64,000 nucleotides of DNA from assembly GCF_001423265.1 (NCBI RefSeq), contig NZ_LMND01000004.1, positions 1-64,000 of the forward strand, read 5' to 3'. Position 1 is the stretch's first letter. Each line of letters starts with the position of its first letter. The notes beneath the pieces were generated by a model. It saw only the letters and a program-made list of their open reading frames with translations, was not told where the DNA came from and searched no databases. This document shows, piece after piece, positions 1 through 64,000 of this stretch. This DNA is from Methylobacterium sp. Leaf108 (GTDB lineage Bacteria > Pseudomonadota > Alphaproteobacteria > Rhizobiales > Beijerinckiaceae). The translations under genes were made by a program, and so were the position numbers.

Positions 1-1
1 C

Positions 2-916
2 GGCTTCGCCCGCGCCACGGACGGCACCATCAACTTCTCCGAGATCACCGTCGATGTGAACGCGATCAAGCTCTACGACACCAACTCGGCCAGCGTTCAG
101 ACCGCCGCCACCGCCGCCCAGGTCACCGGCACCACCTCGCTCACCGGCACCGCCGGCTTCGGCTCGGGCACCGGCACCGCCAACTTCAGCGGCACCAACG
201 AGGTCAAGATCACGCTGACCACCTCGGCCGGCGCCAACGACATCACCCTCAACGCCTCCACCCTCGCCTCCGCCGCCGTGAACCTGGCCGCCGTCACCAC
301 CGAGGAGTTCATCTCGGCGATCAACAACCAGATCGCCGCCTCCTCCAACATCGCCGGCACCGTCACCGCCGCCCTCGACACCTCGGGCCGCCTGTCGTTC
401 ACCACCACCGGCGCCGGCGCCACCGAGACCGTCTCCGTCGCCAACGGCACCGTCACGGCCGGCAACACGCTGGTCGACGTCGGCTTCGGCACCGGTACGG
501 CGGGCACCGACACCCGCTCGGGTGCCGGCACCGCCGCCGGCACCACCACCGCCCGCGGCATCCTCGACACCGTGTCGGGCGCCTTCTCGGTCGACAGCAT
601 CGACATCAGCGCCCTCACCGGCACCGCCGGCGATGCCAGCCTGAAGGCGATCATCACCCAGGTCGACAAGGCGATCTCGGCCGTCACCAACGCCGGCACC
701 AAGCTCGGCGCCAACAAGACCCAGATCGACGGCCAGAAGACCTTCGTCGACACCCTGATGAAGGCCAACGACCGCACCATCGGCATCCTGGTGGACGCCG
801 ACATCGAGGAGGAGTCGACCAAGCTGAAGGCCCTGCAGACGCAGCAGCAGCTGGCCGTGCAGTCGCTCAGCATCGCCAACTCGTCGAGCCAGAGCATCCT
901 GTCGCTGTTCCGGTAA
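2..916 (+). CDS. flagellin, 3' part (5' end outside window)
   Basis: The frame is open from the window edge, so only the C-terminal 304 residues are seen. The last ~45 residues are the typical flagellin D0 helix: a VDADIEEEST start, an LQTQQQL core and an SLSIANSSSQSILSLFR end, which stacks in the filament core. The middle is low complexity, rich in Gly, Thr, Ala and Ser, as in the surface-exposed variable domain of rhizobial flagellins. It builds the external flagellar filament. A strong hairpin follows the stop. Its neighbour on the opposite strand is the flagellar regulator ftcR, which supports a flagellar role. The ATG at 56 is internal, not the start. FlgL is less likely because the conserved end matches flagellin. 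Confidence 0.93.
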   Translation, partial: GFARATDGTINFSEITVDVNAIKLYDTNSASVQTAATAAQVTGTTSLTGTAGFGSGTGTANFSGTNEVKITLTTSAGANDITLNASTLASAAVNLAAVTTEEFISAINNQIAASSNIAGTVTAALDTSGRLSFTTTGAGATETVSVANGTVTAGNTLVDVGFGTGTAGTDTRSGAGTAAGTTTARGILDTVSGAFSVDSIDISALTGTAGDASLKAIITQVDKAISAVTNAGTKLGANKTQIDGQKTFVDTLMKANDRTIGILVDADIEEESTKLKALQTQQQLAVQSLSIANSSSQSILSLFR

Positions 917-967
917 GATCTCCTGCCTTCGCCCCCGGCCGCGCCGGGGGCGGAACCGAAACGGAAA

Positions 968-999
968 AAGGCCACGCTTCCTGCCGGAAGCGTGGCCTT
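968..999 (+). terminator. intrinsic terminator after the flagellin gene
   Basis: A perfect 14-bp inverted repeat (968-981 with 986-999) closes on a 4-base loop. The flanks are A-rich on the left and TTC on the right. It lies 51 bases after the flagellin stop and 23 bases past the end of the convergent ftcR gene, so it may stop transcription from both sides. Confidence 0.85.
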
Positions 1000-1022
1000 C
1001 GTCGTCGGTCGCTCCCGCGTCG

Positions 1023-1706
1023 TCAGCCGACGAAGGTGTACCCGGCCAGGCGCTTGGCCTCGATCGGGTCGTAGCCCAGCCGCATGCGCAGCTTCTTGCG
1101 CAGCTTGCTGATATGGCCCTCGACCACGCTCTCCTCGACGTCGGTGTCGTGCTCGGCATAGACTGCGTTGAAGATCTGCAGCCGGCTGAGCTGGCGGCCG
1201 CGGTTGCGCGCGAAATACTCCAGGATGTGACGCTCGCGGCGCGGCAGCATCAGGCTCTGCCCGTCGATCTCCGGGTCGCGGCCGTCGGCATGGACCGTGA
1301 GGCGGCCGGCCTTGTCCTGGGCCGGGGCGGCCACGCCCTCGCTGCGGTTGGCCCGGCGGCGGATGGCGGCGGCCCGGGCCAGGATCTCGCGGACATGGAC
1401 CGGGCGGCGCACGACGTCGTCGATGCCGGCGGTGAAGAGGTCGAGGGTCTGTTCGAGGGAACGGGTCTCGTTGAGCGCGATGATCGGGGCGTGGGTCAGG
1501 CTGCGGATGGCGGCCGTGAAGCGGGTCCGCTCCTGGTTCTCGCCGAGCACGAAGCCTTCCACCGCCTGCAGGTCGTCCGATCCGGTGGTGCCGAGCCAGG
1601 CCTGGAACTCCTCGGCCCGAAGGCCGAGGGCGCGCACGCCCTGCGCGTCGAAACCGGCGAGGTACTCGGTGGCTACGGAAGACCGCTCATCGACCACGAT
1701 GTACAT
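1023..1706 (-). CDS. ftcR: flagellar transcriptional regulator FtcR (OmpR-like)
   Basis: 227 residues: an N-terminal receiver-like domain (~1-115) and a C-terminal winged-helix DNA-binding domain (~130-227) with the motif EGHISKLRKKL and an end at GYTFVG. FtcR is the flagellar master activator in Brucella and relatives. The start chosen is the ATG at 1706 (MYIVVDE), which fits the family N-terminus; a GTG at 1724 would add six residues. The receiver looks degenerate: no clear phospho-acceptor Asp is seen at the end of the third strand, and the usual Lys-Pro is Arg-Pro (VVRRP). Phosphorylation-independent action is therefore likely. It is convergent with the flagellin gene. Confidence 0.88.
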   Translation of the reverse strand: MYIVVDERSSVATEYLAGFDAQGVRALGLRAEEFQAWLGTTGSDDLQAVEGFVLGENQERTRFTAAIRSLTHAPIIALNETRSLEQTLDLFTAGIDDVVRRPVHVREILARAAAIRRRANRSEGVAAPAQDKAGRLTVHADGRDPEIDGQSLMLPRRERHILEYFARNRGRQLSRLQIFNAVYAEHDTDVEESVVEGHISKLRKKLRMRLGYDPIEAKRLAGYTFVG

Positions 1707-1979
1707 TGTCGCGCATTGCCCCACTGAAACCGGGAGTGGGACGATAAGATCGTCGCCACGGCAGTCGTCTCGAGCGAAGATCGAGGCGATGTCGGCGCGG
1801 CATCGGCAAAACGACTTGCCGTTGCTTCGCTTCCGATCTCTTCGACTGGGTCAACTCAAGATTTCGTGTTGACACCGTTCTCGTCGGGAAATGGTTAATT
1901 TTCGATTAAGTGGCGTTAACGAAATTCTTCCGCTGCCGGATCGTCCCTGTCCCGTCCCGGCACCTGTGGCGCCTGCGCA

Positions 1980-2891
1980 TCAGGCTCCGGCGGGCGGGCC
2001 GTAGCGGTGGTTGAGGCTGTTGGCGAAGCGGTCGGCGAACTTCGCGGTGGCCACCGGCAGGGTGCGCCCGCGCAATTGTCCGAGGATCAGCGACATCGGC
2101 TCGAGGTCGCGCGCGTCGATGGGCCGGCGGCACAGGCGCGGGTCGTCGGGGATGCCGCTGGGCACCTGCAGGCTCACGGCGTCCTCGCGCAGGACGAGGT
2201 TGCGCAGGAATTCCAGGGAGCTCGATTCGATCGCCGGGCGCAGCGGCGCCCCCTTGCGGGCCAGCGCGTCGTCGAGGTGGTGGCGGATGGCCAGCGACCG
2301 GTCCGGCAGCGCCATCGGGTGCATCAGGCACTCGCGCAGGCGCACCGGCCCCTCGTCCCGGGAGAGCGGATGGCCGGCCCGCATCAGGGCGTAGAGGGGC
2401 TGGCTGCAAGAGAACAGCACCTGAAGGTCGGCCGAGGGCGGCGGCTGCAACACGAGGGCGAGGTCGGATTCGAACTGGGCGAGGGAGGCGATCGCCTGGA
2501 GGTGGTCGCGCACCAGCACCGTGAAGGTCACCAGCGGGAACGGCGCCCGGTAGGCCTCGACCTCGTCGGGGACGACATGGTTCACGAAGGCCTGGCTGCA
2601 GGCGAGCTTGACGTGGCCCCGGCGCACCCCGGAGAGGTCGGCGATCTGCGAGCGCACGCGCTCCAGGTCCGAGACCTGGTCGCGGATGTGGCGCACCAGC
2701 AGCTCGCCGGCGGCGTTGAGGCGCATGCCCTTGGCGAACCGCTCGAAGATCGGGGTGCCGAGCTCGTATTCGAGGTCCTGGATCTGCCGGGTCAGGGCCG
2801 AGGGCGTGAGGTTGAGCCGCTCGGCCGCCCGCCGGATCGACCCGTGCCGCGCGATCTCCGAGACATAGGTGAGGACGCGCAGGTGCTTCAT
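1980..2891 (-). CDS. LysR-family transcriptional regulator
   Basis: 303 residues. The N-terminal winged helix-turn-helix (~1-60) shows the LysR pattern GSIRRAAERLNLTPSALTRQI. A substrate-binding domain (~90-290) senses an effector. It is divergent from the ABC-importer operon starting at 3023; the 131-bp gap contains a perfect LysR-type inverted repeat (2920-2940), so it probably controls that operon and itself. The inducer cannot be read from sequence. The ATG at 2891 begins directly with the helix expected for the family. Confidence 0.9.
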   Translation of the reverse strand: MKHLRVLTYVSEIARHGSIRRAAERLNLTPSALTRQIQDLEYELGTPIFERFAKGMRLNAAGELLVRHIRDQVSDLERVRSQIADLSGVRRGHVKLACSQAFVNHVVPDEVEAYRAPFPLVTFTVLVRDHLQAIASLAQFESDLALVLQPPPSADLQVLFSCSQPLYALMRAGHPLSRDEGPVRLRECLMHPMALPDRSLAIRHHLDDALARKGAPLRPAIESSSLEFLRNLVLREDAVSLQVPSGIPDDPRLCRRPIDARDLEPMSLILGQLRGRTLPVATAKFADRFANSLNHRYGPPAGA

Positions 2892-2919
2892 CGACGGGGA
2901 TCCGGTGCACGGCGAGGGA

Positions 2920-2940
2920 GCGTTGCGTTTTCGGCAACGC
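2920..2940. promoter_or_regulatory. putative LysR operator (T-N11-A inverted repeat)
   Basis: GCGTTGC (2920-2926) and GCAACGC (2934-2940) form a perfect 7-bp inverted repeat with a 7-base spacer. It contains the T-N11-A spacing typical of LysR-type boxes (T2924, A2936). It lies 29 bp upstream of the LysR start codon and 83 bp before the importer operon. Assignment as operator is inference. Confidence 0.6.
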
Positions 2941-3022
2941 CTCGGTCAGCAAACAGCACTCGCATGCAACAGGGCCTGCTCATAGCCTGCGCCGGACCCT
3001 GTCGCTGGAACCGGATACCGCC

Positions 3023-3970
3023 ATGATTCGCCGTCGCACCTTCCTGGCCGGCCTCGGCGCCGGACTCGTCGCCGCCCCCGCCGTGGTGCGGGCGCAGGGC
3101 TCGAGCGTGATCCGGATGGGCTCGCTCAAGCTGATCCATTCGATCGCCCCGCATTTCTACGTGCAGTTCACGCCGGCCGGCGTCACCGTCGAGGTGATCC
3201 CCTTCGAGAGCCCGACCGAGTGCAAGAACGCCGTCGTGACGAAGTCGGTGGATTTCGGCACCTTCGGCATCGCCGCCGGCACCCTGGGGGCGGCCGCCGG
3301 CGAGCCGTTGGTGATCGTCGCCTCCACCTGCAACCGCGGCATGGCGATCATCGCCAAGAAGGATGCCGGCATCGCCACCATCCAGGATCTCAAGGGCAAG
3401 CGCGTGGCGCTCTGGCCCGGCTCGACCCAGGAGGTGTTCGCCCTCGAGCGGATGCGCATGGAGGGGATGAGCGTGAAGGACATCACGCCGGTGCGGATCT
3501 CGTTCAGCGAGATGCACATCGCGCTGGCGCGCGGCGACATCGACGCCTACGTCGGCGCCGAGCCCGCCCCCGGCGTCAGCCTCTCGACCGGGGTCGGCAG
3601 CCTCGTCGAATACCCCTACGGCACCGAGATGGGCGCCCTCAACATGGTGTTCGGCGCCCACCGCGACACCATCGCCGAGCGGCCCGACGTGGTGCGCACC
3701 ATGCTCGACATCCACCGCAAGGGCACCGACTTCGCCGCCAACAACCGCGAGGCGATGATCGCCATGGCGGTGCAGAAGCTCGGCCAGAAGCGCGAGGCGC
3801 TGGAGATCTCCGCCCCCAACGTCGAGCTCAAGTGGAAGCTCGGCTCCACCGAGATCGGCCAGGCCAGGATCTATGCCGACCGCATGCTCGCCCTGAAGCA
3901 GATCAAGCGCCTGCCCGACTTCTCGACCTTCATCGACACCCGCTTCGTCGACGCGATGAGGGACGCATGA
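3023..3970 (+). CDS. ABC transporter substrate-binding protein, SsuA/THI5-like
   Basis: 315 residues, exported. The N-terminus has a twin-arginine-like signal (IRRRTFLAGLGAG, then AAPAVVRAQ), suggesting Tat export and cleavage near residue 28. The rest resembles the NMT1/THI5/SsuA type II periplasmic binding fold used for pyrimidines, sulfonates and nitrate. It would capture a small substrate for the permease and ATPase encoded next, whose start overlaps this stop codon (ATGA at 3967-3970). The ligand is not predictable from motifs; the enzymes at the end of the operon suggest an amide or N-formyl compound. Confidence 0.88.
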   Translation: MIRRRTFLAGLGAGLVAAPAVVRAQGSSVIRMGSLKLIHSIAPHFYVQFTPAGVTVEVIPFESPTECKNAVVTKSVDFGTFGIAAGTLGAAAGEPLVIVASTCNRGMAIIAKKDAGIATIQDLKGKRVALWPGSTQEVFALERMRMEGMSVKDITPVRISFSEMHIALARGDIDAYVGAEPAPGVSLSTGVGSLVEYPYGTEMGALNMVFGAHRDTIAERPDVVRTMLDIHRKGTDFAANNREAMIAMAVQKLGQKREALEISAPNVELKWKLGSTEIGQARIYADRMLALKQIKRLPDFSTFIDTRFVDAMRDA

Positions 3971-4821
3971 GTGCCGCCCCGCTGGCCGGCCCGGCCGCCG
4001 TGACGGCGCCGCCGGCGGCGGCGGCGCGCGCGCCCTGGCGGCTCGAACGCCTGCGCGAAGGGCTCCTCGCCCTGGCAATCCCGGCGGTGCTCGCCCTGAT
4101 CTGGCACCTGACGACGACGGGGCGGCCCTACAGCCTGATCCCGCCGCCGGCCGAGGTCTGGACGGCGCTGGTCGACCTGGCGGTGGGCGGCATCAACGAC
4201 GACGCCTTCAGCGCGACCCTGCTCACGCACCTGGGGGCCTCGCTGTCGCGGGTGTTCGGGGGCTTCGCGCTGGCCGTGCTCACCGCCCTGCCGATCGGGC
4301 TCCTCATCGGCCGCGTGCCGCTGATGCGCCAGCTCCTCGACCCGATGTTCCAGATCCTGCGGCCGGTGCCGGTCACCGCCTGGCTGCCCCTGGCCATGAT
4401 CCTGTTCGGGCTCGGGCCGCGCTCGGCCTACTTCCTCGTCTTCCTGGGCGCGTTCTACCCGATCCTCGTCAACACCATCTTCGGCGTGCGCTCGGTGGAG
4501 CCGCGCCTGTTCGAGGCGGCCGCGATGCTCGGCTGCCGGGGCTCGGCCCAGTTCGCCCGGGTGGTGCTGCCGGCGGCCCTGCCGTCGATCTTCACGGGCC
4601 TGCGGCTGGGCCTCGGCTTCGCCTGGGTCGTCATCGTGGTCGGCGAGATGACCGGGGTGCAGACGGGACTGGGGGCGATCATCATGGAGGCGCGCCAGCT
4701 CTCGCGCACCGAGATCGTGATCTGCGGCATGATCGTGATCGGCATCGCCGGCTTCCTCTCCGACCGCATCGTCATGCTGATCGGCCGCCGCCTGCTCGCG
4801 TGGAGCCCCTCCCATGGATGA
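3967..4821 (+). CDS. ABC transporter permease (SsuC/ThiX type)
   Basis: 284 residues with about six hydrophobic segments. The EAA loop that contacts the ATPase is visible near residues 178-205 (FEAAAMLGCRGSAQF...VVLPAALP). It is an inner-membrane subunit of the nitrate/taurine/pyrimidine-type importer class. The start ATG overlaps the previous stop, implying translational coupling. A hydrophilic Ala/Pro-rich N-terminus (~1-25) precedes the first membrane span. The stop codon lies inside the first unit of a 15-bp tandem repeat (4814-4873). Confidence 0.9.
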   Translation: MSAAPLAGPAAVTAPPAAAARAPWRLERLREGLLALAIPAVLALIWHLTTTGRPYSLIPPPAEVWTALVDLAVGGINDDAFSATLLTHLGASLSRVFGGFALAVLTALPIGLLIGRVPLMRQLLDPMFQILRPVPVTAWLPLAMILFGLGPRSAYFLVFLGAFYPILVNTIFGVRSVEPRLFEAAAMLGCRGSAQFARVVLPAALPSIFTGLRLGLGFAWVVIVVGEMTGVQTGLGAIIMEARQLSRTEIVICGMIVIGIAGFLSDRIVMLIGRRLLAWSPSHG

Positions 4822-4873
4822 CCAAGGCATGGATGACCGAGATATGGATAACCAAGGCATGGATGACCAAGCC
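4814..4873 (+). repeat. four tandem 15-bp repeats at the permease/ATPase junction
   Basis: Four consecutive 15-base units based on ATGGATGACCAAGGC fill 4814-4873 exactly; units 2-4 carry one to three changes. Unit 1 holds the permease stop codon. Each unit offers an ATG in the ATPase frame except unit 3, where it is ATA. The array ends two bases before the most likely ATPase start (4875), so copy-number change could alter start choice or spacing. Confidence 0.9.
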
Positions 4874-4874
4874 A

Positions 4875-5654
4875 ATGGCTGATGCCACCGTCCCCATCCT
4901 CGACGTGCGCAACGTCTCGAAGTCCTTCAGCGTGAACGGCCGCACCGTCGAGGCGCTGAAAGGCGCCAACCTCACCGTGAACCGGGGCGAGTTCATCTGC
5001 CTGCTCGGCGCCTCGGGCTGCGGTAAGTCCACCCTGCTGCGGATCGTGGCCGGCTTCGAGACGGCCACCGCCGGCGAGCCGCTGATGTGGGACCGTCCCA
5101 TCGACGGCCCCGCCCCGAGCCGGGGCATGGTGTTCCAGGACTACGGCCTGTTCCCCTGGCTCTCAGTGCGCGACAACATCGGCTTCGGGCCGAAATCCCG
5201 CGGCCGGCCGGCGGCCGAGATCCGCGACACGGTCGCCCGCTACATCGACGTGGTCGGGCTGCAGCGCTTCGCCGACGCCTATCCGCACCAGCTCTCGGGG
5301 GGCATGAAGCAGCGGGTCGCCATCGCGCGGGTGCTCGCCAACGAGGCCGAGGTCGTCCTGATGGACGAGCCGTTCGGGGCGCTCGACGCCATGACCCGCG
5401 AGCGCCTGCAGGACGAACTCCTGGACCTGTGGAGCCGCACCGGGCTGACGGTCCTGTTCGTCACCCACGCCATCGAGGAGGCGATCTTCCTCGCCGACCG
5501 GGTGGTGGTGATGTCGCCGAGCCCGGGCCGCATCGACGCGATCCACACCATCGACCTCGCCCGGCGCCGCGACGTGTCGAGCCCCGCCTTCAACGACGTG
5601 CGTCGCATGCTCTCGGCCCAGCTCCACAGCCACCACGCCCGCACGGCGGCATGA
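4875..5654 (+). CDS. ABC transporter ATP-binding protein (SsuB/TauB type)
   Basis: 259 residues from the chosen ATG (MADATVP). Walker A GASGCGKST, Q-loop near MVFQDYGLFPW, signature LSGGMKQR, Walker B VVLMDEP and the H-loop VTHAIEEA are all intact. It powers the importer of 3023-4821. Upstream in-frame starts exist (GTG 4800, ATG 4818, 4833, 4863) but translate the 15-bp repeat array into a non-conserved WMTKA-type stretch; 4875 sits just before the conserved domain. No clear Shine-Dalgarno sequence precedes it. The stop overlaps the next gene by ATGA. Confidence 0.9.
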   Translation: MADATVPILDVRNVSKSFSVNGRTVEALKGANLTVNRGEFICLLGASGCGKSTLLRIVAGFETATAGEPLMWDRPIDGPAPSRGMVFQDYGLFPWLSVRDNIGFGPKSRGRPAAEIRDTVARYIDVVGLQRFADAYPHQLSGGMKQRVAIARVLANEAEVVLMDEPFGALDAMTRERLQDELLDLWSRTGLTVLFVTHAIEEAIFLADRVVVMSPSPGRIDAIHTIDLARRRDVSSPAFNDVRRMLSAQLHSHHARTAA

Positions 5655-6556
5655 CGGCCGATCTCCGCCGCCCCGAGCACCGCCTCGCCTACCGCGCGGC
5701 CGTCGACCGTCCCAGGATCGCCCTGCCCGGAGGCAAACACCTCGCGGTCTGGCCGGTGGTCAACGTCGAGCACTGGCTCATCGACCATCCGATGCCGCGC
5801 CAGATCCTGGTGGCGCCGACCGGTGCCGCGCTCCTGCCCGACATCCCCAACTGGGCCTGGCACGAGTACGGGATGCGGGTGGGGTTCTGGCGCCTGCTCG
5901 AGGCGTTCGAGACCCGCGGCATCCGCCCGACCCTGTCGATCAACGGCTCGGTCTGCGAGGCCTATCCACGGATCGCCCGGGCCGCACACGCCGCCGGCTG
6001 GGAGTTCATGGGCCACGGCTTCCACCAGGTGCCGACCCACCGGGTCGGCGACGAGCCGGCGGCCATCGCCCGCACCATCCGGGCGATCCGCACCGTCACC
6101 GGCGCGGCGCCCCGCGGCTGGCTCGGGCCGGGACTCACCGAGACCCTCGACACGCCGGACCACCTCAGGGCGGCGGGGATCGAGTACGTCGGCGACTGGG
6201 TGGCCGACGACCGGCCCTGCCGGCTGTCCACCGCGCACGGGTCGCTGGTGACCCTGCCCTATTCGGTGGAGCTCAACGACATCCCGCTCCTGGCGATCCA
6301 GCATCACCGCGCCGACGAGTTCGTGGAGCGCGCCCTCGTCCAGGCCGACCGCCTCGCCGCGGAGGCCGCGGGCGGGGGACCGCTCGGGGGCGCCAAGGCG
6401 ATGGGGTTCGCGATCCACCCCTACATCACCGGCGTACCGCACCGGATCGGCCTGCTGGAGCGCCTGCTCGACGCGCTCCTGGCCCGGCCGGACGTGGTGT
6501 TCCTGCAGGGCGGCGACCTCGTCGACTGGTATCTGGAGAGCGGCGACGATGCCTGA
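5651..6556 (+). CDS. polysaccharide-deacetylase-fold protein, PuuE/allantoinase-like
   Basis: 301 residues of the NodB-like fold. The pattern resembles PuuE-type, metal-independent members rather than true chitin or xylan deacetylases: the usual metal Asp-Asp pair is replaced by VNVEHW, while MGHGFHQVPTH and the closing HPYITGVPHR region are present. PuuE-type enzymes hydrolyse cyclic amides such as allantoin. It overlaps the ATPase gene by four bases and the next hydrolase by eight, so it is a core member of the operon. Amide or ring hydrolysis of the imported compound is an inference. Confidence 0.8.
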   Translation: MTADLRRPEHRLAYRAAVDRPRIALPGGKHLAVWPVVNVEHWLIDHPMPRQILVAPTGAALLPDIPNWAWHEYGMRVGFWRLLEAFETRGIRPTLSINGSVCEAYPRIARAAHAAGWEFMGHGFHQVPTHRVGDEPAAIARTIRAIRTVTGAAPRGWLGPGLTETLDTPDHLRAAGIEYVGDWVADDRPCRLSTAHGSLVTLPYSVELNDIPLLAIQHHRADEFVERALVQADRLAAEAAGGGPLGGAKAMGFAIHPYITGVPHRIGLLERLLDALLARPDVVFLQGGDLVDWYLESGDDA

Positions 6557-7382
6557 TGCCAACTGGCGGACCCTCGACGCCGACGCCCTCGACCGGGCCT
6601 ACGACAACCGGGGCGCGGTGGCCGACAGCGCGTCTCGCCTCGCCGGCTGGCGCGCCCGCAGCGCGGTCCTGCGAGCCGAGCGCCCCGACACCCTAGACAT
6701 CCCCTACGGCCCTCGCCCGCGCAACCGCATCGACCTCTTCGAGGGGGACGGCGGGAACGCCCCGCTCCTGGCCTTCGTCCACGGCGGCTACTGGCAGCGC
6801 AACGCGCGCGAGGATTTCGGCTGCATGGCGCTCGGCCCCCTGGCGCTCGGGCTCGACGTGGCGCTGATCGGCTACACCCTGGCGCCCGAGGCGACCTTGA
6901 GCGAGATCGCGGACGAGATCGGCGCCGCCCTGCGGCTCCTGCGGGCGCGGGACGAGGTCGCCGGCCGGCCCCGGCGGCGGCTGGTGGCGTCGGGCTGGTC
7001 GGCGGGCGGGCACCTGGCGGCCCTGTCCTGCCAGTGGCCGGAGGTCGACGCGGCCCTGTGCATCAGCGGGATCTACGACCTCGCGCCGATCCGCCGCACG
7101 GGTCTCAACGAGGCCCTGCGCCTCACCGAGGACGAGGTCGCCACCCTCTCGCCGATGCGCCTGGGCGGCCGGCGGGGCGTGCCGGTGACGGTCGCCTACG
7201 GCCTGTGCGAGCTGCCCGAACTGCAGCGGCAGTCGCGCGACTACGCCGCCCTGCGGCAGGCCTCCGGCGAGCCCGGCGGGCCGCTGCCGCTGGCGGGCCA
7301 CGACCACTTCTCGATCCTCGACGCGATGATCGCGCCGGACGGCGCCCTGGCCCAGGCCGCCCTGGCGCTGGCGCGGGGGTGA
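6549..7382 (+). CDS. alpha/beta hydrolase, kynurenine-formamidase-like
   Basis: 277 residues. An HGGYW oxyanion motif (~81-85), the nucleophile elbow GWSAGG (~150-155) and a C-terminal GHDHFSIL His support the serine-hydrolase fold of BNA7-type formamidases and esterases. The start overlaps the preceding gene by eight bases and is the last gene of the operon. Deformylation or ester cleavage of a product made by the preceding enzyme is plausible. No tryptophan-catabolism genes are nearby, so a role in kynurenine metabolism is not supported here. Confidence 0.8.
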   Translation: MPDANWRTLDADALDRAYDNRGAVADSASRLAGWRARSAVLRAERPDTLDIPYGPRPRNRIDLFEGDGGNAPLLAFVHGGYWQRNAREDFGCMALGPLALGLDVALIGYTLAPEATLSEIADEIGAALRLLRARDEVAGRPRRRLVASGWSAGGHLAALSCQWPEVDAALCISGIYDLAPIRRTGLNEALRLTEDEVATLSPMRLGGRRGVPVTVAYGLCELPELQRQSRDYAALRQASGEPGGPLPLAGHDHFSILDAMIAPDGALAQAALALARG

Positions 7383-7393
7383 GGGGTCAGGGG

Positions 7394-10300
7394 TCAGGCC
7401 GCGACCCTGCGGGGGCGCTCGCGGACGAAGGCCCGCGCCTCCTCGGCCGGAAGCGGCCGGCTGAAGAGATAGCCCTGCACCTCGGTGCAGCCCTCCCGGC
7501 GCACGCTCTCGAACTGCTCCTGCGTCTCGACCCCCTCGGCGGTGATGGTGGTGCCCCGGCGCATACCGAGCCCCACCACGGCGCGGACCACGGCGGCCGC
7601 ATCCGGATCGGCGATGTCCCAGATGAAGGAGCGGTCGATCTTGATCTTGTCGAAGGGGAAGCGGCGCAGGTAGCTCAGGGAGGAGTAGCCGGTGCCGAAG
7701 TCGTCGAGCGCGATGCGCACCCCCAGCGCCCGGAGGCGGGTGAGGCAGGCGATCACCGAATCGGCCTCGTGCATCAGCACGCTCTCGGTGATCTCGAGTT
7801 CGAGCCGCTGCGGCGCCAGCCCCGAGGCGGCCAGGGCGGCGACCACGCTTTCCTCCAGGCCCGGCTGCTGGAACTGCAGGGTCGAGACGTTAACGGCGAT
7901 CCGCAGGTCGCCGGGCCAGGAGGCGGCCTCGCGGCAGGCCTCGCGCAGCGCCCAGATGCCGAGGGGCACGATCAGCCCCGTTTCCTCCGCCAGCGGGATG
8001 AACTGCTCCGGCGAGACCATGCCGCGGCTGGGGTGGCGCCAGCGCATCAGCGCCTCGAAGCCGCACACCGTGCCGTCGGCGATGGTCATGACCGGCTGGT
8101 AGGCGAGGCCGAGCGCGCCGCCGATCACCGCCTCGCGCAGGTCGAACTCGAGGCGGTTGCGGTCGGCGATGGCCGCGTCCATCCCGGTCTCGTGGAAGTG
8201 GTAGGTGTTCCGCCCGGCCGCCTTCGACCGGTAGAGGGAGATGTCGGCGTTCTTGAGGAGGACGCCGGCGGTCAGGCCGTCGTCCGGCGCCAGGGTGATG
8301 CCGACGCTGGCGCCGATCGTCACCATGCGGCCGCCGAGGTCCACCGGCTCGCCGACCGCATCGATGATGCGCTGGGCCAGGGCGGCCGTCTCCTGCGTTC
8401 CGGAAGCGGCGGGGGCGATGACGGCGAACTCGTCGCCGCCCAGGCGCGCCACCGTGCCGGCCTCGCCCACCGCGGCCCGCAGGCGCCCCGCGATGGTGGC
8501 GAGCAGAGCGTCGCCGGCAAGGTGGCCGAGGGTGTCGTTGACGGTCTTGAAGCGGTCGAGGTCCAAGAAGAGCAGGGCGAGGCGCCCGCGGCCCGCCTTC
8601 ACCTCGGCAAGGTGCCGGTCGAGGTGCTCGTGGAACAGGATGCGGTTGGGCAGGTCGGTGAGCGCGTCGTGATGGGCCATGTGGTTGACCCGGCGCTCGG
8701 CCTCCTTGCGGGCGGTCACGTCGATATGGGTGCCCACCATCCGCAGCGGTCGCCCCTCGCCGTCGCGCGTCACGACACGCCCGCGCGACAGGATCCAGGC
8801 GTAGCGTCCCTCCGCCGTCTCGACCCGGTGCTCGCATTCGTAGGCCGCGCTGGTGCCGGCGAGATGGTCCTCGAACGTCCGAAGGGCCTGCGCCCGGTCG
8901 TCGGGATGCACCATCTCGGCCCAGGTGCGGACGGTGCCGGGGAACGCCCCGACCGCGTAGCCGAGCATCGTGTAGCAGCGGTCGGACAGCCAGTACGCCC
9001 CGCTGGCGACGTCGAGGTCCCACAGCCCGTCGCTGCCGCTGTCGAGGGCCAGCGCCAGGCGCTCCTCGCTGACGCGCAGCCGCCCCTCGCTCTCCACGAG
9101 GGCCTCGCGCGTCATGCGCAGTTCGGTGACGTCGAGGTTGAGCCCGACGATGCGCGAGGGCACGCCGGTGGCCTCGTCGCGGATGATCCGGCCGAAGCTC
9201 ATCAGCCAGCGGCAGGAACCTGAACCGGCGCCGGCGCCGGCGCGCGGCAGCACCCGGAACTCGACCCCGAAATTCGCAGCCCCGGTCCGGATGGCGTCGT
9301 GGTCCGCCGCCTCCACCGCGGCGCGGTCGTCGGGGTGGATCGGTGCGGTGCGGTGGTTCGCGTCGACGGTCACCGTCGTCGCACCGGGCGGGACGTCGAG
9401 CCCAATCATGCGCGCGCTCTCGGGCGAATGGCGCAGGACGCCGTGCGCCAGGTCCCATTCCCACACCGCCGCACCGGCGGCCTGCTGGGCGAGCTGGAGC
9501 AGGTCCGACGTCTGCGAGAGCCGGTCGCGGGCGACGATGATGTCGTCGATGTCGAGGGCGGTGCCGATCCATTCGGCCACACGCCCGTCCCGGTGGACCG
9601 GGATCATCACGAGCTTGTGCCACCGATAGACGCCGTCGTGGCGCCGCAGGCGGCCCTCCACCTCGAAGGTGCGGCCGGCGGCCACCGCCTCCATCCAGAC
9701 GCGGCTCATGCGGGCGACGTCGTCGGGGTGGTTGCGGCTGTGGCGGATGTCGCGCGGGGCGCCATCCTCGCCGTAGTAGCTCCGGAAGCAGGCGTTGCGG
9801 TAGGTGGTGCGACGCTCCTCGCCGGCCAGCACCCAGACCATCTGCGGCAGGGACTCGGTGAGGGAGTGGTATCGGGCCTCGCTGTCGCTCAGGGCGAGGT
9901 CGGCGCGGGTCTTGGCCCGCAGGGTGTCGTGCAGGCGCAGGTGCGCCAGGACGATTTCGGACAGGTCGTGCAGCTGCCCGATCTCGGACGGCGACAGACG
10001 GCGCGGCCGCGTGTCCATGACGCACAGGGTGCCGAGGCGGATGCCGTTGCGCAGGACCAGGGGGATGCCGGCATAGAACCGGATGCGAAGGTCGCCCTGG
10101 ACGAGGGGATTGTCCCGATAGGCCGGGTCGGCGGCGGCGTCCTCGATGACGAGGGGTGCGTCCGACTCGATCGTCTGGGCGCAGAAGGCGATGTCGCGGG
10201 ACACGAACGCGTCCTCGATCCCGCAGCGGGCCTTGGTCCAGACGCGATCCGAGTCGACGAGGGTGACCAGCGCGATGGGGACGCTGAACAGGTCGCGGGC

Positions 10301-10402
10301 GGTCCGGCATACGGCATCGAAATGACGCTCGGCCGCGGTTCCGATCAGGTCGAGAGCATGCAGAGCGGCCAGACGCTCGGCTTCGATCACCGGAGAGGAC
10401 AT
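7394..10402 (-). CDS. GAF-PAS-GGDEF-EAL cyclic-di-GMP signalling protein
   Basis: 1002 residues from the ATG at 10402, which has a purine-rich upstream (AGGGAACGGG). Order: GAF (~20-160), about three PAS domains (~180-560), GGDEF (~570-730) and EAL (~745-995). The cyclase signature RLGGDEFAVI is intact, and the phosphodiesterase shows GFEALMRW and DDFGTGYSSL. No RxxD product-inhibition site precedes GGDEF. It could therefore make or degrade c-di-GMP, with GAF/PAS input. No transmembrane segment is evident, so it is probably cytoplasmic. Open frames upstream of 10402 lack domain similarity and were excluded. Confidence 0.92.
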   Translation of the reverse strand: MSSPVIEAERLAALHALDLIGTAAERHFDAVCRTARDLFSVPIALVTLVDSDRVWTKARCGIEDAFVSRDIAFCAQTIESDAPLVIEDAAADPAYRDNPLVQGDLRIRFYAGIPLVLRNGIRLGTLCVMDTRPRRLSPSEIGQLHDLSEIVLAHLRLHDTLRAKTRADLALSDSEARYHSLTESLPQMVWVLAGEERRTTYRNACFRSYYGEDGAPRDIRHSRNHPDDVARMSRVWMEAVAAGRTFEVEGRLRRHDGVYRWHKLVMIPVHRDGRVAEWIGTALDIDDIIVARDRLSQTSDLLQLAQQAAGAAVWEWDLAHGVLRHSPESARMIGLDVPPGATTVTVDANHRTAPIHPDDRAAVEAADHDAIRTGAANFGVEFRVLPRAGAGAGSGSCRWLMSFGRIIRDEATGVPSRIVGLNLDVTELRMTREALVESEGRLRVSEERLALALDSGSDGLWDLDVASGAYWLSDRCYTMLGYAVGAFPGTVRTWAEMVHPDDRAQALRTFEDHLAGTSAAYECEHRVETAEGRYAWILSRGRVVTRDGEGRPLRMVGTHIDVTARKEAERRVNHMAHHDALTDLPNRILFHEHLDRHLAEVKAGRGRLALLFLDLDRFKTVNDTLGHLAGDALLATIAGRLRAAVGEAGTVARLGGDEFAVIAPAASGTQETAALAQRIIDAVGEPVDLGGRMVTIGASVGITLAPDDGLTAGVLLKNADISLYRSKAAGRNTYHFHETGMDAAIADRNRLEFDLREAVIGGALGLAYQPVMTIADGTVCGFEALMRWRHPSRGMVSPEQFIPLAEETGLIVPLGIWALREACREAASWPGDLRIAVNVSTLQFQQPGLEESVVAALAASGLAPQRLELEITESVLMHEADSVIACLTRLRALGVRIALDDFGTGYSSLSYLRRFPFDKIKIDRSFIWDIADPDAAAVVRAVVGLGMRRGTTITAEGVETQEQFESVRREGCTEVQGYLFSRPLPAEEARAFVRERPRRVAA

Positions 10403-11452
10403 CCCGTTCCCTGCATTCTCCCGCTTCGCCGTCGGGATTAAGCGAAATGTCTTGACGAATACCTCCCGCCATCGGTGTTGTCGTTGCGCGTTCGGAGTGC
10501 CCGCGACGGTGCCGAGACCGCCCGGCAGATTCCGCGACGGTCCGTGCGACGAAGACCGCCGACGCCGGCGTCGAACGTCGAAAATGCGCCATACCGGAAG
10601 GCTAGGGCAGGCACCGGCTTGCGACTTCGCCAGCATCGGAGTAGCGCTCCCACGCCGACGGCAGGTTCCGGAGACGCCGCCTCACCCAAGAGACAGTCCA
10701 ATCTGCAGGGTTGGAAAAACGAATCGGCATCCGATGCGTCACGAAAGGCGATTTTTCCTGTCGGGGGAGACTTGTTCTTGGCAATGGCGCCACCCATGTC
10801 GCCGACAGGACGAGGTCAACATCGTCCGGTGGCCCGACTAGTCTGCATCACGATGCATTCCGGCTCGGCACATCGCATGCGGGCCGAGGCGCGGCACGGG
10901 ACGGTCGCCGTCCCTGTCGGCGTTTCGACTCCGTCGCGGGCCCCATGAGAACAACGACAAGAAACGTCCGCGCGAATCCGGCACCGTCGCCATCGAATCC
11001 GCCACGGAGTCGATGCTCGGGCCGCCCGTTCGAAGCAGCGACGGTCGCTTTGATCATCACATCGTGACTCAACGGTGGACGATGGATGGTGATACGTGGC
11101 AGCGAAGTGATCGGTGACGCGCTATTGGGAACCACATACCAATTGGCGGTGGAAAATGACCGCTCTATGGGTGCCAGATGAAACTTTGCTCGGTATTGCG
11201 TGTTTCCACATCCTTCGACGTGTGAAACGTTGCGGTTGGATCGTTCGATAGCGGCATGGAGGCATGTCGCTTTGTGGCTTTAGTACATGAGGGCCACGAG
11301 AGAAGGTTTCCCTACAGAATCTCAGGGCGAGGTATCGGCGACCGTGGTCCGGGACGCGACGTCCCGGGACGGTTTCGACACGACGACGACCGCTGCCGCC
11401 GAAGGGGCGGCGCGGTGGATAAAAATGCAAAAGAGAGAGAAGGGTCATAGAC
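10403..11452. other. 1,050-bp gene-free region upstream of the MucR gene
   Basis: No convincing gene was found on either strand. Several short open frames exist, but they lack ribosome sites, motifs or a sensible composition. The right half (about 11100-11300 and 11415-11450) is clearly richer in A and T than the surroundings. The region probably holds the promoter of the GGDEF-EAL gene on its left and a long regulatory or leader region for mucR on its right; MucR genes are often autoregulated at AT-rich sites. Confidence 0.5.
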
Positions 11453-11980
11453 ATGGAAGACACAGATCAGACCATCCAGGCTGACTATGTCGAACTCGCT
11501 GCCGATATCGTTTCCGCCTACGTCTCGAACAATTCGGTTCCGGTGGGAGAATTAGGCAATCTGCTCAGCAGCGTCCACGCGGCGCTCAGCGGCATCGCCG
11601 GCGGCTCCGCCGCCGCTCCCAAGGAAGAGCCGGTCGAAAAGCCGACGCCGGCACAGATCCGCAAGTCCATCACCCACGATGGCCTCGTGAGCTTCGTGGA
11701 CGGCAAGACCTACAAGACGCTCAAGCGCCACCTGACCGGCGCGGGCCTCGATCCGGCCTCGTATCGTCAGCGCTACGGCCTGCCCAGCGATTACCCGATG
11801 ACGGCGCCCTCGTACTCCGAGCAGCGGTCGGCCCTGGCCAAGAGCCTCGGTCTCGGCCAGCAGCGCCGTGCCCCGGGCGACGCCAAGGCGAGCGAGTCCT
11901 CCGAGCCGGCCACCGAGCAGGCCGAGGCCGAGAAGCCCCGGCGCGTCGGCCGTCCGCGCAAGGTCGCTGCGGCCGAGTGA
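11453..11980 (+). CDS. MucR/Ros-family regulator lacking zinc ligands, with AT-hook-like tail
   Basis: 175 residues. The C-terminal half carries the Ros/MucR core (LKRHL near 91-95, then YRQRYGLPSDYPMTAPSYSEQRS and LAKSLGLG). The expected first zinc Cys is Ser (LVSFVDG) and the last His is missing after LKRHL, so the classic zinc finger cannot form. Zinc-independent members are known in Mesorhizobium. The tail after ~135 is acidic and Ala-rich and ends with RRVGRPRK, an AT-hook-like motif. An AGGG ribosome site precedes the ATG by eight bases. It likely silences or regulates envelope, motility or other genes by binding AT-rich DNA. Confidence 0.88.
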   Translation: MEDTDQTIQADYVELAADIVSAYVSNNSVPVGELGNLLSSVHAALSGIAGGSAAAPKEEPVEKPTPAQIRKSITHDGLVSFVDGKTYKTLKRHLTGAGLDPASYRQRYGLPSDYPMTAPSYSEQRSALAKSLGLGQQRRAPGDAKASESSEPATEQAEAEKPRRVGRPRKVAAAE

Positions 11981-12085
11981 AGGTACGGACCGGTCCATTC
12001 GGACCGGCACGCCTCCGTCCAGCCTTCGTCCCCGCATGCCGACTCCGGCTGCGGGGAGTATTCGGTTCCAGGGCCAGCGAGAAAC

Positions 12086-12144
12086 GGGCTTCGCTCGGGC
12101 GACGCGCGGGCTCGGTGATACGGTTCCCGCCTGAATCAAGCGGA
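12086..12144 (+). repeat. dispersed intergenic repeat, copy C
   Basis: A 59-bp stretch matches, at about 49 of 59 positions, the reverse complement of 52967-53025. The shared core begins GGGCTTCGCTC and includes GATACGGTTCCC. It lies downstream of mucR and just past the 3' end of the convergent B12-binding gene. This suggests a dispersed element of the genome. Confidence 0.75.
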
Positions 12145-12151
12145 AGCCGTG

Positions 12152-13027
12152 TCAGGCGCCTTCCTGCCAGCCGGTCTTGGCACCCTTGTCGAACAGCTTC
12201 TGCGCCAGCACTACGGCGGCGGGCGCGTTGAGGGCGGTGGCATCCGCGCCGAGGCGGACGGCGAGACCGGGGTCGGCCGTGAAGACCGGACCGCCCACCA
12301 TGATGCCGACGGCCCGGTTGCACGACCTCGCCCGGATCGTCGCGATGAAGGCCGCGAGCTCGTCGAGGCCGCGGTCGCAACTCTTGGTCAGCCCGACCAC
12401 CGCGAACCACCGCCGCTCCACCAGCGAGGCGATGGTCTCCCGAGGAGCCGCCGGTTCCGACTGGACGTTCCAGCCGCCGGCGCTGAGGAACTTCTCCACC
12501 ATCGCCGCGCCGAACACATGCTGCTCGTCGGACATCGTCGTCATGAGGACGAGGCGCTTCTTGTTGATCGCCGGCAGACCGTCGGTGTCGTTGAAGACCG
12601 CCAGGAGATGCTGGAGCCGACCCACCGCCAGGGTCACGTCGATGAAATCGCAGATGTCCTCGTCCCACAGGTGCCCGAGGTAACGGGCGGCCGGCTCCAG
12701 CACGTCGACGAACAGCGTATCCATCGAGACGCCGCGGTCGCGCAGTCCGGTCACGAAGTCGATCGCCGCCTGCAGGTCGGTGCCGAGCACCAGGTGCGCC
12801 AGGCTCTGGATCTCGTTGTCGCGCGCGAGCGTCGCGGTGGCCGCCTGGGCCTCGGCGCGGTGGTGCAGGGTCAGGCGGGGAATGACGTCCGCGGAGACGA
12901 TCCGCAGGAGCTTGGCGCGCCGCGCGAACACGTCGGAACGACGGATGATGTCGGGGGCGACGAAGTGCGCGTCCATCGCGGTGTGCTGCGGCGGAGGCGT
13001 CGAGAACGCGGTGTCCTGAGCCGGCAT
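12152..13027 (-). CDS. cobalamin-binding regulator, AerR/PpaA-like
   Basis: 291 residues. A helical B12-cap region (~85-150, with LGHLWDEDICDF) is followed by a Rossmann-type B12-binding domain (~160-285), in which SDEQHVFG supplies the His expected to contact cobalt. Such stand-alone cap plus B12 proteins include AerR/PpaA, which bind cobalamin and modulate PpsR/CrtJ control of photosynthesis genes in purple bacteria; Methylobacterium are aerobic phototrophs. A GGGGGAA ribosome site precedes the ATG at 13027. No photosynthesis gene is in the window, so the target is unknown. It could equally be a corrinoid carrier protein without a methyltransferase partner here. Confidence 0.75.
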   Translation of the reverse strand: MPAQDTAFSTPPPQHTAMDAHFVAPDIIRRSDVFARRAKLLRIVSADVIPRLTLHHRAEAQAATATLARDNEIQSLAHLVLGTDLQAAIDFVTGLRDRGVSMDTLFVDVLEPAARYLGHLWDEDICDFIDVTLAVGRLQHLLAVFNDTDGLPAINKKRLVLMTTMSDEQHVFGAAMVEKFLSAGGWNVQSEPAAPRETIASLVERRWFAVVGLTKSCDRGLDELAAFIATIRARSCNRAVGIMVGGPVFTADPGLAVRLGADATALNAPAAVVLAQKLFDKGAKTGWQEGA

Positions 13028-13255
13028 GTCGATTCCCCCGAACGTGGCGTCGCGGGTTTGGCACCCGACTCGTCCTCAAGGTAGACCTCGAAACCGTGAC
13101 CCGTCTAGGGGGCAGCGTGAAAGCTTGAATCAGGCCAAGCTTTCGCCGTGTCCGTGCAATCCGGCAACTGTGGGATTCTTTTCGGCAACGCGCCGGTATT
13201 CCAGAGGAAACCGCACGTTCCAGTCATGCTTTCCCCGAAGTCCGGTTGCTAAAGG

Positions 13256-13444
13256 TCAGTCCTGGTCCGCCCCCGACGCGACGCGTTCGTCCGCCCGGGA
13301 GCGCCGGGCGCGCTCGTTGCGCAACTCCCGCTCGGCCAGGAGCCAGAACTCGATCTCGAAGCCTTCCGGCCGGTGGTGACGCTCCCACAATTCGTAGGCG
13401 CGTTCGCGAATGTCGTCGAAGCTGATCCTGGCCTTGCCATCCAT
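13256..13444 (-). CDS. DUF2934 small protein
   Basis: 62 residues. It matches the DUF2934 pattern: IRERAYELWERHHRPEG, a short gap, then WLLAERELR. The function of this family is unknown; it is common in Rhizobiales and consists mostly of two charged helices. The start at 13444 is supported by GGAG eight bases upstream; a longer frame reaches 13573 but adds a non-conserved Arg/Pro-rich stretch. It stands alone between the B12 regulator and the DHH protein. Confidence 0.8.
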   Translation of the reverse strand: MDGKARISFDDIRERAYELWERHHRPEGFEIEFWLLAERELRNERARRSRADERVASGADQD

Positions 13445-13608
13445 GTGCCGCTCTCCGTGCGGATCGGGCGCCGTGGCCGACCGATCGTCCCTGGGGAAGA
13501 CGCCCGAGGCCGGCGGGCGATCCCTCCTCGGGCGACCCTCCGGCGACGGACGACCCGCTCGACGAGAGTTCAACCGCCCGCGCGAAGCGATGTTCGGTCC
13601 CCCTCGCC

Positions 13609-14778
13609 CTATCCCTTCCAGTTCTTCAGGGCGCCGAAGGGGCTGGCCGAGGGATCGGGGGCGGGCGGGTTGAGGACCGGCTCCACCTGAGACAGGGCGT
13701 CGGCGATCGAGAAGGCCGAGCCGTTGTTGGGCAGGCGGCCGCCGGCCGCGTCCTTGTGGCCGCCGCCGCGGAACCTGCGGGCGCCGTCGAGGGCGGTCTC
13801 GTCGTTGGAGCGGAACGAGAGCGAGCCGGTGCGCTGGACGTTGACCACGCGCCGGGCCCGGCCGCTCTCCATGATCCGGTCCGACACCCGCTGGAACATG
13901 CCCGAATCGAGCCCGAACGAGAGCAGCGTCCCGTCGGAAAGCGGCCTAAACAGCGTCTCGGAGCGGGCGAGGATGCGGGCGATGCGCATGCGGGTGGTGA
14001 GCGAGCGGTCGTCGTCGGGCTCGCCCTCGAGGAGGCGATCGAGGACGCGGGCGCGCAGGGCCCCGACCTCGGTCTCGATCCGCGCCGGCGGCAGGCCCTG
14101 GCGCAGGAAGCCGGCCACCCCGCGGAAAAGCTCGCCGACGAAGCGGTCGTGCCAGGGATGGCCCAGCGGCACGAGGTTGGAGACGTTGTCCCAGAACACC
14201 TCGTCGAGGACGTGCCCGCCCAGGAAGGTCGGCCGCTCCTTCTTCCACAGGTCGAGGGCGTCCACCGCCTCCACCAGGGTGGCGAGGTCGAGGCCCTGGG
14301 CCTCGTCGGGCTCCTGCGTCGCGTAGAGGGCGCGGTGCGCGAAGGCCATGCGGGTTGCGCAGCACCCCTCGTCGATGAGCAGGACGATGGCGGGGTCGCC
14401 GAGATCGAACCGCCTGAGGGTCTCCCCCTCGGCCTGCGGGGGCAGGGGGACGATGCCCTGCTCGCGCAGCTGGTCGAGGGACGAGGCGTGGTGGTCGAGG
14501 ACGACGAGGCGGTGGGCCTGCTCGGGCGCACGCTTGGCGTTCATCGCCGCGAAGGCCTTGAGGAAGTTCACCGCCGGGGCCTCCAGCCCGAGGTCGGTGA
14601 CGATCAGGAGTTCGGGCGTGCGCGCCGCGGTGAGGCGCTTGAGCTCGACGTCCACCACCGGGCCGATGTCGGAATAGCGCGCCACGTGGACGATCCGCGA
14701 CACCGGCAGGAAGGCGCCGACCACGGTGGAGGCGGCATAGCCGTCGAGATCGTTGTGGGTGATCTGCGTGGCGTTCAC
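13609..14778 (-). CDS. DHH/DHHA1-family phosphoesterase
   Basis: 389 residues. The N-terminal DHH domain shows THNDLDGYAA (metal Asp residues at ~10 and 12) and the DHH triad as VLDHHAS. The C-terminal DHHA1 domain shows the RGGGHKDAAGG substrate loop. The family includes oligoribonucleases, c-di-nucleotide-linked phosphodiesterases and RecJ-like nucleases. The start is a GTG (VNATQITHND) with GAGGA about nine bases upstream. Substrate cannot be told apart by eye; the nearby GGDEF-EAL gene makes pGpG or nanoRNA turnover possible but unproven. Confidence 0.85.
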   Translation of the reverse strand: MNATQITHNDLDGYAASTVVGAFLPVSRIVHVARYSDIGPVVDVELKRLTAARTPELLIVTDLGLEAPAVNFLKAFAAMNAKRAPEQAHRLVVLDHHASSLDQLREQGIVPLPPQAEGETLRRFDLGDPAIVLLIDEGCCATRMAFAHRALYATQEPDEAQGLDLATLVEAVDALDLWKKERPTFLGGHVLDEVFWDNVSNLVPLGHPWHDRFVGELFRGVAGFLRQGLPPARIETEVGALRARVLDRLLEGEPDDDRSLTTRMRIARILARSETLFRPLSDGTLLSFGLDSGMFQRVSDRIMESGRARRVVNVQRTGSLSFRSNDETALDGARRFRGGGHKDAAGGRLPNNGSAFSIADALSQVEPVLNPPAPDPSASPFGALKNWKG

Positions 14779-14946
14779 GGCGGGAATCCTCGGCGCGGCG
14801 GCCCTCGCCACCAGGTCCGGACTGCTATGGCGGCCTTGCGGGTGCGGTGCAACGACCGCTTCGGGCACCGGGACGATCGTTCCCGCCCCGGAATGCTGCC
14901 AGACGCCGCAACCGGTCGCGCTTGATTGCCGCGCTCCGGGCGCGAG

Positions 14947-16359
14947 ATGGAGCCGATGCCCGATCCAGAAACGCCCCCGCCGACCCTCGTCTGCCTGCAT
15001 TTCCTCGGCGGCAGCGCGCGGGAATGGGCGCCGATCGCCGCCCGCCTCGATGGCACCGTGGCCTGCCTGCCCCTCGACCTGCCCGGCTTCGGGTCGGCCC
15101 AGGACGTGCCCGGCTTTGCCGTCGCCGAGATGGCGGACCACGTGATCGCCCGCGTCCGGGCGGAGGCGCCGCGCCGCTGGATGCTCGCGGGCCACAGCAT
15201 GGGCGCCAAGGTGGCGCTGGCGGTGGCCCGGCGCGCGGAGGACGGCGAGGACGGCCTTGCCGGCCTGTGCGGGCTCGTCCTGCTGGCGGGTTCGCCCCCG
15301 AGTCCCGAACCGATGCAGGAGGAGCGCCGCGCCGCGATGATCGCCTGGATCGGCGCCGATGCCGAGACGCGGCGCAGGGAGGCGCAGGGCTTCATCGCCG
15401 CCAACGTCGGGGCACCGCTGCCGGAGGCCCTGGCCGGGCAGGCGGTGGAGGACGTGCTGGAGGCCTCCCCCGCCGCCTGGACCGCCTGGCTCGAGGGCGG
15501 GGCGCGGGAGGACTGGTGCGCCCGCATCGGCGTGCTGGCGACCCCCGCCCTGGTGGTGGCGGGCGGGCAGGACGCCGACCTCGGCGCCACCGCCCAGGCC
15601 TGCCTCATGGCACCGCATCTGGCGCACCATCGCCTCGTGGTGCTGGAGGGCGCCGGCCACCTCCTGCCGATGGAGCGGCCCGAGGTGCTGGCCGCCCTGA
15701 TCGAGGGCGAGCCCTTCGCCCCGCCGCCCGCCCCGGTCGCGCCCGCGATCCCGGCCGAGTACCGCGCGTTGATCGCCTCGCCGCGGGTGAACGGCCGCCT
15801 GCGCGCGGCGCTCGACGACCGCGCGGCGCCCGACGACCCCGCCTACCGGCCCGCCGTCCTCGACCCGGTGGAACTGGCGATCCTGCGCGCCGTGGTCGAC
15901 CGGGTGCTGCCGCAGGAGGGGAGCGCGCGCATCGATATCGCCGCGCGCATCGACGCCCGGCTCGGGCGCGGCGAAGGCGACGGCTGGCGCTTCGCCGACC
16001 TGCCGCCCGACAGCCAGGCCTATCGGGCCGCGATCCGCAGCCTCGACGGCGAGGCCTGCGCGCGGGCCCACCTGCGCTTCCTCGCCCTCGACGGGACGGC
16101 CCAGGACGCGATCCTCACGACGGCGGCCGAGGGCCGGCTCGACGGCACCGGCCTCGACGCGGCGCAGATGACGCTGTGGTTCGAGGACCTGCGATCGGAT
16201 GTGGTGCGGACCTACCTCGCCCACCCCGCCGCCCTGGCGCGGATCGGGTTCGGCGGCATCGGGGCCGGGGGCGATACCGCACCGGCCGGGTTTGCGCGCG
16301 TGGGCGTCGACGGGCGCGAGCCCTGGGAACCGGCAGCGGCCGGGGAGGAGACGCGATGA
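14947..16359 (+). CDS. alpha/beta hydrolase fused to gluconate-2-dehydrogenase subunit-3-like domain
   Basis: 470 residues from ATG 14947 (an in-frame TTG lies at 14926 and an ATG at 14956). Residues ~12-255 form an alpha/beta hydrolase: HFLGG oxyanion region, GHSMGAK nucleophile elbow, late [11 protein letters not shown] His. Residues ~265-455 resemble the small subunit of membrane gluconate 2-dehydrogenase and related GMC dehydrogenases ([19 protein letters not shown], then [14 protein letters not shown]). The stop overlaps the GMC gene start by four bases, so the fusion delivers subunit and partner together. No clear signal peptide is seen, which is unusual because many such small subunits are exported. 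Confidence 0.8.
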
Positions 16360-17900
16360 ACCTCGATGGCATGCGGCGCCATGCGCCCTTGGACGTGGTC
16401 GATGCCGTCGTCGTCGGCACCGGAGCCGGCGGCGCGCCGCTCCTGGCGAGGCTGGCCGCGGCGGGCCTCAAGGTCGTCGCCCTGGAGGCGGGGCCGAACT
16501 TCGACCCCAAGACCTTCGCCTTCGACGAGACGCTGGCCGACGAGATCTACTGGACGAAGGAACGTCTGAGCGGCGGCGCCACGCCCGAGGCGTTCGGGGC
16601 CAACAACAGCGGCACCGGTGTCGGCGGCTCCACCCTGCACTGGGGTGCCTTCGTGCCGCGGGCCGACCGGCGCGACCTCAAGCTCCGGTCCGAGAGCGGA
16701 CAGGGTGCCGACTGGCCCCTCGACTACGACGACCTGCTGCCGTTCTACGAACGGGTGGAGGCCTTCATCGGCGTCTCGGGGGCGCAGGCCTATCCGTGGG
16801 ACGCGAGCCGGCGCTACCCGCTGCCGCCGGTGGCGCGCAACGCCTCGGCCGAGATCATGGCCGCGGCCTGCGCGCGGCTCGGCGTGCGCGCCACCGACGC
16901 GCCCGCGGCGGTGGTCTCGCGGGCCTTCGCGGCCGCCGGCGCCGACGAGCGGCCGGGCTGCATCGGCTGCGGCTACTGCCACCAGGGCTGCCGCACCGGC
17001 GCCAAGACCAGCATGGACGTCACCTACCTGCCCCTGGCGGTGGCCCACGGCGCCGAGATCCGGCCCGATTGCACGGTCCACGGGATCGAGCGCGACCGGG
17101 ACGGCCGGGTCGTGGCGGTGGTCTACCGGCACGAGGGACGGGACGTGCGCCAGGCCTGCGCCGCCCTGTTCCTCTGCGCCGGCGCGGTGGAGACGCCCCG
17201 CCTCCTCCTGCATCTCGACCTCGCCAACGGCAGCGGGCAGGTCGGGCGCAACTACATGGGCCATGTGGCCACCCAGGTGTGGGGGACGTTCGCGGCCGAG
17301 ACCCGGCCCAACAAGGGCTACCCCTCCTCCCTCATCACCGAGGACATGGTGCGTCCGGACGACGCCGACTTCGTCGGCGGCTACCTCGTCCAGAGCCTCG
17401 GCGTGGTGCCGCTGACCTTCGCCAATTCGGTGGCGCGCGGGCGCGGCCTGTGGGGACGCGACCTCGTCGACTACCTCGCCCGCTACAACCACGTCGCCGG
17501 GCTCGGCATCAACGGCGAGACCCTGCCTTCCGAGCAGAACCGCCTCACCCTCGGCGACGAGACCGACGACCTCGGGATGCGCAAGGCGCGCATCGACTTC
17601 GGCTACGGCGCGAACGAGGAGCGCCTCGACGCCCATGCCACCCGGTTCATGACCCGCCTGTGGCAGGAGGCGGGGGCGCAGGACATCTGGGCGCTCAAGC
17701 GGGTCGCCCATACCCTCGGCACCTGCCGGATGGGCCACGACGGGAAGACCGCCGTGGTCGATCCCTTCGGGCGCAGCTTCGAGGTCCCCAACCTGTGGAT
17801 CTGCGACGGCTCGACCTTCCCGAGTTCGCTCGCCGCCAACCCGGCCCTGACCATCATGGCCCTCAGCCTGCGCAGCGCCGAGCGGTTCCTCGGCCGATGA
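16356..17900 (+). CDS. GMC-family FAD oxidoreductase (gluconate/alcohol dehydrogenase-like large subunit)
   Basis: 514 residues. The FAD dinucleotide fold [17 protein letters not shown] is near residue 21. Cys-rich [14 protein letters not shown] (~205) is typical of bacterial gluconate 2-dehydrogenase-type large subunits. The active-site His lies in HTLGTCRMG and the Asn in NPALTIMA near the end. It oxidises a hydroxyl of a sugar, sugar acid or alcohol. A strong GGGGAGGAG ribosome site precedes the ATG, which overlaps the fusion gene upstream. No cytochrome c subunit is encoded nearby, and the next gene is a catalase-family protein, so oxygen rather than cytochrome could be the acceptor; that is inference. 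Confidence 0.88.
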
Positions 17901-17996
17901 GGGCCGCCGACGGGCTCGGAACGTCCGCCCGGACAGGGCGGTTGACCCCTCGATAAGGTCGCTGCCGCGCGGGCGGCCGTCGCACCGGAGAGGCCG

Positions 17997-19091
17997 ATGC
18001 CGCTGCACGATCCCATCCCCTACGACGACGATGCCGAGCGCCCCGATCCGGGCGAGGCGGCCGTCCATGAGGAGATGATCGCCACCTTCGCGACGATCCA
18101 GGAGACGACGTCCGGCCACTACGGCCACGCGGTGCGCGGGGTCCATGCCAAGAGCCATGGGCTCCTGAAGGGCCGCCTCGAGGTCCGCGAGGGGCTGGCC
18201 CCGGCCCTGGCGCAGGGGCTGGTCGCGACCCCCGGCTCCTACGAGGTGGCGCTGCGGCTCTCCACCAACCCAGGCGACATCCTCGACGACAGCGTCTCGA
18301 CGCCGCGCGGCCTCGCCGTCAAGGTCGTGGGCGTGGAGGGCGCACGGCTGCCCGACTCTCCCGGCACGAGCCAGGATTTCGTGCTGGCCAACGCCCCCGC
18401 GTTCGTGGCGCCGGACGCCAAGGCCTTCCTCGGGAGCCTCAAGCTCCTGGCCGCCACCACGGACACGCCGCAGATCTTCAAGAAGGCGTTCTCCGCGACG
18501 CTGCGCGGGATCGAGGGCGTGATCGAGAGCCTCGGGGGCAAGAGTCCGACCCTGATCGCCCTGGGTGGCCACCCCGAGACCCATCTCCTCGGCGAGACCT
18601 TCTACAGCCAGGTGCCGCTGCGATGGGGCGACTACGTCGCCAAGGTGGCGGTGGCGCCGGTGTCGCCGGAGCTGACCGCGCTCACCGGCGCGGCCCTCAA
18701 CGTCAACGGCAAGCCCAACGGCCTGCGCGAGGCGGTCCTCGCCTACTTCTCGGCTCACGAGGCGGTGTGGGAGCTACGGGTGCAGCTGCGCACGAACGCG
18801 CGGACCATGCCGATCGAGGACGCCTCGGTGCCGTGGCCTGAGCACGAGAGCCCCTATGTCGCGGTGGCCACGATCACGGTGCCGCGCCAGTCCTCCTGGG
18901 ACGAGGGGCGGATCAAGGCGATCGACGACGGCTTCGCCTTCAGTCCCTGGAACGGGCTCGCTGCACACCGGCCGCTCGGCTCGATCATGCGGGCGCGCCG
19001 CGCCGCCTATCCGCGCTCGGCCGACTTCCGCGCGACCCGCAACGGCTGCCCCATCCACGACCCGCGCGACCTGTCGGGGATCAGGGGCTAG
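17997..19091 (+). CDS. catalase-family heme protein (y4iL/SrpA-like)
   Basis: 364 residues, smaller than classical catalases (~480). It shows the family pattern of y4iL-like proteins: RGVHAKSHGLLKG near residue 47, LRLSTNPGD, TPRGLAVKV, SQDFVLANAP and the C-terminal PWNGLAAHRPLGSIMRARRAAYPRS. Such proteins bind heme and may degrade peroxide or act as peroxygenases. A GGAGAGG ribosome site precedes the ATG. There is no signal peptide. It sits 96 bases after the GMC oxidoreductase and before three exported propellers, suggesting peroxide handling for that oxidation. Confidence 0.85.
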   Translation: MPLHDPIPYDDDAERPDPGEAAVHEEMIATFATIQETTSGHYGHAVRGVHAKSHGLLKGRLEVREGLAPALAQGLVATPGSYEVALRLSTNPGDILDDSVSTPRGLAVKVVGVEGARLPDSPGTSQDFVLANAPAFVAPDAKAFLGSLKLLAATTDTPQIFKKAFSATLRGIEGVIESLGGKSPTLIALGGHPETHLLGETFYSQVPLRWGDYVAKVAVAPVSPELTALTGAALNVNGKPNGLREAVLAYFSAHEAVWELRVQLRTNARTMPIEDASVPWPEHESPYVAVATITVPRQSSWDEGRIKAIDDGFAFSPWNGLAAHRPLGSIMRARRAAYPRSADFRATRNGCPIHDPRDLSGIRG

Positions 19092-19229
19092 CGGGGCGAT
19101 CGTGGCCGGATGAACCTCCTCGACCCCCCTGACCCCTCGTCGATCTGCCGCGGTCGCCCGAGACCCGCGTCGGTCGCCGGTGGGCCATTCCCGACACCGA
19201 CGGACCACGTCGCCATGAGACGAGACCCG

Positions 19230-20441
19230 ATGGAACAAGCGCTTATGATGAACCCGATCCGCCGCGTGCGCCCTCTCGCACTTCTCGTCGCCACGACGAT
19301 GCTGGCCGCCCTTCCCGCCATGGCCCAGGCGCCGTCCGGAACCGGGCCGGTGCTGACCAAGGTCGCGAGCTTCGAACATCAGGTCACCGGCGTCACCGTC
19401 TCGCCGGAGGGGCGCATCTTCGTGAATTTCCCGCGCTGGACCGAGGACAGCGCGGTCTCGGTCGCGGAGGTGAAGGACGGCAGGCTCGTCCCCTTCCCCG
19501 ACGAGGGCTGGAACGGCTGGCGCAACGCGCGCAGGGACGAGGTCTCGGCCGGCGACCACTGGGTCTGCGTCCAGAGCGTCGTCGCCGACCGCCAGGGCAA
19601 CCTCTGGGTGCTCGATCCGGCCGCCCCCGCCATGGGCGCCATCGTCAAGGGCGGCCCTAAGCTCGTGGCGATCGACCTGAAGACCAACACGCCCACCCGC
19701 ACCATCGCCTTCGACGAGACCGTGGCACCGCAGGGGTCCTACCTCAACGACGTCCGCTTCTCGCCCGACGGCAGGACCGCCTATCTGACCGATTCCGGGG
19801 CCAGGGGCGCCCTGATCGTCCTCGACGTCGAGAGCGGCAAGGCCCGACGCGTGCTCGACGGCCATCCGAGCACGCAGGCCGATCCGGCCGTGACGGTGAC
19901 CTACGACGGTAGGCCCCTGCGCCGCCCCGACGGCCGCGGGGTCGAATTCGCCGCCGACGGGATCGCACTGTCGGCCGACGGCAAGACGCTGTACTGGCAG
20001 GCGATCAAGGGCCGGACGCTGTATTCCATTCCCACCGAGGCCCTGGCCGGCGGCCTCGCCACGGCGCTGCTGCCGACGGCGCTCGCCGGCGATCCGGCCT
20101 CCAAGATCGAGCGGGTCGGCGACAACGGGCCGGCCGACGGGCTCATCGTGTCGCGGCGCGACGGACGCCTCTACGTGACCTCGCCGCAGGACGACGCCAT
20201 CAAGGTCCGCGACCTGTCGGCCAAGGATTCGCCCCTCGCGACCCTGATCCAGGACAAACGCCTGCGCTGGCCCGACACCTTCGGCGAGGGTCCGGACGGG
20301 ACGCTCTACGTCACCACCTCGCGCATCCAGGATTCGGCCTTCTACAAGCCCGACGCTCCGGCCGCCCTCCCCACCGACCTGTGGAGCTTCAAGCCGAACG
20401 CGGCCGAGGCCACCGGGTCGGCCGTGCCGCCCGCCCGCTGA
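19230..20441 (+). CDS. exported major-royal-jelly/yellow-family beta-propeller
   Basis: 403 residues from ATG 19230 (alternatives at 19245 and 19248). A Sec signal peptide is visible (RRVRPLALLVATTMLAALPAMAQA). The rest matches the MRJP/yellow-like six-bladed propeller: NFPRW early, WVLDP, YLNDVRFSPDGRTAYLTDSG, and a late RWPDTFGEGPDGTLYVTTS. Bacterial members are poorly characterised; the fold is related to SMP-30 lactonases. It begins a run of three propellers on one strand with short gaps (24 and 26 bp), probably one operon. The catalytic role and ligand are unknown. Confidence 0.87.
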   Translation: MEQALMMNPIRRVRPLALLVATTMLAALPAMAQAPSGTGPVLTKVASFEHQVTGVTVSPEGRIFVNFPRWTEDSAVSVAEVKDGRLVPFPDEGWNGWRNARRDEVSAGDHWVCVQSVVADRQGNLWVLDPAAPAMGAIVKGGPKLVAIDLKTNTPTRTIAFDETVAPQGSYLNDVRFSPDGRTAYLTDSGARGALIVLDVESGKARRVLDGHPSTQADPAVTVTYDGRPLRRPDGRGVEFAADGIALSADGKTLYWQAIKGRTLYSIPTEALAGGLATALLPTALAGDPASKIERVGDNGPADGLIVSRRDGRLYVTSPQDDAIKVRDLSAKDSPLATLIQDKRLRWPDTFGEGPDGTLYVTTSRIQDSAFYKPDAPAALPTDLWSFKPNAAEATGSAVPPAR

Positions 20442-20465
20442 ACCGCCCGGACGCGAGACGGAACG

Positions 20466-21434
20466 ATGATGTCACGACGCGACGTCCTAGCGGCCGCCGC
20501 GGCGGGGCTGACGACCGCTCCGGTCACCGCCGGCCCGATCCTGCGCGCAGACGACCCCGGCTTCTCGGCGGTGGTCGATCCCGGCGCGCAGCTACGGACA
20601 CTCTATGCCGGTGGGCGCTGGTGCGAGGGGCCGTGCTTCGCCCCGGCGTTGGGCGGCCTCGTGTTCAGCGACGTACGCTCCAACCGGATGCTCGTGCTGG
20701 GCGAGGACGGCGAGGCGCGAACGTTCCGTGATCCGTCGAACAACGCCAACGGCAACACCCTCGACGCGCAGGGGCGCCTCGTCACCTGCGAGCACCGCGG
20801 GCGCCGGGTGGTGCGGCGCGAGGCGGACGGCGGCCTGACGGTGCTGGCCGATTCCTACGCCGGCAAATCGCTGAACTCGCCCAACGACGCGGCCCTCGGC
20901 CCGGACGGGGCGATCTGGTTCACCGACCCGATCTACGGCATCACCGTGCCGGACGAGGGCATCATGGCCGAGCCGGCCCAGTCCGCGCGGCGGGTCTACC
21001 GGATCGCGCCCTCGGGCGGGATCGCGGCGATGACCGAGGCCCTCGACCAGCCCAACGGCATCGCCTTCTCACCCGACGGCCGCACCCTCTACGTGAGCGA
21101 CACCGGCGCCGCCCTCAAGAACCCCGAGGGTGCCCGGGCGATCTACGCCTTCGCCGTGACGGCCGGTCCTTTGCCGGCGCCACGGGTGTTCGCCACCCTG
21201 GAGGCGGGCGTGGCCGACGGGCTCGCCGTCGACGAGGCGGGCCGGGTCTATGCCGCCTGCGTCGACGGCGTGCGGGTGTTCGGGTCCAGCGGCGCCCCGC
21301 TCGGGCGCATCGCCACCGCGACGGCGGCGGCCAACGTCGCCTTCGGCGGGCCGGACGGACGCCGCCTGTTCGTCTGCGCCGGCCCGGCCGTCCACGCGAT
21401 CGACCTCCAGGTCCGCGGCGCCCGCTTCGCCTGA
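20466..21434 (+). CDS. SMP-30/gluconolactonase-family exported hydrolase
   Basis: 322 residues. A twin-arginine-like leader (MSRRDVLAAAAAG, then APVTAGP) suggests Tat export. The propeller carries SMP-30 hallmarks: CEGPCFAP with the first metal Glu, NNANGNTLD, NSPNDAALGPDGAIWFTDP (metal Asn), LDQPNGIAFSPDGRTLYVSDTG (metal Asn/Asp). It would open sugar lactones to aldonic acids in the periplasm, using a divalent metal. The GMC oxidoreductase upstream could produce such lactones. It lies 24 bases after the first MRJP gene. Confidence 0.9.
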   Translation: MMSRRDVLAAAAAGLTTAPVTAGPILRADDPGFSAVVDPGAQLRTLYAGGRWCEGPCFAPALGGLVFSDVRSNRMLVLGEDGEARTFRDPSNNANGNTLDAQGRLVTCEHRGRRVVRREADGGLTVLADSYAGKSLNSPNDAALGPDGAIWFTDPIYGITVPDEGIMAEPAQSARRVYRIAPSGGIAAMTEALDQPNGIAFSPDGRTLYVSDTGAALKNPEGARAIYAFAVTAGPLPAPRVFATLEAGVADGLAVDEAGRVYAACVDGVRVFGSSGAPLGRIATATAAANVAFGGPDGRRLFVCAGPAVHAIDLQVRGARFA

Positions 21435-21460
21435 TTTTCGCCCTCTCGACCGGAGCCCGC

Positions 21461-22639
21461 ATGACCCTCGACCGCCGCCACCTGATGACCGCGACCGGAG
21501 CCGCCGCGCTGGCCCTGACCACGCCGGCGGCGAGCCGGGACGGGGCCGCTCCCGGGGACGGCGTGGCGCGTGATCGCACGCGAGGACCGATGGAGCTCGC
21601 CCGGGTCGCCCATGCCCCGTCGAACCCCACCGGGCTCGCCATTTCGCGGGGCGGCCGGTTCTTCGTCATGATGCCCCGCTTCGAGGCCGCGGTCCCCTTC
21701 ACCCTGGGCGAGGTGATGCCCGACGGGCAGGTCCGGCCGTTCCCGGACCTCGCCACCAACGCCATCGATCCGGCACAGCCGCAGGCCCGGCTGTTCCACG
21801 TGCCCAACGGCGTGTTCGACGACGAGGACCACCTCTGGGTGCTCGATGCCGGCCTGCCGGACGGCGCGGGGCCGCCGGTGCCGGGGGGGCCCAAGCTCGT
21901 GCGGATCGACATCGCGGCGGCCGCGATCCGCCGGGTGGTCCCCCTCGAGGCGGGCGTCGTGCCGACCTCCTCCCTCAACGACCTGCGCCTCGACATCGGC
22001 CCCGGCCGGGCGCTCGCCTACGTCACCGACCAGGGCCAGGACGGCGAGGGGGCGATCCTCGCCGTGGACCTCGCCGACGGCCGGGTGGTGCGGCGCCTGG
22101 CCGGCCACGCCAGCACCCGGTCGCAGAAGGGTCTCCTCAAGCTCGTGGAGGGCGAGGCGGTGATGCAGCGCAAGGGCGAGGGCCCGCCCCGCCCCGTCCA
22201 GGGCGGCGCCAACGGCATCGCGCTGAGCGCCGACCGCAAGCGCCTGTACTACGCGCCCCTGATGGGCCGGCGGCTGTATGCGGTGGACACCGCCTCCCTC
22301 CTCGACCGCCAAGCCTCCGACGCCGCGGTGGCGGCCGGCGTCGAGGACCTCGGCGAGAAGGGCATGACCGGCGGCCTCGCCACCGACGCGCGGGACCGGG
22401 TCTACCTCGCCCTGCAGGAGCACAACGCCGTGGGGCGGCGCGACCCCGACGGCACGGTCTCGATCCTGGCCACCGACCCGCGCCTGATCTGGGCCGACAC
22501 CTTCGCGATCACCGCCGACCGCTGGCTCTACATCACCGCGGCCCAGGTCAACCGCCGCCCCGAGTACAACCGCGGCCAGGACCGGCGGGTGACGCCCTAC
22601 GCGATCCTGCGGATGCGAATCGACGCCGACCCGGCCTGA
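21461..22639 (+). CDS. second MRJP/yellow-family beta-propeller, Tat-type leader
   Basis: 392 residues. The N-terminus (DRRHLMTATGAAALALTTPAAS) looks like a Tat signal. Family motifs include NPTGLAISRGGRFFVMMPRF, LWVLDAG, SLNDLRLD, and late LIWADTFAITADRWLYIT. It is only loosely similar to the first MRJP gene (19230-20441), so the two are not a recent duplication. It follows the SMP-30 gene by 26 bases. Function is unknown; co-location with an SMP-30 enzyme suggests work on the same lactone or a quinone-type substrate. Confidence 0.85.
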   Translation: MTLDRRHLMTATGAAALALTTPAASRDGAAPGDGVARDRTRGPMELARVAHAPSNPTGLAISRGGRFFVMMPRFEAAVPFTLGEVMPDGQVRPFPDLATNAIDPAQPQARLFHVPNGVFDDEDHLWVLDAGLPDGAGPPVPGGPKLVRIDIAAAAIRRVVPLEAGVVPTSSLNDLRLDIGPGRALAYVTDQGQDGEGAILAVDLADGRVVRRLAGHASTRSQKGLLKLVEGEAVMQRKGEGPPRPVQGGANGIALSADRKRLYYAPLMGRRLYAVDTASLLDRQASDAAVAAGVEDLGEKGMTGGLATDARDRVYLALQEHNAVGRRDPDGTVSILATDPRLIWADTFAITADRWLYITAAQVNRRPEYNRGQDRRVTPYAILRMRIDADPA

Positions 22640-22925
22640 CATCGGGCGGGGTGCGGCTCACCCCGTCACGGGACACGGCCGCTTTCCCGGAGCAGCGCCG
22701 CGCCGCGAGCCGATCCGCCGCAGGCGCAGGCCCCGGCCGACAGGTCACGCGACCCGCTATCGCGCGCCCTCCGGGCAACTTATGCTAATGCGGACCCGCG
22801 AACATCTGTCGTCTTCGCGCTCGACCGACAATCCGTCGCGCACGCCACGTCGTCCCGTACCCTTTCCTCTGTCGATCGTCTCTACCCAGGGTAGCCTGGC
22901 CGAGACAGGACCGCCGCCGGTGACC

Positions 22926-23651
22926 ATGATATCGCCCGAAGACCTCAAGCTCCTGGTCCGCAAGCTCTCGAGCATCGAACACATCTCCGATGCGGAGAAG
23001 CGGGCCGTCGAAACCCTGCCCTTCACCAAGCGGCGCCTCGACAGCGGCCACGACATCGTCCGCGAGAAGGACCGGCCGACCCAGTGCTGCCTGATCCTCG
23101 ACGGGTGGGCCTGCCGCTACAAGATCCTCACCGAGGGCAAGCGGCAGATCATGTCGTTCCACATCCCCGGCGACATCCCCGACCTGCAGAGCCTGCACCT
23201 GCGGGTGATGGACCACAACCTCGCAACGGTGACGCCCTGCACGGTGGCCTTCATCCCGCACGAGGCGGTCCTCGACATCACCCGCCGCTTCCCGGGCATC
23301 ACGGGCGCCCTGTGGCGCGACACCCTCGTCGACGCCTCGATCTTCCGCGAGTGGATGACCGGCCTCGGGCGCCGCTCGGCCAGCGGGCGCATCGCCCACC
23401 TGTTCTGCGAGATGTACGTCAAGCTGAACGCCCTCGGGCTGGCGGAGGGCTATCGCTGCGAATGGCCGATCACCCAGGTCGACATCGCCGATGCGCTGGG
23501 CCTCTCCAACGTCCACGTCAACCGCGTGCTGCAGGACCTTCGCAGCCAGAAGCTGATCGCGCTGGGCGGACGCACCCTGGTGATCGAGGATTGGCACGGC
23601 CTGACCGAGGCGGCGGAATTCGACCCGCTCTATCTCCACTTCGACGACTGA
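22926..23651 (+). CDS. Crp/Fnr-family transcriptional regulator
   Basis: 241 residues from ATG 22926 (MISPEDLKLL). An N-terminal cyclic-nucleotide-type beta-roll (~20-135) is followed by the dimer helix and a C-terminal winged helix with WPITQVDIADALGLSNVHVNRVLQDLR. There is no Fnr-type Cys cluster, so iron-sulfur oxygen sensing is unlikely. Alphaproteobacteria carry many such stress regulators. The longer open frame from 22782 adds 48 Ser/Arg/Pro-rich residues without domain support. It overlaps the convergent opgH 3' end by 22 bases. Confidence 0.88.
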   Translation: MISPEDLKLLVRKLSSIEHISDAEKRAVETLPFTKRRLDSGHDIVREKDRPTQCCLILDGWACRYKILTEGKRQIMSFHIPGDIPDLQSLHLRVMDHNLATVTPCTVAFIPHEAVLDITRRFPGITGALWRDTLVDASIFREWMTGLGRRSASGRIAHLFCEMYVKLNALGLAEGYRCEWPITQVDIADALGLSNVHVNRVLQDLRSQKLIALGGRTLVIEDWHGLTEAAEFDPLYLHFDD

Positions 23652-25420
23652 AGATCGGTCTCCCGCGCGATCTCTTCCGGGGTGGCGCAGAGGCCGAGGC
23701 GGACCATCGCCCGGCCGACGCCGGGCGAGGCGGTGGCCACCGCGAAGGGAATGCCGAGGAGGTAGCCCAGCGTCAGCGGCAGGCTCCAGACGAAGGCGGC
23801 GGGGCCGAGCGCGAGGAGCGCGAGGCCGAGGCCGAGCCCGAAGGCGAGGCAGGGCCACAGGCGGCGCAGGGCCGTCGTCCACCGCACCCCTTGCGCGTCG
23901 CGGTTCTGCCGGCCCCAGGCGTGCCGGGGACTGACGAGGCGCTGGCCCATGAACAGCGTGAGCCGGAAGCTGCTCACGGCCAGGAGCACGAAGGAGAACG
24001 CCAGTTCCAGGAGGGCACCGGCCGTCACCCGCGCCAGCCCGCCGTGGGCGCGGGTCGCGCGGCGGGACGTGAGCACGTCGAGGTAGCCGGCGAGCTTGGG
24101 CGCCATCGAGGCGGCCAGCCACGCCAGGTAGAGCCCCGCGGCCAGGGCCACGGGAAAGCCCTCCTCCACCTGCATCAGCTTGAAGGGCACCAGGACGAGG
24201 GCCAGGGTCAGTGCGGGCGCGGTCAGGAACATCATCACCGCCGCGGCGAGCTGGAACCGGCTGACCGGGTGCAGGCCCGGCATCCGCATCAGGCGCAGGT
24301 ACTGCAGGTTGCCGAAGCACCAGCGAACCTCGCGGTCGACGTGGTCGAACAGCGTCGGCGGGTTGTCCTCGAAGCTGCCGCCCTCCACCGGCAGCACCCG
24401 CACCTCGTAGCCGGCCCGGCGCATCAGCACCGCTTCGATCTGGTCGTGGGACAGGATCGGGCCGCCGAAGATCCCATCGGGCAGCACCGGCATGCGGCAG
24501 TGGCTGGCGAACGGGCGGATGCGCACCAGGGCGTTGTGCCCCCAGAACGGGCCGCAATCGCCCGTCCACCACGCCGACCCCATCGTGTAGGGGCGCATGC
24601 CCTGGCGCATCCCGAACTGGAAGATGCGGGCGAAGGGGCTGGCCGAGGGCGCCCCGACCACGAGGCTCTGGAGGATGCCGATGCCGGGGTACGCCTGCAT
24701 GATCCGCACGAGGCGCAGGATGCAGGCCCCGTCCATCAGGCTGTCGGCGTCCAGCGGCAGCATCAGGTCGCAGGTCCCGCCGTGGGCGCGGCAGAAATCC
24801 TGGAGGTTGCCGGCCTTGAAGCCGGTGTTGTGCGCCCGGCGCCGGTAGGCGATACGGTGACGCTCCGCGAGCGGGCTGCGGGCGCGCCAGTCGGCCACCG
24901 CCCGCTCCTCGGCCGCCGCCACCGACGGGTCGTCGCTGTCGCTGAGCACGTGATAGGCGAAGGCCCGGCCCCAGCCGGTGGCGTCGAGGCTGGCCTTGAC
25001 CCGCTCGAACCGCGCCAGCGCCCGGGCCGGGTCCTCATTGCGCAGGGTCATCACCACGGCGGTGGCGATGCGGATCGGCTCCTGGCCGGTGATCGCGAAG
25101 GGGGCGGCCGCCGCGAGGCCCTCCGCACCCCGGCGCATCAGCCAGAGGCCGATCGCCGCGTTCCAGAACCCCAGCACCGTCCAGGGCAGGGAGAGGGCGC
25201 AGCAGGCCAGCAGCGCCAGATCGACGAGGCTCCAGCCGCCCGCCCCGAGCACGACCGCCGTCAGCCCGAGGAGGACGAGGCTGCTCGCGAGGTTGAGGGC
25301 GAGCACCAGCATGCGGCGCCAGCGCAGGGTTTTGCGGGGTTGTAGGCCCGCGGGCGTCGTGAGAGGAGCGCCACCGTCCGCCTCCGTGCACCGGGGCTGC
25401 AAGGAGTCGACGTGAATCAT
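23630..25420 (-). CDS. opgH: glucans biosynthesis glucosyltransferase OpgH/MdoH-like
   Basis: 596 residues, shorter than E. coli OpgH (about 850) mainly at the N-terminus. A glycosyltransferase 2 domain (~110-360) is flanked by about seven membrane spans. Visible catalytic elements are DSDDPS, DADSL, GGSFEDNPPTL and VRWCFGNLQ. It polymerises UDP-glucose into osmoregulated periplasmic glucans. opgG is not in the window. The chosen start (25420) overlaps the divergent 25412 gene by nine bases; the next in-frame ATG (25312, just before the first span) would leave a normal promoter gap and may be the real start. Confidence 0.87.
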   Translation of the reverse strand: MIHVDSLQPRCTEADGGAPLTTPAGLQPRKTLRWRRMLVLALNLASSLVLLGLTAVVLGAGGWSLVDLALLACCALSLPWTVLGFWNAAIGLWLMRRGAEGLAAAAPFAITGQEPIRIATAVVMTLRNEDPARALARFERVKASLDATGWGRAFAYHVLSDSDDPSVAAAEERAVADWRARSPLAERHRIAYRRRAHNTGFKAGNLQDFCRAHGGTCDLMLPLDADSLMDGACILRLVRIMQAYPGIGILQSLVVGAPSASPFARIFQFGMRQGMRPYTMGSAWWTGDCGPFWGHNALVRIRPFASHCRMPVLPDGIFGGPILSHDQIEAVLMRRAGYEVRVLPVEGGSFEDNPPTLFDHVDREVRWCFGNLQYLRLMRMPGLHPVSRFQLAAAVMMFLTAPALTLALVLVPFKLMQVEEGFPVALAAGLYLAWLAASMAPKLAGYLDVLTSRRATRAHGGLARVTAGALLELAFSFVLLAVSSFRLTLFMGQRLVSPRHAWGRQNRDAQGVRWTTALRRLWPCLAFGLGLGLALLALGPAAFVWSLPLTLGYLLGIPFAVATASPGVGRAMVRLGLCATPEEIARETDLQSSKWR

Positions 25421-26425
25421 CGGGAGACATCCGGCGCAGCGGTTCGGGAAGCGGAAGGGCTGACGGCGCTCTGGTATACCGCCGTCGGACAAGCCGAGCT
25501 GCGACACGAGGTTCCGGCTGCGCCTGAGCCCGGCGCGGTTCCCGTCGAGACCCTGTGGAGCGGCATCAGCCGCGGTACGGAACGCCTCGTCTTCGAGGGA
25601 CTCGTGCCCGAGACCCTGTACGACCGCATGCGTGCCCCGGCCCAGGAGGGGCAGTTCCCCTTCCCCGTCAAGTACGGCTACTGCGCCGTCGGGCGGATCG
25701 CGGCCCCTGACGCGGCCGGCACCGGCCTCGTCTTCGCGCTGCAGCCGCACCAGGACCAGTTCTTCGCGCAGGCCGCCGACCTGTGCCCGATCCCCGCCGG
25801 GGTGCCGCCGCGCCGGGCGGTGCTGGGCGCCAACATGGAGACCGCCCTCAACGCGGTCTGGGATTCGGGCGCCGGCCCCGGCGACCGCATCGCCGTCGTC
25901 GGCGCCGGCGTGGTCGGCCTGCTCGTGGCCTATCTCGCGGCCGGCATCGTCGGCTGCGAGGTCACGGTGATCGACGTGCTGCCCGAACGGGCCGCCGTCG
26001 CCGAACGGCTCGGCGCCGCCTTCGCGCGTCCCGCCGACGCCCGGCCCGGCGAGGCCGACGTGGTGTTCCACGCCAGCGCCAGCCAGGACGGGCTCGCCCT
26101 GGCCCTGACGCTCGCCGGCGACGAGGCCCGGGTGGTGGAGCTGAGCTGGTACGGCGCGCGCAGCGTCGCCGCACCGCTGGGCCTCGATTTCCACGTGCGG
26201 CGCCTCAGCCTGGTCTCGAGCCAGGTCGGCCGGGTCTCGGCCTCGCGCCGGCCGCGCTGGAGCTACGCCCGCCGGATGCACAAGGCCATGGGCCTCCTGG
26301 CCGATCCGCGCCTCGACGCGCTCATCACCGGCGAGGTCGCCTTCGCCGACCTGCCCGAATCCCTGCCGCGCCTGCTGGCCGCCGGCGCGCCGGGCCTCTG
26401 CACCGTGGTGCGCTACGCCCTCTGA
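25412..26425 (+). CDS. zinc-less medium-chain dehydrogenase, BchC-like
   Basis: 337 residues, GTG start with AAGGAG five bases upstream. It is of the medium-chain dehydrogenase/reductase class with a Rossmann motif VVGAGVVGLLVAY (~151). The N-terminal SGISRGTE replaces the Cys-containing catalytic zinc motif of alcohol dehydrogenases, as in BchC-type enzymes. It probably oxidises or reduces a polar biosynthetic intermediate with NAD(P). It is the first gene of the + strand pterin-like cluster, 30 bases before the PTPS homologue. BchC itself would sit with bacteriochlorophyll genes, which are absent here. Confidence 0.82.
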   Translation: MNHRETSGAAVREAEGLTALWYTAVGQAELRHEVPAAPEPGAVPVETLWSGISRGTERLVFEGLVPETLYDRMRAPAQEGQFPFPVKYGYCAVGRIAAPDAAGTGLVFALQPHQDQFFAQAADLCPIPAGVPPRRAVLGANMETALNAVWDSGAGPGDRIAVVGAGVVGLLVAYLAAGIVGCEVTVIDVLPERAAVAERLGAAFARPADARPGEADVVFHASASQDGLALALTLAGDEARVVELSWYGARSVAAPLGLDFHVRRLSLVSSQVGRVSASRRPRWSYARRMHKAMGLLADPRLDALITGEVAFADLPESLPRLLAAGAPGLCTVVRYAL

Positions 26426-26455
26426 GCACCGTCACCAACCCCGAGGACACCCTGC

Positions 26456-26860
26456 ATGTACGCCATCGAAGTCCGCGAGCACGTCATGATCGCCCACAGC
26501 TTTCGCGGCGACCTGTTCGGGCCGGCCCAGGCGCTCCACGGCGCCACCTTCGTCGTGGACGTCGCCTTCTACCGCACCAGCCTCACCGAGGACGGGGTGG
26601 TGGTGGACATCGGCCGGGCCGGCGAGGCGCTCAAGCGCATCCTGGCGCCGATCAACTACACGAACCTCGATACGCTGCCGCAGTTCGCCGGCATCAACAC
26701 CACCACCGAGTTCCTGTGCGGGCACATCCACGGGGCGATGGCGGCGGCGGCGCGGGCCGGCGACCTCGGCCCCGGCGGCGAGGGCGTCGAGCGCCTGCGC
26801 GTGACCCTGCACGAATCCCACATCGCCCGGGCCTGGTTCGAGGGCCCGGTGGCGCCGTGA
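26456..26860 (+). CDS. 6-pyruvoyl-tetrahydropterin synthase/QueD homologue with altered active site
   Basis: 134 residues, about the family length. The fold is recognisable from AHSFRG (~13-18), ALHGATF (~26-32), VVDIGRAGEAL (~49-59), NYTNLDTLPQF (~67-77), NTTTEF (~81-86) and LHESHIARAW. By position the catalytic Cys four residues before the HGH motif is Ala24, the second His of HGH is Ala30, and the catalytic LDH is LDT. Zinc ligands His14 and His28 and Glu120 remain. It is therefore unlikely to be an ordinary QueD or PTPS; another reaction on a pterin- or pyrimidine-like substrate is inferred. The stop overlaps the next GTG start. Confidence 0.82.
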   Translation: MYAIEVREHVMIAHSFRGDLFGPAQALHGATFVVDVAFYRTSLTEDGVVVDIGRAGEALKRILAPINYTNLDTLPQFAGINTTTEFLCGHIHGAMAAAARAGDLGPGGEGVERLRVTLHESHIARAWFEGPVAP

Positions 26861-27909
26861 CCGCGGTCTCCTTCCTCGTCCCCGGGGATCTGGCCACCCC
26901 CACCGGCGGCTACGCCTATGCCCGGCGGCTCCTCGCCCATCTGCCGGCGCAGGGGGTGGAGGTCATGGCCGTCTCGCTGCCGGGGTCGTTCCCGCACCCG
27001 AGCGAGGCCGACCTCGCCCTCACCGCCCAGGTCCTGGCGGCGACGCCGCGCGGCAGCGTGCTGCTCGTCGACGGTCTCGCCTACGGCGCCCTGCCGCCGG
27101 CCGTCCTCGCCCTGGCGGGGACGCGCCCGGTCGTGGCCCTCGTCCACCATCCCCTCGGCCTCGAGGCGGGGCTGAGCGCCGAGGCGGCCGCCCGCCTCGT
27201 CGCTGTCGAGCGCGCCGCCCTGGCGCTGGCCGCCCGCGTGGTGGTGACGAGCCGCTTCACCCGCGCCCTGCTGGTCTCCGATTTCGGGGTGCCGGCCGCG
27301 CGCATCGCGGTGGCCGAGCCCGGCACCGACCCGGCGCCCCGCGCGCCCGGCGGCGGGACGCGAACCGTGCAGCTCCTCGCCATCGGCGCGGTGACCCCGC
27401 GCAAAGGCTTCGACCATCTGGTCGCCGCCCTTGCGGGCCTGGCCGGCCTCGACTGGCACCTCACCATCGCCGGGGCCTGCGACCGGGCGCCCGGGCATGT
27501 TGCCGACGTCCGCCGGGCCATCGCCGCCGCCGGGCTCGAGGCGCGGATCACGCTGGCCGGCACGGTCTCGGCGGCCCGCCTCGACGCGCTCTACGCGCAG
27601 GCCGACCTCGTGGTCTCGCCCTCCCTGTTCGAGGGCTTCGGAATGGCGCTGGCCGAGGCCCTCGCCCGCGGCCTGCCGGTGGTGGCGTCCACCGGCGGGG
27701 CCGCCGCCGAGACCGTGCCCGATGCCGCCGGGCTGAAGGTGGCGCCGGGCGACGTCGCCGCCCTCGCCGACGCCCTCCGGGCGATGATCGCCGATCCCGC
27801 CCGGCGCCGGGCGGCGGCGGAGGCCGCCTGGGCCGCCGGCGAGGACCTGACCCGCTGGCCCGACACGGCGGCCATCGTCGCCGCGACCCTGAGGGAGGCC
27901 CGAGCCTGA
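26857..27909 (+). CDS. glycosyltransferase family 4
   Basis: 350 residues, GTG start overlapping the PTPS-like stop (GTGA). It is a GT-B fold: an N-terminal Gly-rich acceptor loop (PTGGYAYARRLL) and a C-terminal nucleotide-sugar half with IGAVTPRKGFDHL, SPSLFEGFGMALAEALARGLPVV (EX7E region) and TGGAAAETV. It transfers a sugar from a nucleotide or GDP-sugar donor, in the cytoplasm. Tight coupling to a pterin-type gene suggests glycosylation of that small molecule, as in cyanobacterial pterin glycosides, rather than of lipopolysaccharide. Confidence 0.87.
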   Translation: MTAVSFLVPGDLATPTGGYAYARRLLAHLPAQGVEVMAVSLPGSFPHPSEADLALTAQVLAATPRGSVLLVDGLAYGALPPAVLALAGTRPVVALVHHPLGLEAGLSAEAAARLVAVERAALALAARVVVTSRFTRALLVSDFGVPAARIAVAEPGTDPAPRAPGGGTRTVQLLAIGAVTPRKGFDHLVAALAGLAGLDWHLTIAGACDRAPGHVADVRRAIAAAGLEARITLAGTVSAARLDALYAQADLVVSPSLFEGFGMALAEALARGLPVVASTGGAAAETVPDAAGLKVAPGDVAALADALRAMIADPARRRAAAEAAWAAGEDLTRWPDTAAIVAATLREARA

Positions 27910-27967
27910 TGCGCAACACCGACATCCGGTTTTCCGGACCCATCGTGCGACCCCCGGGAGATCCCGC

Positions 27968-28861
27968 ATGACCGGCTTCAGCAGCGAATGGCTCGCCCTG
28001 CGCGAGCCCGCCGACCACGCCGCCCGCGACGCCGGCCTCGTGGCCGACCTGGGGCGGGCGCTGCCAGCCGACCGGGAGATCGGAATCGTCGATCTGGGCT
28101 GCGGCACCGGCTCGAACCTGCGCGGGCTCAGTCCTCGCCTGGGACCACGCCAGTCGTGGCGGCTCGTCGACCACGACCCGGCCCTGCTGGCGGCCGCCCG
28201 CACCGCCCTCCTCGCCTGGGCCGACCGGGCCGCGACCGACGGCGAGACCCTCGTCCTGGAGAAGGGTGCCGCCCGCCTGCGGGTGACCTTCGCGGCCCTC
28301 GACCTCGCCGCCGGGCTCGGGTCAAATCTTGGATCCGGTCTCGGATCAGGTCTTGGATCCGATCTTGGCGCAGCCCTCGATCCCGCCCCGGATCTCGTCA
28401 CGGCCGCGGCCCTGTTCGACCTCGTCTCGGCGGAGTGGGTCGCCGGGTTCGTCGAGGCCGTCGCGCAGACCGGGGCGGTCTTCTACACCGCCCTCAGCTA
28501 CGACGGCACCGAGACCTGGGCGCCGCCGCACGCAGCCGACGCCGCCGTCCATGCCGCCTTCCTGGCACACCAGGGGATCGACAAGGGTTTCGGGGCGGCC
28601 CTGGGGCCGGGCGCCACGGCGGCGCTGGCGCAGGAGTTCGGCCGCCACGGCTACGGCGTCGCCACCGCGCCGAGCCCCTGGGACCTCGGCCCCGGCCACG
28701 GCGCCCTGGTCCGCATGCTCAAGGACGGCAAGGCCGCGGCGGTGGCCCAGACCGGCCGCGTCGGTGCGGACGCCCTCGCCGACTGGACCGCCGCCCGCGG
28801 CCGCCCGGAGACCACGGCGCGCATCGGCCACGCCGATCTGTTGGCGATCCCGCCCCGGTAG
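27968..28861 (+). CDS. SAM-dependent methyltransferase with in-frame repeat
   Basis: 297 residues. Class I SAM fold: motif I VDLGCGTGSNLRGL (~41-54), acidic VDHDP (~69) for the ribose, and a TAAALFDLVS region. Residues ~115-135 are a Gly/Leu/Ser repeat encoded by 12-base tandem units (28327-28362), inserted between core strands and probably a surface loop. It is 58 bases after the glycosyltransferase and likely cotranscribed. The substrate is unknown; methylation of the cluster product is inferred. Confidence 0.82.
   Translation: MTGFSSEWLALREPADHAARDAGLVADLGRALPADREIGIVDLGCGTGSNLRGLSPRLGPRQSWRLVDHDPALLAAARTALLAWADRAATDGETLVLEKGAARLRVTFAALDLAAGLGSNLGSGLGSGLGSDLGAALDPAPDLVTAAALFDLVSAEWVAGFVEAVAQTGAVFYTALSYDGTETWAPPHAADAAVHAAFLAHQGIDKGFGAALGPGATAALAQEFGRHGYGVATAPSPWDLGPGHGALVRMLKDGKAAAVAQTGRVGADALADWTAARGRPETTARIGHADLLAIPPR
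28327..28362 (+). repeat. 12-bp tandem repeat inside the methyltransferase gene
   Basis: Three consecutive 12-base units of the form TCTTGGATCCGG with two to three differences, flanked by degenerate partial units on both sides. The frame is kept, giving repeated Gly-Ser-(Gly/Asp)-Leu. Confidence 0.85.
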
Positions 28862-28903
28862 GGCGGTGGCTCGTCCGGCTGGGTCGGGCCGCCGCGCCGG
28901 TCC

Positions 28904-29467
28904 CTACCGGCTCGCCAGCATGCGGCGCAGGGTGCCGTCGCGGCGCACGAGGTGGTGATGCAGGGCGGCCGCCGTGTGGAGGGCGACCAGGGCCACGAGG
29001 GCGAAGGCCGCCACGGTGTGGACGCCGAGGATGCGCTCGCCCACCGGCATGCCCCCTGAGATCGGCAGGGTCAGCGGCACCGACCAGAACAGGTTCACGG
29101 GGGCGCAGCAGGCCGAGGTGCCGGCCCAGCCGAGCAGCGGCACCAGCACGATCAGCCCGTAGAGGGCGGCGTGCGACACGCCCGCCGCCCGCCTCTGCCA
29201 GGTCGGCAGCCCCGCCTCGGCGCCGGGTGCGCCCCGCGACAGGCGAACCAGGACGCGGGCCGCCACCAGGGCCAGGGCCACGAGGCCGAAGGACTTGTGC
29301 CACTCGTAGAGCTGGTTCTGCAGCGCCCCCTCGCCGACGTTGGTCATCGCCAGCGCGAGCGGCACCTGGACGAGGATGAGCAGCGCGATGCCCCAGTGCA
29401 GCGCCTTCTGGCTCGTGGAATAGGTCGCGGGTCGGGTCGTCTCGGGTCGGGTCGTGGGTGCCGTCAT
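28904..29467 (-). CDS. cytochrome b561 (diheme, bacterial YodB/CybB type)
   Basis: 187 residues with four membrane helices. Heme-ligand His candidates are LHWGIALL (~24), LYEWHKSFGL (~57), VHTVAAF (~149) and the LHTAAALHHH stretch (~162). Bacterial b561 proteins move electrons between ubiquinone and periplasmic or cytoplasmic partners. Its ATG overlaps the stop of the RibD-type reductase gene by ATGA, so the two are cotranslated. A membrane redox step linked to the reductase or its product is inferred. The C-terminal ends of this gene and of the methyltransferase gene face each other. Confidence 0.85.
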   Translation of the reverse strand: MTAPTTRPETTRPATYSTSQKALHWGIALLILVQVPLALAMTNVGEGALQNQLYEWHKSFGLVALALVAARVLVRLSRGAPGAEAGLPTWQRRAAGVSHAALYGLIVLVPLLGWAGTSACCAPVNLFWSVPLTLPISGGMPVGERILGVHTVAAFALVALVALHTAAALHHHLVRRDGTLRRMLASR

Positions 29468-30255
29468 GGGGCGGGTCCTCCTTCGGCGCGGCGGCGCAGG
29501 TCGCAGTCGAACAGAACCTCGCCCCCGCCCAGGCGATAGCTCGTGGTCGCCGGCCGCATCGCCTCGTTCAGGGCGACGATGGGCCGAAGGTCGAGGCCGT
29601 TGCGGCCCGACCCCATCAGCATCGGCGCCACCATCAGGTGGAGCCGGTCGATCGCGCCCGCGTCGATGAAGGCCGAGACGGTGCGCGCACCGCCCTCGAC
29701 GAGGATTCGCGCGAACCCGAGTCTCCCGAGGCGGGCGACGATGGCCAGTGGACAGAACGCCGCCTCTGCCTCCATCCGCACGGCCTCGACCCCTGGTGGC
29801 ACCGCCGCACCCGGCCGGCAGACGACGACCCGGCGCGCGCCGTCCTCCGCCAGGCAGCGGGCCGTGGAGGGCATCCGGCCGGAGGGGTCGATCACCACCC
29901 GGGCCGGGCTCGCCCCCGCGACGCGGCGCACGGTGAGGAGCGGATCGTCGGCGAGGACGGTGCCGATGCCCACCACCACCGCGTCGACCCGGGCGCGGAC
30001 CCGGTGGAGATGGTCGAGGGCCGGGCACAGGTTGATGTACTTCGAATCGCCCGAGGGCGTCGCGATGCGCCCGTCCAGCGATTGGCCGAGTTGCGCCAAG
30101 ACGAAAGGACGCTGCGATGTTCCCGCCGCGAACGGCGCGAAGAGGGTCCATGACGCCGCACCCATGTCATCGGCGTCGGCGCGCAATACATCAGGCGCAG
30201 CCGAGGGCGGACGGGACGGATCGCAAACACCGTCCGGACTCGTCACGCTCGCCAT
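29464..30255 (-). CDS. RibD C-terminal/DHFR-like pyrimidine reductase, no deaminase domain
   Basis: 263 residues from ATG 30255 (GTG 30315 and ATG 30165 are alternatives). The reductase domain (~50-260) shows LAQLGQSLDGRIAT, GDSKYIN, VDAVVVGIGTVLADDPLLTVR, ILVEGGARTVSAF and a late VAPMLMGSG. There are no deaminase zinc motifs, so unlike bifunctional RibD it would only reduce, with NADPH, the ribosylaminopyrimidine made after GTP cyclohydrolase II. It is divergent from the GTP cyclohydrolase II gene, 52 bases apart, and coupled to cytochrome b561. Confidence 0.87.
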   Translation of the reverse strand: MASVTSPDGVCDPSRPPSAAPDVLRADADDMGAASWTLFAPFAAGTSQRPFVLAQLGQSLDGRIATPSGDSKYINLCPALDHLHRVRARVDAVVVGIGTVLADDPLLTVRRVAGASPARVVIDPSGRMPSTARCLAEDGARRVVVCRPGAAVPPGVEAVRMEAEAAFCPLAIVARLGRLGFARILVEGGARTVSAFIDAGAIDRLHLMVAPMLMGSGRNGLDLRPIVALNEAMRPATTSYRLGGGEVLFDCDLRRRAEGGPAP

Positions 30256-30307
30256 CACTCGTGTCCCGTCGTCGTTCGTCGTCGGGCCGTGGAACCAGAG
30301 GTCATCG

Positions 30308-31420
30308 ATGCCCACGACGTGCCAGGATGTAGATCGCAGGGACGCTTCCGAACAGGTGGCCGTCGAGCGCGCGATCGCGGAATTGCGCGCCGGCCGTCCG
30401 GTCGCCGTCCTCGGGGCGAGGCCCGCCCTCGTCGCCTGCGCCGAAACGGTGGACGCGGCCCTGGCCGCCTTCCTCTCCGGGCTGGATGCGCCGGTGCACC
30501 TGGTGCTGCCGGCCCCGCGCCTGCGCCGGCTCGGGCTGCCCGAGCGTGCCGGTGCCGGCATCGTCCACCTCACCGCCGTCGAGCCCGAGCGGATCGCCCG
30601 GCTGGCGTTGCGGGTGGATGCCCGCATCGACGCCCCCGTGGCCTCGGCCACCCCCTTCGACGAGAGCGCCCTCGACCTCGCCCGCGCCGCCCTGATGCTG
30701 CCCGCCGTGGTGGTGGTGCCGCTCGCGGATGCGGCGGCCGTGCCGGCCCATCTCCTCACCCTCGACGAGGCGGCGATCGCCGCCTACCGCGGTGTCGGCG
30801 TGCGCATCGTCAGCCGCGCTCCGGTGCCCCTGGAGGGCGCCCTCGACAGCGAGTTCGTGGTGTTTCGCGGCGGCGACGGCCTGCGCGACCAGGTGGCGAT
30901 CGTGGTCGGGCGGCCCGACCTGTCCGCGCCGGTGGCGGTGCGGCTGCATTCGGCCTGCCTCACCGGAGACCTGTTCGGCTCGCTCAAGTGCGATTGCGGC
31001 GACCAGCTGCGCGGCACTATCCACCGCATGTCCGAGACCGGCGGCGGCATCCTCCTCTATCTCGACCAGGAGGGCCGCGGGAACGGACTCGCCAACAAGA
31101 TCCGCGCCTACGACCTCCAGGCCTGCGGCTTCGACACCTACGAGGCCGACGAGGCGCTCGGCTACGGGGTCGACCAGCGCCGCTACGATTTCGCCGCCGC
31201 GATGCTGCGCGGCCTCGGGGTGAACCGGGTGCAGGTGGTGAGCAACAACCCCGCCAAGATCGCGGCCCTGGCCGCGGCCGGGCTCGACGTGGTCGGCTCG
31301 CAGCGCAGCCTCGGCCGCGTCACCGCGCAGAACCTCACCTACCTCACGGTCAAGCGCGACCGCACCGGCCACGCGCTCGGCCGCGACATCGCCGAGCGCC
31401 TGGAGGCCACGGTGACGTGA
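30308..31420 (+). CDS. ribA: GTP cyclohydrolase II with N-terminal extension
   Basis: 370 residues; AGAGG six bases before the ATG. The C-terminal ~190 residues are a complete GTP cyclohydrolase II: RLHSACLTGDLFGSLKCDCGDQL has the zinc Cys-X10-Cys-X-Cys set, and LDQEGRGNGLANKIRAYDLQ plus VVSNNPAKI form the catalytic and GTP site. It converts GTP to the diaminopyrimidinone precursor of riboflavin, formate and pyrophosphate. The N-terminal ~175 residues do not show the DHBP-synthase acidic motif and have no obvious function; similar extensions occur in alphaproteobacteria. Clustering with a PTPS homologue and glycosyltransferase suggests a dedicated pathway rather than housekeeping riboflavin. 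Confidence 0.9.
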   Translation: MPTTCQDVDRRDASEQVAVERAIAELRAGRPVAVLGARPALVACAETVDAALAAFLSGLDAPVHLVLPAPRLRRLGLPERAGAGIVHLTAVEPERIARLALRVDARIDAPVASATPFDESALDLARAALMLPAVVVVPLADAAAVPAHLLTLDEAAIAAYRGVGVRIVSRAPVPLEGALDSEFVVFRGGDGLRDQVAIVVGRPDLSAPVAVRLHSACLTGDLFGSLKCDCGDQLRGTIHRMSETGGGILLYLDQEGRGNGLANKIRAYDLQACGFDTYEADEALGYGVDQRRYDFAAAMLRGLGVNRVQVVSNNPAKIAALAAAGLDVVGSQRSLGRVTAQNLTYLTVKRDRTGHALGRDIAERLEATVT

Positions 31421-31539
31421 GGGCCTGGCCCGCCGGTGCCGCTTTCCAGCCCTCGCGCAGACGGCCATAGGGTCGGGGCCCGCCGCGCGCGTCGAGGCCC
31501 GGCCCGGGCCTTCGCGAGAGGCGATGACGGAGACCGGCG

Positions 31540-32649
31540 ATGATCCTGCGACGTGATGCGACCCTCGCCCTGGCGGCGATCGCCTGCATCGCCCTGCCCG
31601 CCCGGGTGCTGCCGGCCACGGCCGGCGGCGCGACCTGGGTGCTGCCGGCCGCGGCCGGCAGCGCGACCTGGGCGGTCGAGGGCAAGCTGTTCGGGGAGCC
31701 GAAGAAGGACAGGGCCAAGCCGGGCCGGGTCGACAAGGACGACGTCAAGAAGTCCACCGACGTGAGCGGCCTCGCCTGCGCCACCACGGTCGGCTTTCCG
31801 CGCACCTGCCTGATCGCCGACGATCAGGCCCAGGGCGTGCAGATCGTCATCCTCGAGGACGGCCGGCTCCTGGCCGGCGACTTTATCCGCCTGACCGACG
31901 AGACCCATGGCGACAGGGCCCTCGACCTCGATGCGGAGGCCGTCGCCTACGCCGACGGCCTGTTCTACGTCGTCGGCTCGCACGGCCGGCCGCGGCACAC
32001 CGACGGCGGCTCCGACGACCCGAGCAGCAACGCCAGGGCGGCGGCATCGCGAAAGCTGTTCCGCCTGCGGATCGACCCGGCCGCGGTCGACGCCAGGGGA
32101 CGGTTGACGGGACCGGTGGCGGTCACGGCCTCCACCGCCCTGCCCGGCCTCCTGGCCGCGGAGCGGGCGCTCCTGTTCGACCAGCCCCTCAAGAAGGACG
32201 GCCTCAACATCGAAGGCGCGGCGGTGAAGGGCGGCCGGCTCTATGCCGGGTTCCGTGGCCCCCTCGTCGGCGGCAGGGCGGCGATCCTGTCCGTGCCCCT
32301 CGGCGTCCTGTTCGAGGGCGAAATCGGCAAGGCCGAGGTGACGACCGTCGACCTCGGTGGCGCACGCGGGGTGCGCGACCTCGTCACCTTCGGCGACGCC
32401 TTCCTCGTCCTCGCCGGCCCGGTGCAGGACCCGGCCGACGGCAGCGTCGCCGACGGGGATTACGCGGTCACGTGGTGGGACGGGGCGGGACGTACCAAGA
32501 GCCTCGGCGCCGTTCCCTCCCTCGGCCCCAAGGTGAAGCCGGAGGCGCTCCTGCCCCTCGGCGAGGCCGACGGCCGGCTGCGGCTCCTGGTCCTGTTCGA
32601 CGGCCCCGACGAGGGGGGCCCGCGCGTCGTCGAGGTCGACGCCCCCTGA
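31540..32649 (+). CDS. DUF3616 exported protein
   Basis: 369 residues. A signal peptide (~1-30) is followed by two copies of an 11-residue unit (VLPATAGGATW-like, from the 33-bp repeat at 31606). The rest fits DUF3616, a presumed beta-propeller: DVSGLACATTVGFPRTCLIADDQ, LDAEAVAYADGLFYVVGSHGRPR, KDGLNIEGAAVKGGRLYAGFRGP, RGVRDLVTFGDAFLVLAGP. Function is unknown. It stands alone, 119 bases after ribA and just before the convergent autotransporter gene. Confidence 0.82.
   Translation: MILRRDATLALAAIACIALPARVLPATAGGATWVLPAAAGSATWAVEGKLFGEPKKDRAKPGRVDKDDVKKSTDVSGLACATTVGFPRTCLIADDQAQGVQIVILEDGRLLAGDFIRLTDETHGDRALDLDAEAVAYADGLFYVVGSHGRPRHTDGGSDDPSSNARAAASRKLFRLRIDPAAVDARGRLTGPVAVTASTALPGLLAAERALLFDQPLKKDGLNIEGAAVKGGRLYAGFRGPLVGGRAAILSVPLGVLFEGEIGKAEVTTVDLGGARGVRDLVTFGDAFLVLAGPVQDPADGSVADGDYAVTWWDGAGRTKSLGAVPSLGPKVKPEALLPLGEADGRLRLLVLFDGPDEGGPRVVEVDAP
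31606..31671 (+). repeat. 33-bp direct repeat in the DUF3616 signal region
   Basis: Two adjacent 33-base units starting GTGCTGCCGGCC (31606 and 31639) differ at three or four positions and keep the frame. They follow the signal-peptide core and duplicate 11 residues, so the mature N-terminus or cleavage site may vary. Confidence 0.85.
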
Positions 32650-32745
32650 CGATCCCGCCCGGCGGGGAGAGGACGAAGGGCGGCAGGACCGATACCGATC
32701 CGGCCGCCCCGGTCGCGCGATCCCCCGGGAGGGATCAGCCATGGC

Positions 32746-35700
32746 CTACCATTGGTAGCGGATGCCGGCCCGGCCGCCGCCGCCGAGCAGGTCCTCGCCG
32801 ATGCGGTAGTCGGCCCTCAGGAAGCCGGACAGGCCGGTGGTGAGGTTGAGGAAATTGATCGAGGCCTGGATCTCGCCCCGCGCCTTGTTGACGTTGGTGA
32901 GGCCCGTGAGGCGGGTGCCGCCGCCGAAGGTGGCGGTGGTGCCGGACTCGGTGAAGACGTTGTAGACGAGGCCGGTGATGCTCGGCTCGACCCGGATGTT
33001 GTCCTGCACGAACTCGGTTCCGAGCCGGGCGCCGATGCGGCCGCGGAAGGCGTCGCCGTCCTGCAGCGGCACCGCGTTGGCGGCGAGCACCGGCGTGCGG
33101 TCGAACACCGTCGACACGTATTCGAGGCCCGCCGTCGGCTCGATGTAGAGGGCGTTGGGCAGGTCGAACCGGTAGCCGATGTTGCCCAGCACGTTGTAGT
33201 TCTGCAGGCCGGTCGACTGGCGCACGCCCGGCGCGGTGATGTCGAGGCCGAGCAGGTCGGTCTTGAACAGCGTGTCGGCGAAGAAGCCGCCCTTCAGGTA
33301 GGTGGCGTAGGCGCCCACCGTGCCGCCGTCGTAATCCTGGCGGCCCGCCTGCTGGTTGAGGCGGACGTTGGCGGTGGTGTAGCCGCCCATGACGCCGAGG
33401 ATCAGGCCGTCGTCCGGCGCGGTGACGCCGCTGATGACCACGTCGGCGCCCGCCAGCAGGCCGCCGGTGGCCTGGCTGTAGCCGAGGTCGCGCCCGAAGT
33501 TGGCGCCCCCGAAGGTGAGGGTGCTGAAGCCGGTGCGGCGCTCCATGTCGCCGAAGGCGCGCGCCCAGACGGCGGGCTTGACGTTGCTGGGCGGGGCCGG
33601 CGCCACGATCCTGGGGGCGATCGGGTCCTTGCTCACCAGGGCCGCGTATTGGCCGAGCGGCGCGTATTGCGTCATCTGCGGCAGGGCCGGGGCCGGGGCC
33701 GAGCCGGCGGCGGCGCGCTGGGCGTCGCCGCGGATCTGGGTGACGCGGTCGAGGATGGCGGTGCCGCCCTGGAAGGCGATGCTCTGGGCGGCCAGGACCG
33801 CCGTGGTGCCGGATTGGCCCACCGCGCTGGGCACCGTGACGAGGGAGACGGTGCTGCCGCCTTCCGTGCCGAGGGCGCCGGTGAGCAGCGCCACGTCGAG
33901 GGCGCCGAAGCTCTGGACGTTGGCGATGCCGAAGGCGCCGGGGCTCACCGCCCCGTTGACCTGCACGAGCACCGGCGAGGTGGTGAAGGCCTGCCCCGGC
34001 GTGAGGTTGAGGAGGTTGAGGCCGGTGGTGCCGCCGGCGCTTCCGGTGATCACCAGGCGGTCCGAGGAACTGGTCTGGGTCGAGACGTCGAGGTTCACCC
34101 GGCCGTTCTGGCCGACGTAGTTGCCGTTGATGGTGAGGCTGTCGCCGGCCCGGCCGTTCTGCAGGTCGATCGTGCCCGCGTTGGTGAAGGTCGCCGCCGA
34201 AACGGCGGAGGCGCCGCTCGCCCGTACCACGCCCGAGGCGTTGGTGAAGCTCGACAGGCCGGCCAGGGTCACGTCCGGACCGAGGTTGACGATGCCGGCG
34301 TTGGTGAGGCTGCCGCCGCCGAAGGTGCTGGTGCCGAGCGGGTTGAAGATCCCCGAGGTGTCGTTGCCGAAGCTCGACCCGGCCGAGAGGGCGACGCGGC
34401 CGGCGATCGTGCCGGCGTTGACGACCTGCGTCGCGCCGCGGCTGGCCGTGGTGTCGATCGCCAGGGCGGCGTCGACGAGGCCGGAGTTGTAGACGGTCAG
34501 GGCACCGACCGCCGGGGGGACCAGCCCCTGGGCGGTGGCGTCGAGGACGGCCGCGTCGATGCCGACCGACGCGGTGACGGTGCCCGCGTTCACGACCGTG
34601 ACGGCACCGCCGACGGTGCGGGCGTAGATGCCGGCCGTGCCTGCGGGCACGAAGCGCGCGAAGTCGCTCGGCAGCGTCGCCAGCTGCGCCGTGCTGACCT
34701 GCGTCGGCAGGGTCGCGTCCTGGGTGAGGGTGCCGCGGTTCGTGATCGTGACGGGGCCGAACAGCCCGCCGGCGGCGAGACCGAGCTTGCCGAAGGTCAC
34801 CTGCCCGGAGTTGGCCACCCCGACGCCCGCGCGGGAACCGGCGGCGATGCCCACCGTCGCACCCTGGATCACCCCGTCGTTCGTCGCCACCGCGTTGCCG
34901 CGGGTGGAGCCGGCGGCGATGCCGATGGGCGCCGTGAGGGTGCCGGCGTTGGCGACCTCGACCGAGCCGGTCCCGGCCCGCGCCACGATGGCGGCGGTGC
35001 CGGCCTCGATGGTGCCCGCGTTGGCGACGGTGGCCGAGCCGGCGCCGCCCTGGGTCTCGACCCGGATACCGGCGCCCGCCGCCGATACGATGCGGGCGCT
35101 CGAATCGACGGTGACGGCGACGTTGCCGCCCTGCGAACCGCCGGCCGTCGCCGCCATCACCAGCAGCGCGTCCTGCCCGGCCGCGGCGGTGATGGTGGTG
35201 TTCTGCAGGACGTTGAGGGTGAGCGCCCCGGTCGGCGTGTAGAAGATGCCGCCGCCGTAGACCCCGCGCGGACCGCAGTTGGCCAGCGTCGTGGTCGAGG
35301 CGTTGTCGCCGGCCGAGCAGAGCCGGGCGAACAGGACGCCGCCGTTGCGGACGGGGAACAGGAACTGGCCCGGGGCGCCGCCGTTCGACGCGGTGGCGAG
35401 GGCGAAGGGGCTGCCGTCGAGGTAGTAGCCCGGCACCAGCGCGCCCGGCAGCTGGTAGTAGGTGCCGTCGACGCCGGTGCCGGCCGAATAGCCCACGGCC
35501 GCGGAGGTGCCGCCCAGGCCGTTGGTGCCGCCCGAGGCGTCGCCGGTCTCGAACTGGATGCTGCGGTAGTTGTAAGTGATGTCGAAATTGCCGGCGCCCG
35601 TGTCGGAGCGCTCCGTCAGCACCACCTGGAAGGTGTTGAGCTTGTCGGCCTTCGACGCGAAATAGCCCACGGCCGGCCAGGTCGCACCGAAGGCGGTGCG

Positions 35701-36141
35701 GCCGGCATAGGTGCCGGTGCCGTAGGCGGTGACGCCGCTGGCGGCATTGGTGGTGTCGATGTCGGCGAAGAACGGCGCGATGATGGGGGCGCCGCGATAA
35801 TCGGCGTCGAGTCCGGTGGGCGTGTAATCGCTGAGCGGCCGGCCGAAGGTCACGTTGCCGTTGTTGTTGACGTAGATCTGCGTGTAGTTGCCGCCGAAGA
35901 AGTTGGCCGTGAAGGGCAGCGTCACCGGACCGCTGGAATTGTCGTCCCCGCGCGGGACCTGGGTCTGGTCGAAGCCCGGCGCGATGCCCTGCGCGGTGGC
36001 CTCGGATGCCGTCACCAGCGCCATCGCCAAGGGCAGGACCGCCAGGGATACGCCTGCGAGAAGGCTGGCCCGCAAGGCGCTCCGACGCGAGGCCGATCGG
36101 TCGGCGCGTCCGCCCGGTGCGGTAATGGCGTGAGAATGCAT
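32746..36141 (-). CDS. autotransporter with N-terminal nidogen-like (NIDO) domain
   Basis: 1131 residues from ATG 36141. A long signal peptide (~1-50, ending ASEATAQG) leads to a NIDO-like domain (~55-235: LPFTANFFGG, VNNNGNVTFG, APIIAPFFADIDT, FQVVLTERSDTG, YNYRSIQF). The middle (~290-800) has many short repeats such as VANAGTI and VVNAGTV typical of a beta-helix passenger. The end (~850-1131) is a type V autotransporter beta-barrel starting near AVWARAFGDMERR and finishing with a C-terminal Trp (IRYQW). It is predicted to be an outer-membrane surface adhesin. NIDO domains are usual in animal matrix proteins and rarer in bacterial adhesins. Confidence 0.87.
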   Translation of the reverse strand: MHSHAITAPGGRADRSASRRSALRASLLAGVSLAVLPLAMALVTASEATAQGIAPGFDQTQVPRGDDNSSGPVTLPFTANFFGGNYTQIYVNNNGNVTFGRPLSDYTPTGLDADYRGAPIIAPFFADIDTTNAASGVTAYGTGTYAGRTAFGATWPAVGYFASKADKLNTFQVVLTERSDTGAGNFDITYNYRSIQFETGDASGGTNGLGGTSAAVGYSAGTGVDGTYYQLPGALVPGYYLDGSPFALATASNGGAPGQFLFPVRNGGVLFARLCSAGDNASTTTLANCGPRGVYGGGIFYTPTGALTLNVLQNTTITAAAGQDALLVMAATAGGSQGGNVAVTVDSSARIVSAAGAGIRVETQGGAGSATVANAGTIEAGTAAIVARAGTGSVEVANAGTLTAPIGIAAGSTRGNAVATNDGVIQGATVGIAAGSRAGVGVANSGQVTFGKLGLAAGGLFGPVTITNRGTLTQDATLPTQVSTAQLATLPSDFARFVPAGTAGIYARTVGGAVTVVNAGTVTASVGIDAAVLDATAQGLVPPAVGALTVYNSGLVDAALAIDTTASRGATQVVNAGTIAGRVALSAGSSFGNDTSGIFNPLGTSTFGGGSLTNAGIVNLGPDVTLAGLSSFTNASGVVRASGASAVSAATFTNAGTIDLQNGRAGDSLTINGNYVGQNGRVNLDVSTQTSSSDRLVITGSAGGTTGLNLLNLTPGQAFTTSPVLVQVNGAVSPGAFGIANVQSFGALDVALLTGALGTEGGSTVSLVTVPSAVGQSGTTAVLAAQSIAFQGGTAILDRVTQIRGDAQRAAAGSAPAPALPQMTQYAPLGQYAALVSKDPIAPRIVAPAPPSNVKPAVWARAFGDMERRTGFSTLTFGGANFGRDLGYSQATGGLLAGADVVISGVTAPDDGLILGVMGGYTTANVRLNQQAGRQDYDGGTVGAYATYLKGGFFADTLFKTDLLGLDITAPGVRQSTGLQNYNVLGNIGYRFDLPNALYIEPTAGLEYVSTVFDRTPVLAANAVPLQDGDAFRGRIGARLGTEFVQDNIRVEPSITGLVYNVFTESGTTATFGGGTRLTGLTNVNKARGEIQASINFLNLTTGLSGFLRADYRIGEDLLGGGGRAGIRYQW

Positions 36142-36604
36142 TGTCTGGTGCCCTTTGACCTCGCCAAGACTGTACAGCCAGGTATCCGGATTTGGGTGAC
36201 GAAACGCCTTAACGATTCTAAACCACCTTGAATTTCGAAGGTATGTTGCCATGGTGCCACAAACGCTGTCCCGCCGGGCGAAGACAGAACTTGAGCCGGC
36301 CCCGGAAATTCCAACGCAGTCGTTTCGGCGGAGGGTTGCGTGCGAAGACCGGCGAACACCACGCCGACGCCAGCCGTGCGGTGCCGAGACCCTGAGGGCC
36401 GCGGCATGATTCGCAATCGGCGATTCGGGGACGCGGGCAATTCCGGCGCGAACGCCGGCCGACCGTCTCCGGTGCGTCGTGCCATTTCCGATGGATCACT
36501 CGTACCATTTCCGGGTGATCACTTCGTGATGCGGAAATGGGCTTCGCTCAGGCGCTGCGCGGGCGTGCCGATCCGGCCACCGCGGTCATCGAGCGCTGGC
36601 CGTA
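36142..36604. other. 463-bp intergenic region with dispersed repeat A
   Basis: Between the start of the autotransporter and the end of the caspase-like gene, both on the minus strand. The part next to 36142-36260 is AT-richer and should hold the autotransporter promoter. The part at 36511-36576 is a copy of the dispersed repeat. No gene was found. Confidence 0.6.
36511..36576 (+). repeat. dispersed intergenic repeat, copy A
   Basis: The first ~48 bases (CCGGGTGATCACTTCGTGAT and on through GGGCTTCGCTCAGGCG) are almost identical to the reverse complement of 53006-53053. It contains the small hairpin ATCAC-TTC-GTGAT. A partial duplicate of its edge (CATTTCCG..GATCACT) lies just before it at 36483-36500. 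Confidence 0.8.
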
Positions 36605-39600
36605 TCAGGGCATCCGGCTCATGGCGCGGACCGCGCCGATCTCGGCGGGCGTGACGCTCGGGGCCGAGGAGGCGGTGGCGCGCACCGGGGCCGAGCGGGT
36701 GTAGGTGGACAGGGCCGGCACCTTCGGGGCGGCGCGCACCGGCGCCACGATCTTGTAGGTGGGCCTGGGAGCCGGACGGGCGGCCTCGCGCGGAGCCGGG
36801 CGCACGACCTCGCGCGGAGCGGGGCGGCGGACCTCCCGCTCCACCGGCGGCGCGACGACCTTGCGAGCCGGCCGGACATCCTCTTCGATCTCCGCCGGGC
36901 GCGCCGCCTTGCGGATGCGCGGGGCCGGGTCGACCGCCACCGGGGCCGCCTTGCGCGGCAGGCAGACGCTGTCGCTGAGCACGGTGCCGTTCGGGCAGGT
37001 CACCTTCACGCAGACCTCGCCCTGCTGCTCGCTGCCGGTGGGGCAGATCATCGGGCAGATCCGGCCGCTGTAGCTGTTGAGATCGTCCAGGGTGAGCTGG
37101 TCGGGCAGGGTCGAGGCGATGCGGATGGAGCGGTTGGGGCCGTTGCCGGTCAGCTCGGCCTTGGCCTGATCCGTCTTGGCCTGATCCGTCTTGGCCTGAT
37201 CCGTCTTGGCCCGATCGGCGCGCTTGGCGGCGGCGTAGAACCGGTCGAGGGCCGCCATCGAGTGCCGGCCCCACGAGGCCTCCGGCGGCTCGGTGTAGCA
37301 GCCGAGTTCGGTCAGGCGGCGCTGGACCGCGCGCTGGACCTCGCCCGGGTTGCCCGGAACCGTCGCCTTGACGTCGCCGATCTCCTTGAGGTCGAGGCTG
37401 GCATAGGCGGTGTGGGGCAACTTGGCGGTGTCGGCCTGGGAGGCGGGCGCCCGGTCGGCGGGCGCCCGGTCGGAGGGGGCGACCACGGCCTTGGCCGCGT
37501 CCATGGACAGGGCAAAGCCCCCGGCGGCGGCGACCGGCTCGACCGCCGCGATCCTGGAATCCACCACGGCCGCCATGCGGACCGCCTCGGCGTCCGCCGC
37601 CAGACGAGCCTGCTCTTGCCGGACCTGCTCTTGCCGGACCTGTTCTTGCCGAACCGCGGCGACCTGAGCCGCCGCCTCGGAGGCGATGCGCAGTTGATCG
37701 GCGCGGGCGGTCTCTTCCCGGCGCGACTGCTCGGCGGCGGCGACCCGTGCGGCCTCCTCGCGGCGCGTCTGTTCGATCGCCGCCAGCCGGGTGGCCCTCT
37801 CGGCGTCCGCCCTGGCCTGTTCGATTCTGGCCTGTTCGGCCTTGGATTGCTCGATTCTGGCCTGCTCGGCTCTCGCCTGTTCCTGCCGGGCGGCCTCGTC
37901 GCGGCGCTGCTGTTCGGCGGCGGCCACGCGCGCGGCTTCGGCCTTCGCCTGATCCAGGCGGGCCGCGTCCTCGCGGCGCTGGCGCTCGGCGGCCGCGACC
38001 TGTGCAGCGGCGACCTGTGCGGCCGCGACCTGTGCGGCCGCGACCTGTGCGGCCTTCTCGGCCTTGGCCTGCTCCTGCCGGGCGATCTCGTCGCGACGCG
38101 CCTGCTCGAGGGCGGCGAGGCGGGCGGCCTTCTCGGCCTCGACACGGGCCTGTTCGATCTTGACCTGTTCGATGCGCGCGGCCTCGTCGCGGCGCTTCTG
38201 CTCCAGGGCAGCCAGGCGGGCGGCCTTCTCGGCATCCGCGCGGGCCTGGTCGATCCGGGCCTGTTCCTGCCGCGCCAGCTCCACGCGGGCAGCCTCGTCG
38301 CGGCGCGCCTGCTCGGCGACGGCGAATTGGGCGGCCTTCTCGGCCTCGATCCTGGCCTGTTCGACGCGCGCGGCTTCGTCCCGGCGCTTCTGCTCGGCGG
38401 CGGCCAGACGCGCCGCTTTCTCCGCCTCCGCTTTGGCCTGTTCCTGGCGGGCGAGGCGCGCGGCCTCTTCCCGGCGCAGGATCTCGGCGGCGGCGAGGCG
38501 GGCGGCCTTCTCGGCGTCCAGGCGGGCCTGCTCCTGCCGGGCGCGCTCCTCGCGCCGGATCGCCTCGCGGCGGGCCTCCTCGTCCTGCCGCTGGGCCATC
38601 AGGCGGGCGAGCTCGGCCTGATTCTGCTCCTCCTCGCGGCGCGACTTCTCCATGCTGAGGCGGGCCTGCTCGCGGTGGTTCTGTTCCTCCTCGCGGCGAG
38701 CCCAGAGCTGCCGCTCCTGGGCGCGGCGCTCCTCCTGGCGGCGGTTCTCGGCCTCCTGCTCGGCGTAGCGGGCCTGGTTCTCCAGGAGCTGGATGCGGAT
38801 GCGCGCCGCATCGGCGAGGAAGCTCGCCGGGAACTTCTCGATGAAGGCGGAGAGGTCGGCCACCACGTTGCTGTTGCGCAGGCGGCTCCAGGCCTGGGAG
38901 TCGGTCTCGGCCCGGTTGAGGAACACCTCGTCGGCGTAGGAGCGCGAGAACTCGGGCAGCTGCTTGCCCTGCGTCGCCTTCTTCACCGCCACCGCCACCC
39001 GCTGGAACACCTGCCCGACCTCGAGGCCGGATTCGGCCAGGGACTTGGCCAGCGCCTCGGCGTAGGGGCTGTTGCGGCCCTGGCCGTCGAAGGCGACCTG
39101 GTTGGACTGCGTGGCGTAGGCGATGATCAGGCCGTCGCGGCCCACCACCCGGGCGAGCCCGGTGCCGCTGCCGCGCTTGACGCCCTCGGTGAGCGGCAGG
39201 TTGCGGCAGGCGTCGAGGATCATGATCCGCGCGCCGCGGGAGTTGTCGAGGGCGCCGATGACGCTGTCGACGGAGATCGTCTCGAACGGGATGTCGAACC
39301 CGTCCTTCAGCTGCGCGTCCGTCGGCACCAGGAAGTTCTGGTTCTGGTACTGCAGGCCGTGGCCGGCGTAGTAGACCACCGCCGTCTCGGCGTCGCTCGC
39401 CGCGCGGGAGAACTGCGCCAGCCGCCGGTCCATGTCGCGCTTGCTGAGGTCGCGACCCTCGATGACCGTGAAGCCGATCTGCCGGAGGACGGCGGCGATG
39501 TCTTCGGCGTCGTTGCTCGGGTTGTCGAGCTTGCCGAAGCTGGCGTAGGCGGCATTGCCGATGATCAGGGCGACGCGCTTGCCGGTCTGGGTCTGCGCAA

Positions 39601-39670
39601 CCGCCGCCGATGCCCACATCGTGAGCAGGAGGACGAACAGCGCTGGCAGCACCTTCTTCATGGGCCTCAT
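36605..39670 (-). CDS. caspase-like (peptidase C14) protein with long TolA-like coiled coil
   Basis: 1021 residues from ATG 39670 (39661, MKKVLP, is equally possible). A signal peptide (MKKVLPALFVLLLTMWASAAVAQ) precedes a caspase-like domain (~25-265) with the catalytic His in YYAGHGLQYQN and Cys in LDACRN, both present. Residues ~300-720 are a highly charged Ala/Arg/Glu/Gln coiled coil of the QARxEAExAARLAAxEQ type. The C-terminal third is basic and Pro-rich, with a short CPNGTVLSDSVCLPR segment. It is likely a periplasmic or envelope-anchored cysteine peptidase with a long stalk. Several runs of the stalk are exact 15-base repeats. Confidence 0.87.
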   Translation of the reverse strand: MRPMKKVLPALFVLLLTMWASAAVAQTQTGKRVALIIGNAAYASFGKLDNPSNDAEDIAAVLRQIGFTVIEGRDLSKRDMDRRLAQFSRAASDAETAVVYYAGHGLQYQNQNFLVPTDAQLKDGFDIPFETISVDSVIGALDNSRGARIMILDACRNLPLTEGVKRGSGTGLARVVGRDGLIIAYATQSNQVAFDGQGRNSPYAEALAKSLAESGLEVGQVFQRVAVAVKKATQGKQLPEFSRSYADEVFLNRAETDSQAWSRLRNSNVVADLSAFIEKFPASFLADAARIRIQLLENQARYAEQEAENRRQEERRAQERQLWARREEEQNHREQARLSMEKSRREEEQNQAELARLMAQRQDEEARREAIRREERARQEQARLDAEKAARLAAAEILRREEAARLARQEQAKAEAEKAARLAAAEQKRRDEAARVEQARIEAEKAAQFAVAEQARRDEAARVELARQEQARIDQARADAEKAARLAALEQKRRDEAARIEQVKIEQARVEAEKAARLAALEQARRDEIARQEQAKAEKAAQVAAAQVAAAQVAAAQVAAAERQRREDAARLDQAKAEAARVAAAEQQRRDEAARQEQARAEQARIEQSKAEQARIEQARADAERATRLAAIEQTRREEAARVAAAEQSRREETARADQLRIASEAAAQVAAVRQEQVRQEQVRQEQARLAADAEAVRMAAVVDSRIAAVEPVAAAGGFALSMDAAKAVVAPSDRAPADRAPASQADTAKLPHTAYASLDLKEIGDVKATVPGNPGEVQRAVQRRLTELGCYTEPPEASWGRHSMAALDRFYAAAKRADRAKTDQAKTDQAKTDQAKAELTGNGPNRSIRIASTLPDQLTLDDLNSYSGRICPMICPTGSEQQGEVCVKVTCPNGTVLSDSVCLPRKAAPVAVDPAPRIRKAARPAEIEEDVRPARKVVAPPVEREVRRPAPREVVRPAPREAARPAPRPTYKIVAPVRAAPKVPALSTYTRSAPVRATASSAPSVTPAEIGAVRAMSRMP
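37160..37204 (-). repeat. three exact 15-bp repeats in the caspase-like gene
   Basis: CTTGGCCTGATCCGT occurs three times in a row, followed by a degenerate fourth copy. On the coding strand this gives repeated AKTDQ. Confidence 0.9.
37995..38054 (-). repeat. four 15-bp repeats in the caspase-like coiled coil
   Basis: GCGACCTGTGCGGCC is present four times in tandem (first copy with two changes). The coding strand gives repeated AAQVA within the coiled-coil stalk. Confidence 0.9.
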
Positions 39671-39943
39671 CAGTACACGCCGGGTCGCACGCCGATCAAG
39701 TGACCGGGCGCACCGCCAAGAGATTTCCGCGGCCCGCGCCGGCGCCGATTCACCCGAACATTGAATTGCCACGGAGGATCGGCCGCCAAACCGGAGTCAT
39801 CGTTGCAACGGCGCCGCCCAACACATCATAAGATCGGCTTGGCGAAAGCGCGGCGGTGGTGGAATCTGTCGCGTGATTCGCATGCGCTCCGCATCGACGA
39901 GGTTGGGGAAGACGCATGGTCGAAGACCCGTGGTCGTAGTCCG

Positions 39944-41710
39944 ATGACGATCCGCCCCGCCTGGATCGCCGCCTCCGGCCTCGCCGTGGCCGTGGCCGCG
40001 GCCGCGGCGTGGCCGCTCCTGACGGGCGTCCTGGCGGGGCATGTCCGGGACCGGCTGGCCCGCGAGACGGGGCTGGACTGGCGGATCGGGTCCGTCGCGC
40101 TCGGAGCGGGCCCGAGCCTCGTGCTGTCCGACGTCGGCGCCGGGCGGGCGGGCGCCGGCCTCGGGCTCGACGTCCGCAAGGTGCATCTCTCCGGGCCGTT
40201 CGCCCTCGTCATGGGCGGGGCCGGGGCGCTGCGGGTGCGGGTCGAGGAAGCCCGCCTGCGGCTGCCCCTCGACGGGGAGCCGGCCACGCCCCGGGCGGGC
40301 GGCGAGGGGCAGCCGGGGCTCTCGGCCCTCGCCGGCAGCGCCAGGATCGAGGCCTTCGACCTGTCCGCGGACGGGCGCAGCCTGTCGGTGGCGATACCGG
40401 CCGCCGACCTCACCCTCGATCTCGATTCGGGCCCGGCGCCGGCGGGGGCAACCTACCGGCTCGATCTCGACGCCGGCGGCCATCGCCTGGCACTGGCCCT
40501 CGATCCCCCCGCCGGATCGGGCCGGCCGCTGCGCCTCACCCTCGAACCGGGCGGCCCCTCCGGCCGCCGTGGCACGATCGCGGGCAGCCTGCGTCTCGAG
40601 GGCCGCCGGGTCGCCCTCGACCGCCTCACGGGCACCCTCGACGGTGCGGCTCTCTCGGGCGCCCTGCTCTGCGACCTGCCGGCGGGCGCCTCCGCCAAAC
40701 CGCGGATCGCGGCGGACCTGCGCCTCGACGCCCTCGCCCTGGCGCCGGAAGGATCCTCCACCCGGGCGCCCGCCGGCCTCACCGTGCCCGTCCCGGTCGG
40801 CATCCTGCCCGATCCGCGCTGGTTCGCGGCCGTGGAGGGCGAGGGCCGCATCGCGCTCGGGCGCCTCGTCCTCGGGCCGGCCCGGATCGAGGGCGTCGCC
40901 GTCACCGCCAAGGTGGGCGCGGGCGTCCTCGAGGCCGGGCTCGCGGCGGCCCGGGCCTACGAGGGGACGCTGAAGGTCCGCTACGCCCTGGCACCGGCCG
41001 GAACCGCGGGCCGTCACCGCCTGGGCCTCACCCTGACGCAGGGGCAGGTCCGCCCCCTGCTCGGCGACCTCCTCGGGATCGCCGCCATCGACGGGCGCCT
41101 CACGGCGAGCCTCGACATCGAGGCCGTGGCCGCCCGCCCCGAGGACGTCCCGCGCGCGGCCACCGGCTCGGCGGACATGAGCGTCACCGACGGCACCCTG
41201 GAGGGCTCGGAGCTCCTCGCCGTCCTCGCCTCCCTCGGGCAGGAGCGGGGGAGCGCGGCCACCCGCTTCAGCTATCTCGGCGGGCGCCTGCGCATCGCGC
41301 AGGGAACCGGCGTCACCGAGGGGCTGTCCCTGCGCTCGCCGCTGATCGAAGCCGGCGGCAGCGGCAGCCTCGATCTCGTGGGCCAGACCCTGGACCTCAC
41401 CTTCCAGCCCAGGGTCACGCCCCAGCGCGGGCGCCGGCCCGGCCGCGGGCTCTCCGTCCCGGTGCGGGTGACGGGGCCCTGGCGGGACCCCGCGGTCTCC
41501 GCCGACATGGCGGGGCTGCTCGACGATCCGGCCGGCGCGATGGAGGCGTTGCAGGACCTCGGGACCGGGCTGTTGGGCGGCCCAAGTGCCACCGGCGGCC
41601 CAAGTGCCACCGGCGGCGGCCAAGGCGCCACCGGCGGCGAACTCGGCGGCTTCCTCGACGCCATCCTCCCAAGGTCGCGCCCGGACGCCCCCGTCCCGCG
41701 GCGACGCTGA
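39944..41710 (+). CDS. AsmA-family envelope protein
   Basis: 588 residues from ATG 39944 (MTIRPAWIA). One N-terminal membrane anchor (~6-28) is followed by a long beta-rich periplasmic region. AsmA features are the early GHVRDRLARETGLDWRIGSVAL and the C-terminal DGRLTASLDIEA...TGSADMSVTDGTLEG...LSLRSPLIEAGGSGSLDLVGQTLDLTFQP block (~390-500). AsmA-like proteins bridge the periplasm and are linked to phospholipid transport and outer-membrane assembly. The tail has a short Gly/Ser/Thr repeat from an 18-base duplication near 41580. It is 28 bases upstream of an RND adaptor gene on the same strand. Confidence 0.85.
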   Translation: MTIRPAWIAASGLAVAVAAAAAWPLLTGVLAGHVRDRLARETGLDWRIGSVALGAGPSLVLSDVGAGRAGAGLGLDVRKVHLSGPFALVMGGAGALRVRVEEARLRLPLDGEPATPRAGGEGQPGLSALAGSARIEAFDLSADGRSLSVAIPAADLTLDLDSGPAPAGATYRLDLDAGGHRLALALDPPAGSGRPLRLTLEPGGPSGRRGTIAGSLRLEGRRVALDRLTGTLDGAALSGALLCDLPAGASAKPRIAADLRLDALALAPEGSSTRAPAGLTVPVPVGILPDPRWFAAVEGEGRIALGRLVLGPARIEGVAVTAKVGAGVLEAGLAAARAYEGTLKVRYALAPAGTAGRHRLGLTLTQGQVRPLLGDLLGIAAIDGRLTASLDIEAVAARPEDVPRAATGSADMSVTDGTLEGSELLAVLASLGQERGSAATRFSYLGGRLRIAQGTGVTEGLSLRSPLIEAGGSGSLDLVGQTLDLTFQPRVTPQRGRRPGRGLSVPVRVTGPWRDPAVSADMAGLLDDPAGAMEALQDLGTGLLGGPSATGGPSATGGGQGATGGELGGFLDAILPRSRPDAPVPRRR

Positions 41711-41738
41711 AACCTTCACGATCGAGATCTCCAGGATC

Positions 41739-42683
41739 ATGACGATGCCTCATCCCCGGTCCCCGGGTCGCACCCGCCTCGCCGCCGTCGCGGGCCTCCT
41801 GCTCGGCCTCCCCCTCGGCTTGGCCCAGGAAACGAGCGCTCAGGAATCGAGCGCTCAGGAGGCGCGGTCGCCCTCGGGCCTGTCGGTGAGCGTGCGCGCC
41901 GCCCGCGGCGTCTGCTTTTCCGACCGGGTCGAGGTCACCGGCGTGCTGGTGGCGCGCCAGGAGGTCGACGTCGGCCCCGAGCGCGAGGGCCTGAAGGTGA
42001 CGCAGGTGCTGGTCGAGCCCCTCGAGAAGGTCGCCGCCGGCCAGTCCCTGGCCAACCTCGGCCCGATGGAAGGGGTGCCCGGCACCGGGACGACGGTGCG
42101 CTCGGGGGTCGCCGGCACCGTCCTGCGCAGCGAGGCCCGCGTCGGATCGCCGGTGTCGCCGCGCCAGGAGCCCCTGTTCCGCATCATGGCCGGCGGCGAG
42201 GTCGACCTGCAGGCGGACGTGGCCCTGGCCGACCTGCCCAAGCTCGCGGCCGGGCAGGCGGTGACGATCGCGCCCCTGGGCCTTGCCGACGTCGCCGGCC
42301 GGGTCCGCCGGGTCGACCGCGGCATCGATCCGGCGAGCCAGCTCGGGCGGGCCCGCATCGCCCTGGCCGCCACCGACGCCGCCCTGCGGGTCGGCACCTT
42401 CGCCCGCGGGGTGATCGTGCTGGCCGAGCGCTGCGGCATCGGCGTGCCCTATTCCGCGATCCAGTACGAAGCCGACGGCACCATCGTCCACACCGTCGAG
42501 GACGACCGGGTGGTGACCCGCCAGGTGACCACCGGCCTGCTGTCGGGCACCGACGTCGAGATCCTGACGGGGCTCACCGAATCGGACACGGTGGTGGTGC
42601 GGGCCGGCGCCTTCCTGCGCGACGGCGACAGGGTCAACCCGATCCTGCGGCGCGAGCCGGCCGGCGGTTCCGGGCCGCGCTGA
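41739..42683 (+). CDS. RND efflux periplasmic adaptor (MFP), first copy
   Basis: 314 residues from ATG 41739 (41745 also possible). A signal peptide (~8-32) ends near the Ala/Gln-rich SAQESSAQEA duplication. The adaptor body has a lipoyl-like half (FSDRVEVTGVLVARQEVDV, VRSGVAGTVLRSEARVGSPV) and beta-barrel and proximal domains (AGQAVTIAPLG, YSAIQYEADGTIVHTV, VVVRAGAFLRDGDRVNPI). The long helical hairpin of AcrA is very short. It should link the RND pump at 42807-45932 to an outer-membrane channel, though it is encoded convergently. It is clearly homologous to the C-terminal part of the cyclase fusion at 50186. Confidence 0.83.
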   Translation: MTMPHPRSPGRTRLAAVAGLLLGLPLGLAQETSAQESSAQEARSPSGLSVSVRAARGVCFSDRVEVTGVLVARQEVDVGPEREGLKVTQVLVEPLEKVAAGQSLANLGPMEGVPGTGTTVRSGVAGTVLRSEARVGSPVSPRQEPLFRIMAGGEVDLQADVALADLPKLAAGQAVTIAPLGLADVAGRVRRVDRGIDPASQLGRARIALAATDAALRVGTFARGVIVLAERCGIGVPYSAIQYEADGTIVHTVEDDRVVTRQVTTGLLSGTDVEILTGLTESDTVVVRAGAFLRDGDRVNPILRREPAGGSGPR

Positions 42684-42697
42684 GCCTCATACCCAAT

Positions 42698-42733
42698 CGC
42701 GATGAGACCGACCTATCGGTCGAACTCATCGCG
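42698..42733. terminator. hairpin between convergent adaptor and RND genes
   Basis: Arms 42698-42713 and 42718-42733 pair at 14 of 16 positions around a 4-base loop (TATC). It lies 15 bases after the adaptor stop and 74 bases past the end of the RND gene. There is no T-run, so it may be a bidirectional terminator or a REP-like stem rather than a classic intrinsic terminator. Confidence 0.5.
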
Positions 42734-42806
42734 GTTCGGCGGACGCCCGCCGCCGCGCAGTCGCGCGGGCAGACCTCGCTGGGTCGGGCTCATTGGGGGT
42801 CTGGCA

Positions 42807-45800
42807 TCAGGCGCCCGCCCCCGGCCCGCCGGGCGCCGGGGCATGCGCCTCGGTCCCGGCGGCGGTCTTGTGCGGCCGGTCGACCAGCCCCGCGATCCTC
42901 CGGCCGAGGCGGGTGAAGAGGTCGCCGACCCGGGCGACCACGACGAACATCGCCGGCACGAAGATCAGCGACAGCAGCGTCGAGAAGATCAGGCCGCCGA
43001 TGATGGCGATGGCCATGGGCGAGCGGAACTCGCCGCCGATGCCGAAGGCCAGGGCCGAGGGCAGCATGCCGGCGACCATGGCGATGGTGGTCATGACGAT
43101 CGGCCGCGCCCGCTTGCGGCCGGCATCGATGATCGCCTCGTCCCGCGGCATGCCGTGGCGGATCGATTCCACGGCGAAGTCGATGAGCATGATCGCGTTC
43201 TTCGTCACGATGCCCATCAGCATCAGGATGCCGATCCACACCGGGGTCGTGAGCTGCTTGCCGCTGATCATCAGGGCGATGACGGCCCCGCCCAGCGACA
43301 GGGGCAGCGAGAACAGGATGGTCAGCGGCTGCAGGAACGACCCGAACAGCAGCACCAGCACCGCGTAGACCATCATCAGGCCACCGCTGATCGCCTGGGC
43401 GAACCCTTCCGAGAGCTCGTTGAGGCTCTCGGCGTCGCCCGACTGGCTGATGGTCACCCCCTTGGGCAGGGACTTCATCACCGGCAGCGCGTCGATGCTC
43501 TTGAGGGTGTCGCCCAGCGCCGCCGAGCCGAGGAGGTCGGCCTCGACGCTGGCCTGGCGCTGGCGGTCGTAGCGGCTGATGTTGGTGGGCCCCTGCTGGA
43601 AGTCGAGGTCGGCCACCGCCGAGAGGGGGATGCTGCCGCCCCGCCCCATCGGCACCCGCAGCTGTTCGAGGACGTTGCGGTTGAGCCGGGCGCGGTCGTC
43701 GAGCTGGACCCGGATCGGGATGAGCCGGTCGCCGGCGTCGAACTTGGCCAGCGCCGGCCCGACGTCGCCGATGGTGGCCACGCGGATGGTCTCGGCCAGG
43801 AGCTCGGGGGTCACCCCGAGGCGGGCGGCCAGATCGAGGCGGGGCCTGATCTGCAGCTCGGGCCGGTCGAGGGTGGTGCCCGAGATCACGTTGGCGACGC
43901 CGGGGATGCGGCGCATCTGGCCGGCGAGCTCGTTGGCGACGTTGGCGACGATGCGCGGATCGAACCCGCGCACCACCAGCGCGATGGCGCGCAGGCCGTT
44001 CTCGTCCACGAAGTAGTAGCGGATGTCGGGCACCTGGCGCAGGCGCTTGCCGATCTCCTGCTCCAGCTCGCGCTGGGTGATCGAGCGGTCGGCCTTGGGC
44101 GTGTAGTTGACGATGAGCGAGGCGCGCCGGAACTCGGTGGGCTCCCTGGGCACGCGGCCGCCGTCCACGAACACGCTGCGCACCTGCGGCAGGGCGCGGA
44201 TGGCGGTGACGATCTCCTCGGTGGTCGCCTCCGTGTCGGTGAGCTGCGAGCCCGGCGGCAGTTCGAGCGCCATCACCGAGCGCGAGGTGTCCTGCGCCGG
44301 CAGGAAGCCCTGGGAGAGCAGGCCGAGGCTGGCGATGGAGGCGGCAAAGAAGCAAAAGCCGATCAGCACCGTCACCAGCGACCAGCGCACCGAGAGGGTG
44401 ACGAGGCGGGTGTAGGCGCGCAGGATCGGGCCCGGCGGCTTCTCGGGCTTGGTGTGCGGCTTCATGAGGTAGGCCGCCAGCATCGGCGTCACGAATCGCG
44501 CCGCCAGCAGCGAGAACAGCACCTGCACCGCCACCGTGATGCCGAACTGCTTGAAGAACTGCCCGGCGATGCCGGACATGAAGCTCGCCGGCGCGAAGAT
44601 CGCGATGATGGTGAGGCTGATGGCGATGACCGCGAGCCCGATCTCGTCGGCGGCCTCGGAAGCCGCCTGCAGGGCGGGTTTGCCCATGCGCATGTGGCGC
44701 ACGATGTTCTCGATCTCGACGATGGAATCGTCGACGAGGATGCCCGTGGAGAGGGTGATGGCGAGGAAGCTCACGAGGTTGAGCGAGAACCCGAGCATGT
44801 CCATCGCCCAGAAGGCGGGGAAGATCGACAGCGGCAGCGAGACCGCGACGATCACCGTGGCGCGCAGGTCCCGCAGGAACAGGAACACGATGATGACGGC
44901 CAGGATCGCCCCTTCGAACAGGGTGTGGATCGCCGCGTCGTAGTTGCCGAGGGTGAACTCCACCGAGGAATCGATGAGCGTGAGGTCGAACTCCGGGTTC
45001 TCGGCCCGCAGGGTGTCGACGCGGGTCTGCACGGCTTTCGCCACCACCACGTCGCTGGCGCCCTTGGCCCGCTTGATGCCCACCGCCACCACCGGCTCGC
45101 CGTTGAGGCGGGCGAAGGTGCGCCGGTCGGCGATGGTGTCGGTGACGATGCCGAGATCGATGAGCCGGACCTCGCCGCCGGTGGGCAGGGCGATCATCAC
45201 GCCGGCCAGTTCGTCGATGGTCTTGGCCGCCGCCAGCGTGCGGATCGCCTGGTCGCGGCCACCGATCTCGGCCCGGCCGCCGGTGACGGTGACGTTGGTG
45301 CCGCGCAGGCGCCGGCTCACGTCCACCGCCGAGAGGCCGAAGGCCTGGAGCCGGTCGGGATCGAGGGAGACCAGCACCTCGCGCGAGACGCCGCCGATGA
45401 TCTCGACCTGCGCCACCCCCTTCACGTCCTGCAGCGAGGACTTGACGGTGTTCTCCATGAACCAGGAGATCTGCTCCGGGCTCTTGCCCGGCGCACGCGC
45501 CGCATAGGTGACGATCGGCAGGCCGACCACGTCGACCCGCTGGATCAGCGGCTCCTGCACGCTCTGGGGCAGGTCGGAGCGGATGCGGGTGATCGCGTCC
45601 TTGACGTCGTTGAGGGCCCGGTCGGTGTTGGTCTCGAGCCGGAAGGCGATGGTGGTGACCGAGAGGCCGTCGGTGATCGAGGAGGCGATGTGGCGCACGC
45701 CCTCGACGCCGGAGACGCCGTTCTCGACGACCTTGGTGACCTGCGTCTCGATCTCGGCGGGGGCCGCGCCGAACTGCGTCACCACCACCGAGATCAGCGG

Positions 45801-45932
45801 GATGTCGGCGCTCGGCAGGCGCGTGATCGGCAGCCGGACGAAACTCGCCCAGCCCAGCGCCAGCAGGATGATCGAGAACACGATGGACGGCAGCGGCCGC
45901 TTGATCGCCAGCGAGGAGACGTTGAGCGACAT
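42807..45932 (-). CDS. RND-family multidrug/metabolite efflux permease
   Basis: 1041 residues, typical AcrB/MdtB length. It starts with the usual LAIKRPLPSIVFSIILLALGW helix and has two large periplasmic loops and about twelve membrane spans. The proton-relay Asp pair is present in TM4 (STGILVDDSIVEIENIVRHM), and VLLFGSFLQPLTILFSLPL, ISGKQLTTPVWIGILMLMGIVTKNAIMLIDF and GMPRDEAI are in the second half. It expels hydrophobic or amphiphilic compounds from the inner membrane and periplasm. Its ATG directly follows the stop of the adaptor gene (0-bp gap), forming an operon with 45933-46961. No TolC-type outer-membrane gene is in the window. Confidence 0.93.
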   Translation of the reverse strand: MSLNVSSLAIKRPLPSIVFSIILLALGWASFVRLPITRLPSADIPLISVVVTQFGAAPAEIETQVTKVVENGVSGVEGVRHIASSITDGLSVTTIAFRLETNTDRALNDVKDAITRIRSDLPQSVQEPLIQRVDVVGLPIVTYAARAPGKSPEQISWFMENTVKSSLQDVKGVAQVEIIGGVSREVLVSLDPDRLQAFGLSAVDVSRRLRGTNVTVTGGRAEIGGRDQAIRTLAAAKTIDELAGVMIALPTGGEVRLIDLGIVTDTIADRRTFARLNGEPVVAVGIKRAKGASDVVVAKAVQTRVDTLRAENPEFDLTLIDSSVEFTLGNYDAAIHTLFEGAILAVIIVFLFLRDLRATVIVAVSLPLSIFPAFWAMDMLGFSLNLVSFLAITLSTGILVDDSIVEIENIVRHMRMGKPALQAASEAADEIGLAVIAISLTIIAIFAPASFMSGIAGQFFKQFGITVAVQVLFSLLAARFVTPMLAAYLMKPHTKPEKPPGPILRAYTRLVTLSVRWSLVTVLIGFCFFAASIASLGLLSQGFLPAQDTSRSVMALELPPGSQLTDTEATTEEIVTAIRALPQVRSVFVDGGRVPREPTEFRRASLIVNYTPKADRSITQRELEQEIGKRLRQVPDIRYYFVDENGLRAIALVVRGFDPRIVANVANELAGQMRRIPGVANVISGTTLDRPELQIRPRLDLAARLGVTPELLAETIRVATIGDVGPALAKFDAGDRLIPIRVQLDDRARLNRNVLEQLRVPMGRGGSIPLSAVADLDFQQGPTNISRYDRQRQASVEADLLGSAALGDTLKSIDALPVMKSLPKGVTISQSGDAESLNELSEGFAQAISGGLMMVYAVLVLLFGSFLQPLTILFSLPLSLGGAVIALMISGKQLTTPVWIGILMLMGIVTKNAIMLIDFAVESIRHGMPRDEAIIDAGRKRARPIVMTTIAMVAGMLPSALAFGIGGEFRSPMAIAIIGGLIFSTLLSLIFVPAMFVVVARVGDLFTRLGRRIAGLVDRPHKTAAGTEAHAPAPGGPGAGA

Positions 45933-46961
45933 TCAGCGGTTCCTACCGTCGTTCTTGCCGTCGTTCTTGCCGGTGTGACTGCCCGCGTTCTTGCCGTCGT
46001 CCCGGCTCACGACCGGCGTGACGCGGTCGCCCGGCCGCACGGCGGTGCCGGCATCGACCACCACGAGCTCCCCCTCGGCGAGGCCGTCGCGGATCTGGAT
46101 GGTGGTCTCGTCGGACAGGCCGGTGCGGACCCGGCGGCGCTCGACCTTGGTGCCGTTGAGGATCTGCACGCTGGTGACGCCGTTCTGGTAGACCACCGCC
46201 GAGCGCGGCACCGACAGGCCGCAGTCGCGCGCGGTCTCGAGGACGGCGCTGGCGAACTGGCCCGGGCGCAGGGCCGAGGCCGGCTCGATCGTGAGGCGGG
46301 CGCGGCCGAGCTGCGAGGCGGGGTCGACCTCGCTCACCGGCACGCGGACGGTGCCCTTGGCCTCCAGGCCGGGGCCGTAGACGATGCGGGCCGCCGTGCC
46401 GGTGCGGATCTTGGTGGCGTAGGGGCTCGGCACGTCCACGAGCAGGTCGATGCCGCCCTCGCCGGTGATGCGCACCTGCGGCTCGGGCACGCCGCCGGGG
46501 CCGGTGGGCATCGCCGCGCTCGTGGCCATGCCGACGCGGGCGGTGACGCGGGTGACGGTGCCGGCGATGGGCGCGCGGGCGCTGACGCCGGCCGGGCGTC
46601 CCTGCGACGCACCGCCCTCCTCCGCGCCGAGGAGGGAGGCGCGCAGAACCTCCTGACCGCTCGTCACCCTGTCGCCCTCGGCGACGAGGACCTGGGTGAT
46701 GCGGTAGCCGTCCAGCGCGAGGCTGGTGCCGCTCTCCTCGCGGGCCAGCGCGAACCCGGTGATCCGGATCTGCTCCTGAATGCAGGCCTGGCCGGCACGG
46801 ATGCCGATGACGGTGGTGCCCTCGGGCGTGCTCTCGGCCCGGGCGGCCGACGTCGCCAGGGCGAACAGGCAGAGCCCGAGCGCGATTCGCGCGACCCCTC
46901 CGCCAGGGCCCGGGACACTCCCGCCCCGCCCGGGACGACACGCGACGCTGGAGGATTGCAC
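45933..46961 (-). CDS. RND efflux periplasmic adaptor (MFP), second copy
   Basis: 342 residues, GTG start. A signal peptide (~22-42, ALATSAARA) precedes an adaptor body: QEQIRITGFALAREE, VSARAPIAGTVTRV, VDPASQLGRARLTIEP, VPRSAVVYQNGVTSVQI, VDAGTAVRPGDRV. The helical hairpin is short. The tail ends in a Lys/Asn/Asp/Gly repeat (KNDGKNDGRNR) encoded by short tandem units around 45936-45990. It is directly upstream of, and abutting, the RND permease gene, so it is the primary adaptor of that pump. Confidence 0.87.
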   Translation of the reverse strand: MQSSSVACRPGRGGSVPGPGGGVARIALGLCLFALATSAARAESTPEGTTVIGIRAGQACIQEQIRITGFALAREESGTSLALDGYRITQVLVAEGDRVTSGQEVLRASLLGAEEGGASQGRPAGVSARAPIAGTVTRVTARVGMATSAAMPTGPGGVPEPQVRITGEGGIDLLVDVPSPYATKIRTGTAARIVYGPGLEAKGTVRVPVSEVDPASQLGRARLTIEPASALRPGQFASAVLETARDCGLSVPRSAVVYQNGVTSVQILNGTKVERRRVRTGLSDETTIQIRDGLAEGELVVVDAGTAVRPGDRVTPVVSRDDGKNAGSHTGKNDGKNDGRNR

Positions 46962-47048
46962 GGTCGGGTCCGGCCTTGTGCGACGACTGGGGTGAGGGCG
47001 CCCGCCGACCCCACGGGCGCCTGCCCGCGGGGTCGGGACGCGGGTGTC

Positions 47049-47681
47049 CTAGCGGGCCGCGGTCTTCACCTGGAGCAGGTTCACGGCCTGGACGCGCCGG
47101 TTCTCCATGGCGAAGGGCGCGGCCTGGTTCTTGAGCTTGGTCTTGCCGTAGCCGACCGCGATCAGGTTCTCGGCCGGCAGCTTGTAGGTCGCCACGAGGT
47201 AGCGCTTGACCGCCTCGGCCCGGCGCTCGGAGAGCGTCTGGTTGGCCGCGTCAGAGCCCTTGGCGTCGGTGTGGCCGGCGATCACGAAGGTCTGGTTGGC
47301 GAGTTCCGGCTTCGAGAGTGCCTTGCCGAGGGCGTCGGCGTTCCGGAGGGCCTCGCCGCGCAGCGCGTCGGACCGGAAGTCGAACTCCATCACGAGGTCG
47401 ATGGCCGGCTTGTCGGCGGCCACGGTCTTGAGCTTCTCCCGCGCGCTCGCGCTCAGGTCGCGGCTGCTCTTGTTGCGCAGGGTATCGACGAAGACCTCGT
47501 CGCCGCTCGGCGCGACCCGGGTCGGGGCGCCGATGGACAGGCTGCGGGTCTTGGGCGGCGACAGGGCCTTGAGGATCTCGTCCTCCGTGACCTGCTGCGC
47601 CTGGACGGGCGCCACCGAGGCCAGGAAGGCGACGGCCATCAACCCGATCACACCATGGGAGAGTTTCGAGAAAGTGGTCAT
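47049..47681 (-). CDS. OmpA-family peptidoglycan-binding protein
   Basis: 210 residues from ATG 47681, with a strong GGAGG five bases upstream. A signal peptide (~8-29, VAPVQAQ) is followed by a ~60-residue linker and an OmpA C-terminal domain (~95-200): IDLVMEFDFRSDAL, FVIAGHTDAKGSDAANQTLSERRAEAVKRYLV, LIAVGYGKTKL, ENRRVQAVNL. It binds peptidoglycan (Asp of HTD and Arg of SERR are present). There is no beta-barrel, so it is periplasmic and soluble or lipid-free. It sits alone between the RND operon and the pseudo-caspase gene. Confidence 0.9.
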   Translation of the reverse strand: MTTFSKLSHGVIGLMAVAFLASVAPVQAQQVTEDEILKALSPPKTRSLSIGAPTRVAPSGDEVFVDTLRNKSSRDLSASAREKLKTVAADKPAIDLVMEFDFRSDALRGEALRNADALGKALSKPELANQTFVIAGHTDAKGSDAANQTLSERRAEAVKRYLVATYKLPAENLIAVGYGKTKLKNQAAPFAMENRRVQAVNLLQVKTAAR

Positions 47682-48090
47682 CTCAGCCTCCGAAGTCGCG
47701 CTGTCGATGGACGTGCAACACCGTGTTCTTCCCACGCCCCCAGGCAGCGATCAACAGCATTCGCCCGGTTTTCTCAGACCTTCCGCGCCCTCGGCGAGGG
47801 AAATGTGCAGGCTTGCACAGAGGAGACGCCTCGTAGGCCATGTCATCGCGAGTCATGTGCGCCGGCGCATCGCCGGTCCTCATCATTCCCGCCCCCGGCG
47901 GCCGGCCGATCTGCTGCGGATCGGGCCTTGGTGATTCGGGTCGCCGGACGATCCGACCGCGCGAATCAGGTTTCGCGATCGCCAAAGCAGATTTCGTGAG
48001 GACACCATGCTGGGCCGCACGGCCATCGCGGTCGACCGGCGACGGCCGGGGCCGGCCGCGACGGCGCAGCGGGCGTTTCGCGAGGGACGT
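47682..48090. other. 409-bp intergenic region
   Basis: It carries the promoter side of the OmpA-like gene and the 3' flank of the caspase-like TPR gene; both are on the minus strand. Small open frames exist on both strands but none has motifs or a ribosome site. No repeat or RNA was recognised. Confidence 0.5.
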
Positions 48091-49866
48091 TCAGCGCAGC
48101 CCGTATTGCGCGAAGTCCTTGTCGATCATCGGGTTGAGCGCCAGCGCCCGGGTCAGGTCGTCGTTGGCCTGGGCAGACTGGCCGAGGCGGGAGCGGGCGA
48201 TGCCGCGTCCGTAGAGGGACGAACTGTGGGTCGGCGCCAGCCGCAGGGCCGCGTCGTAGTCCTGGATCGCCGCCTGGAGGGCATCGGCCTTGAGGTTGAC
48301 GAAGCCGCGGCTGTCGAGGGCGTCGACGAAGCCGGGCTTGAGCTTGAGGGCGTCGTTGCAGTCGGACAGGGCCTTGCGCAGGTCGTTGTTGATGGCCCGC
48401 ACCCAGCAGCGGTTGTTGAGGGCCTCGGGACTGGAGGGCTCCAGGCGGATGGCCTGATCGAAATCCGCGATGGCCGCGGGATAGTCGTCGCGCTGGGCGT
48501 GGAACTGGCCGCGCTCGTAGAAGGCGGTGGCATCGCGCGGGTTGCGGGTGATGCGCGCGTCGAGGGAGGCCTTCCGCTGCAGTTCGGCCATCGAATAGGT
48601 CTTGGGGGGCGAGCGCCAGGGTACCGGCGGTGATGGCACCGACGGTGCGGGCTCGGCCGCGGGCGCAGGAGCAGGTGGCGCGGGCGGCGCGACGGCGACC
48701 GGCTTATCGGCCTCGCGCGGCGGGCGGGCGGTGCCCTCGACCCTGGCCAGTTCCGCCCGTGCGGTCTTGGCGAGGGGCCCCGAGGGATGGCGCTTGAGGA
48801 AACCTTCCAGCGCGCCCTTGGTGCCCTTGGCCATGGCGGCATTGAACTCGCGCGCGGTCTCCTCCTCCGCCGCCACCATGGCGTCGATGTCCTTGTCCTG
48901 CAGGGTCGCGGTCGGCTTGGCGGCCTTGTCCTTCGCCGGGGGTTCCTTGGACGACCCCTCTTTGGCGGCTCCCTCCTTGGGTTGCACCTCGGGAGGACGG
49001 GCCGCCGGTGCGGGCCTGTCCTCGACCTTGGCCATGGGGGCGGCCGGCCTCACCCAGGCCGGATCGAACCCGAACGGCTCGGTCGTTCCCGCGATCAGGG
49101 CGGGCTTCTGCTGGTTGCGGCTCGCGCGGGCCACCGCCTCGGCCGTGGCCGCCAGCGCCTGTTCGGCGCTCGCCTCCGGCACGGCGATCTGGCGCACCAG
49201 TTCGGTGGCGAACGGGCTCGTGGCCGCGCGCGTCTCCACGAGGACGCTGCCGGGGGCCGCCGACTGCAGTTCGAGGGTGCGCGGGCCCGGCTTCGGCTCG
49301 GCCAGCCCGGCCGAGAAGCTGCGGAAGCGCCGCTCGAACGGGTTGCGGCGGGCGGCGTCGAGGATCAGGATCCGGGCGCCGGCCCCGCGCCTGTCGAGGT
49401 CGGCCAGGACCGTGTCGAGGGCGATGCCGTCGCGCTGCACGTCGGGCTCGCTCCAGATCCGCGCGTCCACGGGAACGAGGTAGTTCCTGCGCCCGGCCTG
49501 GATGCCGTAGCCGGCGAAGTAGACCAGGGCCACCGCGCCGGTCTCGACCTTGCGCACGAACCGGTCGATGGCGGCCTGGAGGGCGGCCTTGTCGAGGTTC
49601 TCGCCGGTCTCGACGGCGAACCCCTTGCGCTTGAGCTCCTCGGCGAGGAGGCGCAGGTCGCCCGGCGGCGTCGCGAGGGCCGCGTCGCTGTCCGGATAGA
49701 CGGCGTTGGCGACGAGCAGGGCCTGGCGCTGGCGGGACACGCCGCCGGCCGTGGCCGGAGTCGAGGTCAGCGCCACCGATGCCAAGAATCCCGGCACCAA
49801 TCCCGGCACCACGATCAGTCCGGTCGCCAGAACGCGTGTCGCCGCAACGAGTAGACGTCCAAACAT
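48091..49866 (-). CDS. caspase-like pseudo-peptidase with C-terminal TPR domain
   Basis: 591 residues. An export signal (~1-41, TPATAGG) precedes a caspase-like domain (~45-275). The His of the YYAGHG motif is Tyr (VYFAGYGIQ) and the Cys of LDACRN is Ala (LDAARRNPF), so peptidase activity is not expected. A Lys/Ala/Pro-rich linker (~285-445) leads to three or four TPR units (~450-590: AFYERGQFHAQRDDYPAAIADFDQAIRLEP, and so on). It probably acts as a periplasmic scaffold or decoy. It is divergent from the cyclase-adaptor fusion. Compare the intact caspase-like gene at 36605-39670. Confidence 0.87.
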   Translation of the reverse strand: MFGRLLVAATRVLATGLIVVPGLVPGFLASVALTSTPATAGGVSRQRQALLVANAVYPDSDAALATPPGDLRLLAEELKRKGFAVETGENLDKAALQAAIDRFVRKVETGAVALVYFAGYGIQAGRRNYLVPVDARIWSEPDVQRDGIALDTVLADLDRRGAGARILILDAARRNPFERRFRSFSAGLAEPKPGPRTLELQSAAPGSVLVETRAATSPFATELVRQIAVPEASAEQALAATAEAVARASRNQQKPALIAGTTEPFGFDPAWVRPAAPMAKVEDRPAPAARPPEVQPKEGAAKEGSSKEPPAKDKAAKPTATLQDKDIDAMVAAEEETAREFNAAMAKGTKGALEGFLKRHPSGPLAKTARAELARVEGTARPPREADKPVAVAPPAPPAPAPAAEPAPSVPSPPVPWRSPPKTYSMAELQRKASLDARITRNPRDATAFYERGQFHAQRDDYPAAIADFDQAIRLEPSSPEALNNRCWVRAINNDLRKALSDCNDALKLKPGFVDALDSRGFVNLKADALQAAIQDYDAALRLAPTHSSSLYGRGIARSRLGQSAQANDDLTRALALNPMIDKDFAQYGLR

Positions 49867-50185
49867 GCGGTGCTCTGCTCAAAAGCCTGCCCGTCCTGAT
49901 ACGCATCGAAACGGGGATTTCGCAATAGCGTCGCAGTCCGTCCACACGCCGTCCCGGCGAACTGAGCAATCCTCGCGAATCCCCGGCGGCAAAACCGGGC
50001 GCCGGACCGGCCCCAAACCTGCGCAAACCTCGCTCTTCACTTGAGCCGGGGCCTTGACACGGGCCGCCCGAAAGCGTGCGTGGCGCCAGACGCATGGGCC
50101 ATCCCGGTCTCGGCCTCGGACCCGTTGCGCAGCGAAAGGCCGGGAGCATGCAAGGTGCGGGGCTGCGGGGCGCGGGGCCGGAGGG
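49867..50185. other. 319-bp divergent promoter region
   Basis: It separates the divergent pseudo-caspase and cyclase-fusion genes. The left part (49880-49960) is comparatively AT-rich and may contain the promoters. No clear operator, repeat or small gene was seen. Confidence 0.45.
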
Positions 50186-51670
50186 ATGAAGCGCACCATC
50201 GCGGCGATCCTGGCCGCCGACGTCGCGGGGTATTCCCGGCTGATCGCGCAGGACGAGGAGGACACCCTCCGGCGCCTGGCCGACCACACCGCCCTCTACC
50301 GGGGGCAGGTGTCCGAATTCGGCGGCCGGGTCTTCAACACCGCGGGCGACGCCATCCTCGCCGAGTTCCCCAGCGCCGTGGAGGCCCTGCGCGCCGCCAT
50401 CGCGATCCAGCGGGAGCTCGGCCGCCGCAACGACGCGCTTCCCCCCGAGCGGCGGCTGGCCTTCCGCATGGGGCTGACCATCGGCGACGTGGTGGCGGTG
50501 GAGGGCGACCTCCTCGGCGACGGCGTCAACGTCGCCGCGCGCCTCGAGGGCATCGCCGAGCCCGGCGGCATCTGCCTGTCCGCCTCCGTGCACGAGACGG
50601 TGAGCAACAAGGTGCCGGTGCAGTTCCGCGATATCGGCCCGCAGCGCCTCAAGAACATCCCGCGCCCCGTCCATGCCTACCGGGTGGTGTGGCCGCAGGA
50701 GGCCGCCGCCGCGGGGTCGGTGCGCGACCGCTTGCGGCGGAGCGCGCCGGCCCGCCGCTGGCTCCTGGTCCCGGCGCTGGCCGTGCCGGCGGCCCTGGCG
50801 CTCGCCCTCCGGGCCGGTCCCCTGCCGTGGCGGGACGATCCCGCCGATCCGCCGGGCGATCCCGTCGTCACCGAAGCGCTGCCCGTGAGCGTCATCGCGG
50901 CGCGACACCTCTGCTTCAAGGACGAGGTCCGGCTCGGGGGCGTGGTGGTGCCGCGCCGCGAGATCGAGGTCCGGCCCGAGGGCGAGGGCCTGCGCGTCCT
51001 CACCGTGGCGGTGGAGCCCCTGGCCAGGGTCGCCGCCGGCCAGGTGCTGGCCACCCTCGGGCGCCTGCACGGGCCGGAGCAGCCGCCGGTGACCTTGAGG
51101 GCGCCGGCCTCGGGGGTGGTCGGGCGGGTTTCGGCGACGCCGGGGGCGCCCGTCACCGCCGCCGGCCCGGCGCCGTTCCAGATCGTGGCGCAGGGCGAAT
51201 TCGAACTCGCCGCGGAGGTGCCGTTGTCCGACCTCGGCCGGATCGCGGCGGGCCAGCCCGCCACCGTCACGCCGCTCGGCCTGCCCGAGAGCCGCGGCCG
51301 GGTCCGGACCGTGTCGGCCTCGGCCGAGGGCGCCTCGCAGTCGGGGCGCGTGCGCATCCAGATGGCGGAGGCCGGCGAGCCGCGCCAGGGCACCTTCGCG
51401 CGCGCGGTGGTGACGGTGGAGGAACGCTGCGGCACGGCAATACCGGCCTCGGCCGTGATGATCGGCGAGGAGGGCCGCTTCGTCTACCGGGTCGAGGACG
51501 GCCGGATCGAGCCGCGCCTCGTCACGATCGGACTGTCGGCGGGTGGGGACGTCGAGGTGCGCGGCGGCCTCGAGCGGAACGACGTCGTGGTCGCCCGCGC
51601 CGGCGCCTTCCTGCGCGAGGGCGCGGCGATCCGGCCGATCCGCGTCGAGGCCGGACGAGCGGCCGATTGA
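50186..51670 (+). CDS. class III nucleotide cyclase fused to an RND-adaptor-like periplasmic module
   Basis: 494 residues from ATG 50186; a GGAGGG lies immediately before it. Residues ~1-170 are a class III cyclase domain: metal Asp in AADVAGYSRL and in NTAGDAILAEF, plus GDGVNVAARLEGIAEPGG with the transition-state Asn and Arg. A membrane span follows (~190-210, WLLVPALAVPAALALAL). Residues ~235-490 match RND/HlyD adaptors and align with the 41739-42683 adaptor throughout (CFKDEVRLGGVVVPRREIEV; VVVARAGAFLREGAAIRPI). Topology: cyclase in the cytoplasm, adaptor in the periplasm. It could couple periplasmic efflux state to cAMP or cGMP. Product specificity is not decided. Confidence 0.88.
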   Translation: MKRTIAAILAADVAGYSRLIAQDEEDTLRRLADHTALYRGQVSEFGGRVFNTAGDAILAEFPSAVEALRAAIAIQRELGRRNDALPPERRLAFRMGLTIGDVVAVEGDLLGDGVNVAARLEGIAEPGGICLSASVHETVSNKVPVQFRDIGPQRLKNIPRPVHAYRVVWPQEAAAAGSVRDRLRRSAPARRWLLVPALAVPAALALALRAGPLPWRDDPADPPGDPVVTEALPVSVIAARHLCFKDEVRLGGVVVPRREIEVRPEGEGLRVLTVAVEPLARVAAGQVLATLGRLHGPEQPPVTLRAPASGVVGRVSATPGAPVTAAGPAPFQIVAQGEFELAAEVPLSDLGRIAAGQPATVTPLGLPESRGRVRTVSASAEGASQSGRVRIQMAEAGEPRQGTFARAVVTVEERCGTAIPASAVMIGEEGRFVYRVEDGRIEPRLVTIGLSAGGDVEVRGGLERNDVVVARAGAFLREGAAIRPIRVEAGRAAD

Positions 51671-51908
51671 AGAGCCCGACACCCGTGCGTCCGGCGTAAA
51701 AACCCCCGCGAGGACAGAACATCCGCGCCTGCGTGCTGCCCCGCACGGAGCCGTCGACTGGCGAGACCGGATCGACGATTCACGGTTGACCGCCAACTCT
51801 TGCACGATAACGTCGCTCCCATGAACAGGCCGACCCGCGGTCGTCCGGTCATCTTGTCCGCACCCCGTCGGGAGCGGGAATGGCGTGTCGAAACGTCGGG
51901 AGGTCGGA

Positions 51909-52256
51909 ATGAAGACAGTGGTGATGGCCTGTGCGGGATTGATCTTCGGCATCGGCACGTCGGCGGGGCTGGCGCAGGGCACCACCCTGCAGCGCGCGGC
52001 CTGTACCCCGGACGTGTTCAAGTTCTGCAGCGGCGACATCCCCAACGTCGAGCGCATCACCACCTGCCTGCGGCAGAAGAAGGCCAGCCTGAGCTCCGGC
52101 TGCCAGGCGGTGTTCAACGGCCTCGAACAGACCAGGGTCGCCACCCGCTCGATCGAGACCGGGACCGACGCCTCCGCCTGGTGCGCGCCGTCGGACCCGA
52201 TGGCGAGCGGCTACGAACTCTGGACGGCGTGGTGCCGGACGGGCGCCGCCGAATAG
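51909..52256 (+). CDS. small secreted Cys-rich protein
   Basis: 115 residues; GGAGG five bases before ATG 51909. A signal peptide (~1-23, GTSAGLAQG) is followed by a Cys-rich segment (CTPDVFKFCSGDIPNVERITTCLRQ, written in part here as CTPDVFKFC and TTCLRQ) resembling GLG1-type cysteine-rich repeats found in alphaproteobacterial secreted proteins. Six Cys in the mature part could form three disulfides. Function is unknown. Downstream is another small exported protein. Confidence 0.78.
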   Translation: MKTVVMACAGLIFGIGTSAGLAQGTTLQRAACTPDVFKFCSGDIPNVERITTCLRQKKASLSSGCQAVFNGLEQTRVATRSIETGTDASAWCAPSDPMASGYELWTAWCRTGAAE

Positions 52257-52500
52257 CCGCCTTGTCGATAGGACATCTCGGTCGATGCAAGGTCTCGGCC
52301 GGGGCCGGCCACGGCGAATCGAATGATCGCCCGTCCCGCCCGCGCTCTCGCAAGACGATATGAACCATTTTGCGAGCCGGGCATTGATTTCGTGCGGCGG
52401 TGACCCGCCGGTAACGGCGATGCCCTCCAATCCGAGACGGACCACGACTCCGTCGTGTCACCCGACATCCGGGTCCGTTCCGCAGTCAGGAAGCAATCAG

Positions 52501-52758
52501 ATGGTGTCCTTCAGATCGACGGCCGTGACCTTGTCCCTCGTGCTGCTGGGAGCCGTCTCGGCGGCACCGGCCCTGGCGTGCACCACCGGCTGCGAGATCG
52601 CCCGCCAGAACCCCTGCCTGTGGGACGACGCCTGCCGGCCCCGCCTGGTCCCGCAGCGGGTGGCCGCGGCCCGCTGGGATGCGTTCCAGCCCGTCGCCCT
52701 CAGGGCGTTCTCCCGCATGGACGTCGAGGCGGTGCGCCTGTTCCAGCGCATGCCGTAG
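52501..52758 (+). CDS. small exported hypothetical protein
   Basis: 85 residues from ATG 52501. A clear signal peptide (LSLVLLGAVSAAPALA) is followed by a short mature part with four Cys (CTTGCEIARQNPC, DDACRP). No family is recognised. The stop codon lies inside the first unit of a 21-base tandem repeat (52749-52790). The frame is open 47 codons further upstream without motif support. Its neighbour is another small Cys-containing secreted protein. Confidence 0.6.
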   Translation: MVSFRSTAVTLSLVLLGAVSAAPALACTTGCEIARQNPCLWDDACRPRLVPQRVAAARWDAFQPVALRAFSRMDVEAVRLFQRMP

Positions 52759-52790
52759 GCGGGAAAGACCATGCCGTAGGCGGGAAAGAC
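52749..52790 (+). repeat. 21-bp tandem duplication over a stop codon
   Basis: CATGCCGTAGGCGGGAAAGA plus C occurs twice in direct succession (52749-52769 and 52770-52790). The first copy contains the stop of the small exported gene. Confidence 0.9.
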
Positions 52791-53195
52791 GACGCCGGGT
52801 CGACCGGCCCGGTCCGACCGCGGGCGGGCTGCCGCCCCGCCGGTTCGACTCCAGGAATCGGAAACATGCCCGAAGGCCGCGTCTCGCCGACCCTCTCCCA
52901 ACCATGACGTGGCGATGGCCGAGGCTGGGCCCGCGCCTCGATCCATCGTGGATCTTTGATTCGGTGTCCGCTCGAATCGAGTGGGAACCGTATCATCGAG
53001 CCTGCGCGGCGCCTGAGCGAAGCCCATTTCCGCATCACGAAGTGATCAACCGGACATGGGATGAGGCCCGCTCTCCCGGAACGGACGGGGGAGGCCGAGG
53101 GGCCGGCGCGAAGCCCCCATCCCCACGCAAGCTTGCCCGGCCAGAACGCCTCCCTTGAGACGTGGGACACCCATGTCGGGACATGAGGGAGCATC
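52759..53195. other. 437-bp region upstream of flhA
   Basis: It holds the second unit of the 21-bp duplication, the dispersed repeat B (52967-53053) and the flhA leader. No gene is supported. The last ~40 bases contain the flhA ribosome site (GGGAG). Confidence 0.6.
52967..53053 (-). repeat. dispersed intergenic repeat, copy B (longest)
   Basis: On the minus strand this copy joins both parts seen in the other two: 53053-53006 matches copy A (36511-36558) almost perfectly, and 53025-52967 matches copy C (12086-12144) at about 49 of 59 positions. It lies between the small exported gene and flhA. Confidence 0.8.
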
Positions 53196-55277
53196 ATGGC
53201 TGCGATCGAGGCGATCGTCCCGGAGCGCAAGTCGCAGCGCGACATCGGGTTCGCGCTCGGCATCGTCGCGATCCTGGCGATCCTGTTCCTGCCGGTCCCG
53301 GCCATCCTCCTCGACATCGGGCTCGCCTTCTCCATCGCCCTGTCGGTACTGATCCTGATGGTGGCCCTGTGGATCCAGAAGCCGCTCGAATTCTCGGCCT
53401 TCCCCACCGTGCTGCTGATCGCGACCCTGCTGCGGCTGGCGCTGGGCATCGCCACCACCCGCCTCATCCTGGCCAACGGTCACCACGGCGTCGGGGCCGC
53501 GGGTCACGTCATCGAGGGCTTCTCGCAGTTCGTCATGAGCGGCGACTTCGTGATCGGCATCGTCGTCTTCCTGATCCTGATCACGGTGAACTTCCTCGTC
53601 ATCACCAAGGGCGCCACCCGCATCGCCGAGGTCGGCGCGCGCTTCACCCTCGACGCCATCCCCGGCAAGCAGATGGCCATCGACGCCGACCTCAACGCCG
53701 GCCTCATCGACGACAAGGAGGCCCAGCACCGCCGCCGGGAGCTGGAGGAGGAGAGCTCGTTCTTCGGCTCGATGGACGGTGCCTCGAAGTTCGTGCGCGG
53801 CGAGGCCATCGCCTCGCTCATCACCATCGCCGTCAACGTGTTCGGCGGCATCATCATCGGCACCACCCGCCACGGCATGCCGCTGGGCCATGCGGCGGAC
53901 GTGTTCACCAAGCTCTCGGTGGGCGACGGCCTCGTCTCGCAGATCCCGGCGCTGATCGTGTCGCTGGCCGCGGGCCTCCTCGTCTCCAAGGGCGGCACCA
54001 AGGGCACCGCCGAACAGGCGGTGATCGGCCAGCTCGGCGCCTATCCGCGCGCGCTGTGGGTGTCCGCGTTCCTGATGCTGATGTTCGCCCTGGTGCCGGG
54101 CCTGCCGTTCCTGCCGTTCATGGTGCTCGCGGGCCTGATGGCCTTCATCGCCTACGCGATCCCCAAGAAGCTCGCCGAGGAGAAGGCCATCGTGGTGGCC
54201 AGAGCCGCGGCCGAGCAGGAGAAGAAGGACGTCGCGGCCCGCGAATCGGTCAAGGAGTCGCTCAAGACGCCCGAGATCGAGGTCTGTCTCGGCCGCCAGG
54301 TCTCGTCCCAGATCCAGACCGCCCATTCCGAGCTGTCGCACCGGGTCGCCAAGATGCGCCGCAAGTTCGCGCGCCAGTACGGCTTCGTGGTGCCCGAGAT
54401 CAAGCTCACCGACAGCCTCGCCCTGGCGCCCAAGAGCTACCAGATCCTCATCCACGGCACCGTCGCCGCCACCCAGGAGATCCGCCCCGGCGAGCTCCTG
54501 GTGGTGGTGGGCGACGGCCCGTCGCCGGACGTGCCCAGCGATCCGGTGCGCGAGCCCGCCTTCGGCATGAAGGCGCATTGGGTGCTCGAATCCTACGGCG
54601 CCGAGGTCCGCCGCGGCGGCTTCGAACCCATCGACGGCGCCTCGGTGCTGCTGACCCACCTCTCCGAGGTGATCCGCAACAACCTGCCCCAGCTCCTGTC
54701 CTACAAGGACATGCGCGGCCTGATCGACCGGCTCGATCCCGAGTACAAGCGCCTCCTCGAGGAGATCTGCCCGTCGCAGATCTCGTATTCCGGTCTGCAG
54801 GCGGTGCTCAAGCTCCTGCTCGCCGAGCGCGTCTCGATCCGCAACCTCCACCTCATCCTGGAGGCCATCGCCGAGATCACGCCGCACGCCCGGCGCGCCG
54901 AGCAGATCGTCGAGCACGTGCGCATGCGCATCGCCCAGCAGATCTGCGGCGACCTCGCCGAGAACGGCGTCCTCAACGTCCTGCGCCTCGGCGGCGCCTG
55001 GGACCTCTCGTTCCACCAGAGCCTCAAGCGCGACGTCAAGGGCGAGGTCATCGAGTTCGACATCGACCCGCGCCTCGTGGAGCAGTTCGGCACCGAGGCC
55101 GGTGAGGCGATCCGCACCCGGATGCGCGAGACCCACAACTTCGCCCTCGTCACCGCGCCCGACGCCCGCCCCTACGTCCGCATGATCGTCGAGCGGCTCT
55201 ATCCGACGCTGGCGGTGCTCTCGCACCTCGAGATCGCGCGCGGCGTCGAGATCAAGTCCCTCGGGACGATCTCGTGA
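53196..55277 (+). CDS. flhA: flagellar biosynthesis protein FlhA
   Basis: 693 residues, the normal FlhA length. Eight membrane helices occupy ~20-320, with the FHIPEP-type loop visible as [27 protein letters not shown] and [25 protein letters not shown]. The C-terminal cytoplasmic domain (~350-690) forms the export-gate ring that docks chaperone-substrate complexes. GGGAG stands five bases before the ATG. It is the first gene of the flagellar operon in this window; fliP, fliQ and flhB are not seen. Its stop overlaps the fliR start (GTGA). Confidence 0.97.
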
Positions 55278-56026
55278 CGGCACTGGCGCCCGACAGCTTC
55301 CTGTCGGTGTTCATGATCTTCTGCCGGGTCGGGGGCTGCCTCCTGATGATCCCCGGCTTTTCCAGCCCGCGCGTGCCGGCCCAGGTGCGGCTGCTCATCG
55401 CCCTCTCGGTGTCGCTGGCGCTGACGCCGCTCCTGCTGCCGCAGTTCCAGGGCAAGCTCGACGACAACCCCGCCACCACCCTGTTCTTCATCGTCAGCGA
55501 GAGCATCACCGGCCTCGTCATCGGCTTCCTCGGGCGGATCTTCTTCTTCGTGCTCGAGACGGTGGTGAACGCCGCCTCCACCATGGTGGGCTTCGGCGGC
55601 ATGCCCGGCGCGGTGGCCGAGGGCGTCGACCCGGTGCCGGCGGTGGAGGCGCTGATCATGATGTCGGCCGCCGCCCTGGTCTTTGCCGCCGACATGCACT
55701 GGGAGCTGTTTCGCGGCATCGTCGATTCCTACGCCCGCATTCCGCCGGGCCAGGGCGTCGGCTCGCAGACGGCCCTGGTGCGCATCGTCGACCAGATCGG
55801 CACCGCCTTCGTGCTCGGCCTCAGGATCACCTCGCCGTTCATCGTCTACGCGGTGGCGGTGAATCTGGCCGCGGGCTTCGCCAACAAGCTCACGCCGACG
55901 ATCCCGGTGTATTTCATCGCGACCCCGTTCATCATGTTCGGCGGGTTGCTGATGCTCTACTACATCTCGAACGAGTTCATGATGCAGTTCCTGATCGGCT
56001 ACGTCGACTACCTGCGCAGGGGCTGA
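55274..56026 (+). CDS. fliR: flagellar biosynthesis protein FliR
   Basis: 250 residues, GTG start overlapping the flhA stop. It has about six hydrophobic helices and FliR motifs: [45 protein letters not shown], and a late [19 protein letters not shown]. It is part of the FliPQR export gate that opens the flagellar type III channel in the inner membrane. Overlap with flhA indicates coupled translation. Confidence 0.96.
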
Positions 56027-56030
56027 GGCG

Positions 56031-56477
56031 ATGACGCCGAGCCAGCGCCTCGCCCGCGCCAAGCGCCTCGTGACGGTGCAGGAGCAGATGCGCCGCGTCG
56101 CCGAACGCGATCTGGCCGCCACCCGCCGCGACATCGCCAGCACCGAGGCCGACCGGGCCGCCCTGCTGCAGACGCTGGCGGGGGAACGGATGGCGGGCCT
56201 GTTCCTCGATGCCGCCGCCGGCCGCCTGCGCCGGATCGCCGAGACCGCCACGGCGCTCGGTGCCAGGGCTACGGCCCAGGAAAGGACCGTCCTGGCGCGC
56301 GGCCTGTCCGAAAAGCAGGCCGAACGCTGGGCCGAGGGGCTCGCCCGCGCCCACCGCGCCGAGGAGGACCGCCGCGAGGCGCTGGAACAGCTCGACCTGC
56401 TAATCGCCCGCGGCGGCGGCCTGGACGATGGCGAGACACCAGCCTCCCGAAAGCCAGGCGCGCTATCCGGGTCGTGA
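56031..56477 (+). CDS. FliJ-like flagellar coiled-coil protein
   Basis: 148 residues, five bases after the fliR stop. Nearly all helix: a long charged Arg/Glu/Ala heptad pattern (~5-125). Length and composition resemble FliJ or its rhizobial equivalent, which sits in the export ATPase complex, but no diagnostic motif is visible. The flagellar operon position is the main evidence. Confidence 0.7.
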   Translation: MTPSQRLARAKRLVTVQEQMRRVAERDLAATRRDIASTEADRAALLQTLAGERMAGLFLDAAAGRLRRIAETATALGARATAQERTVLARGLSEKQAERWAEGLARAHRAEEDRREALEQLDLLIARGGGLDDGETPASRKPGALSGS

Positions 56478-56532
56478 AGGCCCGGCGCCGCGCCGCGGCC
56501 TTCGGGATTCCCTGTCAGCCCCGGCGACGACC

Positions 56533-57036
56533 ATGAGCATCAGACCCCCATCGGACATCGTCCTCGACGTCGCCCGGGCGGCGGACCCGGCCCGCTACCA
56601 GGAGGCCTCGTCCAAGCTCACCGCCCCCGCCGGCACCGATCCGGCCGCCTTCGGCGACGCCGTGCGCATGGCGGGTGCCGGGGTCCACATGCCCCTCGAC
56701 GCCCGCGCCACGCTCACCACCCTGCAGAGCGACAGCGCGATGGCCAAGGGCGGCAAGGCCGTCGACCCCTACAAGCAGTTCGAGGCGTTCGTGCTGCGCC
56801 AGTTCGTCGAGAAGATGATGCCCGACAAGGCGACCTCGGTGTTCGGCAAGGGCAACGCCGGCGGCATCTGGAAGTCGATGCTGGCCGAGCAGGTCGGCTC
56901 GGAGATCTCGAAGGCCGGCGGGCTGGGCATCGCCCGCATCCTGTCGGCGCCGCGCAACGCCGAGGCGGTCACCGTCGAGCGGCAGGCCGCCGACCGGGCC
57001 GCCGCCGCCCTCCTGCGGACCAAGGCGACCTCCTGA
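56533..57036 (+). CDS. FlgJ/CheL-like rod-binding protein
   Basis: 167 residues from ATG 56533. The rod-binding domain is visible at ~75-140: PYKQFEAFVLRQFVEKMMPDKATSVFGKGNAGGIWKSMLAEQV, the common FlgJ N-terminal pattern. There is no muramidase domain, as in CheL of Caulobacter and the rhizobial homologue that also follows fliR. It caps or scaffolds rod assembly in the periplasm. Reading frames further upstream (to 56428) are not conserved. Confidence 0.88.
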   Translation: MSIRPPSDIVLDVARAADPARYQEASSKLTAPAGTDPAAFGDAVRMAGAGVHMPLDARATLTTLQSDSAMAKGGKAVDPYKQFEAFVLRQFVEKMMPDKATSVFGKGNAGGIWKSMLAEQVGSEISKAGGLGIARILSAPRNAEAVTVERQAADRAAAALLRTKATS

Positions 57037-57080
57037 GCGGGCTCGCCGTCCAGGACGCCCCGATGATCGAAGGACCCTCC

Positions 57081-57410
57081 ATGCTGATCGCCTCCCTCAA
57101 GCGGCTCGACGCCACCGTCTCGGCCGAGACCGAGGCGCTGCTCGCCCATCGCCCGATCGACCAGGACGCGGTCAACCGGCGCAAGGGCCAGAGCCTGCTC
57201 GAACTCACCCGCCTCACCCGCGGCCTCGACCCGGAGCGGGTCGACCCGGAGCTCGCCGACCAGCTCGCGCGCCTGCGCCGCAGCCTGCAGCGCAACCAGG
57301 AGGTGGTGGGCCTGCACCTGCGGGCGGTGGAGGAGATCGCCGAGATCGTCAACGACGCGATCCAGGACGCCGAATCCGACGGGACCTATTCCGCCCGCCG
57401 CCGCCGCTGA
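57081..57410 (+). CDS. FlgN-like small flagellar protein
   Basis: 109 residues from ATG 57081, preceded by AAGGA six bases upstream (an ATG at 57063 is weaker). It is almost wholly helical (ASLKRLDATVSAETEALL, QSLLELTRLTRG, LARLRRSLQRNQEVVGLHLRAVEEIAEIV), like FlgN-type chaperones of hook-filament junction proteins. Identification is by shape and by its place between the FlgJ-like and the last flagellar-linked gene. Confidence 0.65.
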   Translation: MLIASLKRLDATVSAETEALLAHRPIDQDAVNRRKGQSLLELTRLTRGLDPERVDPELADQLARLRRSLQRNQEVVGLHLRAVEEIAEIVNDAIQDAESDGTYSARRRR

Positions 57411-57437
57411 CCGCCCACCGAAAGCCCGGCCGCCGCC

Positions 57438-57884
57438 ATGCGCATCCTCGTCACCGGCCTCTGGATCTGTGCCCTCACCGTCGCCTCCTGCTACGGCGCG
57501 GTGACCTGGGGCAGCGGCCTCATGGGCAAGAAGACCGAGCCCTACCTCGAAGGCCTGCAGTACCAGAAGCTGGCGCCCATCAACGTGCCGATGCTCGCGG
57601 ACGGCAAGGTCACCGGCTACATCGTCGCCGTCCTGGTCTTCACCGCCGACGCGCGGCTGATGCACACCCTCTCGGTGCCGCCCAACGCCTTCGTGGTCGA
57701 CGAGACCTTCCGCCAGATCTACAGCGACCCCGAGATCGATTTCAGGCGCCTGGCCCGTTACAACGTCACCAAGCGCCTCGCCGAGGTCCGCGCCAAGGTC
57801 AACGAGCGCCTGGGCTCCGAGGTCGTCAAGGACATTTTGGTCGAGGAGTTCAACTTTGTCGCCAAGCGGGAGGTGCGGTCTTAA
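57438..57884 (+). CDS. membrane-anchored flagellar-linked protein, FliL-like
   Basis: 148 residues. One N-terminal membrane span (~3-25) is followed by a periplasmic domain with GYIVAVLVFTADARLM, FVVDETFRQIYSDPEIDF and a C-terminal KVNERLGSEVVKDILVEEFNFV. The domain resembles FliL-type stator-associated proteins in layout, but the match is weak. It is the last gene of the flagellar run, 27 bases after the FlgN-like gene. Confidence 0.65.
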   Translation: MRILVTGLWICALTVASCYGAVTWGSGLMGKKTEPYLEGLQYQKLAPINVPMLADGKVTGYIVAVLVFTADARLMHTLSVPPNAFVVDETFRQIYSDPEIDFRRLARYNVTKRLAEVRAKVNERLGSEVVKDILVEEFNFVAKREVRS

Positions 57885-58118
57885 GGGGTGGGCTTGGGGG
57901 TTGAAAGCCGGCAGCTTGGGAATTTGAGCGGTCGCTTGTGACCTGCAGCGAACTTTGGCTCGTCGGGCGCTACGAATCCTCATGGGCACTGCTTGCGACC
58001 ACGTCGCTTCCTGCCTTGCCCCCACTTTGCCCCGGCCCGCCAATTCATGTCAGGCCGGGTCACATCGTCGTTCTAGGATCTTAGCAGGTCCGTTCGTCGT
58101 GACTTGGACTGCAAGACT
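57885..58118. other. lower-GC intergenic stretch before the aquaporin gene
   Basis: Composition falls visibly compared with the flagellar genes. No gene or hairpin terminator was recognised. It separates the end of the flagellar run from the convergent aquaporin gene. Confidence 0.5.
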
Positions 58119-58859
58119 TCAGATTGCAGCGCCCTTTTCGACGACGATGGTGTCAACGACGTCCGCTGGCTCGTAGAGCCACCGTGCCATAGCCCCGGCC
58201 GCCATAGCTCCTACGATTGGTGCGAGCCAAAACAGCCAAAGCTGTGCGACGTACTCGCCGCCCGCAAACAAGGCAGGTCCGGTGCTGCGAGCCGGGTTGA
58301 CCGAGGTGTTGGTCACGGGGATCGAGATCAGGTGGATCAGGACCAGAGCGAATCCGATGGGGATGCCCGCAAAGCCCGTCGCAGCGCCCTTCGACGTCGT
58401 GCCGACGATGATGAAGATGAAAAAGAAGGTCGTCAGAAGCTCGATGATCAGGCAAGCGGCAACGCCGTACTTGCCAGGGCTGAGATCACCGTAGCCGTTC
58501 GAGGCGAACCCGTTCGGAAGCCAGCCAGCCTTGCCCGATGCGATGACATAGAGGACGAAGGCACCGACCATAGCGCCAACGACCTGGGCGACGATGTAGG
58601 GCAGTACGTGCCGGTTCGCACAACGTCCGGCAGACCACAGCCCAAGCGTCACAGCCGGATTGAAGTGGCCACCCGAGATGTGACCGACCGCGTAGGCCAT
58701 CGTGAGCACGGTCAAGCCAAAGGCAAAGGCGACACCGAGGAAGCCGATGCCGAGTTCCGGGAACGCGGCGGACAAGACGGCGGCACCACAACCGCCAAAG
58801 GTCAGCCAGAAGGTGCCGAAAAACTCGGCCGTCGCCCGGCGCATCGTATCGTGATCCAT
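58119..58859 (-). CDS. aqpZ: aquaporin Z-type water channel
   Basis: 246 residues from ATG 58859; GGGAGG precedes it by seven bases. Six membrane helices and both NPA boxes are present: [13 protein letters not shown] (~63) and [13 protein letters not shown] (~185), the latter with the selectivity-filter Arg. The pattern is that of water-selective AqpZ rather than a glycerol facilitator. Codon third positions contain clearly more A and T than the neighbours, and so do both flanks, which suggests acquisition by transfer. Confidence 0.94.
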
Positions 58860-59123
58860 GTCTGAACCTCCCGCTATAGGATTTCGCGCGGCACTCGAAG
58901 AGCAGGTTCGAAATCTCAGATTTGTGCGACGCGAGCAGTCTGCGCTGGCATCTACCGGAACGCATTTCGCGAACGTTGCACGGGCAGAGGGAGACAGCAA
59001 TTACCGGAACAGCAATGCGCTTACTCTCCAATCGTATTCATGCTCAGAGGGGCTTGAGAAGGACGGCGCGGAAGGTCTGATTTCCACCCAAAGCGGCACC
59101 TCACACAATCAAACCCATCGCGT

Positions 59124-60533
59124 TCAGCCCGAAAGCTTACGGCTCACCCGCCGCCACCTCGCCACGAGCCCGCTGAGGACCACCACCGCCCCCAAAAGGT
59201 TGAGCGCCCACTGCGCCAGTTCGCGCGCAGGCCCGGCGAGGACGAAAAAATCGAGGCGGTGCAGGCCGTCGAACAGCCAGCGGTAGGCGCGGCTGGAGCG
59301 GTCGAGGCGCTCGGCGATGGTGCCGTCGCGTGGGTCGACGTGCAGCCAGGTGGCGGCCGGGTCGGCAAAGCGCAGGCGCAGCATCGGCAGCGGCCGCTCG
59401 CCGAGGCCGGACCAATGGGCGTCGTGGGCCGTCAGCCGCTCCACCGTCGGCGGCGCGGCCTGGCCCATCGCCCGCATCGCGGCGGCCACGATCTGCGCCT
59501 CGTCGGGGCCGGGGCCACCATCGGCCCCCATCACGCGGCGTCCCTCCCGCATGAGCGACACCACGAGCGGCCGCCCGCCGAGGGTGGTGAAGCGCAGGGC
59601 CACCGCGTCCGGGGCCGCGACCCGCCGCAGCCCGGCCGGGTCGAGGCCGACCGGGTGCCAGGGGCCGGCCTGGGCGGCCACGAGGGCCGCCGGCGGGGCC
59701 GGTCCGGTGAACCAGCGGTTCGGGTTCATCGAGAGCCAGCCGCTGACGAGGAAGCCGGTGAGGGCGAGCCCGCCCGCGAGACCCGAGAGGTGGTGCCAGC
59801 GCGCCAGCCCGCGGTAGGGCGTCAGCGCCCCGTTGCGATAGCGCCGGGGCCAGCCGAGCCGCCAGATTCCGAGGACGAGGCCGCTCGCCAGGAGCGGAAT
59901 CGCGAGTCCCGACAGCCACAGCACCACGTCCCGCCACAGGTCGGGCCGGGCCCGCAGCGGCGTCGGGTAGACCCAATGCACCACGGCGCCGACCCAGTTC
60001 CAGCCGCGCTCGAACCGCGTGGTGACGAGGGCGACCTCCCCGGTGGGGGCCGAGACGTAGACCTCGGTGCCGGCCGCATCGGCCAGGGCGACCTTGTGGA
60101 AGGGCCGCAGCGGGTCGTAGCGGGCGGTGACGGTCCATTGGTCGCGCGCCACGGGCTCGACGGTGCCGGAGCCGGCGAGGGCCCGGGCCTCCTCCGGCGT
60201 GAGCGCGGGCCGGCGCTCCCCGGTCCGGGCCGAGACCGTGGCGCGGCTCCCGTCAGGGCCGGTGACACGATAGACGGGCTCCCCGCCCTGCATCTCCAGT
60301 CCGAGGGCGGCGGGTTCGGGCCGGCCGGCCGCCGCGAGGGCGGCGTCGGGGGCGATGGCCACCCGGTCCCAGGCGATCGGCGGCAGGCGGGCGAGCCGCT
60401 CGGCCTGCGACAGGCGCGGGAACGGCACGTGCAGCATCACGAGGCCCGAGCCGATCCATAGGGCGACGAGGAGCCCGGCGCCGATCCCGAGCCAGCGATG
60501 CCCGAGGATCAGCCAGCGTTTGGCGACCTTCAC
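59124..60533 (-). CDS. PepSY-domain membrane protein
   Basis: 469 residues, GTG start overlapping the stop of the TonB receptor gene. Four membrane helices (~10-32, ~195-215, ~245-265, ~435-455) flank two large periplasmic PepSY-like parts (LTPEEARALAGSGTVEPV; HVDPRDGTIAERLDRSSRAYRWLFDGLHRLDF). PepSY-TM proteins near TonB receptors are thought to act in ferric-siderophore reduction or processing. Here the shared leader is a cobalamin riboswitch, so a role with a corrinoid substrate is possible. Confidence 0.85.
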   Translation of the reverse strand: MKVAKRWLILGHRWLGIGAGLLVALWIGSGLVMLHVPFPRLSQAERLARLPPIAWDRVAIAPDAALAAAGRPEPAALGLEMQGGEPVYRVTGPDGSRATVSARTGERRPALTPEEARALAGSGTVEPVARDQWTVTARYDPLRPFHKVALADAAGTEVYVSAPTGEVALVTTRFERGWNWVGAVVHWVYPTPLRARPDLWRDVVLWLSGLAIPLLASGLVLGIWRLGWPRRYRNGALTPYRGLARWHHLSGLAGGLALTGFLVSGWLSMNPNRWFTGPAPPAALVAAQAGPWHPVGLDPAGLRRVAAPDAVALRFTTLGGRPLVVSLMREGRRVMGADGGPGPDEAQIVAAAMRAMGQAAPPTVERLTAHDAHWSGLGERPLPMLRLRFADPAATWLHVDPRDGTIAERLDRSSRAYRWLFDGLHRLDFFVLAGPARELAQWALNLLGAVVVLSGLVARWRRVSRKLSG

Positions 60534-62764
60534 CACGTCACGCTGTAGGCGACCTCGACCGAGCGCGGCCGCCCGAGCAGCCAGAAGGTCGACCCGCCGG
60601 TGACCGGATAGACCGCGTCGAGGAGGTTGTAGGCGCGCAGGCTCAGGCGGGAGGTGTCGTCGATCCGGTAGTCGACGCTGCCGTTCACGACCTCGTAGGC
60701 CGGTCGCCGGACCGTGTTGGCGAAGTCGCCCACCGTCTCGCCCACGAACTGCACGCCGGCCCGCGCCTCCCAGCGCGGCGCGAAGGCCCAGGACAGCCAC
60801 AGGTTGGCCACTCGCTCGGGCACGTTGATCGGCTGGTTGCCCGCGAACGAGACGGCGACCCCGCCCACGGCCTGCTGGAAGCTGTCGTATTGCGCCTGCA
60901 AGAGGGCGAGGTTGCCCTCGATGCGCCAGTTCTCCCACAGGCCCAGGGAGGCGAACGCCTCGACCCCGTGGGACGACTGGCTCCCCACCTGGATCGACAC
61001 GGCGGGGCGCTGCGGGTCGGCGGTCAGGAGGTTGTCCTTCTTGATCCGGTAGCCGGCCAGGGTGAACTCGCCGCGCCCGTCCCAGAACACCTGCTTGTAG
61101 CCGACCTCGACCTGTTCGCCGTTCGAGAGCTGGAAGTCCTTCTGGGCCAGGGTGAGGGTGATGAGCGTCCCCACCGGGTCGACGGCCGTGGCGTAGCTCG
61201 CATAGAGCGAACTGCCCGGCGTCGGGCTGTAGACGGCGCCGAAGCGATAGCTCACCGCGCTGAAGTCCTTGGTGTAGCCGGCGGCGGGGTTGCGCAGGTC
61301 GTTCCGGCGGACGGTCGGCGCGTCGTAGCGGACGCCGGCGATCAGCGAGAGCTGGTCGGACAGGACGAGACGGTTCTCGGCGAAGAGGGAATACTGGTCG
61401 GTGCTGGTGGCGTACCCCGGCGTGGTGCCGTCGACGCGCAGGAATCGGCCCGGATCGACGGCGAAGGGATCGACGGTGCTCACGCCGCCGTAGGGCGCGT
61501 TGTTGGTGTGGAGGAACGAGATGCGGTTGACGTCGAAGCCCGCCACGAACTCGTTGGCGAAGCCGAACAGCTCGCCGCGGACGGTGGCGTCGAAGCGGTT
61601 TCCGATCTGCTCCTGGTCGTGGAAGATCTCGATGTAGTCCGAGCGCCTGACGCGGCCGGTGGCCGGGACGAAGGCGTAGGTCTCGGCGTTGCGCCAGCGC
61701 CGGTGCGAGGACAGGCGATAGGCGGTGTTGCGGATCGTGACGTCGGCGCTGGGCGACCACTCGGTCTTGAACTGCGTCCAGTCGTCCTTGAAGACGATCC
61801 GGCTGTCGTCGACGGTGTAGTTGTTGAACCGCGTGCGCCGGTCGATGCCGCCATCGATGAGGGGCGTCCCGAAGTAGCGCAGCGGCTCCTGGTAGCCGGA
61901 GTCGTGCGAGAGGGTGAAGGCGAGGTCTGGGGTGGCTTGGTAGAACAGCGATCCCGAGACCGCGAGGTTGCTGAACTCGCCGTTCTGGCGCAGCCACCCG
62001 TCGGCCTGGTTGGCACTGACGTTGAGGCGGTAGGCGACCCGGTCGCCGAGGGCGCCGCCGGTGTCGAAGGCCAGGCGCTTGACCCCGTCCGAGCCGAGCG
62101 CCACCCGCGCCGCGTTGATGGTGGTGAAGGTCGGCTTCTTGGGCACCACGTTGATGACGCCCCCGATGGCGCCGTCGCCCGACAGCACCGAGGCGGGGCC
62201 GCGCAGCACCTCGATCCGGTCGACGTTCCAGGTGTCGAACGGGAAGGTGATGGTTCCGGTGCCGACGTAGAGGCGGGTGCCGTCGTAGAGCTGCATCACC
62301 GAGTTGACCCCGGCGAACCCGCGCGAGGTGTACGCCCCGAAGCCGTTGCCGGGCGCGGCGATGGTGGTGATGCCGGCCGCGTTCTGGGTCACCGCCTCCT
62401 GCACCGTCTCCTGGCCGCGCTCGCGGATCTTCTGGCCGGAGACGACCTCGACGCTGGCCGGCGTCTGGAGCGGCGACAGGTCGAGGCGGCTGCCGGTCCG
62501 GTTGGGTGTCGCGAGGTTCAGGCCGGTGGGTGCCGCCGTGTAGGGGGTCGGCGCCAGCAGGCGGGTTCCCGTCCCGGAGCCGGCCACCGCCAGTTCCGAG
62601 AGGGTGGCGGCGGCGTGGTCCTCGCCCGGGCGGGGGGCGTCATGCGCCGCGAGGGAGACCTTCGCGAGGGAGACCTGCGCCACGAGGAAAGCCGGAGCGA
62701 GGGCGAAGACGGAGATCGGCCGTCGGCGACCGGACGGTCGTCGGGCGAGAGAATGGGACGACAT
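60530..62764 (-). CDS. TonB-dependent outer-membrane receptor
   Basis: 744 residues from ATG 62764 (a longer frame reaches 62872). A signal peptide (~10-40) precedes a plug domain (~75-190: SVEVVSGQKIRERGQETVQEAV, VDRIEVLRGPASVLSGDGAIGGVINVV) and a 22-strand barrel ending in AYSVTW with terminal Trp. By pattern it belongs to the siderophore-receptor subgroup (ferrichrome/FhuE-like). The cobalamin riboswitch 140 bases upstream, on the same strand, indicates repression by B12 and so suggests uptake of a corrinoid, or of a metal complex needed when B12 is short. Confidence 0.9.
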   Translation of the reverse strand: MSSHSLARRPSGRRRPISVFALAPAFLVAQVSLAKVSLAAHDAPRPGEDHAAATLSELAVAGSGTGTRLLAPTPYTAAPTGLNLATPNRTGSRLDLSPLQTPASVEVVSGQKIRERGQETVQEAVTQNAAGITTIAAPGNGFGAYTSRGFAGVNSVMQLYDGTRLYVGTGTITFPFDTWNVDRIEVLRGPASVLSGDGAIGGVINVVPKKPTFTTINAARVALGSDGVKRLAFDTGGALGDRVAYRLNVSANQADGWLRQNGEFSNLAVSGSLFYQATPDLAFTLSHDSGYQEPLRYFGTPLIDGGIDRRTRFNNYTVDDSRIVFKDDWTQFKTEWSPSADVTIRNTAYRLSSHRRWRNAETYAFVPATGRVRRSDYIEIFHDQEQIGNRFDATVRGELFGFANEFVAGFDVNRISFLHTNNAPYGGVSTVDPFAVDPGRFLRVDGTTPGYATSTDQYSLFAENRLVLSDQLSLIAGVRYDAPTVRRNDLRNPAAGYTKDFSAVSYRFGAVYSPTPGSSLYASYATAVDPVGTLITLTLAQKDFQLSNGEQVEVGYKQVFWDGRGEFTLAGYRIKKDNLLTADPQRPAVSIQVGSQSSHGVEAFASLGLWENWRIEGNLALLQAQYDSFQQAVGGVAVSFAGNQPINVPERVANLWLSWAFAPRWEARAGVQFVGETVGDFANTVRRPAYEVVNGSVDYRIDDTSRLSLRAYNLLDAVYPVTGGSTFWLLGRPRSVEVAYSVTW

Positions 62765-62902
62765 GGGCAGCGAGGCCTCGGGCGACGGCAGTGGCACGTC
62801 ACCGCGAACGAAGCCTCGGCTCAGGCGGTCTCCGAAAAAGACACGCGCCCGCCTCGACACCCACCAGGACACCCCGCCCGATGCGTTTCGCGTGTGACCA
62901 CG

Positions 62903-63092
62903 ACTGACGGCAGGTCTCCTGGCTCGCGGGTCGCTGTCCCGTCATCGTCTTCCCAGGCCCGAGGAACCCAGTGACGTGTTGATGAAGGACTCGCCGCTTA
63001 CAGTTGCGGGGGCAGCCGCGGCATCGGGCGATCCTTGCGGACCCTCGCCCTCACCGCGTTCCCTTTTGATCCTCTCGCGAGGAACCGTCGGC
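62903..63092 (-). promoter_or_regulatory. cobalamin riboswitch
   Basis: On the minus strand, in order: AAAAGGGAACGCGGTGA (around 63068), GCCCCCGCAACTGTAAGCGG in near-canonical form (around 63020-63000), the CACTGGG B12-box region (around 62968), and AGCCAGGAGACCTGCCGTCA at the 3' end (62923-62904). All conserved blocks of the adenosylcobalamin riboswitch are in order with usual spacing. It precedes the TonB receptor and PepSY genes, which should be shut off when cobalamin is abundant. Confidence 0.95.
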
Positions 63093-63200
63093 CCGAGGCT
63101 AGCGCGCCGGCGGAGACCGCGTCAATCGCGCACAGGTTCGGTCACGGCACGCTCACCGGAACGTGTGGCATCCGCGACGCACCCAACGCGGGGTGCGGCC

Positions 63201-63440
63201 TCAGCCGCGCCGGCTCATCCGGCCGCCCATGCCCTCGCAGCAGCAGGCCGCCTTCGTGCCCTTGACCGAGCCGTGCTTCATCCCACCGTGCTTCATGCCC
63301 CCGTCTTTCATGGCCATATCGCCCCGGCCGCACATGGCCCCCGCCTTGCCGCCCTTCGCGCCGCAGCAGCTCATGGCGGAGGCGGGCGCGGCGGCCAGCA
63401 GGAGGAGGACGGCGGTCGAGGCGGCGAGCTTGGCGATCAT
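63201..63440 (-). CDS. small exported Cys/Met/His-rich metal-binding-like peptide
   Basis: 79 residues. A signal peptide (LAASTAVLLLLAAAPASA) precedes a mature part of ~55 residues holding CC and CCC clusters (MSCCGAK, AACCCEG) and Met/His repeats (MKDGGMKHGGMKHG). Such composition suggests copper or other soft-metal binding in the periplasm. No family is recognised. GGAG is ten bases upstream of the ATG. It ends 109 bases before the 5' end of the riboswitch on the same strand. Confidence 0.72.
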   Translation of the reverse strand: MIAKLAASTAVLLLLAAAPASAMSCCGAKGGKAGAMCGRGDMAMKDGGMKHGGMKHGSVKGTKAACCCEGMGGRMSRRG

Positions 63441-63508
63441 GGGGGACGGGTCTCCGTTGCCCCGCCATCCTACCACCGATCGGCGGCCCGATGCAGGGGC
63501 GTGCGGCG

Positions 63509-64000
63509 TCATCCCCCATCGGCGAGGATCGCCCCGCGATAGGTCTCCACCACCTCGCAGAACGGGACGCCGTCGGCGGTGCTGAGCACGGCATGGATCG
63601 CGAAGAGCGCCGTGGCGGGACTGGGCCGCCCCGCCGTTTGCGTCCACAGCCGCTCCAGCGACAGGTTGCGACGCTGCGGCGCCAGGGCATGGACGGCACG
63701 GCCGAAGGGCGTGGCCGTGGTGTCGAGGACCCGGTTCATGCCCGGCGTGAGGCGTTCGGGCACGTACCAGTTCTGCGCCTCCGACAGGACGTGGGCGCCG
63801 CAGGTGAGCCGCACCCGGCGGTAGCGCACGAGGTCCGGCGAGCCGACGCCGAGGCGCTCGCACTGCTGGGCGGAGGGCGCCCGCGCCGCCGCCGTCACCG
63901 GCACCGCGCACAGGCGGGAACCGCCGGCCGACAGCCCGCGCTCGTGGCACCATTCCTCGAGGACGGCGGTCGCGCTCGGCCCGGCCAGGAGCCGGTCCGT
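63509..64000 (-). CDS. chorismate-lyase-like (UbiC-like) protein, 5' end outside window
   Basis: The frame is open to the window edge, so the N-terminus is missing (163 residues seen). It shows LLAGPSATAVLEEWC, VRYRRVRLTCGAHVLSEAQNWYVPERLTPGMNRVLDTT, a TPFGRAV step and ALFAIHAVLSTADGVPFCEVVETYRGAIL, close to the chorismate-pyruvate-lyase/UTRA-like fold of alphaproteobacterial hypothetical proteins. Its actual reaction is unknown. It lies 68 bases upstream of the Cys/Met/His-rich gene on the same strand. Confidence 0.62.
   Translation of the reverse strand, partial: TDRLLAGPSATAVLEEWCHERGLSAGGSRLCAVPVTAAARAPSAQQCERLGVGSPDLVRYRRVRLTCGAHVLSEAQNWYVPERLTPGMNRVLDTTATPFGRAVHALAPQRRNLSLERLWTQTAGRPSPATALFAIHAVLSTADGVPFCEVVETYRGAILADGG

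Follow-up and report, generated by a model that had tools for sequence, protein, structure and literature searches.

A class III nucleotide cyclase joined to a hairpin-less RND adaptor in Methylobacterium, and its co-inheritance with an RND pump

Receptor-like class III cyclases are described in Sinorhizobium meliloti, where CyaD1, CyaD2 and CyaK carry CHASE2 modules and convert an outside signal into cAMP, with the outer-membrane barrel NsrA acting upstream (PMC13001267). On the side of transport, BesA of Borrelia is described as an RND adaptor that lacks the alpha-hairpin (PMC3807786), and TriABC of Pseudomonas aeruginosa as a system of two adaptors and one RND permease (PMC8277102). Here we focus on a gene of Methylobacterium sp. 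Leaf108 in which a class III cyclase and a hairpin-less RND adaptor are parts of a single protein. It lies in a stretch of 64,000 nucleotides at the beginning of contig NZ_LMND01000004.1, referred to below as the window, and its parts are as follows.

50186..51670 (+), fusion gene of 494 aa: class III cyclase, membrane span and hairpin-less RND adaptor (Pfam, NCBIfam, PDB, orthologues)
50186..50689 (+), cyclase homology domain, residues 1-168 (Pfam and conserved residues)
50762..50818 (+), predicted membrane span, residues 193-211 (hydropathy and charge count)
50867..51643 (+), adaptor body, residues 228-486, predicted to be periplasmic (Pfam, NCBIfam, structure model, Foldseek)

An earlier note on this DNA had read positions 50186-51670 (+) as one open reading frame holding a cyclase, a single membrane span and an adaptor, and matches in Pfam, NCBIfam and the PDB confirm this composition. 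In Pfam, Guanylate_cyc (PF00211) covers residues 7-152 (E 3.4e-6, above the cut-off), and HlyD_D23 and HlyD_3 cover residues 299-397 (6e-9) and 303-395 (8e-9), while the NCBIfam model RND_mfp (TIGR01730) spans residues 303-484 (2.1e-28, above the cut-off). Among PDB sequences, the best match of the cyclase part is 3mr7 (E 1.4e-42 to 1.1e-41), and the adaptor part matches MexJ (9.1e-12) and ZneB (4.1e-11). Despite the frame being open in the 5' direction to 50054, position 50186 is the likely start, because the orthologues begin at the same KRTIAAILA-type sequence. The single span also holds as a prediction: the protein has one hydrophobic segment, residues 193-211, with six Lys and Arg in the preceding 20 residues and five Asp and Glu in the following 20. 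This charge bias fits a predicted topology with the cyclase inside and the adaptor body outside the inner membrane. The strongest hydrophobic stretch of the span region falls at residues 182-211 in 11 of 12 fusions; for the fusion of genome G269 the scan chose 221-239, and a Trp-rich hydrophobic run is still found there at the usual place.

The two halves of the protein are conserved to different degrees. In an alignment of 12 fusions, from which the divided copy of genome G297 was left out, mean pairwise identity is 72.5% over the cyclase, 27.3% over the linker and span, and 50.5% over the adaptor. Asp12, Asp55, Asp108, Asn115, Arg119, Arg94 and Lys156 are invariant in all 12. Of these, Asp12 and Asp55 are, by homology, presumably the metal ligands, and Asn115 and Arg119 presumably the transition-state residues; the intact state claimed for both pairs in the earlier note is thus a property of every fusion aligned. 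Residue 51, at the position of the usual substrate-specifying Lys, is Asn in 12 of 12 fusions, and 3mr7 has Lys there. Since LipJ (1ybt) carries the same Asn, Asn51 can be read as a trait of a subtype that does not exclude the protein from class III. The conserved catalytic residues suit a working cyclase, and the fusion probably makes a cyclic-nucleotide signal, presumably cAMP or cGMP. The CHASE2 domain of Pfam gave no match in the fusion up to E 0.01.

The alpha-hairpin of an RND adaptor is the part that meets a TolC-type duct. In the adaptor body of the fusion (residues 228-486), which consists of lipoyl halves, a beta-barrel and a membrane-proximal part, a short loop joins the lipoyl halves in place of the hairpin, and the same replacement is found in the two other adaptors encoded nearby. 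The structure model of this part is nearly all beta and shows no hairpin (block-mean pLDDT 71-91 over residues 231-470); the cyclase half was modelled unreliably (pLDDT 22-44 over residues 1-170), probably because the alignment had two rows there. When the modelled adaptor part was used in Foldseek, chains of BesA were the eight best matches, at 18-20% identity. The description of this half as an efflux-adaptor body therefore stands as to family, with a match to RND adaptors above the cut-off, but is doubtful in the sense of a drug pump because the hairpin is missing. A machine built from such adaptors may not join up with a TolC-type duct as RND systems usually do. Cys243 and Cys415 are invariant in 12 of 12 fusions and common to both of the other adaptors as well; they may form a bond.

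A sequencing frameshift or a chimera of two genes, raised in the earlier note together with absence of the fusion from all relatives as its sign, is ruled out: the reading frame continues across the junction in 12 distinct full-length sequences, and orthologues occur in the genus and in a second genus. Full-length fusions were found in 10 of 111 Methylobacterium genomes, namely the own copy and nine at 54-61% identity. G297 is the eleventh, with residues 1-101 running to one contig end and the adaptor half and span region starting at another. Two further full-length fusions belong to the second genus (G104 and G173, among 199 genomes of the family), and a profile search of 397 family genomes returned eight, all among those found before. 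At the level of the order (397 genomes) full-length fusions came from Methylobacterium alone, and at the level of the class (385 genomes) the own fusion was the sole full-length copy; both searches scored three to four candidates per genome, so distant versions could be missed. Exact patterns from the protein, run against named genome contigs, picked out a single relative, Methylobacterium sp. J-078, whose protein is identical to that of G269. No fusion is interrupted, and the TGA in G292 is a natural stop. As for spread on plasmids, 72,556 plasmid records were searched and 444 matched, of which none has 80% of the query at a single site.

Trees were built for both halves. With 34 stand-alone domains for comparison, the cyclase halves of 13 fusions fall into a single clade (support 100/99), which shows a single origin for this half. 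The adaptor halves also form one clade among stand-alone adaptors (support 81, not starred), nearest to the stand-alone adaptors of fusion-less Methylobacterium genomes with a 73-74% identical pump; those of the fusion genomes lie apart from it. Of three near stand-alone cyclases, one stops shortly after the cyclase domain, and the other two go on into long stretches to which Pfam has no match. Two of the nearest cyclases scanned, at loci L014 and L011, have the same start as the fusion and a long C-terminal region without a Pfam match; this type of cyclase therefore takes different partners.

In the window, the fusion stands at the end of a cassette of envelope genes, listed here in their order, and flagellar genes are also among its neighbours.

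32746..36252 (-), NIDO-domain autotransporter, near the caspase-like gene in fusion-less cassettes too (synteny)
36605..39772 (-), caspase-like protein with both His and Cys motifs, start uncertain (Pfam Peptidase_C14 5.3e-41; motifs)
39761..41710 (+), AsmA-like protein, start uncertain (2.2e-4, below the cut-off; its orthologue at locus L086 5.7e-15, above the cut-off)
41739..42683 (+), stand-alone hairpin-less adaptor with a signal-peptide-like start, best match (48%) of the fusion adaptor half in its own genome
42807..45932 (-), RND permease (Pfam ACR_tran 4.9e-223; distribution of orthologues at 79% identity or more)
45933..46961 (-), adaptor A of the RND operon, without hairpin (Pfam, NCBIfam, alignment)
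47049..47735 (-), OmpA-family envelope protein (Pfam OmpA 1.4e-18)
48091..49866 (-), caspase-fold and TPR protein with a signal-peptide-like start, a pseudo-caspase (Pfam Peptidase_C14 4.1e-25 and TPR; motif alignment)

The fusion follows as the last member. Within the cassette, the genes at 39761-47735 (RND pump, two hairpin-less adaptors, OmpA-like and AsmA-like proteins) recur as a unit in Methylobacterium and partly in some relatives. The unit may be a machine for envelope or lipid transport, and it is a guess that the AsmA-like partner hints at such traffic. The protein at 48091-49866 (-) has the catalytic His replaced by Tyr in four of four aligned copies and the Cys replaced by Ala here and by Ser in three relatives, and resembles the Tyr/Ser pseudo-orthocaspases already described (PMC6426788). 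A Crp-family regulator with a cyclic-nucleotide-binding domain, a possible receiver, is encoded at 22782-23651 (+), about 27 kb from the fusion.

The surroundings of the fusion vary between genomes (the names htpG, fab and DUF3429 were given by eye). The cassette genes of the window are also present in G269, arranged differently, and G273 carries most of them. The remaining eight fusion genomes have the core of the cassette (AsmA-like, adaptors, RND, OmpA-like and caspase/TPR genes) at a different place from the fusion, and in G285 it is split over two contigs. The fusion is found just 5' of fabA-fabB-fabI on the same strand in G049, G162 and G266 (loci L036, L037 and L079), adjoins htpG in G290, G292, G208 and G297, and is near a DUF3429-like gene in G285; a caspase-like gene adjoins it in G285, G297 and G173. 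An empty site, with htpG and the DUF3429-like gene adjacent and no fusion between them, was seen in G216, G217 and G234; these three are grouped with G290, G292 and G208 on the genome tree and also have no pump at 73% identity or more. In G285, LuxI-like and LuxR-like genes, again named by eye, lie directly 5' of the fusion (L078:7946-9428 (-)).

The distribution of the fusion over the genus follows that of the pump. An RND permease at least 79% identical to that at 42807 is present in exactly the 11 fusion genomes of the 111 Methylobacterium genomes, so that presence of the one equals presence of the other in 111 of 111, with G297 read from two contig ends. Nine other genomes have the permease at 73-74%, and the next best is 58% among the matches listed; the 79% line was drawn after the data had been seen. 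These nine have the stand-alone adaptor and lack the fusion, and with the line at 73% or more, 9 of 20 pump genomes are without it. The uncorrected Fisher value for the association, 2e-15, ignores kinship and is not for use alone. Kinship was taken into account on a fabA-fabB-fabI tree of 62 genomes, which holds the 11 with the fusion, eight of the nine with a 73-74% RND and 43 of 91 others, with 49 left out. On this tree the fusion changes seven times, and the RND at 79% or more goes along in seven of seven independent pairs (sign test, p 0.0156). With RND at 73% or more, six or seven of seven pairs agree (p 0.0156-0.031).

Physical linkage bears on part of this pattern. The fusion and pump genes are neighbours in 3 of the 11 fusion genomes and apart in the other eight, and when those three are left out, four of four pairs agree (p 0.125). 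In G266 the two lie about 235 kb apart on one contig; in G049, G162, G208, G285, G290 and G292 they are on separate contigs of drafts, so they may still be close, and in G297 they may lie some 45 kb apart if the contigs join as in relatives. Co-inheritance of fusion and pump within the genus is shown by these data. Outside it, RND permeases at 69% or more were found in 6 of 189 family genomes, and G104 alone of these has the fusion. The link to the pump at 42807 suggested in the earlier note is thus upheld in the genus (111 of 111 genomes, seven of seven contrasts) and fails beyond it, where five of six such genomes lack the fusion. G173, 77% complete, has the fusion and no RND match at 1e-250.

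The nine pump genomes without the fusion carry another cyclase. This is a soluble class III enzyme with a C-terminal FHA domain (Pfam), found at L040:4195-5202 (+) with relatives at L091, L202-L205 and L207-L209. At 71% identity or more it is present in nine of nine genomes with a 73-74% RND, the query having come from one of the nine, and in 0 of 11 fusion genomes and 0 of 39 tested (of 91) cassette-less genomes. The match in G212 spans one TAG, and weaker copies (49-53%) occur in G297, G214, G208 and G292. All 20 genomes of the genus with a pump at 73% or more therefore have one of two cyclases, 11 the fusion and nine the cyclase-FHA protein. The gene adjoins the caspase-like gene, the NIDO gene or both in eight of the nine genomes, and lies about 20 kb from the caspase-like gene in G223; because of this physical link to the cassette, its co-occurrence taken alone is weak evidence. 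Each cyclase type follows one RND group, so the swap between them may have happened once. In the genus, then, one type of cyclase or the other accompanies the pump system, a rule that fails outside it: neither cyclase was seen in G174, G146, G013, G198 and G071 within the 15-20 kb (39 kb in G013) round the pump and stand-alone adaptor.

How might such a protein work? To our reading, which we hold at a probability of roughly 0.5, the fusion is a class III cyclase of the receptor type whose periplasmic part is an RND adaptor; it would dock on the 42807 pump and report the state of that pump as cAMP or cGMP. The cyclase domain would lie in the cytoplasm and one helix would cross the inner membrane. 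The hairpin-less body would attach to the RND permease from the periplasm, either by itself or in a mixture with the two ordinary adaptors; docking is assumed here from family membership. Class III cyclases work as dimers and RND adaptors sit next to one another around the RND trimer, and for these reasons assembly on the pump, or its motion in transport, could set the pairing of the cyclase domains and with it the output of cAMP, or possibly cGMP. Topology in the cell, docking, coupling, product and sensed event are inferred in this reading. A wider proposal, which we offer tentatively, is a signalling envelope machine of RND pump, hairpin-less adaptors, AsmA-like, OmpA-like and caspase-like proteins, whose state is read by a class III cyclase, either fused or of the FHA type.

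The adaptor body could instead have been recycled as a sensor of a ligand or of stress in a stand-alone envelope receptor that does not dock on the pump and regulates or monitors its pathway, much as CHASE2 modules serve other rhizobial cyclases. Such a receptor would agree with the fusion not being beside the pump genes in eight of 11 genomes and with the cyclases at L014 and L011, which share its start and then run into other C-terminal regions. However, the adaptor half falls among the stand-alone adaptors of the cassette, it retains the whole adaptor body except for the hairpin, which is more than a mere ligand pocket needs, and presence of the fusion is tied to the pump, so that we judge the receptor unlikely. 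Somewhat less likely still is that the tie has no direct functional meaning, fusion and cassette having been inherited vertically and lost together by chance or with lifestyle. Vertical descent itself is likely because the branching order of the fusion agrees with that of adaptor A; the possible single swap of cyclases between the two RND groups and the four contrasts that remain without the neighbouring-gene genomes also speak for this account. Seven separate changes, all of them concordant, speak against it, as does the finding that 0 of 111 genomes have the fusion but not the pump at 79% or more, or the reverse. We think it improbable that the protein works mainly as a membrane-anchored third adaptor whose cyclase domain is left as a structural or regulatory relic, an idea for which Asn in place of the substrate-specifying Lys could be cited, since the seven key residues are invariant in all 12 fusions and the cyclase half is the better conserved of the two. 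That the enzyme makes a cyclic nucleotide at the pump for export instead of internal signalling would account for the fusion, synthesis being tethered to a transporter, but is very improbable with an active site predicted to be cytoplasmic and RND pumps of this class taking their substrates from the periplasm or the membrane.

If the signalling machine proposed above is right, the fusion would, as far as the searches of papers reach, be the first adaptor of a transporter to act as a second-messenger enzyme in its own right: no cyclase-adaptor fusion was found in open-licence PMC text, judged by title or start of abstract, and nothing on such a fusion in text of that kind on adenylate cyclase or cyclic AMP in Methylobacterium. 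A cell could then turn the assembly state of an RND system straight into cAMP or cGMP, which would open a way to study how bacteria monitor their RND pumps and what purpose hairpin-less adaptors serve. Genomes with the cyclase-FHA protein in place of the fusion offer a ready-made comparison, and through the caspase-like partners cyclic-nucleotide signalling would be linked to envelope proteolysis.

Compared with systems already described, the fusion shares the cyclase fold with PycC of Pycsar, to which it has a PADLOC match over the cyclase domain alone at E 8e-4; no Pycsar effector was found among the six window proteins scanned. A function in defence was considered and rejected, PADLOC having given this match, a caspase model on the C14-TPR protein (4.7e-7) and nothing more. 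The cyclase domain of LipJ / Rv1900c (1ybt) has the NTAGD motif with Asn for the usual Lys, as in the fusion, but the match is remote (3.2e-11), and the partner of the LipJ domain is an alpha/beta hydrolase instead of a membrane adaptor. As in TriABC, there is more than one adaptor gene per RND permease in the cassette; the part of the source that describes TriABC mentions no enzymatic domain on an adaptor, and the adaptors here are without hairpins. BesA, to which the adaptor half is 18-20% identical, is without a cyclase domain, unlike the fusion. Like CyaD1, CyaD2 and CyaK as they are described, the fusion is a class III cyclase of an alphaproteobacterium, but with an RND adaptor instead of CHASE2 as its sensory module. 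Both halves thus belong to known families, and what appears to be new, within the open-licence PMC text, is their joining, the use of a hairpin-less adaptor as the sensory half and the tie to the cassette.
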